DNA from: Comamonas testosteroni ATCC 11996
GTDB lineage: Bacteria; Pseudomonadota; Gammaproteobacteria; Burkholderiales; Burkholderiaceae_C
Assembly: GCF_000241525.1 (NCBI RefSeq)
Contig: NZ_AHIL01000002.1
Coordinates: forward strand, 1-64,000
Length of the DNA stretch: 64,000 nt
Direction of reading: 5' to 3'
How positions within the stretch are numbered: position 1 is the stretch's first letter; each line of letters opens with the position of its first letter. The position numbers were made by a program, and so were the translations under genes. Of this stretch, positions 1 through 64,000 are shown piece after piece. A model generated the notes under the pieces. The model was not told where the DNA came from, ran no database searches, and was given only the letters and a program-made list of their open reading frames with translations.

Positions 1-21
1 GAGATTGTCGTAGCGGGACAT
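1..21 (-). CDS. 5' end of an unidentified gene (partial)
   Basis: Only the first seven codons are inside the window, reading MSRYDNL from an ATG at 21. A GGAGAA ribosome binding site lies just upstream on the minus strand, so the start is credible. The gene continues past the left edge and follows gudD in the same direction, about 190 bp after its stop, so it may be the next gene of the aldarate operon. Seven residues are too few to name a product. Confidence 0.45.
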
Positions 22-116
22 GGAGTTCTCCGTAAGAAAAAGAGGGTCGATGGCAGTGTGAGAAACGCAGCGGCGTGGCGGTCAGGGCATGGCGCTTGCC
101 ACTGGCGTGGCCCAGG

Positions 117-208
117 CCAGGGACACCGAGCAAGGGCCTGGCCGGCCGCGCCGCCCCGCAGCGATGGCGTCGTCCCCCTGGGGGGAAGGCGCGCAGCGCC
201 TCAGGGGG
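117..208 (-). repeat. Stop-proximal GC-rich repeat element, copy 1
   Basis: On the minus strand this copy begins with CCCCCTGAGGCGC six bases after the gudD stop codon. It continues through a CCCCC/GGGGG stem and ACGACGCC to GCGGGGCGGC and ends with CCCTTGCTCGGTGTCCC. The same order of short blocks recurs at 10277-10365, 27712-27809 and 31077-31170, and in a degenerate form at 32166-32236. Confidence 0.7.
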
Positions 209-213
209 AGGCA

Positions 214-1551
214 TCACCTCACCATGCAGGGCCGTTTGTTGTCGAACTTCCAGCCGGGGATCAGGTGTTGCATGGCGATGGCGTCGTCGCGCGCGCCCAG
301 GCCGTGTTCCAGGTACAGGGCGTTGGCGCGCTTGAGGGCTTCGCGGTCCACGGTCACGCCCAGGCCGGGGGTCTTGGGCACTTCCACAAAACCGCCCTTG
401 ATCTGCAGCGGGTTCTGCGTGAGGTACTGGCCGTCCTGCCAGATCCAGTGCGTGTCGATGGCCGTGACCTTGCCGGGCACGGCGGCGGCCACGTGGGTGA
501 ACATGGCCAGCGAGATGTCGAAGTGGTTGTTGGAGTGCGAGCCCCAGGTCAGGCCCCAGTCACGGCAGGTCTGGCCCACGCGCACCGAGCCGGCCATGGT
601 CCAGAAATGGGGGTCGGCCAGGGGGATGTCCACGGACTGCAGCGACAGGGCGTGCACCATCTGGCGCCAGTCGGTGGCGACCATGTTGGTGGCCGTGGGC
701 AGGCCGGTGGCGCGGCGGAATTCGGCCATGACTTCACGGCCCGAGAAACCGCCTTCGGCGCCGCAGGGGTCTTCGGCATAGGCCAGCACGCCGCGCATGT
801 CGCGCATCAGGCGGATGGCGTCCTTGAGCAGCCAGCCACCGTTGGGGTCCAGGGTGACGCGGGCCTCGGGGAAGCGTTTCGCCAGGGCCGTCACGGCTTC
901 GACTTCCTGCTCGCCGGCCAGCACGCCGCCCTTGAGCTTGAAGTCGTTGAAGCCGTAGCGGGCGTAGGCGGCTTCGGCCTGGCGCACGATGGTCTCGGGC
1001 GTCATGGCCGTCATGTGGCGCACCTGGGTCCAGTCGTCGGTGCCCAGCTTGTCTTCGCCGGGCTTGACGTAGTCCAGGCCGGTCTTGTCGCTGGGGCCCA
1101 CAAAGAACAGGTAGCCCAGCATTTCCACGCGCTCGCGTTGCTGGCCTTCGCCCAGCAGTGCGGCCACGGGTACGCCCAGGTGCTGGCCCAGCAGGTCCAG
1201 CAGGGCGGATTCGATGGCCGTGACCGCATGCACGCCGATGCGCAGATCGAACGTCTGCAGGCCGCGGCCACCGGTGTCTCGGCCTTCCAGGGATTTCTGC
1301 ACCTCTTGCAGCAGCTGCAGGTGCTGGCCGATGGAGCGGCCGATCAGCACCTGCTGGCTGTCCTCCAGCGCCTGGCGAATGCCTTCGCCGCCCGGCACCT
1401 CGCCCACCCCCGTACGGCCCGCGCTGTCGTGCACCAGCACGACGTTGCGGGTGAAGTAGGGCGCATGCGCGCCGCTGAGGTTCATGAGCATGCCGTCGCG
1501 GCCGGCGACGGGAATGACTTCAATGGCGGTGATGGTCGGGGTAGTGGACAT
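214..1551 (-). CDS. gudD: Glucarate dehydratase
   Basis: This enolase-superfamily enzyme dehydrates D-glucarate (and L-idarate) to 5-dehydro-4-deoxy-D-glucarate in the cytoplasm. The 445-residue protein is the usual length for GudD. It keeps the E. coli active-site residues at the same numbers: Lys205 and Lys207 in KLKGG, metal ligands Asp235, Glu266 and Asn289, Asp313, and the general base His339 in GSHSNNH. The C-terminus KRPCMVR is typical of the family. The ATG at 1551 was chosen because the family N-terminus ([12 protein letters not shown]) begins there. It is 37 bp behind the hydroxyacid dehydrogenase gene and belongs to the leftward aldarate operon. Confidence 0.96.
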
Positions 1552-1588
1552 GGGAAGGCTCTTCAACAGACTCGGAGGGAAAAGGAAA

Positions 1589-2554
1589 TCACTGTGCGGC
1601 GGACCAGGGCACCTCGGCCGCAGGGCGGCCCGTGGCGATGAACTGCTGCAGGTTGTGCAGCACCAGGTCGGCCATGGCGCGGCGGGTTTCGTGGGTGCCG
1701 CTGGCGATGTGCGGGGCAAGCACCACGTTGTCCAGGGCCAGCAGGGCAGGCAGTGGGCGGGGCTCGTCCTCGAACACGTCCAGGCCGGCGCCGGCGATGC
1801 GCTTGCTCTCCAGGGCATCAGCCAGGGCGGCTTCGTCGACCACGCTGCCGCGCGCCACGTTGACCAGAAAGCCCTGCGGGCCCAGGGCGGCCAGCACTTC
1901 GGCATTCACCAGGTGGCGCGTGCCTTCGCCGCCGGCGGCGGTGATGACCAGGATGTCGGCCCAGCGCGCCAGCTCCAGCAGCGAGGGCAGGTACTGGTGG
2001 GGCGAGCCTTCGACGGGGCGGCGGTTGTGGTAGGCCACTTCCATGTCGAAGCCCGAGGCGCGGCGCGCCACGGTGCTGCCGATGCGGCCCATGCCGAAGA
2101 TGCCCAGGCGCTTGCCGCTGGCACGGGTGCGGATACCGAAGCGGCTCTGGCTCCAGTCGCCCCGGCGCACGAAACGGTCGGACTCGCTCAGGCCGCGCGT
2201 GGCGTCCAGCAGCAGGGCAAAGGCCAGGTCGGCCACGCAGTCGTCGAGCACGCCGGGCGTGTAGCCCACACGTGCGCCACGGCGCAGCAGAGCGTCCTTG
2301 TCGAGGGCGTCGAAGCCCACGCCGAAGCTGCTCACGAACTTGAGATTGGGCAGAGCGTCGACCACGCCCGCAGGCAGGCCCATGGCGGCCGAGGTGACCG
2401 CATATTCGAACTGGCCGCCATGCTCGGCAAGAAAGCGCTCGGGATCGGGCTGCTCGGAGAGGATGCTCACCTCGTAAGCCTGAGCCAGTTCGGCATCAAG
2501 CTGGGTCAGCGGCATCTTGCCGTATTGAAGAACGCGTGGTCGGGTGGTCGCCAT
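1589..2554 (-). CDS. D-isomer-specific 2-hydroxyacid dehydrogenase
   Basis: This 321-residue NAD(P)-dependent oxidoreductase resembles glyoxylate/hydroxypyruvate reductases. The Rossmann motif [10 protein letters not shown] lies near residue 150. The catalytic Arg is in [10 protein letters not shown], the Glu region is DVFEDEP, and the His is in PHIASGT. It lies between a Bug gene and gudD in the aldarate operon. A 2-hydroxyacid or 2-oxoacid side product of sugar-acid metabolism, such as hydroxypyruvate or tartronate semialdehyde, would be a sensible substrate, but the sequence does not identify it. The family call is firm and the substrate is unknown. Confidence 0.88.
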
Positions 2555-2645
2555 GCCGGAAATTCCTTGCTTTGGTCAATGGTGGAGGCCGCAGCCTCCA
2601 GGGGAGAAAGCGGCCCGCTTGTACGGGCCGCCAGGGGTTTAAAGC

Positions 2646-3611
2646 TTATTCGGCCTTGATCCCCTTTTCGGCGATGAGCTGGGCGTAGGTCGTGTAGTCG
2701 GACTCGATCAGCGCGGCGAACTGCCGGGGTGTGGTGGTCCTGGCGACAGCGCCCTGTTCGTTGAGCCGCTGGGCGATGTCGGGCTGGGCCACGGTATCGC
2801 GGATGGCCGCTGCCAGACGGTCGATGGTGGCCTGCGGCGTCTTGGCCGGAGCCAGCACGCCCACCCAGGAGATGGACTTGAAACCTGGCACGGTCTCGGC
2901 CACCGTGGGCACATCGGGCAGTGCCGGCACACGCTTGTCACCAGTCACGGCCAGAGCGCGCAGCTTGCCGGCCTTGATGTGACCCAGGCTTTCGAGCACG
3001 GTGGCAAACGTGATCTGCACATGGCCGGACAGCAGGTCCACGATGGCCGGCCCGCCACCTCGGTAGGCCACATGCTGGATATCGGTCTGGGTGGCGCTCT
3101 TGAACATCTCGCCGGCCAGGTGCATGGAGCCGCCCGGGCCCGAGGTGCTGTAGCTGAGCTTGCCGGGCTGGGCCTTGAGCAGGGCAATCAGGCCGGCCAC
3201 GTCCTTGGCCTGCACGCCGGGATGCACCAGCAGCACCTGGGGCAGCTCGGCGACCAGGCTGATGGGGGCGAAAGCCGTCTTGGCGTCGTAGGGCAGCTTC
3301 TTGTAGAGGATGGGGTTGATGGACTGGGTGCCGATATTGCCCAGCAGGATGGTATTGCCGTCGGCCGGCGCTCGGGCCACCTGGTCGGCACCGATCACCC
3401 CCGCAGCGCCGGGCTTGTTCTCGATGACCACGGTCTGTCCCAGGCGGCTGGCCAGGGCCTGGCTGAGCAGGCGGGCACTGGTGTCGCTGCCGCCACCGGG
3501 CGCGAAAGGAACGACCAGGGTCAGGGGCTTGCCGGACTGTTGTGCGCTGGCGGCGCAGGACAGTCCGGCCAAGACCAGTGTGAGCAGCAATCGGCGGGAA
3601 GGGTGTCGCAT
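2646..3611 (-). CDS. Bug-family (TctC-like) substrate-binding protein
   Basis: This is a 321-residue periplasmic binding protein of the tripartite tricarboxylate transporter (TTT) family. The signal peptide is about residues 1-23 and ends in ASAQ. The family motif LVVPFAPGGGSDTSAR follows, then VVIENKPGAAG, ARAPADGNT and the late block HVAYRGGGPAIVDLLSGHV. The ATG at 3611 is preceded by GGAG. No TctA or TctB membrane gene is nearby. Its place behind the KdgD-type gene and another Bug gene suggests a role in uptake or sensing of an aldarate or related acid. The ligand is inferred from context only. Confidence 0.93.
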   Translation of the reverse strand: MRHPSRRLLLTLVLAGLSCAASAQQSGKPLTLVVPFAPGGGSDTSARLLSQALASRLGQTVVIENKPGAAGVIGADQVARAPADGNTILLGNIGTQSINPILYKKLPYDAKTAFAPISLVAELPQVLLVHPGVQAKDVAGLIALLKAQPGKLSYSTSGPGGSMHLAGEMFKSATQTDIQHVAYRGGGPAIVDLLSGHVQITFATVLESLGHIKAGKLRALAVTGDKRVPALPDVPTVAETVPGFKSISWVGVLAPAKTPQATIDRLAAAIRDTVAQPDIAQRLNEQGAVARTTTPRQFAALIESDYTTYAQLIAEKGIKAE

Positions 3612-3707
3612 GCTTTGTCTCCGTTATCGGTTTTGTGGGTGCATGGGCCGCGGTTCGCGGCAGGAAAAGCCGCCGGGCGCAGAGCGCCCGTCGGCGGCGG
3701 ACCGCCT

Positions 3708-4667
3708 TCAGTCGGCGGTGATCTTGCGGGTCTGGATCAGCTGCTTCCAGCGCTCGTTCTCCTGGGCCTGAAAACGCGTGAATTCCTCGGGTGTGTTGCC
3801 CACGATTTCCAGCCCCTGCTCCACAAAGCGCTTGCGGATGTCGGATTGCTGCACGGCGACAATGGCGGCCTTGGCCAGTCTGGCCTTGACATCCGCCGGC
3901 AACCCCTTGGGAGCGGCCATGCCTTGCCAGGAGTAGACCTCGGCGCCCTTGACGCCGGACTCGGCCAGTGTGGGAACGTCGGGCAGCACGGGCGAACGCT
4001 GGCTGCCGGTCACGGCAATGGCACGCAGCTTGCCGCTACGCAGATGGGGCAGCACGGCATTGACGTTCTGGAAGGAAAAATCCACCTGGCCGCCCAGCAG
4101 ATCGGTGATGGCCGGTGCTCCGCCCTTGTAGGGCACATGCACGGCTTCGGTACCCGTTTGCTGCCAGAACAGTTCGGCCGAAAGATGGTCCGAAGAACCA
4201 TTGCCGGAGCTTGCAAAACTGATCTTGCCGGGATTGGCTTTGAGCGCGGCAATCACCTCGCTCACGCTGCGGGCCTTTTGCGTCGGGCTGGCAACGAGCA
4301 CATTGGGCGCCTGCACGGGAATGGTGATGTAGTCGAAATCCTTGCTGGCGTCATAGGGCACGTTCTTGACCATATGAGGGGTCACCACAAAAGGGCCCAG
4401 CGAGGCCACCAGCAAGGTGTAGCCATCGGCCGCTGCACGCTTGACGGCTCCCGCACCGATGGTGCCCGTGGCACCAGGACGGTTTTCCACGACAAAGGGC
4501 TTGCCCAGTTGCTCGGCCATGCTCAGGGCCACCGCACGCGCCACGGTGTCGGTGGAGCCGCCGGCCGGGAACGGCACGATGATGTTGACGGGCCGGTCGG
4601 GAAAGTTGCCGGCCGCCTGGGCAGCCAGGGCCAGGGTGGCACCCAGCGTGATCAGTATCTTTTTCAT
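3708..4667 (-). CDS. Bug-family (TctC-like) substrate-binding protein
   Basis: This 319-residue periplasmic TTT binding protein has a signal peptide of about 19 residues ending in AAQAAG. VNIIVPFPAGGSTDTVAR and FVVENRPGATGTIG come next, and the ligand-pocket block HVPYKGGAPAITDLLGGQV lies near residue 175. An AGGAG site precedes the ATG at 4667. It is the second of three Bug genes in the leftward aldarate operon and follows the KdgD-type gene by 56 bp. The ligand is not identifiable from sequence. Confidence 0.93.
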   Translation of the reverse strand: MKKILITLGATLALAAQAAGNFPDRPVNIIVPFPAGGSTDTVARAVALSMAEQLGKPFVVENRPGATGTIGAGAVKRAAADGYTLLVASLGPFVVTPHMVKNVPYDASKDFDYITIPVQAPNVLVASPTQKARSVSEVIAALKANPGKISFASSGNGSSDHLSAELFWQQTGTEAVHVPYKGGAPAITDLLGGQVDFSFQNVNAVLPHLRSGKLRAIAVTGSQRSPVLPDVPTLAESGVKGAEVYSWQGMAAPKGLPADVKARLAKAAIVAVQQSDIRKRFVEQGLEIVGNTPEEFTRFQAQENERWKQLIQTRKITAD

Positions 4668-4723
4668 GCGTTGTCTCCTGAAGACGCGGGGCCCGGTTCT
4701 TGGCCTGGCCCCTGCATCGGGTC

Positions 4724-5635
4724 TTACTGGGGGCCGAGCTTGTCGATCAGGACCTTGAGTTCCTCCATCTCGGAAGGCTTGAGGTCGGTCAGGGGAGCGC
4801 GCACGGGACCGGCATCGTGGCCGACCAGCTTGGCGCCGGCCTTGATGATGCTCACGCCGTAGCCTTCGACACGGTTGCGGATCTTCAGGTAAGGCATGAA
4901 GAATTCCTTGAGCAGCTTGTGCTGCGTGGCCATGTCGTCAGTGCGCACGGCTTCGTAGAACGCCATGGCCGTCTTGGGGATGAAGTTGAAGACGGCAGAG
5001 GAATACACGGGCGTGCCCAGAGCCTTGTAGGCGGCTGCATAGACTTCGGCCGTGGGCAGGCCACCCAGGTAGGCGAAGCGGTCGCCCATCTTCATGAAGA
5101 TGGAGGACATGGTCTCGATATTGCCCATGCCGTCCTTGAAGCCCACCAGATTGGGGCAGCGCTCGGCCAGAATGGCCAGAGATTCGGGCGTGAAGCGTGT
5201 GCGATCGCGGTTGTAGACGATGACGCCGAACTTCACGCTCTTGCAGACCTGCTCCACATGGGCGATCAGGCCTTCCTGGCCGGCTTCGGTCAGGTAGTGG
5301 GGCAGCAGCAGGATGCCGTGGGCGCCCAGGCGCTCGGCTTCCTGGGCGTGGGCAATGGCGGTGCGGGTGGGGCCGCCGGCGCCGGCAATGATGGGCACCT
5401 TGCCGCGGCAGGTATCCACGGCGGTCTTGATGATCTGACCGTATTCCTCGCCATACAACGAGAAGTATTCGCCTGTGCCGCCCGCAGCAAACAGGGCACT
5501 GGCGCCATAGGGGGCCAGCCATTCAAGGCGTGCGGCATAGCCCTTGGCATTGAAGTTGCCCTGGGCATCGAAGTCCGTCACGGGGAAGGACAGCAGGCCG
5601 GAACTCATCACGTCTTTGAGGTCTTGGGGTGTCAT
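4724..5635 (-). CDS. kdgD: 5-dehydro-4-deoxyglucarate dehydratase
   Basis: This DapA/N-acetylneuraminate-lyase-family enzyme converts 5-dehydro-4-deoxy-D-glucarate to 2-oxoglutarate semialdehyde, with loss of water and CO2. The protein is 303 residues, as expected for the family. The Schiff-base Lys167 is in VGFKDGMGN, Tyr141 is in VIVYNRDRT, and the substrate loop [11 protein letters not shown] starts at about residue 50. The ATG at 5635 matches the family N-terminus [10 protein letters not shown] and has an AAGGA site. It supplies the step after GudD and GarD. A 2-oxoglutarate semialdehyde dehydrogenase is not visible next to it; the truncated gene at the left edge could be one. Confidence 0.95.
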
Positions 5636-5676
5636 GGTAATCCTTGAAAAGAGGAGAGCAAAAAAGATCTGGCAGC

Positions 5677-6654
5677 TCAATCCAGCTGCAGTTGGGCGGC
5701 TTGCACCACGGCGCGCCAGCGCGCGCGCTCGGCATTGAAGAATTTGTCGGTTTCGGCGGGCGTCATCGTGACGACCTCGGCACCCTGGCCGGTCAGCCGG
5801 GAGCGGACCTCGGTGGAGCGGATGGCACCGAGCAGCACCTGGTTCACACGCTGCACCACGGCTTCAGGCGTCTTGGCGGGCAGCACCACGCCCTGCCAGG
5901 TGCCCGAGGCAAAGCCCTGTGCGCCCTGCTCCGCCAGCGTCGGCACATCGGCAATCAGGGGCATGCGGGTGTTCTTGGAAATGCCCAGCAGCTTGAGCTT
6001 GCCGCTTTGCACATGCGGATAGGTGGCCAGCATGCCGTTCATCAGCACCTGGGTCTGGCCTGCCACCGTGTCCTGCACCGACTGCACGCCGCCCTTGTAG
6101 GGCACATACACCCATTTGGCGCCGGTGATCCGGGCCAGCTCCACGCCGGCCAGATGGGGGGCACTGCCCGATGCGGTAACGGCAAAGTTCAGGTCCTGCT
6201 TCTTGGACAGTTCCACCAGTTCCTTGAGATTGCTGGCCTGGACGGAGGGGTGCACCACCAGCATATGGGGCGAATAGGCCAGCATGGCCGCACCGCGCAG
6301 CGCCTTGGAAGGATCGAAGCTGAGCTTGGTATAGATCGAGGGAGAGATGGCCAGTGCACCGAGATCGCAGAGCAGCCAGGTATAGCCGTCGGCCGGTGCG
6401 CGGGCGACGAACTCAGCGCCCAGATTGCCATTGGCGCCGGGCTTGTTGTCGATCACCACGGTCTGCTTGAGCTCCTGGGATATCAGCTGCCCGATGGAGC
6501 GCGCAATGATGTCGGAGCTGCCGCCGGGCGGATAGGGAACGACCAGACGAATGGGTTTGCTGGGCCAGGCATCGGCAGCCAGCAATGTGGACGACAGCAA
6601 ACCGCCGGCCGCCAGGGCCAGCAGAGAGCGCAGAAAGTGCGAGCGTCGGACCAT
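5677..6654 (-). CDS. Bug-family (TctC-like) substrate-binding protein, first gene of aldarate operon
   Basis: This 325-residue periplasmic binding protein has a basic, hydrophobic signal peptide (about residues 1-27, ending LLAAD). The family blocks are [42 protein letters not shown] and [12 protein letters not shown]. The ATG at 6654 has a strong AAGGAGA site. It is the promoter-proximal gene of the leftward operon, and its predicted -10 box lies inside a likely GntR operator. That suggests it is induced with the catabolic enzymes. The ligand is probably glucarate, galactarate or a related acid, by context only. Confidence 0.93.
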
Positions 6655-6680
6655 GGTGAAATGTCTCCTTGTTGTGGTCA

Positions 6681-6713
6681 GTCATCATACAACTAGGTTT
6701 TTTTGAACACCAA
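6681..6713 (-). promoter_or_regulatory. Predicted promoter and GntR operator of the leftward aldarate operon
   Basis: On the minus strand there is a -35 TTGGTG (6708-6713) and, after 18 bp, a -10 TATGAT (6684-6689). The -10 lies inside GTTGTATGATGAC (6681-6693). That sequence shares outer bases and one whole arm with the perfect dyad GTTGTACGACAAC at 7784-7796 in front of gntR. A repressor bound here would block RNA polymerase. Confidence 0.55.
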
Positions 6714-6962
6714 GACATTTTTTCTAAGGGTAAGCACGGGTCACCGTCGTTGATCAGGCTTCAGCGCGTGCGACCCTCATCCATTAAATACGCTTCAAAC
6801 TCAATAATGAAGAGCGTTTCAAGCTATCATTTTTAAATAGCCTTCATATGTTTGGCGCAGCGGAGCCACAGCGACCGCCGCATGCTGCGGGCAGTCCGCC
6901 GCGCTTTGCTGCGGTCAGGCTCCTCCATCAAGCGCCCGCCCAGGCGCCTGGGCACGGCGGGC
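6714..6962. other. Intergenic stretch 3' of gntR with a 16-bp palindrome
   Basis: No gene is supported here. It contains the perfect palindrome GCCCAGGCGCCTGGGC at 6938-6953, about 10 bp behind the gntR stop codon, and GC-rich repeats. Toward the operon promoter there is an AT-rich part with AATGATAGCTTGAAACGC-like sequence when read on the minus strand. The palindrome may form a 3' hairpin on the gntR mRNA but has no clear T run. Confidence 0.4.
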
Positions 6963-7760
6963 TCAGGACTCGGCGCTCAGGCTCAGACGCTGGGCCAGGC
7001 GCAAACGCTCCCGCGAGTTGGTCAGATGGATGCGCATGGCGGCGCGGGCCGAATCGGCATCCTGGCGCACGATGGCGGCATAGATCTCCTCGTGCTCGCG
7101 GTTCACCCGGCGCAGATAGTCGGGATCGCGTGCCGGCGTATGCATGGAGGCGATGCGATTGCGCGGAATCAACAGCGTCCCGAAATGCTGCAGGATGTCC
7201 TGAAAATACCGGTTGCCTGTGGCCTGCGCGATGCTCAGGTGAAAGGCCAGATCATGTTCGACGGTGTCGTGCCCCAGGGCGAAATGATGCTCGAACTCCT
7301 GCAGAGCCTCGCTCATTACCTTCAGATGGGCTTCGCTACGGCGCTGGGCAGCCAGACCGGCAGCCTCGGTCTCCAGACTGATGCGCAGCTCCAGCACGGC
7401 CAGCACATCGACGGACTCGCTGAGCTCGCGCGCGCTGAGCATGGGGCTTGCACTCTGGCGCGCGGGCAGCACAAACGTGCCTATGCCATGGCGGGTCTCG
7501 ACCAGACCCGCAGCCTGCAATTTGGACAGCGCCTCGCGCACCACGGTGCGGCTGACGTCATAGCTGCGCACGAGTTCGGACTCGGTGGGCAGCTTGTCCC
7601 CCTCATGCAGCAGGCCCTGACGGATCTTGTGCTCGAACTCCTCGGACAACAGATTCGCCAGACTGCGGCTGCCCTTGCTGGTTTTGCTGCGCAGCGCGTA
7701 CCCCTCCGTCAGCGGCAAAGACGGGGTTGATTGGGGTAATTCCGATGTCTGAGTACTCAT
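6963..7760 (-). CDS. GntR-family (FadR/FCD subfamily) transcriptional regulator
   Basis: This 265-residue regulator has an N-terminal winged helix-turn-helix (about residues 30-95, with LPTESELVRSYDVSRTVVRE) and a C-terminal FCD ligand domain. Likely FCD metal ligands are the Asp and His in EHDLAFHLSI, the His in NREHEEIY and the His in MRIHLTNS. The ATG at 7760 was preferred to an upstream in-frame start because the upstream extension covers the promoter and operator. It lies between the two aldarate arms and probably represses them until an aldarate or a breakdown product binds. The promoter overlap at 7784-7796 suggests autorepression. Confidence 0.92.
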   Translation of the reverse strand: MSTQTSELPQSTPSLPLTEGYALRSKTSKGSRSLANLLSEEFEHKIRQGLLHEGDKLPTESELVRSYDVSRTVVREALSKLQAAGLVETRHGIGTFVLPARQSASPMLSARELSESVDVLAVLELRISLETEAAGLAAQRRSEAHLKVMSEALQEFEHHFALGHDTVEHDLAFHLSIAQATGNRYFQDILQHFGTLLIPRNRIASMHTPARDPDYLRRVNREHEEIYAAIVRQDADSARAAMRIHLTNSRERLRLAQRLSLSAES

Positions 7761-7783
7761 GAGCCTGATGATAATGGCTTTCA

Positions 7784-7821
7784 GTTGTACGACAACATAC
7801 CACAAAGACTCCCTATTTCAA
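7784..7821 (-). promoter_or_regulatory. gntR promoter with perfect operator dyad
   Basis: The perfect inverted repeat GTTGT-ACG-ACAAC lies at 7784-7796. On the minus strand a -35 TTGAAA (7816-7821) and a -10 TATGTT (7794-7799) are 16 bp apart, and the -10 overlaps the dyad. The site is also upstream of the divergent gene at 7862, so one bound regulator could act on both. Confidence 0.6.
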
Positions 7822-7861
7822 CCTCGGCCCGCAGCTCCTGCGCCGCACCAGTCATCTCAAG

Positions 7862-9157
7862 ATGAGCACTTCTCACCAGATCCGCCACATCCGCATCACG
7901 CCGATTGCCTTCCGTGATCCGCCGCTGCTCAACGCCGCCGGCATTCACGAGCCCTGGGCGTTGCGCTCCATCATCGAGATCGAGACTGCTTCCGGCCTGG
8001 TCGGCATCAACGAGAGCTATGGCGACCAGCCCATGCTGGATGCTCTGGCCAAGGCCGCACCGGCCCTGGTCGGGCTCTCGCCCTGGGCCCTCAATGAAAT
8101 GGAGGTCCGTGTTGCGGCCCTGGTCACTCCGCCCAAACTCACAGCCTCGGAATTTCTGGGTCAGCAGGTCTCGCTGGCCCCAGGCACCCATGTCTCCAAG
8201 ACCGTGGCCAAGGTGGTCAGCGCCTTCGAGGTCGCGATGCTGGACCTGCAGGGCCAGATGGCCAAGGCCCCCATCGTCGACCTGCTGGGCGGCCCCGCAC
8301 GCGACCGCGTGCCCTACTCGGCCTATCTGTTCTACAAATACGCCGAGCATGTGGACCAGCCCTATGCACCCGACGCCTGGGGCGAAGCCCTGACGCCGGC
8401 CCAGCTCGTGGCCCAGGCCCGACGCATGATCGACCAATACGGCTTCCAGAGCATCAAGCTCAAGGCCGGTACGCTGCCACCCGAGCAGGAAGCTGCCGGC
8501 ATCCTGGCGCTGGCCGAGGCCTTCCCCGGCACACCGCTGCGCATCGACCCGAATGGCAACTGGACTGTGGAAACCAGTCTGAAGATCGTGCAGCAGTTGC
8601 GCGGCGTGCTCGAGTACTACGAGGACCCGGCCCCGGGCCTGGACGGCATGGCCGCTGTGGCACGCGAGTGCGACGTGCCACTGGCCACGAATATGGTGGT
8701 GACGGACTTTGCCGAGTTCCGCCGCAACGCCGACATGGGCTGCCCCGTGAAGATCGTGCTCAGCGACCACCATTACTGGGGCGGCCTGCGTGCCACACAG
8801 CGCCTGTCCACGCTATGCCGCACCTTCGACCTGGGCCTGTCCATGCACAGCAACTCCCATCTGGGCGTGAGTCTGGTGGCCATGACTCATCTGTGCGCCA
8901 GCGTGCCCCTGCTGACCTATGCCTGCGACACCCACTATCCATGGCAGGACGAGGAGGTCGTCGAAGGCGGCCGCCTGCAGTTCGAGCAGGGCAGCCTGCG
9001 CGTGCCCACCACGCCCGGCCTGGGCGTGACCCTGGACCGCGAGGCCCTGGCCCGACTGCACGACAACTATCTGCATTGCGGCATCCGCAACCGCGACGAC
9101 CTGGGCCAGATGCGCAAATACGATCCGGAATTCACCGGCAGGCAACCGCGCTTCTGA
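7862..9157 (+). CDS. Glucarate dehydratase-related enolase-superfamily protein (GudX-like)
   Basis: This 431-residue mandelate racemase/glucarate dehydratase-group enzyme is clearly different from the GudD at 214-1551. The catalytic pair Lys201 (in SIKLKAG) and His329 (in SMHSNSH) is present, with Asp229, Asn277 and Asp302. The metal ligand that is Glu266 in GudD is replaced: the segment reads EDPAPGLDG, so Glu254 of EDP may be the ligand instead. This points to a related but possibly different acid-sugar substrate, such as a diastereomeric aldarate or an aldonate. It is divergent from gntR and starts the rightward arm, followed by a Bug gene and garD. Confidence 0.85.
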   Translation: MSTSHQIRHIRITPIAFRDPPLLNAAGIHEPWALRSIIEIETASGLVGINESYGDQPMLDALAKAAPALVGLSPWALNEMEVRVAALVTPPKLTASEFLGQQVSLAPGTHVSKTVAKVVSAFEVAMLDLQGQMAKAPIVDLLGGPARDRVPYSAYLFYKYAEHVDQPYAPDAWGEALTPAQLVAQARRMIDQYGFQSIKLKAGTLPPEQEAAGILALAEAFPGTPLRIDPNGNWTVETSLKIVQQLRGVLEYYEDPAPGLDGMAAVARECDVPLATNMVVTDFAEFRRNADMGCPVKIVLSDHHYWGGLRATQRLSTLCRTFDLGLSMHSNSHLGVSLVAMTHLCASVPLLTYACDTHYPWQDEEVVEGGRLQFEQGSLRVPTTPGLGVTLDREALARLHDNYLHCGIRNRDDLGQMRKYDPEFTGRQPRF

Positions 9158-9274
9158 ACTCCAGCCCCCTGCACATAGAGACCGCAAAGAGCAAACATCC
9201 AGCCCAAGCCGAGCTGGTTCGATCGCCCCCTTTCCACAGCGCAAGAAGACGCTTTTCAACCGGAGACAACCATC

Positions 9275-10276
9275 ATGCAACGCCGCACCCTGCTTCAATC
9301 CACCCTCGCCGCCAGCACCCTGCTGCTGGGCACATCCCTTGTCGCCGCACCCGCACTGGCACAGGGCAACTGGCCCACGGGCAAGCCCATCACCTATCTG
9401 GTGCCGTTCCCCCCCGGCGGCAATACCGACACCCTGGCGCGCGTGATTGCGCAGCCGCTGAGCAAGGCCCTGGGCACGCCCGTGGTCATCGAGAACAAGG
9501 GCGGCGCCGGCGGCAGCGTGGGCTCGGCTCTGGCGGCACGTGCCCCGGCCGACGGCTACACCATTCTGGGCGGCACCATCAGCTCGCACGCCATCAATGT
9601 CAGCCTGTACTCCAAGCTGGACTACGACCCCGTCAAGTCCTTCACGCCCGTCGCCATGCTCGGCTCCGGCCCTCTGGTGCTGGTGGTGCCTGCCTCCAGC
9701 CCCTACAAGACTCTGGCCGACGTGCTGGCCGGCAGCAAGGCCAAGGCCTCCTCGGGCGGTCTGACCTCGGCCTCTCCGGGCAACGGCACCTCCAATCACA
9801 TGGCGCTGGAACTACTGGCCTACCAGACCGGCGTGAAGTTCACCCATGTCCCCTACAAGGGCAGCGGTCCCGCCGTGCAGGATGTCATGGGCGGACAGGT
9901 GGACATGATGTTCGACACGGCCCTGGTTGTCGGCCCCCACATCCAGTCCGGCAAGCTGCGCCCCATCGCCGTGAGCAGCTCCAAGCGCCTGGAATCACTG
10001 CCCGATGTACCCACGATTGCCGAGGCCGGCGAGAAGGGTTTCGACATGGGCTCCTGGCAGGCCGTTTTCGCCCCTGCGGGCACACCCAAGCCCATCGTGG
10101 ACCGCCTGCATGCCGAAATCCTGAAGATCGTGGCCACTCCCGAAGTCCAGGCCCGCCTCAAGAACTTCGGCATGCTGCCGTCGAACATGAGCACCGTCGA
10201 GCTGGCCGACTACCAGAAGGCCGAGGTGAGCAAATGGGCCAAGGTGATCAAGTCAGCTGGAATAAAAGCTGAATGA
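9275..10276 (+). CDS. Bug-family (TctC-like) substrate-binding protein
   Basis: This 333-residue periplasmic binding protein has a signal peptide of about 30 residues ending in APALAQG. The motifs are [39 protein letters not shown] and HVPYKGSGPAVQDVMGGQV. CGGAG precedes the ATG at 9275 by nine bases. It sits between the GudX-like gene and garD, so it probably handles the same class of sugar acid. The stop codon is followed at once by a copy of the GC-rich repeat. Confidence 0.93.
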   Translation: MQRRTLLQSTLAASTLLLGTSLVAAPALAQGNWPTGKPITYLVPFPPGGNTDTLARVIAQPLSKALGTPVVIENKGGAGGSVGSALAARAPADGYTILGGTISSHAINVSLYSKLDYDPVKSFTPVAMLGSGPLVLVVPASSPYKTLADVLAGSKAKASSGGLTSASPGNGTSNHMALELLAYQTGVKFTHVPYKGSGPAVQDVMGGQVDMMFDTALVVGPHIQSGKLRPIAVSSSKRLESLPDVPTIAEAGEKGFDMGSWQAVFAPAGTPKPIVDRLHAEILKIVATPEVQARLKNFGMLPSNMSTVELADYQKAEVSKWAKVIKSAGIKAE

Positions 10277-10365
10277 CCCCCTGAGGCGCTTCGCGCCGTC
10301 CCCCTTCTCACTTCGTGGAGGGGGACAACGCCTTCGCCGCAAGGCGGCTCTTGCTCGGCGTTCCT
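10277..10365 (+). repeat. Stop-proximal GC-rich repeat element, copy 2
   Basis: It begins at the base after the Bug stop codon with CCCCCTGAGGCGCTTCGCGCC. It then has a CCCCCTTC...GGAGGGGG stem, ACAACGCC and CTTGCTCGGCGTTCC. The block order matches the other copies. Confidence 0.7.
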
Positions 10366-10437
10366 GAGTTGGGAACCTGAAGTCTGCGAGGGCTGCACTC
10401 CGATTGCGACAGGCACCTAGAAAATTGAGACATTGAC

Positions 10438-12003
10438 ATGAGTACCCCACTTCCGCTTTCCATCAGCATGCATCCGGCCGACAACGTGGCCATCGTGGCC
10501 AATGACGGGGGCCTGCCTGCGGGCACGGTGATGCCCGGGGGGCTGGTGCTGATCGACAAGGTACCGCAGGCGCACAAAGTGGCGCTGGTGAACATTCCCG
10601 AAGGCGGTGCGGTGCGCCGCTACAACGTGATCATCGGCTATGCGCTCAAGCCCATTGCTGCCGGCAGCTGGGTGCATGAGCGCTTGCTGCAGATGCCCGA
10701 GGCACGCTCGCTTGAGGGCCTGCCCATCGCCACCGTCAAGCCGCCCGTGCTGGAGCCGTTGGCAGGCTATACCTTCGAGGGCTACCGCAATGCGGACGGC
10801 ACGGTGGGCACGCGCAACATCCTGGCCATCACCACCACGGTGCAATGCGTGGCCGGGGTGCTCGACTTTGCGGTGCGCCGCATCAAGTCCGAGCTGCTGC
10901 CACGCTACCCCCATGTTGACGACGTGGTGGGTCTGGAGCACAGCTATGGCTGCGGCGTGGCCATCGATGCCGTGGGAGCAGAGATCCCGCAGCGCACGCT
11001 GCGCAATATCAGCCGCAACCCGAACTTCGGCGGCGAGGTCATGGTGGTCAGCCTGGGCTGTGAAAAGCTGCAACCCGAGCGCCTGCTGCCGCCAGGCAGC
11101 TTTCCCATCGTCGACGAGCGTGAACCCGAACTGGACGTGGTCTGTCTGCAGGACGAGGCCCATGTGGGCTTTATGTCCATGATCGACTCCATCATGCGCC
11201 AGGCCGAGCAGCATCTGCGCCGCCTCGACGCCCGCCGCCGCGAGACCGTGCCTGCCAGCGCCCTGGTGGTGGGCGTGCAATGCGGGGGCAGCGACGCCTT
11301 CAGCGGCGTCACCGCCAACCCGGCCGTGGGCTTTTGCACCGACCTGCTGGTGCGCGCGGGCGCCACCGTGATGTTCAGCGAGGTGACCGAGGTGCGCGAC
11401 GGCATAGACCAGCTCACCTCACGCGCTGCAAGCCCCGAAGTGGCCGAAGCCATGATCGAGGAAATGGCCTGGTACGACGCCTATCTGGACAAGGGCCGTG
11501 TGGACCGCAGCGCCAACACCACACCGGGCAATAAAAAAGGCGGATTGTCGAACATCGTCGAAAAGGCCATGGGCTCCATCATCAAGAGCGGTACAGCCCC
11601 CATCACCGGCGTGCTGTCACCGGGTCAGCGGCTGGCCGATCGCGACATCAGCCAGGGTCTGGTCTATGCGGCCACGCCGGCCAGCGACTTCATCTGCGGC
11701 ACGCTGCAGCTGGCGGCCGGCATGAACCTGCATGTCTTCACCACGGGCCGCGGCACGCCTTACGGTCTGGCTCAGGTGCCGGTGATCAAGGTGGCCACGC
11801 GCAGCGACCTGGCGCGACGCTGGCACGATCTGATGGATATCAACGCCGGACGCATTGCCGACGGCGAGGCCACGATCGAAGACATAGGCTGGGAGATGTT
11901 CAGGCTGATGCTCGATGTCGCCAGCGGCCGCAAAAAGACCTGGGCCGAGCATTGGCAGTTGCATAACGCGCTGGTGCTGTTCAACCCGGCTCCGGTGACC
12001 TGA
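10438..12003 (+). CDS. garD: Galactarate dehydratase
   Basis: This UxaA-family enzyme dehydrates galactarate (meso-galactarate) to 5-dehydro-4-deoxy-D-glucarate, the same intermediate GudD makes. The 521-residue protein has an N-terminal SAF domain (about residues 10-85), then the core with VGTRN, the cysteine segments HSYGCG and [19 protein letters not shown], and the late GNKKGGLSN and TTGRGTPYG segments. The ribosome binding site is weak (GAGACATTGAC). It closes the rightward aldarate arm, and a bidirectional terminator follows. Confidence 0.95.
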
Positions 12004-12077
12004 AGCCACGCACTGATCATGCTTCTGAAGCTGTAGCAGCTTGTGCAAGCAATTGGTTGGCTGCGAGCAGAAATCAT

Positions 12078-12107
12078 AAAAAAAACGCTGCCAAGGCAGC
12101 ATTTTTT
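12078..12107. terminator. Bidirectional intrinsic terminator between garD and the CoA-transferase
   Basis: An A run, the stem GCTGCC-AA-GGCAGC (12087-12100) and a T run form a hairpin with U-tracts in both directions. It serves the converging garD and CoA-transferase genes. Confidence 0.85.
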
Positions 12108-12128
12108 CATGGGTGCTTCAGCAAGCGA

Positions 12129-13667
12129 TCAAGCCTGCATGGAGCCCGTCTTCAGATAGCGCTGATGCCAGGCATACGCCTGATCAAGCAAATGTGGCGT
12201 GTGCTTGCCCGGTGCATCGCGCAGCGCGCGCTCCAGATACTCGCTCATCGCCGCCTTGTAGTCGGGATGCACGCATTTCTCGATGATCAGACGTGCGCGC
12301 TGCACCGGAGCCAGGCCGCGCAGATCGGCCAGGCCTTGCTCGGTCACGATGACCTGCACGTCGTGCTCGGTGTGATCGACATGGGAGACCATGGGCACGA
12401 TGCAGCTGATCTTGCCGTCCTTGGCCGTCGATGGCGTCATGAAGATGGACAGATAGGCGTTGCGTGCAAAGTCGCCGCTGCCGCCAATGCCGTTCATGAT
12501 GGACGAGCCCATGACATGCGTGCTGTTGACGTTGCCGTACATATCGGCCTCGATCAGCGCGTTCATCGAAATCAGGCCCATGCGGCGGATCAGCTCCGGG
12601 TGGTTGGAGATCTCCTGCGGGCGCAGCATGATGCGCTGGCGGTAGTAGTCGATGTTGGCCAGAAAGCGCTCCATGGCCGCCGGGCTCAGCGCCAGCGAGG
12701 TGGTCGATGCTGTATCGAGCTTGCCCGACTCCAGCATGTCCAGCATGCCGTCCTGCAGCACCTCGGTATAGGCGTTCAGGTGGTCGAACGGGCCGTTGTT
12801 CAGCTCCGCCAGCACGGCGTTGGCGATATTGCCAACGCCCGACTGCAACGGCAGCAACTCGGGCGGCAGGCGGCCCACTTTCACCTCGTGCTGCAAAAAG
12901 TCGATGATGTTCTCGGCAATGCGCATGGAGCCCTCATCGGGTGCCGTGAACGCTGCCAGCCTGTCACGCTGGGCCGTTGGTACCACGGCAATCACCTTGC
13001 TCAGATCGCAATGCAGATAGGGCTCGCCAATGCGGTCGAACGGGTGCTCCATGGGTATGGGCTTGCGCCTGGGCGGGACGGCCGCACCGTAGTAGATGTC
13101 GTGCATGCCCTCGAGTTCGGCAGGCTGGGCACTGTTGACTTCGAGAATGATCTTGTCGGCCTGCTCCAGCCAGGTCTTGTTGTTACCCACCGAGGTCGAT
13201 GGAATCAGACGACCGTCGGGCAGGATGCCCGCCACTTCGATCACCGCCACGTCAAGATGACCGAGGAAGCCGAACCACACATGCTGCGCAACATGGGACA
13301 GATGGATGTCTACATACTGCATGCGCCCCTCGTTGATCTCTTTGCGCACCGTGGGATCACTCTGGTAGGGCAGGCGGCGTTCAATGCCATGCACCTTGGC
13401 CAGTGCGCCATCGAGTTCGGGCGAGGTCGAAGCTCCCGTCCACAGACTGATGCGGAAGTTGCCGCCACTGGCGTTCTGCGCTTCGATGCGGCGTGCCAAT
13501 GCCTGGGGCACGGCCTTGGGCGCACCTGCGGGAGTGAAGCCGCTCATGCCCAGTGTCATGCCGGATTGAATCAGGCCGGCGGCCTGGTCCGCCGACATGA
13601 TGCGTTCGCGCAAGACAGGGCAAAGCACGCGATCTGCAGGAGATGCGGTGGAAAAGGAAGTCTGCAT
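12129..13667 (-). CDS. Succinyl-CoA:acetate CoA-transferase / acetyl-CoA hydrolase family
   Basis: This class I CoA-transferase (Ach1/AarC group) has 512 residues. It probably moves CoA between succinyl-CoA or propionyl-CoA and acetate in the cytoplasm. The catalytic Glu302 is in NAYTEVLQDG, the glycine-rich oxyanion region is SGVGNIAN (about 276-283), and the family's C-terminal block VSHVDHTEHDVQ is present. The ATG at 13667 has only a weak upstream site. It is a single gene converging on garD. It may feed acetate into central metabolism but has no obvious operon partner. Confidence 0.92.
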   Translation of the reverse strand: MQTSFSTASPADRVLCPVLRERIMSADQAAGLIQSGMTLGMSGFTPAGAPKAVPQALARRIEAQNASGGNFRISLWTGASTSPELDGALAKVHGIERRLPYQSDPTVRKEINEGRMQYVDIHLSHVAQHVWFGFLGHLDVAVIEVAGILPDGRLIPSTSVGNNKTWLEQADKIILEVNSAQPAELEGMHDIYYGAAVPPRRKPIPMEHPFDRIGEPYLHCDLSKVIAVVPTAQRDRLAAFTAPDEGSMRIAENIIDFLQHEVKVGRLPPELLPLQSGVGNIANAVLAELNNGPFDHLNAYTEVLQDGMLDMLESGKLDTASTTSLALSPAAMERFLANIDYYRQRIMLRPQEISNHPELIRRMGLISMNALIEADMYGNVNSTHVMGSSIMNGIGGSGDFARNAYLSIFMTPSTAKDGKISCIVPMVSHVDHTEHDVQVIVTEQGLADLRGLAPVQRARLIIEKCVHPDYKAAMSEYLERALRDAPGKHTPHLLDQAYAWHQRYLKTGSMQA

Positions 13668-14029
13668 GTAATGTGTCTCGTCTTGCCAGCTTTCGTGAAG
13701 CGATATGGCTTTTTGTAGTTAAAGAGTTGCACTTTGACTGGTGCAAACCCGGATTGAACTACGACACACAGAAGGTCGCCAAGCGTAGTTGACTAGAGAA
13801 AACCCCGATGCGCTTTCTTAAAAGAAGCCAGCGAAATTGAATTCACAACTCAAATAAGTGAGCACCCATCGCTCAACGGACAACAGATGAAAACTTGAAA
13901 CTGCTGAAATTTGTCTCCATGGCGGAGTTGCCAGAATGCAGGCGGAAATTACAAAATATTTGCCTGTACTCACTGCCAGCAGACATAGGCTGACAAAACG
14001 ACCATGGTTCAGCAACCAGAATTCGACAC
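13668..14029. other. Divergent intergenic region without a gene
   Basis: This 362-bp AT-richer region separates the CoA-transferase gene from the YihY gene. It must hold promoters for both, but no convincing -35/-10 pair, repeat or small reading frame with a ribosome binding site was found. Confidence 0.5.
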
Positions 14030-15010
14030 ATGGCTTTTGATACCTCCGGCTGGCAGCACAAGCTGCGACGCCTCGCCCACCCCCTGCAACCGCTGATCGA
14101 CTCCGTGCAACTCTGGCTGCAGGCCGACGGTCTGCGCATGAGTGCCGCCATGTCGTTTTACGGCATGCTGAGCCTGGCGCCGCTATTGCTGGCCGTCGTG
14201 GGGCTGCTCGGCTGGTGGCTGGATCGCAGCTATGTGGAAAGCACCTTGATCAGCCAGATACAGAGCGTGGTCGGAGAGCGCGCGGCACAGGTCGTCAAGA
14301 GCGCGCTGGCCAGCGCCCAGAATTCCAATCAGGGCTCGCTCGCGTCCGTGCTTGGTCTGGTGATGATGCTCTCGGGCGCCACGGGCGTGTTTGTAGAGCT
14401 GCAGGCTTCGCTGGACAAGCTCTGGTCCATGGGCGAAGAGTCTCGCCCGCAGGAAAACAAGCCCTGGTGGAGCATGGCCGTCTCACGTCTGTGGGGTTTG
14501 AGCTATGTCGTGGGCCTGGGCTTTTTGCTGCTGGTGTCCATGGTGATTTCAACCGCCATCCAGATGATCACCAAATGGGCCAATGACGAGCTGCAGCTTG
14601 TGCCGCTGGGCCCGCTGATGGGGCTGATCAACGAGGGCCTGTCCTTTGGCATTGCAGTGCTGCTGTTCTGGGGTCTGATGCGCATGGGTACCGGCATCAA
14701 ACCCGTCACCCGATACCTGCTGCTGGGCTCGCTGACGGGAGCTGCCCTGTTCACCATCGGCAAACAGGCCCTGGCCTGGTATCTGTCCACCGCCGCCGTG
14801 GTATCGGCCTATGGTGCAGCCGGCTCGTTGGTGGTGGTGCTGATGTGGTTCTATTTCACCTCGGCCATCCTGCTGTTCTCGGCCGCCACGGCCAAGGCCT
14901 GCAGCAAGTCCAGGGTCCAACTGGGCATCCCGTTTGTCTCGCGCAATCCGTCCAACGCCACACACATGGATGTGCAGCCTCTTCCCGAAAATGCAGGGGA
15001 GAACATATGA
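14030..15010 (+). CDS. YihY/BrkB-family inner membrane protein
   Basis: This 326-residue protein has about six predicted membrane segments, including LSLAPLLLAVVGLLGWWL (near residue 47), a glycine-rich SVLGLVMMLSGATGVF, and two C-terminal helices. MSAAMSFYGMLSLAPL is the family signature. It belongs to the UPF0761 proteins once called ribonuclease BN; that enzymatic role is not supported for this family, and transport or envelope functions have been proposed. No Shine-Dalgarno is obvious before the ATG at 14030. It is monocistronic. Confidence 0.85.
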   Translation: MAFDTSGWQHKLRRLAHPLQPLIDSVQLWLQADGLRMSAAMSFYGMLSLAPLLLAVVGLLGWWLDRSYVESTLISQIQSVVGERAAQVVKSALASAQNSNQGSLASVLGLVMMLSGATGVFVELQASLDKLWSMGEESRPQENKPWWSMAVSRLWGLSYVVGLGFLLLVSMVISTAIQMITKWANDELQLVPLGPLMGLINEGLSFGIAVLLFWGLMRMGTGIKPVTRYLLLGSLTGAALFTIGKQALAWYLSTAAVVSAYGAAGSLVVVLMWFYFTSAILLFSAATAKACSKSRVQLGIPFVSRNPSNATHMDVQPLPENAGENI

Positions 15011-15070
15011 AGCGGCAAAGATCGACTGCCATACCTGCGCACGCAACCATCTGCGTCATGTCGAAAATGT

Positions 15071-15098
15071 AAAAAGGCCTGCTAATGCAGGCCTTTTT
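15071..15098. terminator. Bidirectional terminator between the yihY-like gene and fpr
   Basis: The sequence is AAAAAGGCCTGC, TAAT, then GCAGGCCTTTTT. It is a perfect 12-bp dyad with A and T ends that can stop both converging transcripts. Confidence 0.88.
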
Positions 15099-15115
15099 CT
15101 CTGGGCAAGGTGGAA

Positions 15116-15889
15116 TTACTTTTCCACAAATGCGCGTTCGATGACGAAGTCACCTGGCGTGGTGGTGTTGCCTTCCTTGAAACCACGCTTTTCCAGCAGT
15201 TCCTTGAGTTCAGACAGCATGGCGGGGCTGCCGCACAGCATGACGCGATCGGTCTCGGGATTCAGATCGGGCAGACCCAGGTTTTGCGGGAAAGTGCCGT
15301 TGTTGATCTGGGCCGAGATACGGCCCTGATTGCGGAAGGGCTCGCGTGTCACCGTGGGGTAGTAATGCAGCTTGCCCTTGACGATATCGCCGAGGAATTC
15401 ATGCTCGGGCAGTTCCTTCTCGAACAACTCCTGATAGGCCAGCTCCTGCACTTGACGCACGCCATGCACCACGACCACGTTGTCGAAACGCTCATAGGTC
15501 TCGGGGTCGCGCGCCACGGCCAGCCAGGGAGCCAGGCCGGTGCCAGTGCCGATCAGATACAGATTCTTGCCGGGCAGCAGATAGTCGATCAACAGCGTGC
15601 CTGTGGGCTTCTTGCCCACGATGATGGTGTCACCCACCTGGATGTTCTGCAGCTTGGAAGTCAAAGGGCCCTCGGGCACCTTGATGGACAGGAACTCCAG
15701 ATGCTCCTCATAGTTGGGGCTGGCGATGGAGTAGGCGCGCAGCAGGTTCTTGCCATCCACCTTCAGGCCGATCATGGTGAAGTGGCCGTTGGAAAAGCGC
15801 AGCGATGTGTCGCGGGTGGTGGTGAAGGAGAAAAGACGGTCGGTCCAGTGGTGGACGGACAGCACGCGTTCTTCGAGAAAAGCACTCAT
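15116..15889 (-). CDS. fpr: Ferredoxin/flavodoxin-NADP+ reductase
   Basis: This 257-residue cytoplasmic FAD enzyme passes electrons between NADPH and ferredoxin or flavodoxin. The FAD motif RAYSIAS is at residues 51-57, the nucleotide motif GTGTGLAP begins at about residue 114, VMLCGSPAM comes later, and the protein ends in FVEK as bacterial subclass I enzymes do. Fpr genes are often induced by oxidative stress. A dyad at 16001-16020, about 110 bp upstream, is a candidate regulator site. Confidence 0.93.
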   Translation of the reverse strand: MSAFLEERVLSVHHWTDRLFSFTTTRDTSLRFSNGHFTMIGLKVDGKNLLRAYSIASPNYEEHLEFLSIKVPEGPLTSKLQNIQVGDTIIVGKKPTGTLLIDYLLPGKNLYLIGTGTGLAPWLAVARDPETYERFDNVVVVHGVRQVQELAYQELFEKELPEHEFLGDIVKGKLHYYPTVTREPFRNQGRISAQINNGTFPQNLGLPDLNPETDRVMLCGSPAMLSELKELLEKRGFKEGNTTTPGDFVIERAFVEK

Positions 15890-16000
15890 GATTCGTCTGA
15901 AATAAAAACTCTAAGCAGAAAACCTGCGCGGCAAATGCTGGGCGGTGGCGGGGCACTGCAGGTCAGGGCTGCTAGCGCGTTGGCTGCCGGTTGCCAAGCG

Positions 16001-16020
16001 GGACAAGACCTATATTGTCC
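16001..16020. promoter_or_regulatory. Inverted repeat upstream of fpr
   Basis: GGACAA and TTGTCC are separated by eight bases (GACCTATA). The site lies about 110 bp from the fpr start and about 115 bp before the liv promoter on the other side. It is a plausible operator; the protein is unknown. Confidence 0.35.
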
Positions 16021-16133
16021 GGCAATTGCACAGAAACGGGGGAATCACCCATCAATGTCTTGAGATCGAATAGTGATAAGCAGAATGAAGCGCTCAGATA
16101 CCGCCCGAACGCCGAAAAACTGGCTCACCCTTC

Positions 16134-16162
16134 TTGACTCAGGGAAAACGCTGCTCTAGGAT
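16134..16162 (+). promoter_or_regulatory. Predicted sigma-70 promoter, upstream (P1) of the liv-type operon
   Basis: The -35 TTGACT (16134-16139) and the -10 TAGGAT (16157-16162) are separated by 17 bp. A start near 16169 would lie upstream of both dyads at 16173-16224. Confidence 0.5.
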
Positions 16163-16172
16163 CAGCCCTCAC

Positions 16173-16224
16173 GCGCTTGGAACAAGCGCTTTATTTGTCT
16201 ATATAAATGCTCAAATTGAGCATT
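16173..16224 (+). promoter_or_regulatory. Predicted promoter P2 with two operator-like dyads
   Basis: A -35 TTGGAA (16177-16182) and a -10 TATATA (16200-16205) are 17 bp apart. A perfect dyad AATGCTCAA-A-TTGAGCATT (16206-16224) directly follows the -10 and would cover the transcription start. A second dyad GCGCTT-GGAAC-AAGCGC (16173-16189) overlaps the -35. This arrangement is typical of repression, perhaps by an unlinked regulator. Confidence 0.55.
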
Positions 16225-16287
16225 AATGATTGCGACGACCCTGCGCTTCAGGCCATGGTCGCCCACCTAGCACCAAGGAGAATGACG

Positions 16288-17490
16288 ATGCAGCTGCGCT
16301 GGTCCCTGCCCCTGCTGACACTGGCCGCCCTGCCCGCCTGGGCACAGGGCGTGATCAAGATTGGCGAAATCAACAGCTACAAGGCTCAACCCGCGTTTCT
16401 GGAGCCCTACAAGAAGGGCATGGAACTGGCGGTGGAGCAGGTCAATGCCGCAGGCGGCATTGCCGGCAAGAAGCTGCAGCTCATCGTGCGCGACGACAAC
16501 GCCACGCCGGGCGATGCCGTGCGTGCCGCCGAGGAGCTCTACACGCGCGAAAAAATCGATGTGCTCACGGGCAGCTTTCTCTCGCACGTGGGCCTGGCAC
16601 TGACCGATTACGCCAAGCAGAAAAAGCGCTTCTTCCTCGCCTCCGAGCCGCTGACCGACAAGATCGTCTGGGCCGACGGCAATCATTACACCTACCGTCT
16701 ACGCGGCTCCACCTATATGCAGACCGCCATGCTGGTGGAGGAGGCGCTCAAGCTCAAGAAGAAGCGCTGGGCCATCGTCTACCCCAACTATGAATACGGC
16801 CAGTCCGCCGTTGCCACCTTCAAGACACTGATGAAGGCCAAGCAGCCCGATATCGAGTTTGTGGCCGAGCAGGCACCTGCACTGGGCAAGATCGACGCCG
16901 GCTCCGTGGTGCAGGCACTAGCTGACGCCAAGCCCGATGCCATCTTCAACGTGCTGTTCGCCACCGACCTCGGCAAGTTCGTGCGCGAAGGCAATACACG
17001 CGGCCTGTTCAAGGGCCGTGAAGTCGTAGGGCTGCTGACCGCAGAGCCCGAATACCTGGACCCGCTCAAGAAAGAAGCGCCTATCGGCTGGACCGTGACC
17101 GGCTATCCCTGGTATTCCATCAACACCCCCGAACACGCAGCCTTCCTCAAGGCCTATCAGGCCAGGTTCAAGGACTACCCGCGCCTGGGCACCATCGTGG
17201 GCTACAACGCCATCCAGTCGATTGCTGCGGGCCTGCGCAAGACCAAGGGCGACCCCGACACCGAGAAACTGATTGCGGCCTTCAAGGGCCTGGAAGTCGC
17301 CACGCCCTTCGGCCCCATCACCTACCGGACACAGGACAACCAGTCCACGATGGGAGCCTATATCGGCAAGACCGCCTATGACGCGAAGCTGGGACGCGGC
17401 GTACTGGTCAACTACCACTATGCCGACGGCAAAAACTACCAGCCCACCGACGAGGAAGTGAAGAAGCTGCGCCCCGCGACAGCGAACTGA
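16288..17490 (+). CDS. Branched-chain amino acid-type ABC transporter substrate-binding protein
   Basis: This 400-residue periplasmic type I binding protein belongs to the LivJ/LivK-like family. The signal peptide is about residues 1-19 (MQLRWSLPLLTL...AWAQ). The mature part starts GVIKIGEINSY and has GMELAVEQVNAAGGIAGKKL, which fits the family. Two ATGs lie six bases apart. The one at 16288 was chosen because AAGGAG (16275-16280) is seven bases away, whereas the ATG at 16282 is too close. It heads the importer operon. The ligand could be a branched-chain amino acid, an amide or an aromatic acid and is not decided. Confidence 0.9.
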   Translation: MQLRWSLPLLTLAALPAWAQGVIKIGEINSYKAQPAFLEPYKKGMELAVEQVNAAGGIAGKKLQLIVRDDNATPGDAVRAAEELYTREKIDVLTGSFLSHVGLALTDYAKQKKRFFLASEPLTDKIVWADGNHYTYRLRGSTYMQTAMLVEEALKLKKKRWAIVYPNYEYGQSAVATFKTLMKAKQPDIEFVAEQAPALGKIDAGSVVQALADAKPDAIFNVLFATDLGKFVREGNTRGLFKGREVVGLLTAEPEYLDPLKKEAPIGWTVTGYPWYSINTPEHAAFLKAYQARFKDYPRLGTIVGYNAIQSIAAGLRKTKGDPDTEKLIAAFKGLEVATPFGPITYRTQDNQSTMGAYIGKTAYDAKLGRGVLVNYHYADGKNYQPTDEEVKKLRPATAN

Positions 17491-17513
17491 TTTCGCTTCG
17501 GCGAAAATGTCGG

Positions 17514-17547
17514 GCCACCTGCATTCACGCAGGTGGCTTTTCTTATT
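17514..17547 (+). terminator. Internal terminator between binding protein and permease genes
   Basis: The perfect 9-bp stem GCCACCTGC (17514-17522) and GCAGGTGGC (17529-17537) encloses a 6-base loop and is followed by TTTTCTTATT. It probably ends part of the transcripts after the binding-protein gene, giving more binding protein than permease. Confidence 0.75.
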
Positions 17548-17583
17548 CACCCACACTATGTCGAGCTTCAGGAGCTAAGCAGC

Positions 17584-19509
17584 ATGAGTGCATCCGGCCT
17601 GCTGGCCCAGTTGCTCAACGGACTGGCCAGCGCATCGTCGCTGTTTCTGGTTTCGGTCGGGCTGTCGCTGATCTTCGGTGTCACCCGCACCATCAACTTC
17701 GCCCATGGCTCGTTCTACATGCTGGGCGCCTTCATCGCCTACAGCAGCGTGGACCTGCTCTCGCCCCATATTGGTTTCTGGCCCGCGCTGCTGCTGGCTC
17801 CGCTGGCCTGCGGCGCACTGGGGGCGCTGACCGAGACACTGCTTCTGCGCCGCATCTACAAGGCGCCCGAGCTGTTCCAACTGCTGGCCACGTTTGCGCT
17901 GGTGCTGGTCATCAAGGATGCGGCGCTGTGGCTGTGGGGCCCCGAGGAACTGTTCGGCCCGCGTGCCGCAGGGCTTGAAGGCTCGGTGGAGATTCTGGGC
18001 CGCCAGTTCCCCACTTACGATATTTTCCTGATAGCGGTCGGTCCCTGCGTGCTCCTGGGTCTGACGCTTTTGTTGACCAGGACCCGCTTTGGCACCCTGG
18101 TGCGTGCCGCCACACAGGACCGCGAAATGGTGGGTGCCCTGGGCGTCAACCAGGCCTGGCTGTTCACCGCCGTCTTCGCACTGGGCACGCTGCTGGCAGG
18201 CCTTGGCGGCGCGCTGCAGCTGCCGCGTGAGCCCGCCAGTCTGGAGATGGACATGCTCACCATTGGCGCCGCGTTTGTGGTGGTCGTGGTCGGCGGCATG
18301 GGCAGCATACCGGGGGCCTTCATTGCCGCGTTGCTGGTGGCGGAGCTCAAGGCCGTCTGCGTCTGGCTGGGCGTGCAGGAGATCGCGGGTCTTGAGCTGT
18401 CGTTCTCCAAGCTCACGCTGGTGGTGGAGTTCCTGGTCATGGCCGTGGTGCTGATCTGGCGACCCTGGGGCCTGTTGGGCAAGCCACAGGCGCTGGCACG
18501 CAGCGCTGGCGAGCCCGAGCAACCTCTGCACCGCACAGGCCGTGGCGCATCGGCCGCCTGGCTGTGCCTGCTGACCCTTCTGGTGCTGCTGCCGCTGATG
18601 GCCAGCAGCGCCGAAGGCGGCAGCTACGCCACCGTGCTGCTGGCCGACATCTTTGTCGCCGCACTGTTCGCGAGCAGTCTGCACTTCATACTCGGGCCCG
18701 GCGGCATGCACTCCTTCGGTCATGCGGCCTACTTTGGCCTCGGTGCCTACGGTGCGGCACTGCTGGTGCGTACGCTGAATCTGCCCATGGAAGCCGCACT
18801 GCTGCTCGGCCCCCTGGCCGCCGCTGCGGGCGCCCTGCTCTATGGCTGGTTCTGCGTGCGGCTGTCAGGCGTCTACCTGACCATGCTGACGCTGGCGTTT
18901 GCGCAGATCAGCTGGGCCATCGTCTTTCAGTGGGATGACTTCACGGGCGGCAGCAACGGCCTGACTGGCGTATGGCCCCCCGAATGGGCATCACAGGGTC
19001 CGGCGTTCTACTGGCTGGCTCTGGGCATCTGCGCACTAGGCATCTATCTGCTGCGCCGCCTGCTGTTTTCGCCGCTGGGCTACGCGCTGCGCGCATCGCG
19101 CGACTCGGCTCTGCGGGCCGATGCGATCGGCATCGACGTGCGCCGCATTCAGTGGACGGCGTTCGTGATCGCCGGGCTGTTTGCCGGTCTGGCCGGAGCG
19201 CTGTTTGCCTTCAGCAAGGGCGGCGTGGCACCCGACGCCATGTCGGTCACCAAATCGGTGGATGCACTGGTCATGGTGCTGCTGGGCGGCGTGCAGACGC
19301 TGGCCGGCCCCATGGTGGGCGCAGCAGCCTTTACCTGGCTGCACGACACCGTGGCGCGCAACACCGAATACTGGCGCGCGCTGATGGGGGCGACCATGCT
19401 GATTCTGGTGCTGCTGGCACCGCAGGGCATTGCAGGCTATGCGCAACTGCTGTGGTCGCGCACATGTGGCAAGGTATGCGGCAAGGACAAAGCAGGAGCC
19501 AGGACATGA
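17584..19509 (+). CDS. Fused LivH-LivM-type ABC permease
   Basis: This 641-residue protein joins both permease halves of a branched-chain-amino-acid-type importer. The LivH half is about residues 1-292 (FGVTRTINFAHGSFYMLGAF near the start). A hydrophilic linker covers about 293-325. The LivM half follows, with GPGGMHSFGHAAYFGLGAYG and the ATPase-contact loop RDSALRADAIGIDVRRI. The ATG at 17584 has AGGAG nine bases upstream. The stop overlaps the next gene by ATGA. Separate livH and livM genes are the common arrangement, so this is a true fusion with no frameshift visible. Confidence 0.9.
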   Translation: MSASGLLAQLLNGLASASSLFLVSVGLSLIFGVTRTINFAHGSFYMLGAFIAYSSVDLLSPHIGFWPALLLAPLACGALGALTETLLLRRIYKAPELFQLLATFALVLVIKDAALWLWGPEELFGPRAAGLEGSVEILGRQFPTYDIFLIAVGPCVLLGLTLLLTRTRFGTLVRAATQDREMVGALGVNQAWLFTAVFALGTLLAGLGGALQLPREPASLEMDMLTIGAAFVVVVVGGMGSIPGAFIAALLVAELKAVCVWLGVQEIAGLELSFSKLTLVVEFLVMAVVLIWRPWGLLGKPQALARSAGEPEQPLHRTGRGASAAWLCLLTLLVLLPLMASSAEGGSYATVLLADIFVAALFASSLHFILGPGGMHSFGHAAYFGLGAYGAALLVRTLNLPMEAALLLGPLAAAAGALLYGWFCVRLSGVYLTMLTLAFAQISWAIVFQWDDFTGGSNGLTGVWPPEWASQGPAFYWLALGICALGIYLLRRLLFSPLGYALRASRDSALRADAIGIDVRRIQWTAFVIAGLFAGLAGALFAFSKGGVAPDAMSVTKSVDALVMVLLGGVQTLAGPMVGAAAFTWLHDTVARNTEYWRALMGATMLILVLLAPQGIAGYAQLLWSRTCGKVCGKDKAGART

Positions 19510-20267
19510 ACCTGCTGCAAGTACAGAACCTCAGCAAGGCCTTTGGCGGCGTGAAAGCCGTGCAACAGGTTTCATTCGACCTGCAGGCGGGCGAGCTGCT
19601 GGCCCTGATCGGCCCCAACGGCGCGGGCAAGAGCACTACCTTCAACATGGTCGGCGGCCAGTTAGCGCCCGATAGCGGCCAGGTGCTGCTGAACGGCCAG
19701 CCCATCACGGGCCTGCCGCCACGCGCCATCTGGCGCAAGGGTGTGGGACGCACCTTTCAGATTGCACAGACTTTTGCCTCGCTCAGCGTGGCGGAAAACG
19801 TGCAGATGGCTCTGCTGTCGGCCGATTGCAGGATCTTCAGCTGGTGGCCGCGTGCCGCCAGCCACCGCCGTGCCGACGCACTGGCCCTGCTGGAGCAGGT
19901 GGGCATGGCCGCTCAGGCCGATCGCCCCTGCAGCGCTCTGGCCTATGGCGATGTGAAACGAGTGGAGCTGGCCATGGCGCTGGCCCATGACCCGCAATTG
20001 CTGCTCATGGACGAACCCACGGCCGGCATGGCCCCGGGTGAGCGTGTGGCTCTGATGCAGCTGACGCGCCGGATTGCGCAGCAACGCCGCATGGGCGTGC
20101 TGTTTACCGAGCACAGCATGGATGTGGTTTTCGGTCAGGCGGACCGTGTGGCCGTGCTGGTGCGCGGCCAGTTGCTGGCCGAAGGTACGCCGCAAGCCAT
20201 TCGCGACGACGCGCGCGTGCAGCAGGCCTACCTCGGTACCGGCCTTGTTCTTGAAAAACAGCAATGA
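19506..20267 (+). CDS. livG: LivG-type ABC transporter ATP-binding protein
   Basis: This 253-residue cytoplasmic ATPase has Walker A GPNGAGKST (about residue 36), Walker B LLLMDEPTAGMAP and the H-loop TEHSMDVVF. The signature is the LivG-style ALAYGDVKRVELA rather than LSGGQ. Its ATG overlaps the permease stop and its own stop overlaps the livF start, so translation is probably coupled. The symbol marks the family only; the substrate is unknown. Confidence 0.9.
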   Translation: MNLLQVQNLSKAFGGVKAVQQVSFDLQAGELLALIGPNGAGKSTTFNMVGGQLAPDSGQVLLNGQPITGLPPRAIWRKGVGRTFQIAQTFASLSVAENVQMALLSADCRIFSWWPRAASHRRADALALLEQVGMAAQADRPCSALAYGDVKRVELAMALAHDPQLLLMDEPTAGMAPGERVALMQLTRRIAQQRRMGVLFTEHSMDVVFGQADRVAVLVRGQLLAEGTPQAIRDDARVQQAYLGTGLVLEKQQ

Positions 20268-21034
20268 ATCAAATGCATAGCAACCAGCACTTGATGGATA
20301 AGGGCAAGAGCCCCAAATTGCTTGAAGTCCAGAACCTCAACGCCTGGTATGGCGCGGCCCATATCCTGCATGAGGTATCGCTGAACGTGGGGCGCGGCGA
20401 GGTCGTGGCACTGATGGGGCGCAATGGCGCAGGCAAGTCCACCACGCTCAAAAGCATTGCCGCCCTGGTGCCGCGCCGCGAGGGCAGTATCCGCTTCATG
20501 GGCGAGGCGCTGGAGAAAAAGGCCTCGCACCAGATCGCACAGCGCGGCCTGGGCTATGTGCCCGAGGACCGCCGCATCTTTACCGAACTGACAGTGCTGG
20601 AAAACCTTGAGGTCGGCAAGCAAAAGCCACGCCGCTGGCCCGACGGCCAGGCCGTGCCGCACTGGACACCCGAAAAGCTGTTTGCGCTTTTCCCCAACCT
20701 GGGCGAGATGCCCGAGCGCCTTGGCGGGCGCATGAGCGGTGGCGAGCAGCAGATGCTGAGCGTGGCCCGCACGCTGATGGGCCAGCCCTGTCTGGTGCTG
20801 CTGGACGAGCCCTCCGAGGGGGTTGCTCCGCTGATCGTCGAGCAGATGGCGCGCACGATTCTGGAGCTGAAGGCACAGGGCATTGGCATCTTGCTCAGCG
20901 AGCAGAACCTGCCGTTTGCCGAGGTCGTGGCCGACCGGGCCTATGTGCTGGAAAAAGGTCAGATCGTGCACGCGGCCAGCATGGCCGAGCTGGCGGGCGA
21001 CAAGGCGGCACGCCAGCAATATCTGGGCGTTTGA
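20264..21034 (+). CDS. livF: LivF-type ABC transporter ATP-binding protein
   Basis: This 256-residue ATPase has Walker A GRNGAGKST, signature MSGGEQQMLSVAR, Walker B LVLLDEPSEGVAP and the LivF-specific VPEDRRIFTELTV segment. The N-terminus has about 18 extra residues before LLEVQNLNAWYG. A later start is possible, but the ATG overlapping the livG stop fits coupling. It is the last gene of the importer operon and converges on the YiiX-like gene, with only 10 bp between stops. Confidence 0.9.
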   Translation: MNQMHSNQHLMDKGKSPKLLEVQNLNAWYGAAHILHEVSLNVGRGEVVALMGRNGAGKSTTLKSIAALVPRREGSIRFMGEALEKKASHQIAQRGLGYVPEDRRIFTELTVLENLEVGKQKPRRWPDGQAVPHWTPEKLFALFPNLGEMPERLGGRMSGGEQQMLSVARTLMGQPCLVLLDEPSEGVAPLIVEQMARTILELKAQGIGILLSEQNLPFAEVVADRAYVLEKGQIVHAASMAELAGDKAARQQYLGV

Positions 21035-21044
21035 AAGCCGAGGT

Positions 21045-21632
21045 TCAGCGCGTCGGCAGCAAGGGCGTCAGCGCGCGCAGCCGGCTGGAGCGCAACAGGC
21101 TGCTCGGCAGCAGATAACGGCCGCCCAGAATCGGCAGTTCCACCTCGGTAAATACCACCTCGAGATCCGCTCCACTTTGCAGCCAGGCCTGCCAGACCAG
21201 CGTGGTGCAATAGATGCCCTTGCCCGAGCCCAGCAGCTGAAACGGCTGGCCCTGCTGGGCCATGGCCCAGGCCACGGCCCGCTCACGTGTGCCGGGGTCG
21301 GAAGCGACCTGATACAGGCGATAGGCCTGAGCGCGCTGAGCGTCCAGAAAAAAGTCCAGCGAATCCAGCACCACTGCATCCGCCTGACCCGGGCGCTCGG
21401 ACGGCGTGGCATGCAACACCTGCCACTGACCGGGCCGCCCCACCAGCATGCCCACATGGCTGAAGTCACCATGGTCCACGGCTTGCACCAGGTGGCTGAC
21501 GTTCTCCGTCCCACGACGAAAGATCAGATCGCCGGGCGCAGCCTGCGGCGGCAATGGCGGCATTGCAAAAGCCAGGTCCACAGAGCAGGCCGACACCGCG
21601 ATCACAGCGGCCGTTGCCAGCCACAGAGGCAT
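21045..21632 (-). CDS. YiiX/YebB-like NlpC/P60-related (permuted papain fold) protein
   Basis: This 195-residue, probably exported protein has an N-terminal hydrophobic segment with a cysteine (AVSACS) and a signal-like end near AFAM. The permuted papain-type motifs are GDLIFR (35-40), the catalytic-type His59 in DFSHVGM and Cys142 in IYCTTLVW. Relatives are amidase or thioesterase-like hydrolases; the substrate is unknown. The ATG at 21632 overlaps the stop of the preceding lipoprotein gene (GTGATG junction), so the two are coupled and probably act together in the envelope. Confidence 0.78.
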   Translation of the reverse strand: MPLWLATAAVIAVSACSVDLAFAMPPLPPQAAPGDLIFRRGTENVSHLVQAVDHGDFSHVGMLVGRPGQWQVLHATPSERPGQADAVVLDSLDFFLDAQRAQAYRLYQVASDPGTRERAVAWAMAQQGQPFQLLGSGKGIYCTTLVWQAWLQSGADLEVVFTEVELPILGGRYLLPSSLLRSSRLRALTPLLPTR

Positions 21633-22060
21633 CACAGCAGCACTTTCCAGACACCTTCTTCCTGGACCAGATTGATGCGCTCGCGGCGGGTGCTGCCATC
21701 GCGATAGCTGACCAGCACCCTGAGCTTGATGACCTGCTCTTCCTCGGAAACTGTTCTTTCCACCACTTCCACCTTGGCCAGGCCGCCCTTGGAGTCGATC
21801 ATTCCCTTGGCGCCTGCCAGCATGCGGCGCAGCTTGTGCTCAAAACTCGCCAGCTGCTTCCTGGAAATATTGCGTGCCGAGATCAGGGCAATGCAGGCGT
21901 CGAAATCGCCAGCCGCCATCAGCGCGTAAAAGCGCTGGATCAGCGCATCCTGACTTTGTTCAGGGGTAGTCGTGGCACAGGCCGACAGCCCCAGAGCCAG
22001 AGGCAGCGAGAAGGAAAGATACAGACAGCAGCGGCGGGAAAGGGAGACAGAAGCAGACAC
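21632..22060 (-). CDS. Small putative lipoprotein of unknown function
   Basis: This small protein has a lipobox LGLSAC after a hydrophobic stretch. The Cys would be residue 29 if translation starts at the GTG at 22060. An upstream TTG at 22108 is open in frame but would add a cysteine-rich, unlikely leader. The mature part of about 110 residues (IQRFYALMAAGDFDACIALI, then a basic middle and a beta-rich end VSYRDGSTRRERINLV) resembles small periplasmic DUF4878/NTF2-like proteins by eye. It is coupled to the YiiX-like gene. The start is uncertain. Confidence 0.6.
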   Translation of the reverse strand: MSASVSLSRRCCLYLSFSLPLALGLSACATTTPEQSQDALIQRFYALMAAGDFDACIALISARNISRKQLASFEHKLRRMLAGAKGMIDSKGGLAKVEVVERTVSEEEQVIKLRVLVSYRDGSTRRERINLVQEEGVWKVLL

Positions 22061-22142
22061 GGACCGGGTACAGCAAAAACAAGGAAGGCCGCAGTGTAGT
22101 CGCCACAACGGCCCTGCCCTTGCCTGCAGTCAGTGCACCGGC

Positions 22143-23000
22143 TTATTCGACCACCACCGGACTGAACTCCGGTGGTGCGCCGAAATAGGCGCGCGGAGAC
22201 GGCGGCTGCGCGCCATCGATGTCCTGCACGCCGTACTGGCTGGCCAGTTCGGCCGTGTAGAACACGCCGCCGGAGCGCTTTTCCAGGCAGTCGGCATCGC
22301 CATGCAAGGCCAGCACCACCCGGCCAATGAATTGCGGCGTTTCGGCGCTGTCGAAACTGTCGCCGTACTTGTCGGGTTCGGCCGCGCAGACGCGTTGGGA
22401 GCGTTCGGTCCTGACCAGTCCAGGCCAGAGCGAAACCACGCTTACGCCGGCAGGCCTGAAATCGTGGGCCATGTCGAAGCTCATCTTGTCCGAGCCGGCT
22501 TTGCCCGCGCCATAGGCCGGCCCATGCATATAGCAGCGGCTGCCTGCCGACGAGATATTGACCACCAGGCCGCGAGCCGCGATCAGCAGCCCCGCCGCGC
22601 AATGGCTGGCCACGTAGGTGGAGCGCAGCCCCACATCGAGCAGCCCGGTCATCTCCAGCGACTTTTGCCAGAACGGGCCAGGCACGGTCAGCGGATCGGG
22701 AATCGCAATTGCACAGTTGACCAGAATGTCGAGCCGGCCATGCTCGCGGCGTACGCGCTCGAAGAGCGCCGCCACCTGGACATCATCGCCATGATCACAT
22801 GCCACGGCAATGCCGTTGCCACCGGCAGCCGTCACATCGGCGGCCGTCCTGCCCACCGTGCCGGGCAAGGGCGAGTCGCCCTCCTTCACGCTGCGCCCGG
22901 TGACATAGACGGTGGCCCCCGATGCGCCCAGCGCCAGCGCCACTCCCCGGCCCACGCCACGGCTGCCCCCCGTCACCACACATACCAAAGCCTGGTTCAT
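22143..23000 (-). CDS. Short-chain dehydrogenase/reductase (DHRS1-like)
   Basis: This 285-residue NAD(P)-dependent oxidoreductase has the cofactor motif TGGSRGVG (10-17), and the catalytic Tyr163 and Lys167 lie in AYGAGKAG with Ser150/151 in NISSAG. The NNAG motif is replaced by NCAIA. The ATG at 23000 has AAAGGA. It is the last gene of the leftward block with the CitE-like and MmgE/PrpD genes. Its substrate is probably a CoA-pathway hydroxy or oxo intermediate, by context only. Confidence 0.86.
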   Translation of the reverse strand: MNQALVCVVTGGSRGVGRGVALALGASGATVYVTGRSVKEGDSPLPGTVGRTAADVTAAGGNGIAVACDHGDDVQVAALFERVRREHGRLDILVNCAIAIPDPLTVPGPFWQKSLEMTGLLDVGLRSTYVASHCAAGLLIAARGLVVNISSAGSRCYMHGPAYGAGKAGSDKMSFDMAHDFRPAGVSVVSLWPGLVRTERSQRVCAAEPDKYGDSFDSAETPQFIGRVVLALHGDADCLEKRSGGVFYTAELASQYGVQDIDGAQPPSPRAYFGAPPEFSPVVVE

Positions 23001-23071
23001 GCTCTTTCCTTTGTGTCTTGAAGCAGCATGAATCTGGAGCAAACCACGGCGCCCGGCAACGTCCGATAAGA

Positions 23072-23944
23072 CTATGTCTTGCGATGCATGCGCTGCAGGG
23101 CCCAGGCGTGGCGGGCCAGTGTCTGCTGCGCCAGATGGAGCACGGGCGCATCCACCATGCGGCCGTCCAGAACGCAGACACCGCCGCCAGCCTCGGCCAG
23201 TGCCTGGCACAGGCGCTGCGCCTGGGTCACTGCAGCGGGGTCGGGGTCGAAGACAGCGTGCAGCGGCTGCACCTGGGCCGGGTGAATGCACAGCTTGCCG
23301 CCAAAGCCCATGCGCCGCGCGCGTGCCGCGTCCTGGGCCAGCCGCTCGGGGTTGCGTGTGTCTACTGTCACGCCGTCCACGGCCGCGCCGATGCCGGCGC
23401 GGCGCGAGGCCAGGACCAGGGCCATGCGCATGGGCAGGAGTTCTTCCTCGCCCTGCTCGCAGGCCATGCCCGCATCGACCTGGAAGTCCAGGTGGCCGAA
23501 GGCCAGGCGCACCACCTGGGGCGCGGCGGCCAGGGCGTCGGCCGCGTCCAGGCCGGCCACGCTTTCGATGAGGGGCAGCACGGCTGCCCGTGCGCCCGCA
23601 GCCTTGGCCACCGCATGCAGGGTCTGGGCACGCTCGGCCTTGGAGACCATGGCACCGGCCACGCCCTGCTCCACCAACTGCGCCAGCGCGCGCAGGTCAT
23701 CCGCATGCCAGGGCGTGCCTTCGGCGTTGATGCGCACCAGCAGGCGGGCACGGGCCGGGCCTTCCAGCGCTTCCACGGCCTGGGCCAGCATCTGGCGCGC
23801 GCCCTCCTTGTCGGCCGGTGCCACGGCGTCCTCCCAGTCGGCGATCACCATGTCGGCACCGCTGCCCATGGCCTTGCCCAGGCGCTCGGGCCGCGTGGCG
23901 GGGACGAAGAGAAAGGAAGTGGCCTGTCGCGCCAGATCGTGCAT
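23072..23944 (-). CDS. CitE-like CoA-ester lyase (HpcH/HpaI family; citramalyl- or malyl-CoA lyase type)
   Basis: This 290-residue TIM-barrel lyase cleaves or forms 3-hydroxyacyl-CoA esters such as citramalyl-CoA (to acetyl-CoA and pyruvate) or malyl-CoA. FLFVPATRPERLGKA is the family start. Arg71 (in LVRINAEG), Glu127 (in LPLIES) and Asp153 (in GHLDFQ) match CoA/Mg ligands, and GKLCIHPAQV comes late. The usual DLEDAV appears as DWEDAV. No citrate lyase alpha/gamma genes are nearby, so it is a stand-alone lyase. With the CaiB and hydratase genes of the same block, (S)-citramalyl-CoA lyase is the best guess. Confidence 0.85.
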   Translation of the reverse strand: MHDLARQATSFLFVPATRPERLGKAMGSGADMVIADWEDAVAPADKEGARQMLAQAVEALEGPARARLLVRINAEGTPWHADDLRALAQLVEQGVAGAMVSKAERAQTLHAVAKAAGARAAVLPLIESVAGLDAADALAAAPQVVRLAFGHLDFQVDAGMACEQGEEELLPMRMALVLASRRAGIGAAVDGVTVDTRNPERLAQDAARARRMGFGGKLCIHPAQVQPLHAVFDPDPAAVTQAQRLCQALAEAGGGVCVLDGRMVDAPVLHLAQQTLARHAWALQRMHRKT

Positions 23945-23966
23945 GCGTATGTCCTTGCGGGAGTGC

Positions 23967-24965
23967 TTATTCGGCCGAGACGCCTGCGGCCTTGATGACC
24001 TTGTCCCAGCGCGCTACCTCGGCCTGCAGGTGGGTGCGCAGGCCTTCCGGCGTGGCCTTGTCGGGAGTGACCAGGTCGGAGCTGAGTTCGGCGATGCGCT
24101 TTTTGACGTTCTCGTCCTTGATGGCCACGTTCAGCGCCTTGTTGATGGCCATGACCACCTCCCTTGGCGTGCCCTTGGGCGCGTACATGCCGTGCCAGAC
24201 CTTGACGTCAAAGCCCTTCAGGCCCTGCTCGTCCAGCGTCGGAATGCTGGGCAGGGACGACAGACGCTTGGGCGTGGTCACGCCGAAGACCTTGGCGCGC
24301 TGGCCGTCCTTGATCACGGGCACGGTCTGGGTGGTCTGGTCACACAGCAGGTCCACCTGGCCGCCCATGAGATCGTTCATGGCAGGGCCTGCACCCTTGT
24401 AGGGTACGGTGGTGAGCTTGACGCCCGCCTGGTGCATGAACAGCATGCCGCACAGCTGGGAGACGGCGCCGATGCCGGCATTGGCCAGCGAGACCTTGTC
24501 CTGGTTCTTCCTCACGTAGTCCAGCAGCTCGGCGAAGTTGCCGGCCGGGAAGTCCTTGCGCGACAGCAGGGTCATGGGCACGTCCAGCACCTGGCCGATG
24601 TACTCGAAGTCCTTGAGCGGGTCATAGGGCAGCTTCTTGTACAGCGCGGGTGCCGTGGCCATGCCCATGTGGTGGATGAGGATGGTGTAGCCGTCCGCCT
24701 TGGCCTTGGCTACGCGGGCCGGTGCGATGGTGCCGCCCGCTCCCACGGTGTTTTCCACCAGCACGCTCTGGCCTAGCACCTGCCCCATGGGAATGGCCAG
24801 CAGGCGCGCCACCACGTCGGTAGGTCCGCCCGCACTGTAGGGAACGACAAGGACAACCGGCTTCTCCGGCCAGGAACTGGCTTGGGCGCCGGCGCATGCC
24901 GCCAGTGCGCAGGCGGCAGCCGCTGCGTGAGCAAGGCGGCGGCGGAAAGGGCTTGTGCTTTGCAT
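23967..24965 (-). CDS. Bug-family (TctC-like) substrate-binding protein
   Basis: This 332-residue periplasmic binding protein has a signal peptide ending ACAGAQASS (about 30 residues). The motifs are LVVPYSAGGPTDVVAR, VLVENTVGAGGTI and TVPYKGAGPAMNDLMGGQV. AGGAGA lies before the ATG at 24965; an open extension upstream lacks a ribosome binding site. It lies between the MmgE/PrpD and CitE-like genes, 22 bp from the latter. The ligand is probably the acid degraded by this block, possibly itaconate, mesaconate or a tricarboxylate; that is inference. Confidence 0.92.
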   Translation of the reverse strand: MQSTSPFRRRLAHAAAAACALAACAGAQASSWPEKPVVLVVPYSAGGPTDVVARLLAIPMGQVLGQSVLVENTVGAGGTIAPARVAKAKADGYTILIHHMGMATAPALYKKLPYDPLKDFEYIGQVLDVPMTLLSRKDFPAGNFAELLDYVRKNQDKVSLANAGIGAVSQLCGMLFMHQAGVKLTTVPYKGAGPAMNDLMGGQVDLLCDQTTQTVPVIKDGQRAKVFGVTTPKRLSSLPSIPTLDEQGLKGFDVKVWHGMYAPKGTPREVVMAINKALNVAIKDENVKKRIAELSSDLVTPDKATPEGLRTHLQAEVARWDKVIKAAGVSAE

Positions 24966-25056
24966 GGTTTGTCTCCTGTGCACTTTGGTGGAAGCGGGAG
25001 GCGCTCTGGGACGGCGCCTTTCCCGTGGATCCGCCGGCCGGGGCCGGCGGGAAAAC

Positions 25057-26421
25057 TCAGTCCAGCAGGCGCTGCACGCGCGGCCATTGCGCGACCTGCC
25101 ACAGCCGCTGTACGGCCGCCTTTGCCGGTGCGTCCTGCAACACCCTGCCATAGGCGATCAGCCGCAGCGCCTTGGCCGTGATCTCCTCGCGCGACAACGT
25201 GTTGCCGGGGTCACCCTTGGGCTCTTCCACGCGGCCGTGCAGCGTGCGGCCATCGGTGGTGAGCACGGTGACCTTGCCGATCCAGCGGCGCGGGTAGGCG
25301 GCATCGACCTCGGCATCCAGAACCATCGAGACCTTCTCGCGCAGGGCCACCGTGGTGGCGGCCAGGTATTCGCTGTCGAATTCGTCGAGGCCGGCATGGC
25401 CGTAGCGCGCAGCCAGCGCCAGCACGGTTCCCATGGAGAACTTGCTCTGGTGCACGGTGCTCGGACTGACCACGGGGCCCAGTACATCGATGGCGCCCTG
25501 GTGCACATGGCAGGTGACCTGTGCCAGATCTGCGGGGGTCAGGCCATGGTCCTGCATGACCTGCAGCAACGCGTCAGCCGCCGGGTGGGTGTGGCGGCAG
25601 GAGGCATGCCATTTGAACGAGGTCTCGGCAGTGGCCCAACGCATGCCCAGACCATCCGTGAGACGCGTTGGATCGGCATCCGTTGACATGCCTGCAGCCA
25701 GTCCCTGCGGCCCCGTGAAGATGTCCTGCGCGCCCGTGAAACCGTCCTGCGCCAGGAAGGCGGCCGTCAGCCCCACCGAGGCGGCATGCGCCGTGTGCAG
25801 CTGCTTGCTGTCGGCGCCTGTGCGCAGAAACTCCCACAGCCCGGCCGACTGCGTGCCGGCCGAGCCGAAGGCATGCTGCATCTGCTCGGGCGTCAGCTTG
25901 AGCAGGCGGCCCACGGCGGCAGCCGCTGCCAGCGTGCCGGCAGTGGCCGTGGTGTGGAAGATGCGGTAGTGGCTGCGGCCCAGAAACTCGCCCACGCGGA
26001 TGCCGACCTCGTAGCCGGCCACGCAGGCGGCCATGAGCTCGGTGCCGCTGGCGCCGATGCTCTGGGCCACGGCCAGCGCGGGCGGGAAGACCACAGCGGC
26101 GGGATGGAACACCGAGCCGTTGTGCACATCGTCCTGCTCGGCCACATGCGAGGCCGCGGCATTGGCCTGGGCCGCCATCATGGGCGAGGTGGTGACGGCA
26201 CTGCCCAGAATCTCGCAAGGCCCCTGCGCCGGCCCCTGGGACAGCGCGAAGCGCGTAATGCTCTGCACGGGGCGCGCGCCCTGGCCCGCCATCACCGAAC
26301 CGAACCAGTCCACCCAAAGATCTTCGGCGCGGCGCTGCACCTCCTGCGGAATGTCCTCCCAGCACAGCGTGGCCGCGAACCGGGCCAGCGGATGAATGCT
26401 CACTTGGGTGTCGTTTTTCAT
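25057..26421 (-). CDS. MmgE/PrpD-family protein
   Basis: This 454-residue protein belongs to the family that holds 2-methylcitrate dehydratase (PrpD), cis-aconitate decarboxylase (CAD/IRG1) and iminodisuccinate epimerase. Visible features are the N-terminal helical domain, HVAEQDDVHNGSVFHPAA (about residues 100-120), an alanine-rich helix before GRLLKLT, and the basic segment FKWHASCRHTHPAADA. The start at 26421 has GGGAG. It is not beside prpB/prpC, so a methylcitrate role is unlikely. Between CaiB-type and CitE-like genes, a role on itaconate/aconitate-like acids is plausible but unproved. Confidence 0.85.
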   Translation of the reverse strand: MKNDTQVSIHPLARFAATLCWEDIPQEVQRRAEDLWVDWFGSVMAGQGARPVQSITRFALSQGPAQGPCEILGSAVTTSPMMAAQANAAASHVAEQDDVHNGSVFHPAAVVFPPALAVAQSIGASGTELMAACVAGYEVGIRVGEFLGRSHYRIFHTTATAGTLAAAAAVGRLLKLTPEQMQHAFGSAGTQSAGLWEFLRTGADSKQLHTAHAASVGLTAAFLAQDGFTGAQDIFTGPQGLAAGMSTDADPTRLTDGLGMRWATAETSFKWHASCRHTHPAADALLQVMQDHGLTPADLAQVTCHVHQGAIDVLGPVVSPSTVHQSKFSMGTVLALAARYGHAGLDEFDSEYLAATTVALREKVSMVLDAEVDAAYPRRWIGKVTVLTTDGRTLHGRVEEPKGDPGNTLSREEITAKALRLIAYGRVLQDAPAKAAVQRLWQVAQWPRVQRLLD

Positions 26422-26455
26422 GGAATCACTCCCGCGCATACGGTGCGCACAGTTC

Positions 26456-27652
26456 TCACAGAGTCGCTTCTTCGGCGTAAAGGGCACGGATGCGCTCGAC
26501 CGACCAGCCCAGCTCGGCCAGGATGGCCTCGCTGTGCTCGCCTACGGAGGGCACCGCCTCCATGCGGTAGTCAAAGGCACTGTTGACGCCGGGCGGCAGC
26601 AAGGCCTGCACGGGACCGCCCGGACTGTCCACGCTGCACCAGCGCTGACGCGCGGCCAGCTGCTGATGGGCCCACAGGCCGGCCATGTCGTTGACTCGCG
26701 CATTGGCAATGCCGGCCGCGTCCAGCCGCTGCACCACCTGGGCAGCATCCAGCGCGTTGAATACATCCAGGATCAGCGCTCGCAGCTCCTCACGGTTGGC
26801 GTTGCGTCGCGCGTTGCTGTCGAAGCGCGCATCGCCGGCCAGAGCAGGCTGCAGCAGCACCTGCTCGCAAAAGAGCTTCCATTCGCGCTCGTTCTGCAGG
26901 CCCAGCATCACCGTGCCGCCATCACCTGCCTCGAAGGGGCCATAGGGATAGATGCTGGCATGCGAGGCACCCGTGCGCGGCGGCGGCGGCGCGCCGTCCC
27001 AGGCGTAGTACATGGGATAGCCCATCCATTCGCCCAGTGCCTCCAGCATGGAGACATCGATATGGCTGCCCTCGCCCGTACGCCCGCGCAGCAGCAGGGC
27101 CGAGAGAATATTCGTATAGGCGTACATCCCGGCCGCGATATCGGCCACCGAGATGCCGGCCTTGGACGGCTCCTGCTCCGTGCCCGTGACCGAGAGAAAC
27201 CCCGCCTCGCTCTGGATCAGCAGGTCATAGGCCTTCTTGTCGCGGTAGGGGCCGTCTGCGCCGTAGCCGCTGATGTCGCAGACGATGAGCTTGGGGTTAC
27301 GAGCCTTCAGCACCTCCCAGGACAGCCCCATGCGTGCAGCAGCGCCGGGCGCCAGGTTCTGCACCAGCACGTCGGCGCCTTCGAGCAGTTGCATCAGCGC
27401 CTCCAGCGCATCGGGCCGCTTGAGATCGAGCGCCAGGCTTTGCTTGCTGCGGTTGATCCAGGTGAAGTGCGAGGAATGGCCGTTGACGCGCTGGTCGTAG
27501 CCGCGCGCGAAATCGCCGCTTCCCGGACGCTCCACCTTGATCACGCGCGCGCCTAGATCAGCGAGCTGGCGGGTGCAGAAAGGCGCGGCCACCGCATGTT
27601 CCAGCGAGACGACGGTGATGCCGTCGAGGGGTCGAAGACTATGCTTTTTCAT
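26456..27652 (-). CDS. CaiB/BaiF (class III) CoA-transferase
   Basis: This 398-residue CoA-transferase has LDGITVVSLEHAVAAPFCTR at the start, ADLGARVIKVERPGSGDFAR, and the catalytic Asp in KAYDLLIQSEAG (about residue 167). VADIAAGMYAYTNILSALL and the later VNDMAGLWAHQQL are typical of the family. The start at 27652 matches family N-termini (MKKHSLRPLDG). It would activate an organic acid to its CoA ester using a CoA donor such as succinyl-CoA. In this operon, itaconate, mesaconate or a related C5 diacid is the likeliest acceptor. Confidence 0.9.
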   Translation of the reverse strand: MKKHSLRPLDGITVVSLEHAVAAPFCTRQLADLGARVIKVERPGSGDFARGYDQRVNGHSSHFTWINRSKQSLALDLKRPDALEALMQLLEGADVLVQNLAPGAAARMGLSWEVLKARNPKLIVCDISGYGADGPYRDKKAYDLLIQSEAGFLSVTGTEQEPSKAGISVADIAAGMYAYTNILSALLLRGRTGEGSHIDVSMLEALGEWMGYPMYYAWDGAPPPPRTGASHASIYPYGPFEAGDGGTVMLGLQNEREWKLFCEQVLLQPALAGDARFDSNARRNANREELRALILDVFNALDAAQVVQRLDAAGIANARVNDMAGLWAHQQLAARQRWCSVDSPGGPVQALLPPGVNSAFDYRMEAVPSVGEHSEAILAELGWSVERIRALYAEEATL

Positions 27653-27711
27653 CTTGGAAATCCATTGCACTTTGGCGAAACTCACGAACCGAACAACTGG
27701 CGCGCTCAAAG

Positions 27712-27809
27712 CCAGGGACAGCAAGCAGGGGCCTTGGCGGCCCCGCCGCCCCGCAGCGAGGCTGTCGCCGGATGCCCGTACGCCCCCCGGCGCGAAGCGA
27801 CTCAGGGGG
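27712..27809 (-). repeat. Stop-proximal GC-rich repeat element, copy 3
   Basis: Read on the minus strand it starts CCCCCTGAGTCGCTTCGCGCC eight bases after the acyl-CoA dehydrogenase stop. It passes through CTGCGGGGCGGCGGGG and ends near CCCCTGCTTGCTGTCCCTGG. It fills most of the gap before the CaiB-type gene. The middle stem is less regular than in copies 2 and 4. Confidence 0.65.
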
Positions 27810-27817
27810 TCTTCATT

Positions 27818-28984
27818 TCAGAATGAACGTGGCAGGCCCAGCAGGTGCTCGGCCACATAGGAATAGATCAGATTGGTGGAGATCGGCGCCACCTGATAGA
27901 GGCGGGTCTCGCGGAACTTGCGCTCCACGTCGTACTCGCAGGCAAAGCCGAAGCCACCGTGGAACTGGATGCAGGCATTGGCCGCCTCCCAGCTGGCCTT
28001 GGCCGCGAGATACTTGGCCATATTGGCCTGTGCGCCCATAGCCTGGTTCGCATCGAACAGCTCGCAGGCCTTCCAGCGCATGAGATTGGCGGCCTCGACC
28101 TCGATGAAGGCGTCAGCGATCGGGAACTGCACGCCCTGGTTCTGGCCGATGGGACGGCCGAACACCTGACGGTCCTTCACGTAATTCGTCACACGATCCA
28201 GGAACCAGTAGCCGTCACCTATGCACTCGGCCGCGATCAGCGTGCGCTCGGCGTTCAGACCGTCGAGGATGTACTTGAAACCCTTGCCTTCCTCGCCGAT
28301 CAGGTTCTCCTCGGGGATCTCCAGGTTCTCGAAGAACAGCTCGTTGGTCTCGTGGTTGACCATGTTGGGGATGGGGCGCACGGTCAGGCCGCTCTTCTGG
28401 GCCTCGGCCAGATCCACCATGAAGATGGACATGCCTTCGCTCTTCTTCTTCACGTCGGCCAGCGGCGTGGTGCGCGCCAGCAGGATCATGAAGTCGCTGT
28501 GCTGGATGCGGCTGATCCAGACCTTCTGGCCGTTGACCACATAGCGCCCGTCCTTCTTCACGGCGCTGGTCTTGATCTTGGTGGTGTCCGTGCCCGTGGT
28601 GGGCTCCGTGACACCCATGGACTGCAGCCGCCATTCGCCCGAGGCGATGCGCGGCAGGTATTTTTCCTTCTGCGCCTGCGAGCCATGGCGCAGCAGCGTG
28701 CCCATGTTGTACATCTGGCCGTGGCAGGCACCCGAGTTGCCGCCGCAGCGGTTGATCTCCTCCATGATGACGCTGGCCTCGGTCAGGCCCAGGCCGCTGC
28801 CGCCGTACTCCTGCGGAATCAGCGCGGCCAGCCAGCCCGCCTGCGTGAGCGCGTTGACGAAGGCTTCGGGGTAGATGCGCTGCTCGTCGATCTTGCGGAA
28901 ATACTCGTCGGGGAACTCCGCGCACAGCGCGCGGATGGCATCGCGGATCTCGTGGTGGTTGTTGGAGCTGGTGTGTTCAATCAT
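27818..28984 (-). CDS. Acyl-CoA dehydrogenase with shifted catalytic Glu
   Basis: This 388-residue FAD-dependent acyl-CoA dehydrogenase has VTEPTTGTDTTKIKT (FAD/substrate loop near residue 125), VNGQKVWIS, KDRQVFGRPIGQNQ and FHGGFGFACEY. The usual C-terminal catalytic Glu (YEGT in medium-chain types) is absent; that segment reads LYQVAPIST. Instead Glu246 lies in LNAERTLIAAE, the helix-G position used by isovaleryl-CoA and long-chain enzymes. This suggests a branched or unusual substrate, such as methylsuccinyl-CoA. It is followed by a GC-rich repeat and the CaiB-type gene. Confidence 0.9.
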   Translation of the reverse strand: MIEHTSSNNHHEIRDAIRALCAEFPDEYFRKIDEQRIYPEAFVNALTQAGWLAALIPQEYGGSGLGLTEASVIMEEINRCGGNSGACHGQMYNMGTLLRHGSQAQKEKYLPRIASGEWRLQSMGVTEPTTGTDTTKIKTSAVKKDGRYVVNGQKVWISRIQHSDFMILLARTTPLADVKKKSEGMSIFMVDLAEAQKSGLTVRPIPNMVNHETNELFFENLEIPEENLIGEEGKGFKYILDGLNAERTLIAAECIGDGYWFLDRVTNYVKDRQVFGRPIGQNQGVQFPIADAFIEVEAANLMRWKACELFDANQAMGAQANMAKYLAAKASWEAANACIQFHGGFGFACEYDVERKFRETRLYQVAPISTNLIYSYVAEHLLGLPRSF

Positions 28985-29005
28985 TTCAAGCCTTCTGGCG
29001 ACAAA

Positions 29006-29022
29006 CGCTTGTCCAGCAAGCG
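29006..29022. repeat. Short CGCTTG/CAAGCG hairpin
   Basis: CGCTTG-TCCAG-CAAGCG lies in the 61-bp gap between the hydratase-like gene and the acyl-CoA dehydrogenase gene. Similar AGCGCTTGC-type sequence occurs at 53250-53331. There is no T run, so it is more likely a repeat or mRNA hairpin than a terminator. Confidence 0.4.
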
Positions 29023-29045
29023 CTATCTAGCTATGGGTTCAGTCT

Positions 29046-29948
29046 TCAAGCCACGGTGGCCGTGGCATGCATGGTCAGAAGCCCTTCGTGGTCCTGCGCC
29101 CACAGGTCGATGGTCCTGCCGTCCTCGCGTGGCTTGCCGTGAACACTGAAAGGATGAAGGTCGAAGGTCGGCCGCAAGGCCTTGAAGTCGAACGCGACCA
29201 GCCTGGCGCCGGGCAACTGGCGGCGCAGCAGATCGAGCAGCAGCGTGGCAATCAGCGGACCATGCACGATCAGGCCCGGGTAGCCCTCGACCTGGGTCAC
29301 GTACTGGCGGTCGTAGTGGATGCGGTGACCGTTGAAGGTCAGCGCCGAGTAGCGAAACAGCAGCACGTCGTCGGGAACGATGGTGCGAGACCAGGCCGCC
29401 TGGCCGGCGAGCGGCGGCTGCTGCGGTGGCGGCACCGGGTCGCCGGGCCTTGCAGCGCCCCGGTAGACGATGTCGTGCTCTTCGGTCAGCGCCAGACCGT
29501 CCTGGTTCGAGAAACGGTGCTCCACCAGCACGAACAGCAGCTCGCCCGAGCGTCCTGTCTTGTGCTGCACGCTGCGGATGGTGGAGACGCGCTGCACCTG
29601 CTGCCCCAGGCGCAGCGGATTGAACGCTTCCCAGCGCAGCCGACCGCCCGCCCACATGCGGCGCGGCAGCGGCACGGGCGGCAGGAAGCCGCCGCGCCGG
29701 GGATGCCCGTCGGGTCCTATCTCGCTCTGGCGCGCATGCGGCAGGAAATACAGCCAGTGCCATAGCGGCGCCACCGGCGTACCGTGTGCGGGAGCAGGGT
29801 CATCCCGGTCCAGCGTGGCCGACAGGGCCCGCAAGGGAGCGGAGGTGATGAGGTCGAGCGTAGTTTCGCTTTTGCTCTGCCAGGCCTGAAGATGCGCCAG
29901 ATTGGCGTCGTCGATGATTGCAGGTTGCGGTTCTGTCATGGCTGCCAT
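29046..29948 (-). CDS. Mesaconyl-C4-CoA / itaconyl-CoA hydratase-like MaoC-fold protein
   Basis: This ~300-residue double-hotdog protein has an N-terminal FAS1-like dehydratase half (PLWHWLYFLPHARQSEIGPD, about residues 55-75) and a C-terminal half with the hydratase motif ALTFNGHRIHYD, then PGLIVHGPLIATLLLDLL. That combination is typical of mesaconyl-C4-CoA hydratase, and the same family includes itaconyl-CoA hydratase. Both give (S)-citramalyl-CoA, the substrate of a CitE-type lyase. ATGs at 29948 and 29939 are both possible; an upstream TTG is less likely. It heads the leftward block and is divergent from the SDR gene at 30150. Confidence 0.86.
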   Translation of the reverse strand: MAAMTEPQPAIIDDANLAHLQAWQSKSETTLDLITSAPLRALSATLDRDDPAPAHGTPVAPLWHWLYFLPHARQSEIGPDGHPRRGGFLPPVPLPRRMWAGGRLRWEAFNPLRLGQQVQRVSTIRSVQHKTGRSGELLFVLVEHRFSNQDGLALTEEHDIVYRGAARPGDPVPPPQQPPLAGQAAWSRTIVPDDVLLFRYSALTFNGHRIHYDRQYVTQVEGYPGLIVHGPLIATLLLDLLRRQLPGARLVAFDFKALRPTFDLHPFSVHGKPREDGRTIDLWAQDHEGLLTMHATATVA

Positions 29949-30149
29949 GGTCGAGGCAGCGACGTCGTCAGGCAAGCCGCGTTTTTGAAAGCATGTCTTC
30001 AGCGCTGCCTAAGGGCGTGACAACCCGTGGTGCGCAACAGCGGCTTTCACGCTGACGAAGTCCGTCCTCGGGATTGGCAAATGGCGTCCGCGCCGGTTTG
30101 CCGGCATGCTGGGCTCATCTCTCACGACAACAGCAAAGGACGACAAGCC

Positions 30150-31067
30150 ATGGCCCAGAAGATGATGCAAGACAAGGTCGTAGTGGTGACCGGCGCCGGA
30201 GGCGGCATCGGTCGAGACATTGCCTTGGCCATGGCGGCGTCGGGAGCCAGAGTGGTGGTCAACGACATCGGCACGTCCACCACAGGCGAAGGCACCGACG
30301 CCGGTCCGGCGCAGAAAGTGGTCGACGAGATCAAGTCCGCAGGCGGCCAGGCCGTTGCCAGTACCGACAGCGTCTCTGAAGCGGCCAGTGCCAGCCGCAT
30401 TGTGCAATGCGCGGTGGACAGCTTTGGCCGCATCGATGGCGTCGTCAACAACGCCGGCATTCTGCGCGACCGCTTCTTCCACAAGATGAGCCTGGAGGAG
30501 TGGGACGCCGTCATCAAGGTTCATCTCTACGGCAGCTACTTCATGAGCCGCGCCGCCGCCAACCACTTCAAGGAACAGGAAAGCGGCGCCCTGGTCCACA
30601 TGACGTCCACCTCCGGCCTGATCGGCAACCTGGGCCAGGCCAACTACAGCGCTGCCAAGCTGGGCCTAACCGCCCTGTCCAAATCCATTGCGTTGGACAT
30701 GGCCAAGTTCAATGTGCGCTCCAACTGCATCGCTCCCTTTGCCTGGAGCCGCATGATCGGCTCCATCCCCACCGATACCCCCGAGCAGCAGGCGCGCGTG
30801 GCCAAGATTCAGCAGATGACGCCCAACAAGATCGCGCCGCTGGCGGTCTATCTGCTGTCCGACCAGGCCAGGGATGTGAACGCCCAGGTCTTTGCCGTGC
30901 GTAACAACGAGCTGTTTCTGATGAGTCAGCCGCGTCCGCTGCGCTCGGTGCATCGCCGCGAAGGCTGGACACCCGAGTTCATTGCCGAGCACGGCATGCC
31001 CGCGCTCAAGGCCTCATTTGTACCCATGGATCGCTCGGCCGACGTGTTCAGCTGGGATCCGGTGTGA
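30150..31067 (+). CDS. SDR-family (3R)-hydroxyacyl-CoA dehydrogenase-like protein
   Basis: This 305-residue SDR resembles the dehydrogenase domain of peroxisomal multifunctional enzyme 2. The cofactor motif TGAGGGIG is at 14-21, NNAG at 100-103, and Tyr166 and Lys170 lie in ANYSAAK. It has a C-terminal extension of about 60 residues beyond the usual SDR core, as MFE-2-like proteins do. The ATG at 30150 has AAAGGA nine bases upstream. The next gene encodes a hydratase 2, which is the other half of an MFE-2-type pair. It is the first gene of the rightward catabolic block. Confidence 0.88.
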   Translation: MAQKMMQDKVVVVTGAGGGIGRDIALAMAASGARVVVNDIGTSTTGEGTDAGPAQKVVDEIKSAGGQAVASTDSVSEAASASRIVQCAVDSFGRIDGVVNNAGILRDRFFHKMSLEEWDAVIKVHLYGSYFMSRAAANHFKEQESGALVHMTSTSGLIGNLGQANYSAAKLGLTALSKSIALDMAKFNVRSNCIAPFAWSRMIGSIPTDTPEQQARVAKIQQMTPNKIAPLAVYLLSDQARDVNAQVFAVRNNELFLMSQPRPLRSVHRREGWTPEFIAEHGMPALKASFVPMDRSADVFSWDPV

Positions 31068-31076
31068 CCAGCTGCA

Positions 31077-31170
31077 CCCCCTGAGCGGCCACGCCGCTTC
31101 CCCCTCTCTCACGCTGCGCGTGGGAGGGGGACGACACCAGCGCGGCGGGGCGGCCCTTGCGCGGTGTCCC
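31077..31170 (+). repeat. Stop-proximal GC-rich repeat element, copy 4
   Basis: It starts CCCCCTGAGCGGC nine bases after the SDR stop. It has a stem TTCCCCCTCTC...GGGAGGGGG, ACGACACC, GCGGCGGGGCGGC, and ends CCCTTGCGCGGTGTCCC. This is one of the clearest copies. Confidence 0.7.
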
Positions 31171-31274
31171 CGCCGAAAGAGGCTCCATGCCCCGGCTTGT
31201 CTTTACTACCTCGCCTGCTTGCGGGAGAGGCCCCCCACAGCGCCCCATAGCGAATCACACCGAGGAGCCTGTCC

Positions 31275-32165
31275 ATGGCCATTGACTACCACCACCTCAA
31301 GGCGCGCCACTTCGAGCCTGTGCACCAGCAATACAGCGCACGCGACAGCATGTTGTATGCGCTCAGCCTGGGTCTGGGCAACGACCCGCTGGATCACAGC
31401 GCCCTGCCTTATGTGTTTGAGGGCAAGGACGGCCAGGGCCTGCTCACCCTGCCTTCTCAGGCCGTGGTGCTGGGTTACCCCGGCTTCTGGGCGCGCGAGC
31501 CCGACACCGGCATCGACTGGGTCAGGCTGCTGCATGGCGAACAGCGCATGCGGCTGCACCGACCGCTGCCAGCTGCCGCCCAGGTCGTGGGCCACAACCG
31601 GGTCACCCATCTGACGGACAAGGGCGAAGACAAGGGCTGCATCATGGTGACAGAGCGCCGCCTGGAAACCACCGACGGCACGCTGCTGGCCACCGTACAG
31701 CAGGTATCTTTTCTGCGCGGTGATGGGGGCTTCAGCCAGACCGGACAGCCCACGGACACCCCGCTGCCCGCGCTGCAATCCACACCGGAAGACAATGCAC
31801 CGCACTTCACAGACATCCAGGCAACTCGCCCCGAGGCCGCGCTGCTCTACCGCCTCTGCGGTGATTACAACCCTCTGCATGCAGACCCCGCAGTCGCCAC
31901 GGCCGCGGGCTTTGAGCGCCCCATTCTTCATGGTCTGGCCAGCTATGGCCTGGTCACCCGCGCCCTGTTGCGCCAGTGTGCGGGCGGCGATGCCTCACGC
32001 TTTCGGGCACTGGACATCCGTTTTGCCTCACCGGTCTTTCCCGGCGAAACCCTGGTCACCGAAATCTGGCGTGTGCCTGGCAGCCAGACGCATTACCAGT
32101 TGCGTGCCAAGGTGCAGGAACGCGACAAGCTGGTGCTCAGCCATGGTTTTGCGGAGCTGATGTGA
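31275..32165 (+). CDS. MaoC-family (R)-specific enoyl-CoA hydratase (hydratase 2)
   Basis: This 296-residue double-hotdog hydratase has the hydratase 2 motif YRLCGDYNPLHADP with catalytic Asp197 and His202, followed by GFERPILHGLASYG. GAGGAG lies seven bases before the ATG at 31275. Paired with the SDR gene upstream, it would give a two-step (R)-hydroxyacyl-CoA beta-oxidation module. The acyl chain is unknown. Confidence 0.9.
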   Translation: MAIDYHHLKARHFEPVHQQYSARDSMLYALSLGLGNDPLDHSALPYVFEGKDGQGLLTLPSQAVVLGYPGFWAREPDTGIDWVRLLHGEQRMRLHRPLPAAAQVVGHNRVTHLTDKGEDKGCIMVTERRLETTDGTLLATVQQVSFLRGDGGFSQTGQPTDTPLPALQSTPEDNAPHFTDIQATRPEAALLYRLCGDYNPLHADPAVATAAGFERPILHGLASYGLVTRALLRQCAGGDASRFRALDIRFASPVFPGETLVTEIWRVPGSQTHYQLRAKVQERDKLVLSHGFAELM

Positions 32166-32236
32166 TCCCCCTTCGGCGCGTTGAGCCTTCCCCGCATCAC
32201 GGCGCTCGCAGGCAGGGGATGCGGGGCGCCCCTTGT
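32166..32236 (+). repeat. Degenerate stop-proximal repeat element, copy 5
   Basis: It begins with CCCCCTTCGGCGCG within a few bases of the hydratase stop. It has CCTTCCCCGCATC and AGGGGATGCGGGGCGCCCCTTG, keeping the CCCC stem / GGGG stem / CCCTTG order in a shorter form. The remaining sequence up to the next gene at 32369 shows nothing recognisable. Confidence 0.45.
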
Positions 32237-32368
32237 ACGCAGCTCTGACCTAGGCCACGTCGGCTCTGGGCTTTGCACCACCGGTTTGCCTCCCTCTGCC
32301 AAGAAGATGTGTGAGGAACTGCCCAGCCTGCACATTCCGTTCTTTCCTCTCTTTGACTGGTACCAACC

Positions 32369-33166
32369 ATGAACACTCCTGCCGTATTGACCGCCGTAGA
32401 AAACGGTGTGGGAACCATTAGCCTCAACCGCCCCGAAGCGCGCAACGCCCTGAGCCTGGAAGTGCGCGACGGTCTGGCCCGGGCCGTAGTCCAGATGCGC
32501 GACGACGCCAATGTGCACACCGTGATTCTCACCGGCGCCGGCGGCGCCTTCTGTTCGGGCGGCGACATCGGTCTGATGATGAACAGCCGGCAAGACGGTG
32601 TGGCTCACCGGGAGCGTATGCGAGCCTTGCACCAATGGTTTGCCGAGCTGGTGAACATGGAAAAACCGGTGATTGCCGCCGTCGATGGCGCGGCCTTTGG
32701 TGCCGGACTGAGCCTGGCCCTGGCTGCCGACTTTGTGCTTGCCACACGCCGCTCCAAGTTCTGCGCCGTCTTCGGTCGCATCGGCCTGGTGCCAGACCTG
32801 GGCGCCATGCAGCTGCTGCCACGCAGCGTGGGTCTGCAAAAAGCCAAGGAGCTGGTGTTCACCGCACGCACCGTGGCTGCGGACGAGGCCAAGGCTCTGG
32901 GCATGGTCTACGACCTCGTCGAAGACGCTGCCGCATTGCAGCTGGCAGCCCAGCAACTGGCCGCCCGTTTTGCCGACGCATCGACGACGGCCATCGGTAT
33001 GGCCAAGAACATCATGAACCAGTCCTTCGAGCTGAACGCCCATGCAATGGCGGAGCTGGAAGCCAGTGCACAAGCCATTTGCCGCGGCTCCGACTACCAC
33101 TTGGACGCAGTGCGCCGCTTCAAGGACAAGCAAGCACTGCGCTTTGACTGGGATCGCAAGGAATGA
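32369..33166 (+). CDS. Enoyl-CoA hydratase/isomerase family protein (PaaG-type isomerase likely)
   Basis: This 265-residue crotonase-fold enzyme has oxyanion-hole segments GAFCSGGDIG (59-68) and DGAAFGAGLSLALAADF (106-122). The first hydratase Glu (FxxPExxLG) is not present; the segment is FGRIGLVPDLG with Asp143, as in PaaG, which acts as an isomerase. The Glu in KAKELVFTAR is kept. So a double-bond isomerase is more likely than a classic hydratase. Its stop overlaps the next start (ATGA). Confidence 0.88.
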   Translation: MNTPAVLTAVENGVGTISLNRPEARNALSLEVRDGLARAVVQMRDDANVHTVILTGAGGAFCSGGDIGLMMNSRQDGVAHRERMRALHQWFAELVNMEKPVIAAVDGAAFGAGLSLALAADFVLATRRSKFCAVFGRIGLVPDLGAMQLLPRSVGLQKAKELVFTARTVAADEAKALGMVYDLVEDAAALQLAAQQLAARFADASTTAIGMAKNIMNQSFELNAHAMAELEASAQAICRGSDYHLDAVRRFKDKQALRFDWDRKE

Positions 33167-34443
33167 GCACGATTGCTACGCGACTGCAGGCCTTGCTGCG
33201 TCCCGGCGACACCTTGTGGTGGGGTCAGGCCACGGCCGAGCCGCTGACCTTGACCCGCACCTTGGTGCAGCACCGTCATGCGCTGGCGCAAGGTGGTCGG
33301 TTGCAGGTGTTTGTGGGCCTGGGCCTGTCGGACACACTGCAACCCGCACATGCAGATGTGCTGGATTTTCTGGGCTATGCCGCGAGCGGCCCCCACCGCG
33401 CGCTGGCCCAGGCCGGCGTGCTGGACATCATTCCCTCGCACTACTCGCAGCTACCGCCATTGATTGCACAAGGCCATATTCCGGCCGATGTGGTGTTGCT
33501 TCAGGTCTCGCCGCCCGATGCACAGGGCCGCCACAGCTTGGGGCAGGTGCGCGAGTACCTGCCCGCCGCCATGGAGCACGCCCGTGTCATCGTGGGCGAA
33601 GTCCACCGCGATGTACCGTGGACTGCAGGTGGCCCCTATCTGCAAGCTGGCGACTTTGATCTGCTCATCGATTCCGACGCAGACTTGCTCGACATGGCCC
33701 GCACGGAGCCGGGCACCGTAGAGCAGGCGATTGCTGCCCATATTGCCGGTCTGGTTGAGGATGGCAGCTGCCTGCAGCTGGGCGTGGGCAATCTGCCCGA
33801 AGCCGTGCTGACCGCACTGCACCGGCACAGGGACCTGGGCTTGCACAGCGGCGCCATCGGCGACGGGGTGGTCGCCCTGGCCGATGCCGGCGTGCTGACC
33901 CACGCGCGCAAGAGCGTAGATCCCGGCATCGGCACCGCAGGCGTGCTGATGGGCGGGGCAGGTCTGCGCCAATGGGCCCATTGCAACCCACGGCTGCAGA
34001 TGCGCGACACCGCTTACACCCACCACCCCGAAGTCCTGGCAGCCATGGACAAGCTGGTGGCGATCAATTCCGCCATTGAAGTGGATCTGACCGGTCAGAT
34101 CAATGCCGAGGTGGCCGGCGGCATCTATATGGGCGCCGTCGGCGGCGCCGTGGACTTTCTACGCGGTGCTGCCCGCAGCAAAGGAGGTCTGCCGATTCTG
34201 GCCCTGCCCTCCACCGCCAAGACACACAGCCGCATCGTGCCCCGGCTTGGCGGACCGGTAAGCACGCCGCGCGCCGATGCCGGACTGATCGTCACCGAGC
34301 ACGGCGTGGCCGACCTGCGCGGCCAACCACTGTCCAGGCGCGTGCGCCGCCTGATCGACATTGCCGCACCGCAGCACCGAGAACATCTGGAACAGCAGGC
34401 CCATGGTCTGCTGCGCCAGTGCGGAGCAGTTTTCCCTTGCTGA
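33163..34443 (+). CDS. Acetyl-CoA hydrolase/CoA-transferase family protein lacking the usual catalytic Glu
   Basis: This 426-residue class I CoA-transferase homologue is near 4-hydroxybutyrate/butyryl-CoA:acetate CoA-transferases. QLGVGNLPEAV (205-215) and the C-terminal EHGVADLRGQPLSRR are clear. In active relatives the catalytic Glu lies in LGxHSEM(F/I)SDG; here the segment is LGLHSGAIGDG, with Gly230 in place of Glu. It may be a different subfamily, act as a CoA-ester binder or hydrolase, or use another residue. It is translationally coupled to the isomerase-like gene and 36 bp before the thiolase gene. Confidence 0.82.
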   Translation: MSTIATRLQALLRPGDTLWWGQATAEPLTLTRTLVQHRHALAQGGRLQVFVGLGLSDTLQPAHADVLDFLGYAASGPHRALAQAGVLDIIPSHYSQLPPLIAQGHIPADVVLLQVSPPDAQGRHSLGQVREYLPAAMEHARVIVGEVHRDVPWTAGGPYLQAGDFDLLIDSDADLLDMARTEPGTVEQAIAAHIAGLVEDGSCLQLGVGNLPEAVLTALHRHRDLGLHSGAIGDGVVALADAGVLTHARKSVDPGIGTAGVLMGGAGLRQWAHCNPRLQMRDTAYTHHPEVLAAMDKLVAINSAIEVDLTGQINAEVAGGIYMGAVGGAVDFLRGAARSKGGLPILALPSTAKTHSRIVPRLGGPVSTPRADAGLIVTEHGVADLRGQPLSRRVRRLIDIAAPQHREHLEQQAHGLLRQCGAVFPC

Positions 34444-34479
34444 GCCGCTTTCCCATCACCACCACAAGGAGCCCCCACC

Positions 34480-35688
34480 ATGCGCCGCGCCGCCATTGTT
34501 TCCCCGCTTCGCACCCCCGTCGGTACTTTCGGAGGCAGCCTGCGCCCCGTCCCCGTGGAGGAGCTGGCTGCCACCACGGTGCGCGCCGTGGTAGAGCGCA
34601 GCGGCATAGACCCCGCCCGCATCGATGATGTGGTGTTCGCCCAGTCGTATGCCAGCAGCGAGACCCCTTGCGTGGGCCGCTGGGCCGCCTTACAGGCCGG
34701 CCTGCCGGTGGAGGTGCCGGGCATGCAGCTGGACCGCCGCTGCGGCGGTGGCCTGCAGGCCGTTGCAACGGCAGCCATGATGGTGCAAAGCGGCGCGGCT
34801 GACGTGGTGATTGCCGGTGGCGTGGAGAGCATGAGCAACATCGAGTACTACAGCCCCGACATGCGCTGGGGCGCGCGCTCGGGCAATGTGCGCATGTACG
34901 ACCGCCTGGATCGCGGCCGTGAGCGCTCGCAGCCCGTGGAGCGCTTTGGCAAGATCTCGGGAATGATCGAGACGGCCGAGAACCTGGCCCGCGACTACGG
35001 CATCAGCCGCGATGCGGCCGACGCCTTTGCCATGCGCAGCCACCAGCGTGCCGCCGATGCCTGGGCCGCTGGTCGCTTTCACCACGAAGTCGTTCCCGTG
35101 AGCGTGCCCCAGCGCAAGGGCGAGCCTCTGCTCTTCAGCCAGGACGAGGGCTTTCGCGCCGCCACCACCATGGACAGCCTGGCCAGGCTACGCGTGCTGA
35201 TGCCGGGCGGCACGGTGACGGCGGGCAACGCCAGCCAGCAAAACGATGCTTCGGCGGCCTGCCTTATCGTGGCAGAGGACAAGCTGGCCGAACTGGGCCT
35301 GACGCCCATGGCCGCCCTGGTGGGATGGGCGGCAGCGGGCTGCGAGCCTTCGCACATGGGCATAGGCCCGGTTGCGGCCGTTAAGAAGCTGCTGGCACGC
35401 CTGCACCTCACGCTAGACGATATGGATCTGGTGGAACTCAATGAGGCCTTTGCCTGTCAGGTTCTGGCCGTGCTCAAAGGCTGGGAGTGGCATGACCAGG
35501 CGGCCATCGAGCACAAGCTGAACGTGAATGGCTCCGGCATCTCGCTGGGCCACCCCATTGGCGCCACCGGCGTGCGCATTCTGGCCACGCTGCTGCACGA
35601 ACTTGAACGGCGCAAAGGCCGCTATGGCCTGGAGACCATGTGCATCGGTGGCGGCCAGGGCATTGCCGCCGTTTTCGAGCGTTACTGA
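34480..35688 (+). CDS. Acetyl-CoA C-acyltransferase (thiolase)
   Basis: This 402-residue degradative-type thiolase cleaves 3-oxoacyl-CoA with CoA. The nucleophile Cys88 is in DRRCGGGLQAV, His358 is in LGHPIGATG, and the second Cys388 is in MCIGGGQG. A good AAGGAG precedes the ATG at 34480. It closes the first part of the rightward block, which together encodes dehydrogenase, hydratase, isomerase and thiolase steps. Confidence 0.94.
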   Translation: MRRAAIVSPLRTPVGTFGGSLRPVPVEELAATTVRAVVERSGIDPARIDDVVFAQSYASSETPCVGRWAALQAGLPVEVPGMQLDRRCGGGLQAVATAAMMVQSGAADVVIAGGVESMSNIEYYSPDMRWGARSGNVRMYDRLDRGRERSQPVERFGKISGMIETAENLARDYGISRDAADAFAMRSHQRAADAWAAGRFHHEVVPVSVPQRKGEPLLFSQDEGFRAATTMDSLARLRVLMPGGTVTAGNASQQNDASAACLIVAEDKLAELGLTPMAALVGWAAAGCEPSHMGIGPVAAVKKLLARLHLTLDDMDLVELNEAFACQVLAVLKGWEWHDQAAIEHKLNVNGSGISLGHPIGATGVRILATLLHELERRKGRYGLETMCIGGGQGIAAVFERY

Positions 35689-35711
35689 ACACCGTCTCCT
35701 CGGTTGTGCTT

Positions 35712-35742
35712 GCCACCGGCAGTCTTGGCCGGTGGCTTTTTT
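35712..35742 (+). terminator. Intrinsic terminator after the thiolase gene
   Basis: The perfect stem GCCACCGGC (35712-35720) and GCCGGTGGC (35728-35736), with a 7-base loop, is followed by TTTTTT. It splits the rightward block into at least two transcripts. The remaining intergenic sequence to 35925 must hold a promoter for the next gene, but no clear box was found. Confidence 0.88.
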
Positions 35743-35925
35743 GCGTGACTGTGCAGGGATGGCTCAGGGTTACTACCCCATAAAAACGCGCAAAGCCCGG
35801 GTTCGCAAAATGCAGATTCCCGTAGGCAACCGACTCGCCCACCATGGCGTCTTGTCGGTAAACCAGGCCCGATACGCATGACCTTCATGCATACCCACAA
35901 GGGCCCCATCACCAGGAGACAAGAC

Positions 35926-36906
35926 ATGCATACCTGCACACGTCGCAACGTTCTACTGTCCGCGTTGGCGCTGAGCGCGGCCACCACGGCCATGGCCCAG
36001 ATCGGTGCCAGCAGCGCCCCTGTTCGCCTGCTGGTCGGCTACTCGGCCGGCGGCCCTGTGGACCAGGGCGCCCGCCTGTTTGCACAAGCGCTTTCCAAGG
36101 AGCTGGGCAGCCCGGTCACCGTGGAGAACAAGACCGGCGCCAATGCCACGCTGGCCGGCAGCGAGGTGATGCGCGCCAAGCCCGACGGCAAGACCCTCTG
36201 GTTTGCGGCCAGCCCCACCATCACCATCAGCCCCAATGTGATGAAGCAAATGCAGTTCGATCCGGCCAAGGATCTGAGCGCACTGGCCCCCGTGCTGAGC
36301 TACTACAACGTGCTGGTGATCAACAAGAACGAGCCCTACAGCAACGCAGCCGAGCTGGTCAGCTACGCCAAGGCCCATCCCCAGAAACTCAGCTATGGCT
36401 CGGCCGGCATCGGCGGCTCCAATCATCTTGGCGCTCTGCTGTTCGCCACGCGCAGCGGCATCGAGATGAATCATGTGCCCTACAAAGGCAATGCCCCGGC
36501 CATGAACGATGTGATCGGCGGCCAGATCAGCATGATGATGGACATCATCAGCACCGCCAGCACCTTTATACACAGCCATAAGGTGCGGGCCGTGGCGGTG
36601 ACCTCGCCCAGGCGCAACCCCTCTCTGCCCGATGTACCGACCTTTGCCGAATCCGGCATCGAGGGCCTCAAGGGCTTTGACGTGGGCGGCTGGTATGGAG
36701 TCTACGGACCCAAGGGCATGTCGCCGGAGCTGGTGCAGCAGATGAACAAAGCCATCAATGCCGCACTGGGCCAGCCCGAGCTGAAAAAGCGCTACGCAGA
36801 ACTGGGCTATGACGAATGGACCGGCTCTGCCCAGACGCTGGCCGACCGCGCCGCCAAGGAGCGCGCCATGTGGGCCACCGTGACCCATGGCATCGAGATC
36901 AACTGA
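35926..36906 (+). CDS. Bug-family (TctC-like) substrate-binding protein
   Basis: This 326-residue periplasmic binding protein has a signal peptide of about 25 residues ending in TAMAQ. LLVGYSAGGPVDQGAR replaces the usual VPFPPGG form, and VTVENKTGANATL and VPYKGNAPAMNDVIGGQI follow. The ATG at 35926 has AGGAGA; an in-frame ATG upstream lacks one. The stop is only two bases before the acyl-CoA ligase start, so uptake and activation of one acid are probably linked. Confidence 0.92.
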   Translation: MHTCTRRNVLLSALALSAATTAMAQIGASSAPVRLLVGYSAGGPVDQGARLFAQALSKELGSPVTVENKTGANATLAGSEVMRAKPDGKTLWFAASPTITISPNVMKQMQFDPAKDLSALAPVLSYYNVLVINKNEPYSNAAELVSYAKAHPQKLSYGSAGIGGSNHLGALLFATRSGIEMNHVPYKGNAPAMNDVIGGQISMMMDIISTASTFIHSHKVRAVAVTSPRRNPSLPDVPTFAESGIEGLKGFDVGGWYGVYGPKGMSPELVQQMNKAINAALGQPELKKRYAELGYDEWTGSAQTLADRAAKERAMWATVTHGIEIN

Positions 36907-36908
36907 CC

Positions 36909-38420
36909 ATGACTGCACGCATCCACCATTTGCTGGAACGCAGCCTGGAGCAGGGAGCCGATGCCCCTTTCATCCTGCTGCCCGATCGCAGCCTCAGTTT
37001 TGGAGACATCTCCCGCCTGGCCGATCAAGCCGAGAAGGAGTTGCGCAGCCTGCAGGTACGCCCCGGCGACCGCGTGATGGTCGTGGCCGAGAACTGCCCC
37101 GAACACGCAGCGCTGATCTTTGCATGCAGCCGCATAGGTGCCTGGTCTTGCGGCGTCAACGCGCGCATGGCGCCGACCGAAATCGATGCCTTCGCCGAAC
37201 GTGCCGATGCGCGCACCGTGTACTTCACGGCCAGCGCTTCCGCCAGCGCACAAGCACATGCCCGGCGCTACCAGGCCCTGCCCAGCTGTCTGCCAGGCAT
37301 GGCCTACAGCCCGATCAGGGCGGACAGCCTCAGCGAAACCGGGCCGCTGCAATCCGAGGTGGCAGGCCTAATCTTCACTTCTGGTACCACGGGCCAGCCC
37401 AAGGGAGTGATGCTGGGCCATGATGCGCTGTGCCATTTTGCGCAGCAGTCTGCGGCCTCGCGTGCGCTGTCGCCGGCTGACCGCTGCTATGCCTTCGTAC
37501 CCATGACGCACATCTTTGGCCTGGCCACCGTCATGTTCACGGCCTTGCATGCGCGGGCCCAGCTGGTAATGCGCCCCCAGTTCGACCCGGCCGATCTGCT
37601 GGATGCACTCGAATACCATGGAGTCTCGCAACTGCAAGGTCCGCCCGCACTGTTCTCTCGTCTGTTGGCCTATCTGCAGGAGCAAGGCATAGATCAGGTC
37701 AAGGCTCCGGCGCTGCGCTTTGTCTATACCGGTGCCGGCCCTCTCGACATGGCGCTCAAGGAACGTGTGGAAAACCTCTTCGGTCAGGCCCTGCACCACG
37801 GCTACGGCCTGTCGGAATACGCGGGCTCGGTCCACATCACCCGCATGCGCGAGTGGCGCAAGGACACCAGCGCTGGCTATGCCGTGGCCGATGCCGAAGT
37901 ACAGGTGACCGACCCAGCCACTGGCCAGGCCCTGCCCTGCGGAGAGCGCGGAGAGCTGTGGGTGCGCGGCCGCGGTCTGATGCCCGGCTATTTCCGCGAC
38001 CCGCAAGCCACTGCGGCAGCCATGCGCCCCGGAGGCTGGTATGCCAGCGGCGACCTGGGCGAGCTGAGTTCAGACGGCGCTCTGTGGGTAGTGGGCCGCC
38101 TGAAGGAAATGATCATTCGCTCCGGCTTCAACGTCTATCCCGCAGAGGTCGAGACCGCACTCAACGCACATCCCAGCATCGAGCGCTCGGCCGTGGTGGG
38201 ACGCAGGGAGGCCGATGGCAACGAACAGGTGATTGCCTTTGTGGAACTGCGCCCCGGTTCCCAGCTGGATATCCCGGCCCTGCAAGCCCATTTGCGCGAA
38301 CGCCTTGCGCCCTACAAGCGCCCATCCCGCATCGAGACGGTGGCAGCGCTGCCTACCAACCCCAACGGAAAAATCGTCAAGCGCCTGCTGCATGCCCAGG
38401 CCGAGTCCCTTCCCATGTGA
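36909..38420 (+). CDS. AMP-forming acyl-CoA synthetase (ligase)
   Basis: This 503-residue adenylate-forming enzyme activates a carboxylic acid to its acyl-CoA with ATP. The P-loop-like FTSGTTGQPKGVM (about residue 158), GYGLSEYAG, YASGDLGEL, the hinge GRLKEMIIRSGFNVYPAEVE and the C-terminal catalytic Lys in NPNGKIVKR are all present. It lies between two Bug genes, so the imported acid is probably its substrate. Which acid cannot be read from the sequence. Confidence 0.92.
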   Translation: MTARIHHLLERSLEQGADAPFILLPDRSLSFGDISRLADQAEKELRSLQVRPGDRVMVVAENCPEHAALIFACSRIGAWSCGVNARMAPTEIDAFAERADARTVYFTASASASAQAHARRYQALPSCLPGMAYSPIRADSLSETGPLQSEVAGLIFTSGTTGQPKGVMLGHDALCHFAQQSAASRALSPADRCYAFVPMTHIFGLATVMFTALHARAQLVMRPQFDPADLLDALEYHGVSQLQGPPALFSRLLAYLQEQGIDQVKAPALRFVYTGAGPLDMALKERVENLFGQALHHGYGLSEYAGSVHITRMREWRKDTSAGYAVADAEVQVTDPATGQALPCGERGELWVRGRGLMPGYFRDPQATAAAMRPGGWYASGDLGELSSDGALWVVGRLKEMIIRSGFNVYPAEVETALNAHPSIERSAVVGRREADGNEQVIAFVELRPGSQLDIPALQAHLRERLAPYKRPSRIETVAALPTNPNGKIVKRLLHAQAESLPM

Positions 38421-38458
38421 GGCCCGGGCCTCCGCCAAGATCCAGTGAGACATCCTCC

Positions 38459-39448
38459 ATGCCATCACACGTCGTTTCCCTGAACCGCCGCCATCTGCTC
38501 GCAGCGGCCTTGCTCAGTTCCCTGGGCAATGCCTCCTGGTCCCAGGCCAGCCACTGGCCAGTCAAGGCCGTGAAATTCACCGTGCCTTTTCCTCCCGGCG
38601 GCCCGGTAGACACCACGGCGCGCATCTTCACGCAAAAGCTGGCCACGATGTGGAACCAGGCCGCCATCATCGACAACCGCGCCGGCGCGGGCGGCGTGGT
38701 CGGTGCCGCGGCTGCAGCCAAGGATCCCGCCGATGGCTACAACTTCTTTGTAGGCTCCATCCACCATGCAGTGAATCCCTGGCTGATGGGCAAGCTGTCC
38801 TATGACATCGAAAAGGACTTTGTCCCCGTCAGCTTTGTCGCGTTGTTCCCGGTCTTTCTGGTAGCCCATCCCTCCGTGCCGGCAAACAATGTCAAAGAGC
38901 TGATAGCCCTGTCCCAAAAAGGCACGGTGCTCAGCTATGGCTCCTCCGGCAATGGCGGCGGCACCCACCTGGCCGGCGAACTCTTCAACATGGAAGCCGG
39001 CACCCAGCTGCAGCACATTCCCTACAAGGGCAGTGCACCGGCCATGACCGACTTGCTGGGCGGGCAGATCCAGCTGATGTTTGCCGATGCCCCCTCGGCC
39101 CTGCAACACATCAGGACAGGCCGTATCAAGGTACTGGGCGTGGCCAGCAAGAAGCGCTCGGACATGCTGCCCCAGGTTCCGACGATTGCCGAATCCGGCG
39201 GTCTGCCGAACTATGAAGCCTATTCATGGGCAGCGCTGTTTGCACCAGCCAAGACGCCGGAGGCAGTGCTGGCCAAGCTGAACGCCGACTTCAACCTGGC
39301 CCTGAGCGATCCTGCCGTCAGGACCCGTCTGCTGGAGGCCGGCGCCGAAGGCGATCCTGGCACGCCCGAAGAGATGCGCCTGCGTCTGAAAGGCGAGCTT
39401 CGGAAATGGCAGAAGGTGATACAGACCGCAGGCATCAAGGCCGGCTGA
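38459..39448 (+). CDS. Bug-family (TctC-like) substrate-binding protein
   Basis: This 329-residue periplasmic binding protein has a signal peptide of about 30 residues ending in WSQASHW. The motifs are FTVPFPPGGPVDTTAR, DNRAGAGGVVGAAAAAKDPADG and HIPYKGSAPAMTDLLGGQI. The ATG at 38459 follows the ligase stop by 38 bp. It is the second Bug gene around the ligase. Confidence 0.92.
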   Translation: MPSHVVSLNRRHLLAAALLSSLGNASWSQASHWPVKAVKFTVPFPPGGPVDTTARIFTQKLATMWNQAAIIDNRAGAGGVVGAAAAAKDPADGYNFFVGSIHHAVNPWLMGKLSYDIEKDFVPVSFVALFPVFLVAHPSVPANNVKELIALSQKGTVLSYGSSGNGGGTHLAGELFNMEAGTQLQHIPYKGSAPAMTDLLGGQIQLMFADAPSALQHIRTGRIKVLGVASKKRSDMLPQVPTIAESGGLPNYEAYSWAALFAPAKTPEAVLAKLNADFNLALSDPAVRTRLLEAGAEGDPGTPEEMRLRLKGELRKWQKVIQTAGIKAG

Positions 39449-39668
39449 TCCTCTGTCTCACCACTCAGTAATGGCCCGGGAAAACAGCATGCCTGAGGCG
39501 CTTCTGTCGCGTTCGCGTCATGCGCGGTCGCCCGCTCCGCGGCTCTCCCGGATGCGAAGCCTGACCCTCGCCATATTCCGTGAAGACGGTGTTTCAGATT
39601 CACGAATTGAGACCGGGGCGCGATGCAGGCATGCTGGTCTCAAAACAAGGAAACCCGGAGCTTCACCC
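39449..39668. other. Intergenic gap before the DUF35 gene
   Basis: A 220-bp gap with GC-rich, partly palindromic sequence (GCGGTCGCCCGCTCCGCGG) and a possible promoter near the end. No gene is supported; an in-frame upstream extension of the DUF35 gene lacks a ribosome binding site. Confidence 0.35.
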
Positions 39669-40058
39669 ATGCACTTAAGCGCGCAGACCCATTACCAGGC
39701 CGAACTGGATGCCGGCCGATTCGCCATCCAGCAATGCACGGCCTGCCAGCAGCATGTGTTCACCCCCCGTGAGCTGTGCCCGCACTGCGGCGCCAGCCCG
39801 CTGCGCTGGGTACGCCCCAGCGGCCAGGGCACGGTCTACTCCACCACCACCATCGCCCGCAAAGCCGAAGCCGGCGGTGACTACAACGTGGCGCTGATCG
39901 ATCTGGATGAAGACGTGCGCATGATGAGCCGCATCGAAGGCATTGCACCCGAGCGCGTGCAGATCGGCATGCGGGTCACTGCCCAGACTATCCAGCACAA
40001 CGGCAAGGGACTGGTCGTATTCCACCCCTCCGTCAATGCACCAGGAGAGGTCGCATGA
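39669..40058 (+). CDS. DUF35 OB-fold/Zn-ribbon protein
   Basis: This 129-residue protein has an N-terminal zinc ribbon with two CxxC pairs (CTACQQHVFTPRELCPHC), then an OB-fold (GTVYSTTTI...GDYNVALIDLDE...GMRVTAQT). DUF35 proteins bind acyl-CoA and pair with thiolase-like partners; the ChsH2-Ltp2 pair is a retro-aldolase in steroid side-chain degradation. GGAG is eight bases before the ATG. The stop overlaps the next start (ATGA), so it is almost surely a partner of the thiolase-like protein. Confidence 0.88.
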   Translation: MHLSAQTHYQAELDAGRFAIQQCTACQQHVFTPRELCPHCGASPLRWVRPSGQGTVYSTTTIARKAEAGGDYNVALIDLDEDVRMMSRIEGIAPERVQIGMRVTAQTIQHNGKGLVVFHPSVNAPGEVA

Positions 40059-41266
40059 GCGTTTCTCTGCCTTCATCCAGCCTGGATGCCGCAGCCGTGA
40101 ATCGTGCCCTGCGCGGCAAGGTTGCCATTGCGGGCGCTGCCACCTATGGCTGCGGCGAAGCCCCCGGCATGGACGATATGACGCTGCTGGTACGTGCTGC
40201 CCACGCGGCCGTGGCCGATGCCGGCCTGACCATGCAGGACATCGACGGCCTTGCCACCTGCAGCGTCACCGCCAGCATGTGGGCCATGCCGGTGATCGAA
40301 CATCTGGGCATCAATCCCAGCTACATCGACGGCACCATGCTGGGCGGCAGCAGCTTCGTGGCCCATTTGCTGCCCGCCATGCGCGCGCTGGAAGCCGGCC
40401 AGTGCAAAGCCGTGCTGATCTGCTACGGCAGCGCCCAGCGCTCCGGCACCGCAGGCCGCAAGGACATCGTGGCCGCGCGCCGCACCATGGACCCTCAGCC
40501 TTATGAACACCCTTACGAGCCGCTGCTGCCGGCCTCGGCCTATGCGCTGGCCGCCCAGCGCCATATGCACCAGTACGGCACCACGCGCGAGCAGCTGGCC
40601 GAGGTGGCGGTAGCGGCCCGTGCCTGGGCCCAACTCAACCCCGAAGCCTTCATGCGCGACCCGCTCACCATCGACGATGTGCTGAAGGCGCGCATGGTCT
40701 CCAGCCCCCTTGGCGTGCGCGACTGCTGCCTGGTCACCGACGGTGCCGGCGCCATCGTGCTCACCCGCGCAGACCGTGCCAGGGATCTGCCACAGCCCCC
40801 CGTCTACATCCTGGGCAATGCCACGGCCTGCTGGAACCGCCAGATATCCTGCATGCCCGATCTGACCGTGACCTCGGCCACCCAATCCGGCCGGCAGGCC
40901 TTTGCCATGGCGGGGCTGATGCCAGCCGACATGGACATGGCCCAGCTGTATGACGCTTTCACCATCAACACCATCCTGTTCCTCGAAGACCTGGGCTTTT
41001 GCCGCAAGGGCGAGGGCGGCTCCTTTGTGCAAGGCGGCGCCATCGCCCCCGGCGGCCGTCTGGCCGTGAACACCAATGGCGGCGGCCTGTCCTGCGTCCA
41101 CCCGGGCATGTATGGCGTGTTCCTGCTGATCGAGGCTGTGCGCCAGCTGCGCGGTCAGGCCGGCCAGCGGCAGCTGGCACGCCACAGCACGGCCGTGGTC
41201 CATGGCAACGGCGGCACGCTGTCCAGCCAGGCCACGGCGGTTCTGGGAACCTCGCAGGCACTCTAA
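40055..41266 (+). CDS. Thiolase-like lipid-transfer protein (Ltp2/SCP-x type, non-thiolytic)
   Basis: This 403-residue thiolase-fold protein lacks both thiolase cysteines: the nucleophile region is MLGGSSF (96-101) and the C-terminal region is HGNGGTLSSQ (383-391). His349 is kept in GGGLSCVHPG. Such proteins, with a DUF35 partner, act as acyl-CoA retro-aldolases in steroid side-chain loss. The coupled DUF35 gene supports a complex. An aldol-type cleavage of a tertiary hydroxyacyl-CoA is the likeliest reaction; the substrate is unknown. Confidence 0.86.
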   Translation: MSVSLPSSSLDAAAVNRALRGKVAIAGAATYGCGEAPGMDDMTLLVRAAHAAVADAGLTMQDIDGLATCSVTASMWAMPVIEHLGINPSYIDGTMLGGSSFVAHLLPAMRALEAGQCKAVLICYGSAQRSGTAGRKDIVAARRTMDPQPYEHPYEPLLPASAYALAAQRHMHQYGTTREQLAEVAVAARAWAQLNPEAFMRDPLTIDDVLKARMVSSPLGVRDCCLVTDGAGAIVLTRADRARDLPQPPVYILGNATACWNRQISCMPDLTVTSATQSGRQAFAMAGLMPADMDMAQLYDAFTINTILFLEDLGFCRKGEGGSFVQGGAIAPGGRLAVNTNGGGLSCVHPGMYGVFLLIEAVRQLRGQAGQRQLARHSTAVVHGNGGTLSSQATAVLGTSQAL

Positions 41267-41434
41267 GCCCAGGCCGCTACGCGTCATCCCTGGCAAGGCA
41301 CCCACTTTTCGGTGCAGGCCAGCCTCCGCGCGAAGCTGCACCGGCTTTTTCCTCACGGACAGCAGCTGCTGAGTGGTTCTGCAAGAAGCTATCCATCAGG
41401 CAAGACAAGCCATACGAGACAAGGAATAAATTAC

Positions 41435-42595
41435 ATGATTCGCGATCCCGAAACCCTTGAAGCCCTGCTCGACAGCGTGCGCCGCTTTGTGCGCGAGCGT
41501 CTGGTGCCTGCCGAGAACGAAGTGGCGGACACCGACGAGATCCCCGCCACCATCGTGCAGGAGATGCGTGATCTGGGCCTCTTCGGTCTGACCATTCCAG
41601 AGCGCTTCGGGGGGCTGGAGCTGACCATGGAGGAAGAGGTCCGCGTGCTGCTGGAGCTGTGCCAGACTGCACCGGCATTTCGTTCCGTCATCGGCACCAC
41701 CGTCGGCATTGGCTCACAAGGCATTTTGATGGATGGCACGCCCGAGCAGCAGGCACAGTGGCTGCCCAGGCTTGCCACCGGCGAGGTGATTGCTTCGTTC
41801 GCGCTGACCGAGCCCGAGGCCGGCTCGGACGCGGCATCGCTGCGCACCACGGCGGTCAAGAACGGCGACCACTACATCGTCAACGGCACCAAGCGCTTCA
41901 TCACCAATGCGCCGCACGCGGGCATGTTCACGCTGATGGCCCGCACCAACCCCGAGGACAAGGGCGCGGGTGGTGTGTCCTCCTTCATCGTCGACGCCAG
42001 GTCTGCGGGCATCAGCTTCGGAAAATACGACAAGAAGATGGGCCAACGCGGCGCCCACACCTGCGACGTGATCTTTGACAACGTCAAGGTGCCGGCCGCC
42101 AATCTGATCGGCCTGCAGGAAGGCAAGGGTTTCAAGACTGCCATGAAGGTGCTTGAAAAAGGCCGCATCCACATTGCCGCCGTGGCCGTGGGCTGCGCAA
42201 AGCGCATTCTGCGCGATGCCTTGCAGTACGCGCTGGAGCGCAAGCAGTTCGGCCAGGCGATCTGTGACTTTCAGCTGGTGCAGGCCATGCTGGCCGACAG
42301 CCAGGCCGAGCTGTACGCGGCTGAATGCATGACGATCGATGCAGCCCGCCGCCGTGACGACGGCAGCAATGTGTCGACCGAGGCCTCCTGCGCCAAGATG
42401 TTCGCCACCGAGATGTGCGGCCGCGTGGCCGACCGCGCGGTGCAGATCCTAGGCGGATCGGGCTATATGTCGGAATACGGCATCGAACGCTTCTACCGCG
42501 ATGTGCGCCTGTTCCGGCTGTACGAAGGCACGACGCAGATCCAGCAGATCATCATTGCCCGCAACATGGTGCGCGAAGCGCGGGCCAACGCATGA
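41435..42595 (+). CDS. Acyl-CoA dehydrogenase
   Basis: This 386-residue FAD-dependent acyl-CoA dehydrogenase has FALTEPEAGSDAASL, VNGTKRFITN, RKQFGQAICDFQ, ILGGSGYMSEY and the usual catalytic Glu in LYEGTTQIQQ near the C-terminus, unlike the enzyme at 27818. AAGGAA precedes the ATG at 41435. The stop overlaps the thioesterase start by ATGA. It supplies the first oxidation for the ligase-activated acid. Confidence 0.93.
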   Translation: MIRDPETLEALLDSVRRFVRERLVPAENEVADTDEIPATIVQEMRDLGLFGLTIPERFGGLELTMEEEVRVLLELCQTAPAFRSVIGTTVGIGSQGILMDGTPEQQAQWLPRLATGEVIASFALTEPEAGSDAASLRTTAVKNGDHYIVNGTKRFITNAPHAGMFTLMARTNPEDKGAGGVSSFIVDARSAGISFGKYDKKMGQRGAHTCDVIFDNVKVPAANLIGLQEGKGFKTAMKVLEKGRIHIAAVAVGCAKRILRDALQYALERKQFGQAICDFQLVQAMLADSQAELYAAECMTIDAARRRDDGSNVSTEASCAKMFATEMCGRVADRAVQILGGSGYMSEYGIERFYRDVRLFRLYEGTTQIQQIIIARNMVREARANA

Positions 42596-43035
42596 GCGTC
42601 ATCACCCCGCCGACAACAAGGCCTGTGGCATCCGGCCATGAGCGCAGCGCTTTCATGCGCCTGCTGGGTGCCTGCCAGGTGGCCGATGCGCCCCCCGGCA
42701 TGGTGCAGATACGACTGCCCGAGTTGCGAGAGGAGCTGCTCAACCAGCTGCCTGCCGCTCATGGCGGCGTGCTGATGAGCCTGCTGGATTCTGTGATGTC
42801 GCGCGCCGCCAGCGCGCTGCCCCAGGCGCCGTCGCAGACCGCCGTGACGGTGGAGATGAGCAGCCGCTTTCACCGTCCCGGTCGCGGCGGTTTGCTGGCC
42901 GAGGGCTGGGTAGTGCAAGCCAGCCGCAGCCTGTGCAGCTGCGCCGCCAGGATCACCGACGCACAAGGAACGCTGGTGGCTACCGCCCAGGGCACATTCA
43001 AGTACTGGAAGGCCCCCACCAGACTGGAAAATTGA
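42592..43035 (+). CDS. PaaI-type hotdog thioesterase
   Basis: This 147-residue acyl-CoA thioesterase-like protein has the hotdog helix HGGVLMSLLDSVMSRAA with its Asp and the strand TVEMSSRFHRPGRGG. It is coupled to the acyl-CoA dehydrogenase gene. It probably frees CoA from dead-end or overloaded thioesters of the pathway, as PaaI does for phenylacetate. The 100 bp after it hold no gene. Confidence 0.85.
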   Translation: MSVITPPTTRPVASGHERSAFMRLLGACQVADAPPGMVQIRLPELREELLNQLPAAHGGVLMSLLDSVMSRAASALPQAPSQTAVTVEMSSRFHRPGRGGLLAEGWVVQASRSLCSCAARITDAQGTLVATAQGTFKYWKAPTRLEN

Positions 43036-43135
43036 GCAGCTTCCGCTCATGGAGTCACGTTTTTAGGATTGAATCACCTTGAAATCGATACTTTACGTAC
43101 GCAATGCGCTCTCGTTTTAGAAAGTGCTTGCGCTC

Positions 43136-44059
43136 CTAAAGCAGCTTGCCGGTATCGGACGTTCCCGCAGCGTCGATCACCAGCAGCTGCACCAGCTCCT
43201 TGGCAAAACTGGGCAACGCATCCAGGCTGCGCATGCAGATCTGCATATCGCGTAGCGACCAGGCATCCGACAGCGGCACGATGGCGATGTTCATGACCGC
43301 CGCATGGCGGCTGGCCGCCGACTCAGGCAGCACGCCTACGCCCACGCCGGACTCGATCATGCGGCAAGCCGTCTCGAAGTTGCCGACCTGGATGCGCTGC
43401 TTGATGGGCTTGTGCAGATGGTCCGAGGCCTGACGCAGAAAAGCATGGATGGCGCTGGACTCGTGCAGGCCCACATAGTCCAGATCCAGCGTGTCGGAAA
43501 ACGCCAGCTGCATCTCCCCATCCAGCGCATGCCCCTTGGGCACCACCAACACCAGCCTGTCCTTGCGATAGGGCAGGGTTTCCAGGTTCTCTGTACGCAC
43601 CAGACCGGCCACGATGCCGATGTCGGTCTGCCCTTCGGTCACGGCGCGCACGATGTCGTGGGACAGACGCTCGCGCAGATCCACATTCACATCCGGATTG
43701 CGGCCCAGAAACTCGCGCAATACCGGCGGCAGGAATTCGCTCAGCGAGGTGGTGTTGGCATACACGCGCAGATGGCCCTTGATGCCACGCACATACTCCT
43801 GCATGTCACCACGCAGATGCTCGATCTGGCTGAGCACCATGCGCGCATGGGTCACAAACGCCTGGCCGGGCGGCGTCAGGGTCACGCCCTGGCTGGTGCG
43901 ATAGAGCAGCTTGGTGCCGATGCTGTCTTCCAGATTCTTGATGCGCGTGCTGGCAGCCGGCAGCGAAATGCACGAGAGCTCGGCGCCACGAGTCATGCTG
44001 TTGGCCTCCGCGATATGGGTCATCAAGCGCAGGTCTACGAGGTCAAAGTGCATGGACAT
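43136..44059 (-). CDS. LysR-family transcriptional regulator
   Basis: This 307-residue regulator has an N-terminal HTH (about residues 8-65; LRLMTHIAEANSMTRGAELS then ASTRIKNLEDSIG) and a two-lobed ligand domain (HLRVYANTTSLSEFLPPVL onward). The ATG at 44059 gives MSMHFDLVDL; the other in-frame ATG is two codons later. It is divergent from the CaiB-type gene at 44217 and next to the end of the rightward block, so it may control either or both. A T-N11-A box in the divergent gap is possible but not clear. Confidence 0.9.
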   Translation of the reverse strand: MSMHFDLVDLRLMTHIAEANSMTRGAELSCISLPAASTRIKNLEDSIGTKLLYRTSQGVTLTPPGQAFVTHARMVLSQIEHLRGDMQEYVRGIKGHLRVYANTTSLSEFLPPVLREFLGRNPDVNVDLRERLSHDIVRAVTEGQTDIGIVAGLVRTENLETLPYRKDRLVLVVPKGHALDGEMQLAFSDTLDLDYVGLHESSAIHAFLRQASDHLHKPIKQRIQVGNFETACRMIESGVGVGVLPESAASRHAAVMNIAIVPLSDAWSLRDMQICMRSLDALPSFAKELVQLLVIDAAGTSDTGKLL

Positions 44060-44216
44060 GGCTTCATTGTATGAACGCAGCCAGTGATCGGCTGTCGCGG
44101 ATTGGCGCGGCTGGCCCGGATAAACCCGGCTTCCACAAATGCGAAACACGCGGCGGCCAGGCTTGCCTACGATGGCTGCCAGCCTCTTTTCGGACTCGAG
44201 CCCTCTTTCCACATCC

Positions 44217-45500
44217 ATGACTGCTGCTGCCCCTGCCTCTTCTGACACTGCCCGCACCGGTGCCCTGAGCCATCTGCGCGTGCTGGACCTCTCCCGCGTG
44301 CTCGCCGGCCCTTGGTGCACGCAGAATCTGGCCGATATGGGCGCCGACGTGATCAAGATCGAAAAGCCCGGCGAAGGCGATGACACCCGCCACTGGGGCC
44401 CGCCCTTTTTTGGCGATGCACTGGGCGATGCATCTGCACATGCCTGCTATTTCGCGGCCTGCAACCGCAACAAGCGCTCGGTCACGGTCGACATGGCAAC
44501 CCCGGAAGGCCAGGCCATCATTCGCGAGCTGGCCAAGGACAGCGACATCGTTGTCGAGAACTTCAAGACCGGAGGCCTGCAGCGCTACGGCCTGGACTAC
44601 GCCAGCCTTGCGGCGCTCAATCCCCGTTTGATCTACTGCTCCGTCACCGGCTTCGGCCATACCGGGCCCTATGCGCCGCGCGCAGGTTACGACCTGCTGA
44701 TCCAGGCCATGAGCGGTCTGATGAGCATCACCGGCCGCGCGGACAGCGAGCCCGGCAGCGGCCCCTTGCGCGTGGGTGTGGCCGTGATCGATCTGTTCAC
44801 CGGCATGTATGCCACCAGCGCCATTCTGAGCGCGCTGGAAGCACGTCACCACACGGGCCGGGGCCAGCATATCGATATGGCGCTGCTGGACGTGGCCATG
44901 GCAGTGCTGGCCAATCAAGGCACAGGTTTCCTAAACACCGGGAGCATTCCGGGCCGCCAGGGCAACACCCACCCCAGCGTGGTTCCTTATCAGGACTTTC
45001 CCACGGCCGACGGCAATATGCTGCTAGCGATAGGCAACGACGGCCAGTTCGCACGCTTTTGCGAAGCGGCCGGCGTGGCCTGGCACCAGGACGCGCGCTT
45101 CACCACGAACGCGGGCCGGGTCATTCACCGCGTGGAGATGGTGACCATGATGTCCGAGCTGACCGTCAGCCGCAGCACGGCCGACTGGATCGCGCTGCTG
45201 GAAGCCCGCGCCGTGCCCTGCGGCCCCATCAACAACATCCATCAGGCCTTTGAAGACCCCCAAGTGCAGGCACGTGGCCTACGCATCACGCAGCAGCGCT
45301 ACCCGGATGGACAGCTGCCGCAGGGCGAATGCATCAACCAGGTGGTCACCACGGCCAGCCCTTTGCGCCTGTCCGACACTCCGGCAACACTGCGTTATGC
45401 GCCTCCAGCCCTGGGCCAGCACACCGAGGAGGTGTTGCGTGAAAGACTGCAGCTCGACGCTGCGCAACTGCAGGCGCTGCGCGAAAAACAGGTCTTCTAG
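44217..45500 (+). CDS. CaiB/BaiF (class III) CoA-transferase
   Basis: This 427-residue CoA-transferase has LRVLDLSRVLAGPWCTQ, ADMGADVIKIEKPGEGDDTR, the catalytic Asp in RAGYDLLIQAMSG (about residue 157) and GVAVIDLFTGMYA. It resembles formyl/succinyl-CoA-type transferases. Several in-frame ATGs exist upstream; 44217 was chosen from the start of the conserved part. It is divergent from a LysR gene that may regulate it. It could activate the acid of the adjacent pathway. Confidence 0.88.
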   Translation: MTAAAPASSDTARTGALSHLRVLDLSRVLAGPWCTQNLADMGADVIKIEKPGEGDDTRHWGPPFFGDALGDASAHACYFAACNRNKRSVTVDMATPEGQAIIRELAKDSDIVVENFKTGGLQRYGLDYASLAALNPRLIYCSVTGFGHTGPYAPRAGYDLLIQAMSGLMSITGRADSEPGSGPLRVGVAVIDLFTGMYATSAILSALEARHHTGRGQHIDMALLDVAMAVLANQGTGFLNTGSIPGRQGNTHPSVVPYQDFPTADGNMLLAIGNDGQFARFCEAAGVAWHQDARFTTNAGRVIHRVEMVTMMSELTVSRSTADWIALLEARAVPCGPINNIHQAFEDPQVQARGLRITQQRYPDGQLPQGECINQVVTTASPLRLSDTPATLRYAPPALGQHTEEVLRERLQLDAAQLQALREKQVF

Positions 45501-45550
45501 CTTCGGAGGACCACACCATACCTTGCTGGGTAGCCCGCGCCTGGTCCGGG

Positions 45551-46618
45551 CTAAGCCGAAGTCGCCGCATCCAGCTCCTGCGCCAGCGTGTGCACGAGTT
45601 CGGCAGCAGGCATGGCGCGAGCCAGCGGTGCGCCCTGGCCGGCCCAGTGCGCGGCATAGTCGCTGCAGCCCTGCGCGCTGGCGGCCTGGTGCAGCGCCTT
45701 GCCTGCGTCATACACCATGGGATAGGCGGGCAGTGCTCCAGCATAGTCTCGTCCCAGCTGGTGCAGACGGTTGAACATGCCGCGCGCAGGACGGCCGGAA
45801 ATGGCGGCGGTGATGGCCGTGTGCTGCGCGCTGTCGCCTTGCAGCTCGGCGCGGTAGGCCTGGCTGGCTGCGGATTCTGGACAGAGGATGAAGGCCGTTC
45901 CCATCTGCACGGCACAGGCTCCGAGCTGCAAAGCGGCAGCGATGCCTGCACCGTCCATGATGCCGCCAGCGGCGACCACGGGCAGACGGGACTCGCGCGC
46001 CAGCAGCCGCACCAGCGCCATGGTTCCCAGCAGCCTGTCCTGCTCGGGCACGAAAGCGCCGCGATGGCCGCCCGCCTCCATGCCCTGGGCCACGATCACA
46101 TCCACCCCGGCCTGCTCGATCTGGCGCGCCTCATCGAGACTGGTGGCACAGGCCAGCGTGGTGATGCCGGCCGCGCGCAAGGCATCGACAAAGCCCTGCT
46201 CCGGCAGACCAAAATGAAAGCTCACCACGGCGGGATGCAGCTCCAGCAGCATGGCCTGCAATCGCGCATTGCCCAGCGCTGACTCGTAGATGCAGCGCAG
46301 GCCAGACGGCACGGACACGCCGTAGCGCTCGAACTCCGGCGCCAGATAGCGCAGCCACTGCGCTTCGCGCTCTGCATCTGCTGCTGGTGCACGGTGACAG
46401 AAGAGGTTGACGTTGAAGGGGTGATTGGTCAGCGCACGCGTCTGTTCAATGTGCTGGCGCGCCTGCTCGAGGCCGTAGGCGCCTATGCCGACCGAACCCA
46501 GGGCGTATGCATTGCTCACGGCAGCCGCCAGCTGCGGGGTCGAGGTCCCGGCCATCGGGGCCTGAATGATGGGATGCTGCAGACCCAGGCCTGTCATCCA
46601 CAAAGGTAGTTTGCTCAT
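45551..46618 (-). CDS. Nitronate monooxygenase-family flavoprotein
   Basis: This 355-residue FMN-dependent TIM-barrel oxidase has PIIQAPMAG (17-25), [33 protein letters not shown] and [11 protein letters not shown], as in class I nitronate monooxygenases and FabK-like enoyl reductases. AGGAG lies before the ATG at 46618. It is followed on the same strand, upstream, by the MFS gene. A role in detoxifying nitronates (e.g. propionate 3-nitronate) is usual for the family. Confidence 0.88.
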
Positions 46619-46652
46619 CGTGCGTCTCCTGGTTCTCACTTCTCGATATGGA

Positions 46653-47834
46653 TCATTGCGCCGCGCGGGCCAGGCGGCTGGAGGCCACCAGCAGCGCCCC
46701 GAGGCCCAGCGCCGCGCAGCCCAGCACGAACAGCTGGCGATAGCTGCCGCTGCTGGCGTAGACAAATGCCATCAGATAGCCGGAGCTGGCCTGCAACAGC
46801 GCAAATGCCGCCGTGGCATAGCCCCACATTTTCTTGTGCTGGCCGGGGCCGATGAGCTGCATCAGATAACCCGAGGTGATGGCCGCCATGCCCGGTGACA
46901 GCGCCCCCACCACAAAACCCGACAGCGCATGACCGCCGAAACCGGCCCAGACCAGCGGCAGGCCGATGGCCACGGCCTTGAGGGCATAGGCGCCCGTGGT
47001 CGTTCCCCACCAGCCCCAGCGCGTGGCACAGTAGGCCGCACACAGCGGCCCGATCATCGCGCCAAGCCCGAAGAATGCCCATTGCGTCGAAGCATAGGCG
47101 CCGCCCAGCTGCAGCTCGCGATCCAGGTAGTCCACCCAGAACACGGTGTGCGGCACAAAGCCGAAGGCGTCGCAGGCATAGGCGGTCAACACCAGGATCA
47201 CCGCCAGGCTCCATGGCGTTGCACCGGAAGTTGCGGCCGTCGCCGTGGGCTGGACCGCCACCGGCGCATTCAGCGGGATCTGGCGCGCAGCATGCCAGCC
47301 GCTGTAGAGCGCCAGCGCACATAGCGCCGTCAGCGCCCACCAGACGGCGCTCAGGCTGCTGCGCGCAAACATGGGCACCAGGGTGGCGGCCAGCAAGGCG
47401 CCCACGCCAATGCCGCAGAACATCAGCGGGCCCAGCGTGGCACGGCGCTGCGGCGCGGCCGCAGCCATGGCCACCGAAGGGCCCAGCACCATCAGCGCGG
47501 CCCCGGCAATGCCAGAGATCAGCCGCCAGACAAAGAACAGGGCCATGGGCTGGGGCAGGCTGCAGCCGGCAAAGCTCAGCATTACGGCCACCCAGCAGAT
47601 CACCAGCACGCGCAGCGCGCCCATGCGCTCGGCCAGCGGCGCGGCGACCAGAGCCCCGATCAGATAGCCGAGCAGATTGGCTGCCCCCAGATAAGCCACC
47701 TGCTCGCCGCTGAACCAGCCCGCATGCACCATCTGCGGCATCAGCGCCGTATAGGCGAAACGGGCCAGACCGACGCCGCTCAGGGTGGCCATGAAGCCGG
47801 TCAACAGCAGGGGAAGTTCTTTGCGTTCGATCAC
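46653..47834 (-). CDS. MFS transporter (YbfB/YjiJ family)
   Basis: This 393-residue membrane protein has 12 predicted helices with no signal peptide. [17 protein letters not shown] near the start, [17 protein letters not shown] between helices 2 and 3, and a glycine-rich middle are typical of YbfB/YjiJ carriers. It would be an inner-membrane exporter or importer; no substrate is known. It shares a strand with the nitronate monooxygenase gene and is divergent from the LysR gene at 47943. Confidence 0.88.
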
Positions 47835-47942
47835 AGCTCGGGTTCCAGGGAAATTTGCATCAAGCCTAATCGCTGCGACTCGATCATGTCCAATGATTCA
47901 AAATGATGACTTGCATCTCAATTCAAGATATTGGAGCCGCAT

Positions 47943-48872
47943 ATGCAACTCAAATCCCTGCGCATGTTCGAAGCGGTCTGCGAAAGCGGCAGCTTTGGTG
48001 CCGCTGCCCAGCGGCTGCACACCGTGCAATCCAATGTCACTGCCCATATCAAAAAGCTCGAGGATGAAGCAGGCGTGCAGTTGCTGATGCGGGCCAGCCC
48101 GGTCTTTCCCACTCCGGCCGGACGCACGCTGCTGGAGTCCGCACGGCAGATGCTGCAGTCGCACGACCAGGTGCTGGCCATGCTGCAAGCCCGGCAGTTT
48201 GCAGCCGGCCAGGTCAAGGGCGCCTTGCGCATAGGCTCGATGGAAACCACGGCCGCACTGCGTCTGCCGCCCCTGCTGGCCGAGTTGCGCAGGCTGCATC
48301 CGGATATCGACCTGGAGCTGGACGCCCAGCCCACGGCCGCATTGCTGATGGAGCTGGCGGCCGGTCGCATCGACTGTGCCTTCATCAACGGTGCAGCACC
48401 ACAGAGCGAGCTGCAATCCTGGCCCGTGTTCCGCGAAGAGCTGGTGCTGGTCAGCGGACAGCCGCTGACGCGCTTCCCCAGCGCCGCAGAGTTCAGCAGC
48501 GCCGTGTTTCTGGCCTTTCGCCAGGGCTGCAGCTATCGCCAGCGGATCGAGCTGCTGATGGCCTCTATGGGTGTGACGGCGGTACGCATCATGGAGTTGG
48601 GCATGCTGGACACCATCCTCGGCTGCGTGGCCGCCGGCATGGGCTATGCACTGCTGTCGCGCTCTCTGGTCGAAGCCCAGCAGCAGCGCTTTGGCGTGCA
48701 CTGGATGACTCTGCCCGGCAAGAGCGGGCAGGAGCTGGCCTTTGTCGACACCTGTTTTGTGACTGCTGCCGTACAAGGCTGGTCGCCGGCACTGCATGCA
48801 TTTGCGCAGGTACTGTGTGTCCATCCGCATGCCACACAGGCACAGCCCGTGGCGCTGGCTCTTGCCGCCTGA
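47943..48872 (+). CDS. LysR-family transcriptional regulator
   Basis: This 309-residue LysR protein has the HTH at residues 5-62 (LRMFEAVCESGSFGAAAQRL, then VTAHIKKLEDEAG). A ligand domain follows, with KGALRIGSMETTAALRLPPLL. The ATG at 47943 was chosen over an upstream TTG. It is divergent from the MFS gene and probably regulates that transcript. A CTTG-N10-CAAG dyad (47910-47927) lies in the 108-bp gap and may be a binding site. Its stop is 13 bp before the comM stop. Confidence 0.9.
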   Translation: MQLKSLRMFEAVCESGSFGAAAQRLHTVQSNVTAHIKKLEDEAGVQLLMRASPVFPTPAGRTLLESARQMLQSHDQVLAMLQARQFAAGQVKGALRIGSMETTAALRLPPLLAELRRLHPDIDLELDAQPTAALLMELAAGRIDCAFINGAAPQSELQSWPVFREELVLVSGQPLTRFPSAAEFSSAVFLAFRQGCSYRQRIELLMASMGVTAVRIMELGMLDTILGCVAAGMGYALLSRSLVEAQQQRFGVHWMTLPGKSGQELAFVDTCFVTAAVQGWSPALHAFAQVLCVHPHATQAQPVALALAA

Positions 48873-48885
48873 GGGCGGCAGGACC

Positions 48886-50424
48886 TCACGGCTGCATCAG
48901 TGCGCGGCGGTATTGCAATGCCTCGGCCAGATGGGTTTGCGTGATGGCATCCGAGTCCGCCAGATCGGCAATGGTTCGCGCCACCTTCAAGGCCCGGTGC
49001 GTGCCGCGTGCCGACCAGCCAAGGCGCGCTGCGGCCTTGTGCGCAAAGGTCAGCGCCTCGGGCTCCAGCTGCAGATGCTTGTCGAGCTGCACCCCCTGCA
49101 ACTGATGATTGGGCAGGCCCTGACGCTGCAAGGCCTTGTCTCTGGCTGCACTCACGCGTTGCTGCACGGCAGTGCTGCTCTCGCCTTCGGGCGCTGCCAG
49201 AAGCTCCTCGGGCGACAGTGCCGCCACCTCAACATGCAGATCGATACGGTCCAGCAAGGGCCCGCTGATGCGCGCCTGATAGCGTGCCACCTGATCGGGC
49301 GAGCATCGACAGGCCCTCACGCGCGAGCCCCAGTAGCCGCAAGGGCAGGGGTTCATGGCTGCCACCAGCTGGAAACGGGCCGGAAACTCCGCCCTCTGCA
49401 CGGCCCGCACGATGGTGATGCGCCCGGTCTCCAGCGGCTCGCGCAAGGCCTCCAGGGCACTGCGCGCGAACTCGGGCAACTCGTCCAGAAAAAGCGCCCC
49501 GCAATGGGCATATGAAATCTCGCCAGGCCGGGGCGGAGAGCCGCCGCCGACCAGCGCGATGGAGCTGGCCGTGTGATGGGGAGCGGCAAACGGCCGCTGG
49601 CGCCACAACTGCGGCGTGAAACGACCGCTGAGGCTGGCAATGGCTGCGGCTTCGAGCGCTTCCTCATCGGTCATGCCGGGCAGCAAACCCGCAAAGCGCT
49701 GGGCCAGCATGGATTTCCCCGAACCCGGAGGACCGATCATCAGCACACCATGTGCGCCGGCAGCTGCAATTTCAAGCGCGCGCTTGGCCTGCATCTGGCC
49801 GCGCACCTCGCGCAGATCCAGCGACTGCAAAGAGGCTTCGGCAGGTCTGGAGTGCACCCGCTGCCAGCCCTCCGCGTCATCGCCCTGCTCCGCCAGGGTG
49901 GCGTCATGCGCGATGAACTGCCTGACCACATCCAGCAGATGCGCAGCGCTGAAGACTTCGATTGCCGGTACGAAAGCAGCCTCCAGCGCACTGTCCGGCG
50001 GCAACACCAGCCGCACACGGCGCTGCTGGCGCTGCAAGGCCAGCGCCGTTGCCAGGGCCCCGCGCACCGGGCGCAGCGCACCGGTCAGGGACAGCTCGCC
50101 CGCAAACTCATAGTCGGCAAGCCGCTGTGCATCGATCTGCCCACTGGCCGCCAGAATGCCCAGCGCTATCGGCAGGTCGAAGCGGCCGGAGTCCTTGGGC
50201 AGGTCTGCCGGAGCCAGGTTGACCGTGATGCGCTGGTTGTTCGGGAACTGCAACCCCGCATTGACGATGGCCGCGCGCACACGCTCGCGTGCCTCCTTGA
50301 CCTCCACATCCGCCAGACCCACCAGGGTGAACGAAGGCAGTCCGTTGGCCAGATGGACCTCCACAGTGACACGCGGGGCTGCCAGCCCCAGCAGCGCACG
50401 ACTTTGAACCAGAGCCAGACCCAT
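48886..50424 (-). CDS. comM: YifB/ComM-family Mg-chelatase-like AAA+ ATPase
   Basis: This 512-residue protein has an N-terminal Lon-protease-like domain (about residues 15-170, PRVTVEVHLANGLPSFTLVG), a Mg-chelatase AAA domain with Walker A GPPGSGKS, Walker B ALFLDELPEF, sensor NPCPCGYWG, and a C-terminal helical part. In ComM this helicase extends heteroduplex in natural transformation. The ATG at 50424 has a GGGGAGGGG site; a TTG six codons upstream is less likely. The gene is a single cistron on the minus strand. Confidence 0.92.
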   Translation of the reverse strand: MGLALVQSRALLGLAAPRVTVEVHLANGLPSFTLVGLADVEVKEARERVRAAIVNAGLQFPNNQRITVNLAPADLPKDSGRFDLPIALGILAASGQIDAQRLADYEFAGELSLTGALRPVRGALATALALQRQQRRVRLVLPPDSALEAAFVPAIEVFSAAHLLDVVRQFIAHDATLAEQGDDAEGWQRVHSRPAEASLQSLDLREVRGQMQAKRALEIAAAGAHGVLMIGPPGSGKSMLAQRFAGLLPGMTDEEALEAAAIASLSGRFTPQLWRQRPFAAPHHTASSIALVGGGSPPRPGEISYAHCGALFLDELPEFARSALEALREPLETGRITIVRAVQRAEFPARFQLVAAMNPCPCGYWGSRVRACRCSPDQVARYQARISGPLLDRIDLHVEVAALSPEELLAAPEGESSTAVQQRVSAARDKALQRQGLPNHQLQGVQLDKHLQLEPEALTFAHKAAARLGWSARGTHRALKVARTIADLADSDAITQTHLAEALQYRRALMQP

Positions 50425-50508
50425 CACGCCCCTCCCCTTCAAGCCGGACTGTAGAGCCTAGCGTATGCGCCAGCGGCTCAAACAGGCAATAGGGTTGTGC
50501 ACAGGCCG

Positions 50509-51057
50509 TCAGCCGGCGGCGTCATCGCGGGCGGGCTGTTTGCCCGCTGCCCGGCCACGACGTCGTTCGGCCTTGGGAAAGCTGCCCTGCTCCTGCATGA
50601 GCGCCGCCCTGGTGCGCACGCGCTCGAAGACCTGCGACAGCACCTCAAGCTCGTCATCGCTGACGTCGCCGAGCAGCTCCTGGTTGATCGCCTGTATCTG
50701 CGGAAACAGCTGGGTGTGCAGCGCCAGCCCGGCGTCCGTCAGCTGCACCATGGCCTGGCGCCCGTCGCCGGCCATGCCCTGCTTGTCCAGCAGCCCCTTG
50801 GCAATCAGCGTGGAGATGGTGCGCGAGGTGCGCGTGCGATCGAGCTGCGCCAGCTCTGCGAGCCCGGACGGCTGCATGGCGCCCTTGGTGGCCAGCAGGC
50901 CGATCATGCGCCACTCGCGCCGGGTGATGCCGAAGCCGCCCTCGCACAGGCGCACCACCATGGTCCCGGTCGAGCTCATCAGACGGGCCAGATGGTAGAG
51001 GAACAGATCGTCCAGCTCGGACGGCTGCCGCCAGGGGTGGCGCTGCGCCTTGGTCAT
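50509..51057 (-). CDS. MarR-family transcriptional regulator
   Basis: This 182-residue winged-helix regulator has recognition parts GGFGITRREWRMIGLLATKG, PSGLAELAQLDRTRTSRTIS and the wing DGRQAMVQL. It has a basic C-terminal tail (RRRGRAAGKQPAR). It is divergent from a Bug gene, with a strong dyad between the two (51086-51100), so it probably represses itself and the Bug/Bug/sulfatase genes until a ligand releases it. Confidence 0.88.
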   Translation of the reverse strand: MTKAQRHPWRQPSELDDLFLYHLARLMSSTGTMVVRLCEGGFGITRREWRMIGLLATKGAMQPSGLAELAQLDRTRTSRTISTLIAKGLLDKQGMAGDGRQAMVQLTDAGLALHTQLFPQIQAINQELLGDVSDDELEVLSQVFERVRTRAALMQEQGSFPKAERRRGRAAGKQPARDDAAG

Positions 51058-51085
51058 GGGTGTTTGTGGGTTTTCTCTAGGAATG

Positions 51086-51100
51086 ATGGATTAGATCCAT
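51086..51100. promoter_or_regulatory. Candidate MarR operator
   Basis: The perfect dyad ATGGAT-TAG-ATCCAT (51086-51100) lies 29 bp upstream of the MarR start and 49 bp from the divergent Bug start. Its size and place are typical for MarR sites. A second dyad CACTG-CTTA-CAGTG follows at 51109-51122. Confidence 0.6.
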
Positions 51101-51149
51101 TATCGAGTCACTGCTTACAGTGGCTCCAAAGAAAACGACAGGAGACACC

Positions 51150-52121
51150 ATGCCTTGCACCCGTATCGCCCGCCGCACTCTGGCCGGGCTGGCGGCCGCC
51201 GCGCTGCTCACGGCAGCCCATGCGGCCGACACCTGGCCCGCCAAGCCCATACGCATCATCGTTCCCACACCGCCCGCCGGCCCTTCCGACATCGCCGTGC
51301 GTCCGCTGGCCGCGGCCGTGCAGAAGGCGCTCGGGCAGGCCGTGATCGTGGAGAACCGGGCCGGTGCCAACGGCAATATCGGTGCGGCCGAGGTCGCCCG
51401 AGCCCCGGCCGACGGCTACACCTGGCTGTGGGCCATGGACCCGGTGCTCACCGTCAACAAGCATATCTACAGGAACATCGGCTACTCCAGCGATGCCATC
51501 GTGGTGCTCAATGCCGCCGCCAGGTTCTCGCAGACCCTGATCTGCAACCCCGGCCTCGGCTTCAAGTCCGTCAAGGACATGCTGGAGGCCGCCAAGACGC
51601 GCGAGCTGACCTATGCCACGGGCGGCGCGGGCTCTCCCGGCCATCTGGTCATGGAGTCGCTGCTGTCGGGCACCGGCGTGAAGATGGTGCATGTGCCCTA
51701 CAAGGGGCCGGCACCGGCCATGCAGGATCTGATGGGCGGTCAGGTGGACTGCGGCTTCCTGGCCGCACCCACGGTGCTGCCACAGATCCAGAGCGGCCGG
51801 GTCACCGCGCTGGCCACCACGGGGCGCACGCGCTCGCCCCTGCTGCCGGCGCTGCCCACGATTGCCGAGTCGGGCTACCCCGATTTCGACGGCACCTACT
51901 GGCTGCTGCTGGCGGCACCCAAGGGTGTTCCTGCCGATATCCAGAAGCGCTTTCTCGCCGCCATGGATGCCGCCATACGCTCGCCACAGCAGCAGGAGCG
52001 GGTCAAGGCCGTGGATATCGAGATGGTGGGCAGCAGTCCCGAGCAGGCCCAGGCCAGGGTGCGCGAGATCTCGGACAAATGGGAAGCGCTGGCCCGCAAG
52101 ATCAATCTGAAACCCGATTGA
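51150..52121 (+). CDS. Bug-family (TctC-like) substrate-binding protein
   Basis: This 323-residue periplasmic binding protein has a signal peptide of about 24 residues ending in AAHAADT. The motifs are [41 protein letters not shown] and HVPYKGPAPAMQDLMGGQV. The ATG at 51150 has AGGAGA. It is divergent from the MarR gene and followed by another Bug gene and a sulfatase, which suggests a sulfate ester or its acid as ligand. Confidence 0.92.
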   Translation: MPCTRIARRTLAGLAAAALLTAAHAADTWPAKPIRIIVPTPPAGPSDIAVRPLAAAVQKALGQAVIVENRAGANGNIGAAEVARAPADGYTWLWAMDPVLTVNKHIYRNIGYSSDAIVVLNAAARFSQTLICNPGLGFKSVKDMLEAAKTRELTYATGGAGSPGHLVMESLLSGTGVKMVHVPYKGPAPAMQDLMGGQVDCGFLAAPTVLPQIQSGRVTALATTGRTRSPLLPALPTIAESGYPDFDGTYWLLLAAPKGVPADIQKRFLAAMDAAIRSPQQQERVKAVDIEMVGSSPEQAQARVREISDKWEALARKINLKPD

Positions 52122-52244
52122 GGCAGCAGGCCCTGGCGCCGGCCATCTGAGCGGCTCAGGCCAGTGCCGGCACGCACTTACACTGCCCGCTTTTCCATCA
52201 GAAATGGCGCGAGCCCTCGGCTCGGATCACAGACCAGGAGAGAC

Positions 52245-53243
52245 ATGACGATGCAAAGAAGAATCTTCGGCAAGCTCGCGGCGGGGCTTGGCCTGAGCGC
52301 AGGATTGCTGGGCAGCGGCGCGCTGCAGGCCCAGGAGGCCCACGCCCTGTTTCCCAACAAGACACCGCTGCGCATGGTGGTCGGCTATCCGCCCGGTGGC
52401 GCCACCGACCGCGTGGCGCGCATCGTGGCCGACCGGCTGCAGGCCCGGCTGGGCAGCCCGGTCATCGTGGAAAACAAGCCCGGCGCGGGCGGCCGCCTGT
52501 CGGCCCAGTACGTGAAGAACGCGCCCGCCTCCCAGCCCGCCGTGCTGCTGGCCAATCCCGCCGTGATGGTGGTGGCGCCGCTGGTGTTCCCGGACTCGGG
52601 CTACGACCCGGAAAAGGACTTCCGCCCCATCAGCGAGGTCAACCGCTACGAGTTCGGTCTGGCAGTGGCCAGCGCCGTGCCCGTGAAGGAGCTGCCGCAC
52701 CTGCTGGCCTGGCTCAAGGCCAATCCGCAGCAGGCCAATTTCGGCGTGCCGGCCACGGGCAGCCTGCCGCACTTTTTCTCGCTGATGCTGGGCGAGGCCG
52801 CCAAGGTGCCGGTCGAGGTCGTGGGCTACAAGGGCTCAGGCCCGCTGCTCACGGACCTGATGGGCGGGCAGATCCCCATTGCCGTGGACACCCTGGACAC
52901 CCAGATCGCCCAGCACGAAGCGGGCAAGCTGCGCGTGCTGGCCACCTCGGGCGAGCGCCGCAGCACCATGGCGCCTGGCATTCCCACACTCAAGGAGCTG
53001 GGCGTGAACCTGGTCGGCACGGGCTGGAATACCTTGTTCGCGCCGCAAAGCATGGCGCCAGCCACGGTGCAGCGCCTGTCGCAGCTGGTGCAGGAGGTGA
53101 TGAAGGAAGCCGACACGCAGCACAAGTTCGCCGCCTCCAACCTGGTGCCCGTGGTCAGCAGCGCGCAGGAGACGGAAAAAATGCTCAAGGCCTATCGCGC
53201 GCAATGGTCGCCGGTGGTGCAGCGCTCGGGCTTCAAGCCCTGA
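52245..53243 (+). CDS. Bug-family (TctC-like) substrate-binding protein
   Basis: This 332-residue periplasmic binding protein has a signal peptide of about 30 residues ending LQAQEA. MVVGYPPGGATDRVAR and VIVENKPGAGGRLSAQ are present, and the ligand block is VVGYKGSGPLLTDLMGGQI. It departs from the usual ARAPADGYT, reading KNAPASQPAVLL. AGGAG lies four bases before the ATG at 52245 and ten before the ATG at 52251, so either start is possible. Confidence 0.92.
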   Translation: MTMQRRIFGKLAAGLGLSAGLLGSGALQAQEAHALFPNKTPLRMVVGYPPGGATDRVARIVADRLQARLGSPVIVENKPGAGGRLSAQYVKNAPASQPAVLLANPAVMVVAPLVFPDSGYDPEKDFRPISEVNRYEFGLAVASAVPVKELPHLLAWLKANPQQANFGVPATGSLPHFFSLMLGEAAKVPVEVVGYKGSGPLLTDLMGGQIPIAVDTLDTQIAQHEAGKLRVLATSGERRSTMAPGIPTLKELGVNLVGTGWNTLFAPQSMAPATVQRLSQLVQEVMKEADTQHKFAASNLVPVVSSAQETEKMLKAYRAQWSPVVQRSGFKP

Positions 53244-53249
53244 TATTTG

Positions 53250-53337
53250 AGGAGCACCTATCGCTTGCCACCAAACATTTTCATCATCAAATCTATTCAG
53301 AATCCTTGCATAGCAAGCGATAGAAGCTCCTATTTTT
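53250..53337 (+). terminator. Long imperfect hairpin with T run after the second Bug gene
   Basis: The arms AGGAGCACCTATCGCTTGC (53250-53268) and GCAAGCGATAGAAGCTCCT (53313-53331) pair apart from three central bases and are followed by ATTTTTG. The 44-base loop is long. The sequence looks like a Comamonadaceae intergenic repeat that can also end transcription. Confidence 0.55.
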
Positions 53338-53356
53338 GAATGTTATCCGCTCTCTC

Positions 53357-54685
53357 ATGACCGACTCCCGCCCCAATCTGATCTTCATCCTGGCCGATGA
53401 CCTCGGCTATGCCGACCTGGGCTGCACCGGTGCGCGCGATGCGCACAACAACGCCACCGACGTCTCGCCGCGACTGGACGCCATGGCCGCCCAGGGCCTG
53501 CGCTTCACGCGCGGCTACTCCAACTCGTCGGTGTGCTCGCCCACGCGCTTTGCGCTGGCCACGGGCCGCTGGCAGTACCGCCTGCGCGGTGCGGCCGAGG
53601 AACCCATCGCCAGCGTGCATGGCGACAAGGTGCTGGGCCTGCCGCCCGATCACCCCACGGTGGCATCGCTGCTGCGCGATGCCGGCTATGCCACGGCCCT
53701 GGTCGGCAAATGGCATCTGGGCTACCCCCCGCATTTCGGCCCGCGCCTGTCGGGCTACGAGGAGTTCTACGGCTTTCACGCCGGCGGCGCCGACTACTTC
53801 GCCCACTGCGATCCGCGCGGGCGCCCCGACTTCTGGATCAACGAGAAGCCGCATGCCGAAGACGGCTACCTGACCGATCTGCTGAGCCGCCGCGCCGTGG
53901 ACTTCGTCAAGCGCCAGACGGCCAAGCAGCCCTTCTACCTCTCGCTGCACTACAGCGCGCCGCACTGGCCCTGGCTGACGCGCGAGGACCGCGCCGAGTC
54001 CGAACGCCTGCAAGGCATGGGCAAGCATATCGACGGCGGCTCCATCGACACCTATCAGCGCATGATCCATCACATGGACGAAGGCATAGGCTGGCTGCTG
54101 GATGCGCTGGAGGAAAAAGGCATGAGCGAGAACACGCTCATCGTCTTCACCAGCGACAACGGCGGCGAGCGCTTCTCCAATACCTGGCCTTTCGTGGGCC
54201 AGAAGATGGATCTGCTCGAAGGCGGCATCCGCGTACCTTTGCTGGCACGCTGGCCGGCGCGCATGACGGCCGGCGCCGTCTGCGACACGCCCAGCCTGAC
54301 CATGGACTGGTCGGCTACCTTCCTGGCCGCTGCCGGCGTATCGGCAGATGCCGACTATCCGCTGGACGGCATCAGCCTGCTGCCCCTGATGCAGGATCAA
54401 AGCTGGATGCCCGAGCGCGACCTGGCCTGGCGCATGAAGCACCGCGAGCAAAAGGCCTTGATACGCGGCGACTGGAAATACCTGCAGATCGAGGGCATCG
54501 AATACCTGTTCAACATCGCCAGCGACCCGCGCGAGCGCGCCAATCTGCGTGATCGTGAGCCCCGGAAGCTGGCCGAGTTGCGCAGCGCCTGGGAGCTCTG
54601 GAATCGGGACCTTCCGCCGATTCCCGAAGAAGCCAAGGTCTCGCTGGTGTTCACCAAGGCAGACCTGCCCCAGGCCAGCTTCTGA
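53357..54685 (+). CDS. Type I sulfatase (formylglycine-dependent)
   Basis: This 442-residue sulfatase hydrolyses sulfate esters. The cysteine-type motif CSPTR (Cys60, to be converted to formylglycine) is in SSVCSPTRFALATGR. Metal residues include Asp14/Asp15 in LADDLGY and Asp/Asn in TSDNGGERF; GKWHLG carries the conserved Lys and His. There is no signal peptide, so it acts in the cytoplasm on imported substrate. The ATG at 53357 has a poor ribosome site; a TTG at 53336 is an alternative. The converting enzyme is not in the window. Confidence 0.9.
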   Translation: MTDSRPNLIFILADDLGYADLGCTGARDAHNNATDVSPRLDAMAAQGLRFTRGYSNSSVCSPTRFALATGRWQYRLRGAAEEPIASVHGDKVLGLPPDHPTVASLLRDAGYATALVGKWHLGYPPHFGPRLSGYEEFYGFHAGGADYFAHCDPRGRPDFWINEKPHAEDGYLTDLLSRRAVDFVKRQTAKQPFYLSLHYSAPHWPWLTREDRAESERLQGMGKHIDGGSIDTYQRMIHHMDEGIGWLLDALEEKGMSENTLIVFTSDNGGERFSNTWPFVGQKMDLLEGGIRVPLLARWPARMTAGAVCDTPSLTMDWSATFLAAAGVSADADYPLDGISLLPLMQDQSWMPERDLAWRMKHREQKALIRGDWKYLQIEGIEYLFNIASDPRERANLRDREPRKLAELRSAWELWNRDLPPIPEEAKVSLVFTKADLPQASF

Positions 54686-54701
54686 GCTGCGCGCGACCTG
54701 C

Positions 54702-54732
54702 AAGCCCATCGCCCTGGCGATGGGCTTTTTTT
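54702..54732 (+). terminator. Intrinsic terminator after the sulfatase gene
   Basis: AAGCCCATCGCC (54702-54713), CT, GGCGATGGGCTT (54716-54727) and a run of T form a perfect 12-bp stem with a U-tract. It separates the sulfatase gene from the nitrogen operon. Confidence 0.9.
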
Positions 54733-54772
54733 GCGTCCGCGCCCAAACGGAGAGCACGCACTCACTTGCAAA

Positions 54773-54848
54773 TCACCTGTTTGGTGCAAAAAGACGCGCA
54801 AAAGCCGGGCCATGGCGGTGCATCGCAAAAACGCACCATCCTGGTGCA
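54773..54848 (+). promoter_or_regulatory. Two NtrC-binding sites upstream of the porin-glnK-amtB operon
   Basis: Site 1 is TCACC-TGTT-TGGTGC (54773-54787) and site 2 is GCACC-ATCC-TGGTGC (54833-54847). The NtrC consensus is GCACC-N4-TGGTGC, so site 2 is perfect and site 1 has one mismatch. The sites are 60 bp apart, about six helical turns, and lie some 170-235 bp upstream of the expected start, as enhancers do. Confidence 0.8.
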
Positions 54849-54989
54849 TCCGGTTCAGGCCGCAGCCCGGGTGGCGAAAGTTGCGCACAGTGATTGTGAA
54901 AACTCGTAGCTTTTTGTACCGGGCAGCTATGGCCCGCCGCCTGTTCCAGGGCCTTGGGCAGCGAACCGCGCCGCAGCCGCCGCAGAGAC

Positions 54990-55004
54990 TGGCACGGTCT
55001 GTGC
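54990..55004 (+). promoter_or_regulatory. Sigma-54 (RpoN) promoter
   Basis: TGGCACGGTCTGTGC matches the -24/-12 consensus TGGCACG-N4-TTGC with one mismatch and the right spacing. Transcription should begin near 55016, 45 bp before the porin gene. With the NtrC sites it predicts induction under nitrogen limitation. Confidence 0.78.
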
Positions 55005-55060
55005 TTTGAGAGTTCATCCGAGATTTTTGCCACGAAATTTTCAAACCGGAGGAACCCTGA

Positions 55061-56169
<1,109 letters not shown>

Positions 56170-56208
56170 AGGCCCAGTCTCTCTGGAACCGTTTTGAGAA
56201 AGATTGCC

Positions 56209-57561
56209 ATGATCAAGAAACTATTGAGCGCAGGCCTGGGACTGGGCCTGCTGGCTGCCGGCGCCACCGGCTTTGCCCAGGAAGCTGCAACGGCTGCAGC
56301 CGCCGCAGCACCTGTGGCCGAAGCAGCGGCCGAGGCCGTTCCCACCCTGAGCGCCGGCGATACCGCCTGGATGCTGACCTCGACCATGCTGGTGATCCTG
56401 ATGGTCATCCCCGGCCTGGCGCTGTTCTACGGCGGCCTGGTACGCAGCAAGAACATGCTGTCCGTGCTGGCACAGGTCTTCGTGATCTTTTCGCTGATCA
56501 CCGTGCTGTGGGCCATCTACGGCTACTCGCTGGCTTTTGGCGGCGAGGGCAAGTTCTTCGCAGGCTTCGACAAGCTGTTCCTCATGGGCATCACGCCTGA
56601 CACGCTGTCGTCCATGCTCAAGACCATCCCCGAATACGTGTTCGTGGCCTTCCAGTCCACCTTCGCCGCCATCACCGTGGCGCTGATCGTGGGAGCGTTT
56701 GCCGAGCGCATCAAGTTCGCGGCCGTGATCGTGTTCTCCGTGCTGTGGTTCACCTTCAGCTACATCCCCATGGCCCACATGGTGTGGGGCGGCGGTCTGC
56801 TGGGTGCCGATGGCGCGCTGGACTTCGCGGGCGGCACCGTGGTGCACATCAACGCCGCCGTGGCCGGTCTGGTGGGTGCCTACATGCTGGGCAAGCGCAT
56901 CGGCTTCGGCAAGGAAGCGCTGCCTCCTCACAGCCTGACGCTGACCATGGTGGGCGCTTCGCTGCTGTGGGTGGGCTGGTTCGGCTTCAACGCCGGCTCC
57001 GCCGGTGCCGCCAACGGCATTGCCGGCCTGGCCTTCATCAACACCATCCTGGCCACCGGCGCCGCCGCCATCTCCTGGATCGTGGCCGAAGCGCTGCTGC
57101 GCGGCAAGGCCTCCATGCTGGGTGCTGCCTCGGGTGCCGTGGCCGGTCTGGTGACCATCACCCCCGCCGCCGGTTTCGTCGGCCCCATGGGCTCCATCGT
57201 CATGGGCATCATCGCCGGCCCTCTGTGCTTCTGGGGCGTGTCTGGCCTCAAGCACCTGCTCAAGGTTGACGATGTCTGCGACGTGTTCGGCGTCCACGGC
57301 GTCGGCGGTATCCTGGGTGCCATCCTGACCGGCGTGTTCTGCGCCAAGGGTCTGGGCGGTATCGAGCCCGAGGGCTACAACATGGCCCATCAGCTGTGGG
57401 TGCAGGTCGAGAGCGTGCTGGTGACCATCGTCTGGTCCGGCGTGGTCTCCTACGTGGCCTACAAGATTGCCGATCTGACCGTGGGTCTGCGTGTCTCGGA
57501 AGAGTCCGAACGCCAGGGCCTGGACATCACTTCCCATGGTGAGGTGGCCTACACCCGCTAA
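56209..57561 (+). CDS. amtB: Ammonium transporter AmtB
   Basis: This 450-residue inner-membrane ammonium channel has a signal-like N-terminus (ending GFAQE), an alanine-rich linker, then 11 helices. PGLALFYGGLVRSKN, the Phe-gate FVAFQSTFAAIT, and the twin pore histidines in VVHINAAVAG and GVHGVGG are present. The ATG at 56209 was chosen over an upstream TTG. It is co-transcribed with the porin and glnK under sigma-54 control. Confidence 0.95.
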   Translation: MIKKLLSAGLGLGLLAAGATGFAQEAATAAAAAAPVAEAAAEAVPTLSAGDTAWMLTSTMLVILMVIPGLALFYGGLVRSKNMLSVLAQVFVIFSLITVLWAIYGYSLAFGGEGKFFAGFDKLFLMGITPDTLSSMLKTIPEYVFVAFQSTFAAITVALIVGAFAERIKFAAVIVFSVLWFTFSYIPMAHMVWGGGLLGADGALDFAGGTVVHINAAVAGLVGAYMLGKRIGFGKEALPPHSLTLTMVGASLLWVGWFGFNAGSAGAANGIAGLAFINTILATGAAAISWIVAEALLRGKASMLGAASGAVAGLVTITPAAGFVGPMGSIVMGIIAGPLCFWGVSGLKHLLKVDDVCDVFGVHGVGGILGAILTGVFCAKGLGGIEPEGYNMAHQLWVQVESVLVTIVWSGVVSYVAYKIADLTVGLRVSEESERQGLDITSHGEVAYTR

Positions 57562-57597
57562 GCGGCAGGCTCTTCGCAAGTTCAGTTTCATTACGTT

Positions 57598-57627
57598 GCC
57601 CCGCAGTGCGAACTGCGGGGCTTTTTT
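57598..57627 (+). terminator. Intrinsic terminator after amtB
   Basis: The stem GCCCCGCAGT and ACTGCGGGGC, with the loop GCGA, is followed by TTTTTT. It cleanly separates amtB from glcE. Confidence 0.92.
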
Positions 57628-57693
57628 ATTCACGCCTGCTTTTCAAAAAAATCAAAGACCAGGCCTTCCTGCCCAAGGGGCGCCCCGGCTACC

Positions 57694-58842
57694 ATGCAGG
57701 CCATGGATTCAGCCACCAGCCAAATCAATCAGCTCAGCGAGCGCATTCGCGCCGCTGCCAGTGACAAGACCCCGCTGCGCATCTGCGGCAGCGGCAGCAA
57801 GGACTTCTACGGCCTGCGTCTGCAGGGCGAACCGCTGTCCACGCGCGCGCTCAGCGGCATCGTCAGCTACGAGCCCAGCGAGCTGGTTGTCACCGTACGC
57901 GCCGGCACGCCGCTGGCCGAGCTGGAGGCAACATTGGCCAGCCAGGGCCAGTGCCTGGCTTTCGAGCCGCCGCACTTCGGCGCCGCCAGCACCGTTGGCG
58001 GCATGGTCGCCGCAGGCCTGTCGGGCCCGTCGCGTGCCAGCGTGGGCGCAGTGCGCGACTTTGTGCTGGGCCTGGAGATGATCAACGGCCAGGGCGAGCT
58101 GCTGCGCTACGGCGGCCAGGTCATGAAGAATGTGGCCGGCTATGACGTCTCGCGCCTGATGGCGGGCAGTTGGGGCACTCTGGGCCTGATCACCGAGGTC
58201 AGCCTCAAGGTCCTGCCCGTGGCTCCGGCCGAGGCCACTCTGCGCTTTGATAGCTGCAGCCAGGCGCAGGCGCTGGACTGGCTCAATCACTGGGGCGGCC
58301 AGCCTCTGCCGCTCAATGCCAGCAACTGGCTGGAAGAAGACGGCAAGGGCACGCTGTATCTGCGCCTGCGCGGCGCCCGCGCGGCCGTGCAGGCCGCCAC
58401 GCTGCGCCTGGGTGGCGAGCGGCTGGACAGCGACGCCGTCGCCGCCGACTGGAGCGCAAGCCGCGATCTGAACCTGCCCTGGTTCCAGCAGCGCGCTGCC
58501 GATCATTGCCTGTGGCGTCTGTCCACTCCTGCGACCGCAGCGCCGCTGCCATTGCCGCAAGGCGCGGCAGGCCCGTTCATCGACTGGCATGGCGCTCAGC
58601 GCTGGGTGCAGGCCCCGCGTTCGGCCGCCGCAGCCTTGCAGCAACTCGCGCAGGCAGCCGGCGGATCCGCTTCTCTTTTCAGAGCCGAAGACGCCAGCCA
58701 GACAAGCGCCAACAGCGATCTCGATGTGCATGCACAGGCCAGCCCGGCAGGCCGCACATCGGCACAGCTGCATGCCCGGCTCAAGCAGGCCTTCGACCCC
58801 GCCGGCATTCTCAATGTGGGCCGTCTCTCGGCGCATTGGTAA
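57694..58842 (+). CDS. glcE: Glycolate oxidase FAD-binding subunit GlcE
   Basis: This 382-residue subunit of membrane-associated glycolate oxidase has a PCMH-type FAD domain (EPSELVVTVRAGTPLAELEA, residues about 50-70; FGAASTVGGMVAAGLSGPSR) and the later RYGGQVMKNVAGYDVSRL. It ends ILNVGRLSAHW. The ATG at 57694 is 9 bp before a second ATG; either is possible. glcF follows at once. The catalytic glcD subunit is not next to it. Confidence 0.92.
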   Translation: MQAMDSATSQINQLSERIRAAASDKTPLRICGSGSKDFYGLRLQGEPLSTRALSGIVSYEPSELVVTVRAGTPLAELEATLASQGQCLAFEPPHFGAASTVGGMVAAGLSGPSRASVGAVRDFVLGLEMINGQGELLRYGGQVMKNVAGYDVSRLMAGSWGTLGLITEVSLKVLPVAPAEATLRFDSCSQAQALDWLNHWGGQPLPLNASNWLEEDGKGTLYLRLRGARAAVQAATLRLGGERLDSDAVAADWSASRDLNLPWFQQRAADHCLWRLSTPATAAPLPLPQGAAGPFIDWHGAQRWVQAPRSAAAALQQLAQAAGGSASLFRAEDASQTSANSDLDVHAQASPAGRTSAQLHARLKQAFDPAGILNVGRLSAHW

Positions 58843-58860
58843 GAACAAGGACAGCGCCCC

Positions 58861-60114
58861 ATGCAAACCAATCTCGCGCCCGAATACCGTGCCACGCCCG
58901 AAGGTCAGGAAGCCGAAGCCATTTTGCGCAAATGCGTGCATTGCGGCTTTTGCACCGCCACCTGCCCCACTTACCAGACCCTGGGCGATGAGCTGGACGG
59001 CCCGCGCGGCCGCATCTATCTGATCAAGCAGGTGCTGGAAGGGCAAACACCCACGCGGGCCACGCAGCTGCATCTGGACCGCTGCCTGACCTGCCGCAAC
59101 TGCGAATCCACCTGCCCCAGCGGCGTGCAGTACGGCCACCTGGTCGATATCGGCCGCAAGATCGTCGATGAGCAGGTCGAGCGCCCCACAGGCGAGAAGC
59201 TGCAGCGCTGGCTGCTCAAGGAGGGCATGAATTCCCCGCTGTTCGCCCCCGCGCTGAAGCTGGGCCGCGCCGTCAAAGGTCTGTTGCCCGAGTCCCTGGG
59301 CGAAAAAATACCGACCGTCCAGGATGCCGGTGCCTGGCCCGTGCGCGAGCATGCGCGCAAGGTGCTGCTGCTGGCAGGCTGCGTGCAGCCGGCCATGATG
59401 CCGCGCATCAATTACGCCACGGCCCGCGTGCTGGACGCCGTGGGCGTGCAGACCGTGATTGCCGACAAGGCAGGCTGCTGCGGTGCGGTGAAGTTCCACC
59501 TCAACGACCAGGACGGCGGCAAGGCCCAGATGCGCGCCAATATCGACGCCTGGTGGCCGCTGGTGGAACGCGGCGAGGTCGAGGCGATTGTGATGAACGC
59601 CTCGGGCTGTGGCGTCACCGTCAAGGAGTACGGCCATCTGCTGCGGCTTGAGCCGCAATACGCAGACAAGGCCGCGCGCATCAGCGCCTTGACTCGCGAC
59701 CTCAGCGAACTGTTGCCCGCCATGCTGCCCGAGCTGGTGGACAAGCTCAAGGACCGCGTCACGGTGCCCCCCGCTCCCGTGGCCTACCACCCGCCCTGCA
59801 CGCTGCAACATGGGCAGAAGCTGCGTGGCGGCGTGGAAGCGGGCCTGCGCGAGCTGGGGTTTGATCTGCGCGTGGCGCGCACCGAATCCCATCTGTGCTG
59901 CGGCTCTGCCGGCACCTACTCGGTGCTGCAGCCCGAGATCTCGCACCAGTTGCGCGACCGCAAGATCGCCGCACTGGACGAGCCGTTCGCGCCCGAAAAG
60001 CCTGCGGCGATTCTCTCGGCCAATATGGGCTGCATCGTCCATCTGCAAAACGGCACCGAGGTCCCGGTCATGCACTGGGTGGAGCTGCTGGATCAGGCGC
60101 TGGCCGCCGGCTGA
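58861..60114 (+). CDS. glcF: Glycolate oxidase iron-sulfur subunit GlcF
   Basis: This 417-residue subunit has two 4Fe-4S motifs, CVHCGFCTATCP (about residue 25) and CLTCRNCESTCP (about residue 75), and two CCG-type cysteine-rich domains with DKAGCCGAV and SHLCCGSAG. It passes electrons from GlcD/GlcE to the respiratory chain at the membrane. It follows glcE by 18 bp. Confidence 0.94.
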   Translation: MQTNLAPEYRATPEGQEAEAILRKCVHCGFCTATCPTYQTLGDELDGPRGRIYLIKQVLEGQTPTRATQLHLDRCLTCRNCESTCPSGVQYGHLVDIGRKIVDEQVERPTGEKLQRWLLKEGMNSPLFAPALKLGRAVKGLLPESLGEKIPTVQDAGAWPVREHARKVLLLAGCVQPAMMPRINYATARVLDAVGVQTVIADKAGCCGAVKFHLNDQDGGKAQMRANIDAWWPLVERGEVEAIVMNASGCGVTVKEYGHLLRLEPQYADKAARISALTRDLSELLPAMLPELVDKLKDRVTVPPAPVAYHPPCTLQHGQKLRGGVEAGLRELGFDLRVARTESHLCCGSAGTYSVLQPEISHQLRDRKIAALDEPFAPEKPAAILSANMGCIVHLQNGTEVPVMHWVELLDQALAAG

Positions 60115-60190
60115 CACCCCCGCATGCCACTGCAGTTTGCAATGCTGGCATGATTGGGGGTTTTGTTTTCCCAGGCCCACGGGCTTTGCC

Positions 60191-60943
60191 ATGACTGAAA
60201 TCGTGTCTGAATCACAAGAGCAGAAAGCCTCGCAAGCGGCATCGCAGCACAGCGTGCAGGACTCGCAGCCCGGCTCACGCTCGCGCCGAGGCGGCCGTGG
60301 CCGCCAGAACCCGGCCCCTGCAGCCAAAGCCGCCCCGCAGGCCGCACGTCCGCAACACCCCTTGCTGGAGCAGCTAGCGCAGTGGCACCCGGCCCTGTTC
60401 GGCGAGCAGCTGCTGCCCTTCAAGCGCGGCATTTTTGAAGACCTGCTGGCCGCACACCCGGAGCTGGACAAGGACGCGCTCAAGAGCGCACTGCAGCAGC
60501 ACACCCGCTCCGGTCGCTATCTGGCTGCCATGGCCAGCGGCCAGCAGCGCCATGACCTCGACGGCCAGCCCGTGGAGGCCACGCTGCCCGAGCATGTGCA
60601 CCACGCGCTGATCGAAGTCTTCCGCCGCCGCCAGCAGCGCACGCAGGAAGACCTGACGCCCAAGCTGCGCAACCGCATCGTCGTCGCCTACGAAGCCTCC
60701 GGTCTCACGCGCGAGGAATACGCCGAACGTGTGCAGGGCCGTGACGAAAAGACCAACGCCCTGGTGGTAGATGCCCTGGCCGAGGCCGATGCCCGCGCAG
60801 CCAAGGACGAGGCGCTGCTGCGCTCCTTCCAGCTCAGCGGCCAGACTTCGGAGCAGGAGTTCGCCGAGATGTACGGCATGAATCCGCGCCAGGTCGCCCA
60901 GCAGCTGGAACGCGCGCGTCGCCGCCAGCAAAATATTCAATAA
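60191..60943 (+). CDS. ProQ/FinO-family RNA chaperone
   Basis: This 250-residue RNA-binding protein has a basic, disordered N-terminus (SRSRRGGRGRQ, residues 29-39). The FinO domain is about residues 55-145 (HPALFGEQLLPFKRGIFEDLL, then HTRSGRYLAAMASGQQRHDLDG). A helical C-terminal part ends in ARRRQQNIQ. ProQ proteins bind small RNAs and mRNA 3' ends. The ATG at 60191 starts a plausible N-terminus. It converges on the aldehyde dehydrogenase gene. Confidence 0.88.
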   Translation: MTEIVSESQEQKASQAASQHSVQDSQPGSRSRRGGRGRQNPAPAAKAAPQAARPQHPLLEQLAQWHPALFGEQLLPFKRGIFEDLLAAHPELDKDALKSALQQHTRSGRYLAAMASGQQRHDLDGQPVEATLPEHVHHALIEVFRRRQQRTQEDLTPKLRNRIVVAYEASGLTREEYAERVQGRDEKTNALVVDALAEADARAAKDEALLRSFQLSGQTSEQEFAEMYGMNPRQVAQQLERARRRQQNIQ

Positions 60944-60985
60944 AAATAGCTGCTGGCGCCCATCAGATAGGCACCAGCAGCTATT
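60930..60985 (-). terminator. Intrinsic terminator of the aldehyde dehydrogenase gene
   Basis: The arms AATAGCTGCTGGCGCC (60945-60960) and GGCACCAGCAGCTATT (60970-60985) form a 16-bp stem with one mismatch, which is a G-U pair on the minus-strand RNA. On that strand it runs into TTTTTATT. It ends the leftward transcript; the plus side has no T run. Confidence 0.75.
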
Positions 60986-60998
60986 GATCTTGAATAGA

Positions 60999-62429
60999 TC
61001 AGGCTGCGCCGTAGCCCATGACAGCCTTGGTTTCCAGGAAATCGCGGAAACCGTGCTCGCCCCATTCACGGCCATTGCCTGACTGCTTGTAGCCGCCGAA
61101 CGGCGCATTGAAATCGGGCCCCGCGCCGTTGAGGTGGACCATGCCGGTGCGCAGGCGCGCGGCCACGCGGCGCGCACGCTCCAGGCTGCCCGACTGCACA
61201 TAGCCCGAGAGACCGTACACCGTGTCGTTAGCCATGCGGATGGCGTCTTCCTCGTCATCGTAGGGAATCATCACCAGCACGGGACCGAAGATTTCCTCGC
61301 GCGCAATGGTCATGTCATTGCTCACGTCGGCAAACACCGTGGGTTTGACAAAGTAGCCCTGAGCCAGCCCCTCGGGACGGCCCGTACCGCCGGCCACCAG
61401 GGTCGCGCCCTCTTCGATGCCCTTGCGGATCAGGGCCTGGATCTTGCCCCATTGCGCCTCGCTGACTACGGGTCCCATGTGCATGCCCTCGGCCAGCGCA
61501 TCGGCCACAGTCGCTGCGCCGGCGACGCTGCGGGCGATCTCCACGGCCTGCCCATGCAGGGCGCGCGGCACGAACATGCGCGTGGGGGCATTGCAGCTCT
61601 GGCCCGAGTTCATCAGCACCGCTTGCACGCCCTGGGTCACGGCCTTTTGCAGGTTGGCGTCGTCCAGCACGATATTGGCGGACTTGCCACCCAGTTCCTG
61701 GGCCACGCGCTTGACGCTGTCGGCCGCGGCCTTGGCCACGGCAATGCCCGCCCGCGTGGAGCCGGTGAAGGTCATCATGTCTATGCCGGGGTGAGAGGAC
61801 ATGGCTTCGCCCACGCCTGGGCCGTCGCCGTTGACAAGGTTGAAGACGCCGGGGGGCACGCCCGCCTCGTGCAGCACCTCGGCCACGAGCAGGGCATTGA
61901 GCGGGGCGACCTCCGAGGGCTTGAGCACCATGGTGCAGCCAGCGGCCAGGGCCGGGGCAACCTTGCACATGATCTGGTTGATGGGCCAGTTCCAGGGCGT
62001 GATCATGCCGACCACGCCCACGGGCTCGTGCACGACGGCCGTGCTGCCCTGCACATGTTCGAAGGCGAAGTTCTTGAGGACCTCGATGGTGGAGCCCAGA
62101 TGGGCCACACCCATGGCGGCCTGCGCCGCCTTGGACAGCCACAGCGGCGCCCCCATCTCCTGCGAGATGGTCTGCACGAAGTCGCCGTAGCGGCGCTGGT
62201 AGACCTCCAGCACCTTGGCCAGCAGGGCCAGGCGCTCTTCGCGGCTGGTGCGCGAGTAGCCCTCGAAGGCGCGGCGCGCGGCGGCCACGGCCTTGTCCAC
62301 GTCGGCGGCCGAGCCCATGCTGATGCGGGCGATGGCCTGCTCGTTGGAGGGATTGATGACCTCCAGGCTGCGCGGGCTGACCGGGTTCACCCATTGGCCG
62401 TCGATGTAGAACTGCAGATGGTCTTGCAT
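60999..62429 (-). CDS. NAD(P)-dependent aldehyde dehydrogenase
   Basis: This 476-residue aldehyde dehydrogenase has the cofactor segment TPWNWPINQIMCKVAPAL, the general base Glu in QELGGKSANIV, the nucleophile Cys in NSGQSCNAPTRM, and EEIFGPVLVMI. The ATG at 62429 was chosen from the family start QFYIDGQWVNP. It lies just behind a PQQ alcohol dehydrogenase gene on the same strand, so it probably oxidises the aldehyde made by that enzyme to the acid. The substrate range is unknown. Confidence 0.93.
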   Translation of the reverse strand: MQDHLQFYIDGQWVNPVSPRSLEVINPSNEQAIARISMGSAADVDKAVAAARRAFEGYSRTSREERLALLAKVLEVYQRRYGDFVQTISQEMGAPLWLSKAAQAAMGVAHLGSTIEVLKNFAFEHVQGSTAVVHEPVGVVGMITPWNWPINQIMCKVAPALAAGCTMVLKPSEVAPLNALLVAEVLHEAGVPPGVFNLVNGDGPGVGEAMSSHPGIDMMTFTGSTRAGIAVAKAAADSVKRVAQELGGKSANIVLDDANLQKAVTQGVQAVLMNSGQSCNAPTRMFVPRALHGQAVEIARSVAGAATVADALAEGMHMGPVVSEAQWGKIQALIRKGIEEGATLVAGGTGRPEGLAQGYFVKPTVFADVSNDMTIAREEIFGPVLVMIPYDDEEDAIRMANDTVYGLSGYVQSGSLERARRVAARLRTGMVHLNGAGPDFNAPFGGYKQSGNGREWGEHGFRDFLETKAVMGYGAA

Positions 62430-62532
62430 AAGGCTATTTCCTTGGTGTCGAGTCAAAAGAAGAGGTTTGCGATCCGGGGCCGCCGGTGCGTGGCTCGGGG
62501 GCACCTGTGGCCCGGCGTGGTGAAGTACAGCT

Positions 62533-64000
62533 TCAGGGCTTGGGCCGGATGGCGTCCGCCGTCCCCTGGATGAAGGCCTTGAGGGACTCCACGTCATCGC
62601 CCGACAGCTTGCCCGTGAAGTCCGGCATGCCGCGCGCCATGGCCGGGCCCTTGAAGACGAAGCTGGGCAGGTTCTCGATAAAGCTCGCGTCCATATAACC
62701 CAGATTGGGAATGTTGCCGCCACGGTCCACGCCCGGCACGCCGTGGCAGAAAACGCAGTTGGCCACATACAGCATGGTGCCGGCCTCGACCTTGGCAGGG
62801 TCGTATTTCACACCCTGCAGCAACTGGCCCGTGCGCTGGGCCACGAACTCAGGCATCTTGGCCTTGCCGCCCACGACGAAGGTATAGACCGTGCCCGGGC
62901 CCTGGCGCTCGGTGGCGCGCGCAGCCAGGCCGTAGACACCGCCCCAGCCCACGGCCACCGAGACATACTGCTTGCCGTCCACCATATAGGTGCTGGGCGC
63001 TGCCACCACCCCGGTGCCCGTGGGCGCTTCCCACAGCTTTTCACCGCTGGTCGCGTTATAGGCCACGAGGCGGCCGTCCGCCGTGCCCTGGAACACCACA
63101 TTGCCCGCCGTGGTCAGCGTGCCGCCGTTCCAGGGCGAGACATGCTCCACGCTCCAGGCGGCCTTTTGCGCAACGGGGTCCCAGGCCAGCAGGCGGCCAA
63201 AGGGCTTGCTCTTGGGCGGCTCGGCATTGAAGAACTTGGCCGTGTTCCAGCCGGTGCCCGACTGGGGCTTGCCCGGTCCGGCCTGGTTGAACTCCCACTT
63301 CTTGTCGTCCATCAGGTTGACGGGCACGTTCTGCGCAGGCAGATACACCAGGCCCGTCTGGGGGTTGAAGGACATGGGGTGCCAGTTGTGCGCGCCATAG
63401 GGGCCCGGCACCGCGTCCTGGGGCTTGCTGCCGTCGCGTGCCGCGGCAATGTTCATGGGCTTGCCGTTCTTGTCGTAGCCGCTGGCCCAGTTCACGGGCA
63501 CGAAGTTCTTAGCCGAGATGAACTTTCCATTGGTGCGGTCGAGCACGAAGAAGAAGCCGTTCTTAGGCGCATGCAATATGACCTTGCGCGGCTTGCCGGC
63601 GATCTTGATGTCGGCCAGGATCATGGGCTGGGTAGAGGTGTAGTCCCAGTTGTCGCCCGGCGTTTCCTGGTAGTGCCACTTGTATTTGCCGGTGTCGGGA
63701 TCCAGGGCCACGATGGAAGCCAGGTACAGGTTGTCGCCGCCCTTGGGGCTGCGCACCTTGTGCGACCAGGGCGATCCATTGCCCGTGCCCACGTACATGG
63801 TGTTGAGCTCGGCATCGAAGGTCATGCTGTCCCACATAGTGCCGCCGCCGCCGGCCTCCCACCATTTGCCGCTGGGGTCCCAGGTCCTTGCGGCGCGTTT
63901 CATGGATTCGTCCTCGAAGGGTTTGGACGGATCGCCGGGTACGCTGAACCAGCGCCATTTCTGCTCGCCGGTCTCGGCGTCATAGGCCGTGATGTAGCCG
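62533..64000 (-). CDS. PQQ-dependent quinohaemoprotein alcohol dehydrogenase (3' part)
   Basis: The 3' part of a periplasmic beta-propeller dehydrogenase; the frame is open to the right edge, so the start lies outside. Visible parts are propeller repeats (GYITAYDAETGEQKWRW, AGGGGTMWDSMTFDAELN), the likely catalytic Asp in GDNWDYTS, a W-motif VAYNATSGEKLWEAPTG, and a C-terminal cytochrome c domain with CVFCHG and the Met-containing ARGMPDFTG. The fused haem domain indicates a type II quinohaemoprotein ethanol/alcohol dehydrogenase. The signal peptide is outside the window. The aldehyde dehydrogenase gene follows. Confidence 0.92.
   Translation of the reverse strand, partial: GYITAYDAETGEQKWRWFSVPGDPSKPFEDESMKRAARTWDPSGKWWEAGGGGTMWDSMTFDAELNTMYVGTGNGSPWSHKVRSPKGGDNLYLASIVALDPDTGKYKWHYQETPGDNWDYTSTQPMILADIKIAGKPRKVILHAPKNGFFFVLDRTNGKFISAKNFVPVNWASGYDKNGKPMNIAAARDGSKPQDAVPGPYGAHNWHPMSFNPQTGLVYLPAQNVPVNLMDDKKWEFNQAGPGKPQSGTGWNTAKFFNAEPPKSKPFGRLLAWDPVAQKAAWSVEHVSPWNGGTLTTAGNVVFQGTADGRLVAYNATSGEKLWEAPTGTGVVAAPSTYMVDGKQYVSVAVGWGGVYGLAARATERQGPGTVYTFVVGGKAKMPEFVAQRTGQLLQGVKYDPAKVEAGTMLYVANCVFCHGVPGVDRGGNIPNLGYMDASFIENLPSFVFKGPAMARGMPDFTGKLSGDDVESLKAFIQGTADAIRPKP

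Follow-up and report, generated by a model that had tools for sequence, protein, structure and literature searches.

The window that we analyzed (64,000 nucleotides of Comamonas testosteroni ATCC 11996, on contig C62 of a 5.4 Mb genome) contains a leftward row of genes that was originally predicted to form an operon for the degradation of itaconate or related C5-dicarboxylates. The row encodes a protein from the MmgE/PrpD superfamily, which also includes cis-aconitate decarboxylase, the enzyme that makes itaconate. This raises the question of which acids the encoded enzymes act on, and whether the MmgE/PrpD protein makes itaconate or has another role. Seven genes of the families named in the original prediction are indeed present at 22143-29939; their frames are open and Pfam agrees:

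22143-23000, minus strand: SDR family oxidoreductase (Pfam adh_short)
23072-23944, minus strand: ccl, putative (S)-citramalyl-CoA lyase, CitE-like (Pfam HpcH_HpaI)
23967-24965, minus strand: Bug/TctC periplasmic binding protein, candidate uptake receptor (Pfam TctC, PF03401)
25057-26421, minus strand: msi, putative (S)-(R)-methylsuccinate isomerase, MmgE/PrpD family (Pfam MmgE_PrpD_N/C)
26456-27652, minus strand: ict, putative class III (CaiB/BaiF) succinyl-CoA:itaconate/(R)-methylsuccinate CoA-transferase (Pfam CoA_transf_3)
27818-28984, minus strand: mcd, acyl-CoA dehydrogenase, putative methylsuccinyl-CoA dehydrogenase (Pfam Acyl-CoA_dh)
29046-29939, minus strand: ich, putative itaconyl-CoA hydratase / mesaconyl-C4-CoA hydratase (Pfam FAS1_DH_region)

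From the coordinates, the intergenic gaps across the seven-gene row are 22 to 165 bases. For ich, there is an alternative start at an upstream ATG at 29948, which was the original choice.

Gonner et al. 2025 (PMC12290011) described a five-gene cluster, comprising ich, mcd, msi, ict, and ccl, in Cupriavidus necator and Pseudomonas aeruginosa. All five genes are found together in the window, as identified by ORFs, Pfam, and BLAST. Judging from its sequence, the block at 23072-29939 is very likely a member of this published type of cluster for degrading itaconate and methylsuccinate.

The enzymes of the predicted pathway

Our P. aeruginosa-type reference was locus L006, where the P. aeruginosa cluster is carried on a plasmid; the primers published for PA0878 (at its start) and for PA0883 (at its end) match the two ends of this copy exactly. 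By BLAST, the window proteins are 48% identical (Ich; PA0878-type), 79% identical (Mcd; PA0879-type), 60% identical (Msi; PA0881-type), 72% identical over 98% of the query (Ict; PA0882-type), and 46% identical (Ccl; PA0883-type) to the proteins of this reference. In multiple alignments, the values for Ich and Ccl are 46% and 44%. This orthology supports the predicted role in itaconate or C5-dicarboxylate degradation. The proposal that the acyl-CoA dehydrogenase serves a methylsuccinyl branch likewise agrees with its 79% identity to the PA0879-type protein.

We also searched the C. testosteroni genome with the reference proteins. The PA0882-type protein matched Ict at 74% identity and had 13 other matches, all at 36% or below. 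The PA0883-type protein matched Ccl at 48%, and its sole other match was at 28%. The PA0878-type protein matched Ich and nothing else. In a comparison with solved structures, Ich matched two at E ≤ 0.001: 8khg, which is named itaconyl-CoA hydratase, and 8huc, both with E ~ 1e-70. The hydratase matches near E = 1e-70, together with the recurrence of the gene order in relatives (see below), imply that the row is more than a chance assembly.

Among the matches listed, no protein of the cluster reached its curated NCBIfam cut-off. The scores were 47 bits for Msi (cut-off 950), 236 bits for the best model for Mcd (640), 244 bits for the best model for Ict, succinate--glutarate CoA-transferase (750), and 146.5 bits for the best model for Ccl, RipC_Ccl (375); Ich had no match among those listed.

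Gonner et al. assayed Ict, Msi, and Mcd themselves, and they cite earlier work for the activities of Ich and Ccl. They identify the MmgE/PrpD protein as an (S)-(R)-methylsuccinate isomerase, with 53-79 µmol per min per mg for the enzymes of three species. They also report that the acyl-CoA dehydrogenase accepts methylsuccinyl-C4-CoA in either enantiomeric form and yields mesaconyl-C4-CoA, and that the CoA-transferase works best with (R)-methylsuccinate and then with itaconate (PMC12290011). On the basis of gene deletions in engineered P. putida, de Witt et al. 2023 (PMC9875883) had deduced these functions for the isomerase and the dehydrogenase.

By orthology, Msi would interconvert (S)-methylsuccinate and (R)-methylsuccinate, and Ict would transfer CoA from succinyl-CoA to itaconate or to (R)-methylsuccinate. 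Mcd would then oxidize methylsuccinyl-C4-CoA to mesaconyl-C4-CoA, Ich would hydrate itaconyl-CoA or mesaconyl-C4-CoA to (S)-citramalyl-CoA, and Ccl would split (S)-citramalyl-CoA into acetyl-CoA and pyruvate. These activities are predicted from gene content, identity, clade membership, active-site residues, and synteny.

The substrates of Ich and Ccl deserve separate consideration. C. necator has second homologues of ich and ccl, which are probably for other pathways (PMC12290011), so identity alone does not prove the substrates of these two enzymes. Might the block act mainly on another branched dicarboxylic acid, such as a C3-substituted analogue, and only secondarily on itaconate and methylsuccinate? 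The modest identity of Ich and Ccl to their P. aeruginosa-type counterparts (44-48%) would suit this idea, and so would the pocket of the isomerase, which could fit larger C3-modified substrates (PMC12290011). But the identities of the other three enzymes are higher (60-79%) and the gene set is the same as that of the characterized cluster, so we consider it very improbable that itaconate and methylsuccinate are side substrates, and we favor them as the acids that the cluster degrades.

The gene order is conserved in relatives. Using E ≤ 1e-80, we found msi in 80 of 299 genomes from the family (including C. testosteroni itself). We fetched regions of 14.8-18 kb from 40 of the 79 other msi-positive genomes, mostly those whose contigs were long enough, and searched them with tblastn (E = 1e-15, covering at least 55% of the query). 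All five genes were present in 27 of the 40 regions, and every one of these had the order ich-mcd-ict-msi-(bug)-ccl. In the other 13, one or more of the five genes was missing from the fetched region. C. metallidurans CH34 was the only Cupriavidus that we examined; in the 17 kb that we fetched, we found mcd, msi, ich, and a Bug gene, and we did not find ict or ccl.

Another CoA-transferase gene in the window (33163-34443, plus strand) was considered as a RipA-like partner and rejected. It belongs to the acetyl-CoA hydrolase/transferase family, it lies beside genes of the beta-oxidation type, and its one NCBIfam match at E ≤ 1e-30 is to butyryl-CoA:acetate CoA-transferase, at 177 bits, which is far below the cut-off of 675. 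Given its family, this weak score, and its neighbors, we read it as part of another pathway.

The MmgE/PrpD protein

The original prediction hinted that the MmgE/PrpD protein might be a cis-aconitate decarboxylase, in which case the operon would both make and degrade itaconate. In our reading, its most likely function is to isomerize methylsuccinate and not to make itaconate. It is the only protein in the genome that matches MmgE_PrpD_N.

A phylogenetic placement of this protein had been suggested along with the prediction. In a tree of 22 sequences, which omitted cis-aconitate decarboxylases and C. necator sequences and had several long outgroup branches, 16 Msi sequences, including those from the window and the PA0881-type protein, formed a single clade with support of 100/100, and the 6 other sequences fell outside. 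(From the 29 relative loci L011-L039, 8 were included, along with 5 of the 21 weaker plasmid matches listed as H20-H40 and PrpD from Escherichia coli.) The Msi clade was again supported at 100/100 when E. coli PrpD was removed, which left 5 sequences outside. Among the best 40 of 618 plasmid records with a match, the first 19 are 52-71% identical to the window protein, and the next 21 are at 39% or below. Among the best-matching relatives with a source name, most are from Comamonas or Delftia.

The residues H88, E91, H102, Y148, H152, K202, and K266 (P. aeruginosa numbering) are proposed to form the active site of the isomerase (PMC12290011). They correspond to H92, E95, H106, Y152, H156, K206, and K270 in the window protein, and all seven are identical in 8 of 8 aligned sequences. 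However, five other MmgE proteins carry the same residues except at the E95 position, which is Asp in 2 of the 5 (in an alignment that also included six wrongly translated sequences). Thus, the substrate cannot be read from these residues.

Among solved structures, the best match of the window protein is MmgE from Bacillus subtilis ("IRG1", 7bra; E = 1.7e-46), although this is a far weaker match than the PA0881-type protein. The next is IDS epimerase (E = 5.6e-34). B. subtilis MmgE lies outside the decarboxylase clusters, according to PMC12290011. The matches to chains of cis-aconitate decarboxylases are weaker still (E = 5e-14 to 7e-11); these matches, and the shared superfamily, are what would favor a decarboxylase. 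The 60% identity to the PA0881-type isomerase, the membership in one 100/100 clade with it, and the better matches to the B. subtilis MmgE and IDS epimerase structures all argue otherwise. Furthermore, Gonner et al. report that the C. necator isomerase had no detectable activity on cis-aconitate or on the other acids that they tested (PMC12290011), which makes an itaconate-making role for the window protein unlikely. Overall, we consider it extremely unlikely that the protein is a cis-aconitate decarboxylase, and isomerization of methylsuccinate is the role that we retain.

In PMC12290011, Msi is recognized by an HMM score of at least 550 and by having its gene next to that of methylsuccinyl-CoA dehydrogenase. 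The paper reports the isomerase from 1767 species of GTDB r220. In the window, ict sits between mcd and msi, as it does in the relatives with this gene order.

This assignment does away with a misleading hint of a bacterial enzyme that makes itaconate. It also provides better names for genes that are labeled otherwise in some sources: among the best 120 of 7999 scored relatives of the MmgE/PrpD protein, several are called "2-methylcitrate dehydratase."

The SDR and the Bug protein

The original prediction also listed the SDR among the genes of the block. It is encoded in the same direction as ccl and just 71 bases downstream, which would fit a further step, such as the oxidation or reduction of a hydroxylated derivative of itaconate, in an extended pathway. 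But tblastn did not find the SDR in any of the 40 cluster regions that we fetched from relatives, and its nearest copy among the 299 family genomes (90% identical) is in G128, a genome from the same genus with no match to msi. A 20 kb stretch from G128 is collinear with positions 12133-21000 (in pieces) and 22141-23025 of the window, and this collinearity stops just upstream of the SDR, at position 23025. We did not find any of the cluster's genes in these 20 kb. Conversely, another genome from the same genus, G219, matches positions 23138-28966 and 29070-31104; this match spans the cluster and the flank to its right but leaves out the SDR. These two patterns suggest that the SDR is part of the left chromosomal block. 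A role for the SDR in an extended pathway seems very unlikely to us; it is probably a chromosomal neighbor rather than a pathway gene. The genes directly beside the row that we tested encode the SDR, Peptidase_C92, DUF4878, and a FabG-like SDR, and none of these is a regulator.

A Bug gene is often found alongside the cluster. A Bug gene whose product is at least 55% identical is in or adjoining the cluster in 22 of the 40 regions. At a threshold of at least 64% identity, and with at most seven Bug candidates scored per genome, 35 of the 299 family genomes have a copy. Of these 35 genomes, 31 contain msi, versus 80 of the 299 overall (P = 2.5e-16, Fisher's exact test, which ignores relatedness). 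In 23 of the 35, the Bug gene and msi share a contig and lie within about 12 kb of each other; in the remaining 12, the Bug gene is farther away or on another contig, or the genome lacks msi.

One reading, to which we give somewhat less than even odds, is that the Bug protein serves specifically as the periplasmic receptor through which itaconate and methylsuccinate are taken up, together with a TctAB permease that is encoded elsewhere. TctA is not encoded with the Bug protein: the genome's three matches to TctA are on contigs C35, C26, and C5 (weak). Handing the acids to such a permease is something the Bug protein may do, and it is the least certain step of our proposal. If true, then the Bug protein would be the betaproteobacterial counterpart of the TRAP system for itaconate in P. 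aeruginosa. According to PMC12290011, which assigns no function to the neighboring Bug gene of C. necator, this species lacks the transporter from P. aeruginosa. That Bug often travels with the cluster sharpens the question of how betaproteobacteria import itaconate and methylsuccinate.

Comparison with known systems

The CoA-transferase of the Yersinia pestis-type rip operon belongs to class I. Because the original prediction compared the row with this operon, which is the other variant of the pathway, it took the class III transferase as a sign of a variant layout. This does not hold: a class III (CaiB/BaiF) transferase is normal for the cluster of P. aeruginosa and C. necator, and the P. 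aeruginosa-type cluster itself has one, at 72% identity. The Y. pestis-type operon follows the same three-step route for itaconate, but with convergent enzymes that are nonhomologous or only distantly homologous, typically encoded by three genes, and without the methylsuccinate branch (PMC12290011). The window does not have this layout: it has five enzyme genes, including a CoA_transf_3 transferase, instead of three genes with a non-CaiB transferase.

All five enzymes of the P. aeruginosa cluster (PA0878-PA0886) match the window at 46-79% identity, and the transferase is from the CaiB/BaiF family in both. The order in P. aeruginosa is ich-mcd-VOC-msi-ict-ccl, followed by three genes for a TRAP transporter, whereas in the window, ict precedes msi. 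The window's row also lacks the VOC gene (PA0880, a 2-hydroxyparaconate lactonase according to PMC9875883) and has a Bug gene in place of the TRAP genes.

The cluster of C. necator (E6A55_22580-22600) has the same five enzyme types as the window, and a TctC/Bug gene (E6A55_22575) is close to it (PMC12290011). The window differs in that its Bug gene is inside the row, between msi and ccl, and in that an SDR gene follows the row. With C. metallidurans CH34 as a stand-in relative of C. necator, the window proteins are 59% (Msi), 75% (Mcd), 51% (Ich), and 61% (neighboring Bug) identical. This type of cluster is already known, and the gene set in the window is an ordinary example of it rather than a new one.

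The divergent block and the left flank

The genes to the right of the itaconate/methylsuccinate cluster are divergent from it, and they look like a separate beta-oxidation-type operon:

30150-35688, +, genes for a FabG-like SDR, an MFE-2-type hydratase, an enoyl-CoA hydratase, an acetyl-CoA hydrolase/transferase-family protein, and a thiolase

In region comparisons, genome G289 also has all five genes, at a distance of about 5 kb from its cluster; in the same-genus genome G219, the first of them adjoins ich (itaconyl-CoA hydratase), and the contig stops there. Left of the cluster, beside another SDR gene, lie two genes that are unmatched in the corresponding region of G128 (another genome from the genus), which is elsewhere collinear with the window:

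21045-22108, -, Peptidase_C92-like and DUF4878 genes

Other CoA-transferases in the window

12129-13667, -, succinyl-CoA:acetate CoA-transferase (ScpC model, 762 bits against a cut-off of 500)
44250-45500, +, second class III CoA-transferase (top NCBIfam model: succinate--glutarate CoA-transferase)

The second class III enzyme scores 491 bits against its top model, whose cut-off is 750, and its gene perhaps belongs to a glutarate pathway.

Cluster genes on plasmids

An actinobacterial plasmid (from Rubrobacter indicoceani) encodes homologs of msi (methylsuccinate isomerase) and mcd (methylsuccinyl-CoA dehydrogenase) at 7435-10539 of the fetched locus. Each is 60% identical to its counterpart in the window, and MaoC-type and lactate racemase-type genes lie beside them; ict (class III CoA-transferase) and ccl (citramalyl-CoA lyase) were not found within the 17 kb examined. 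The Pseudomonas aeruginosa plasmid p2014S05-249-1, which is typed as conjugative, carries the entire itaconate/methylsuccinate cluster together with its TRAP transporter genes.
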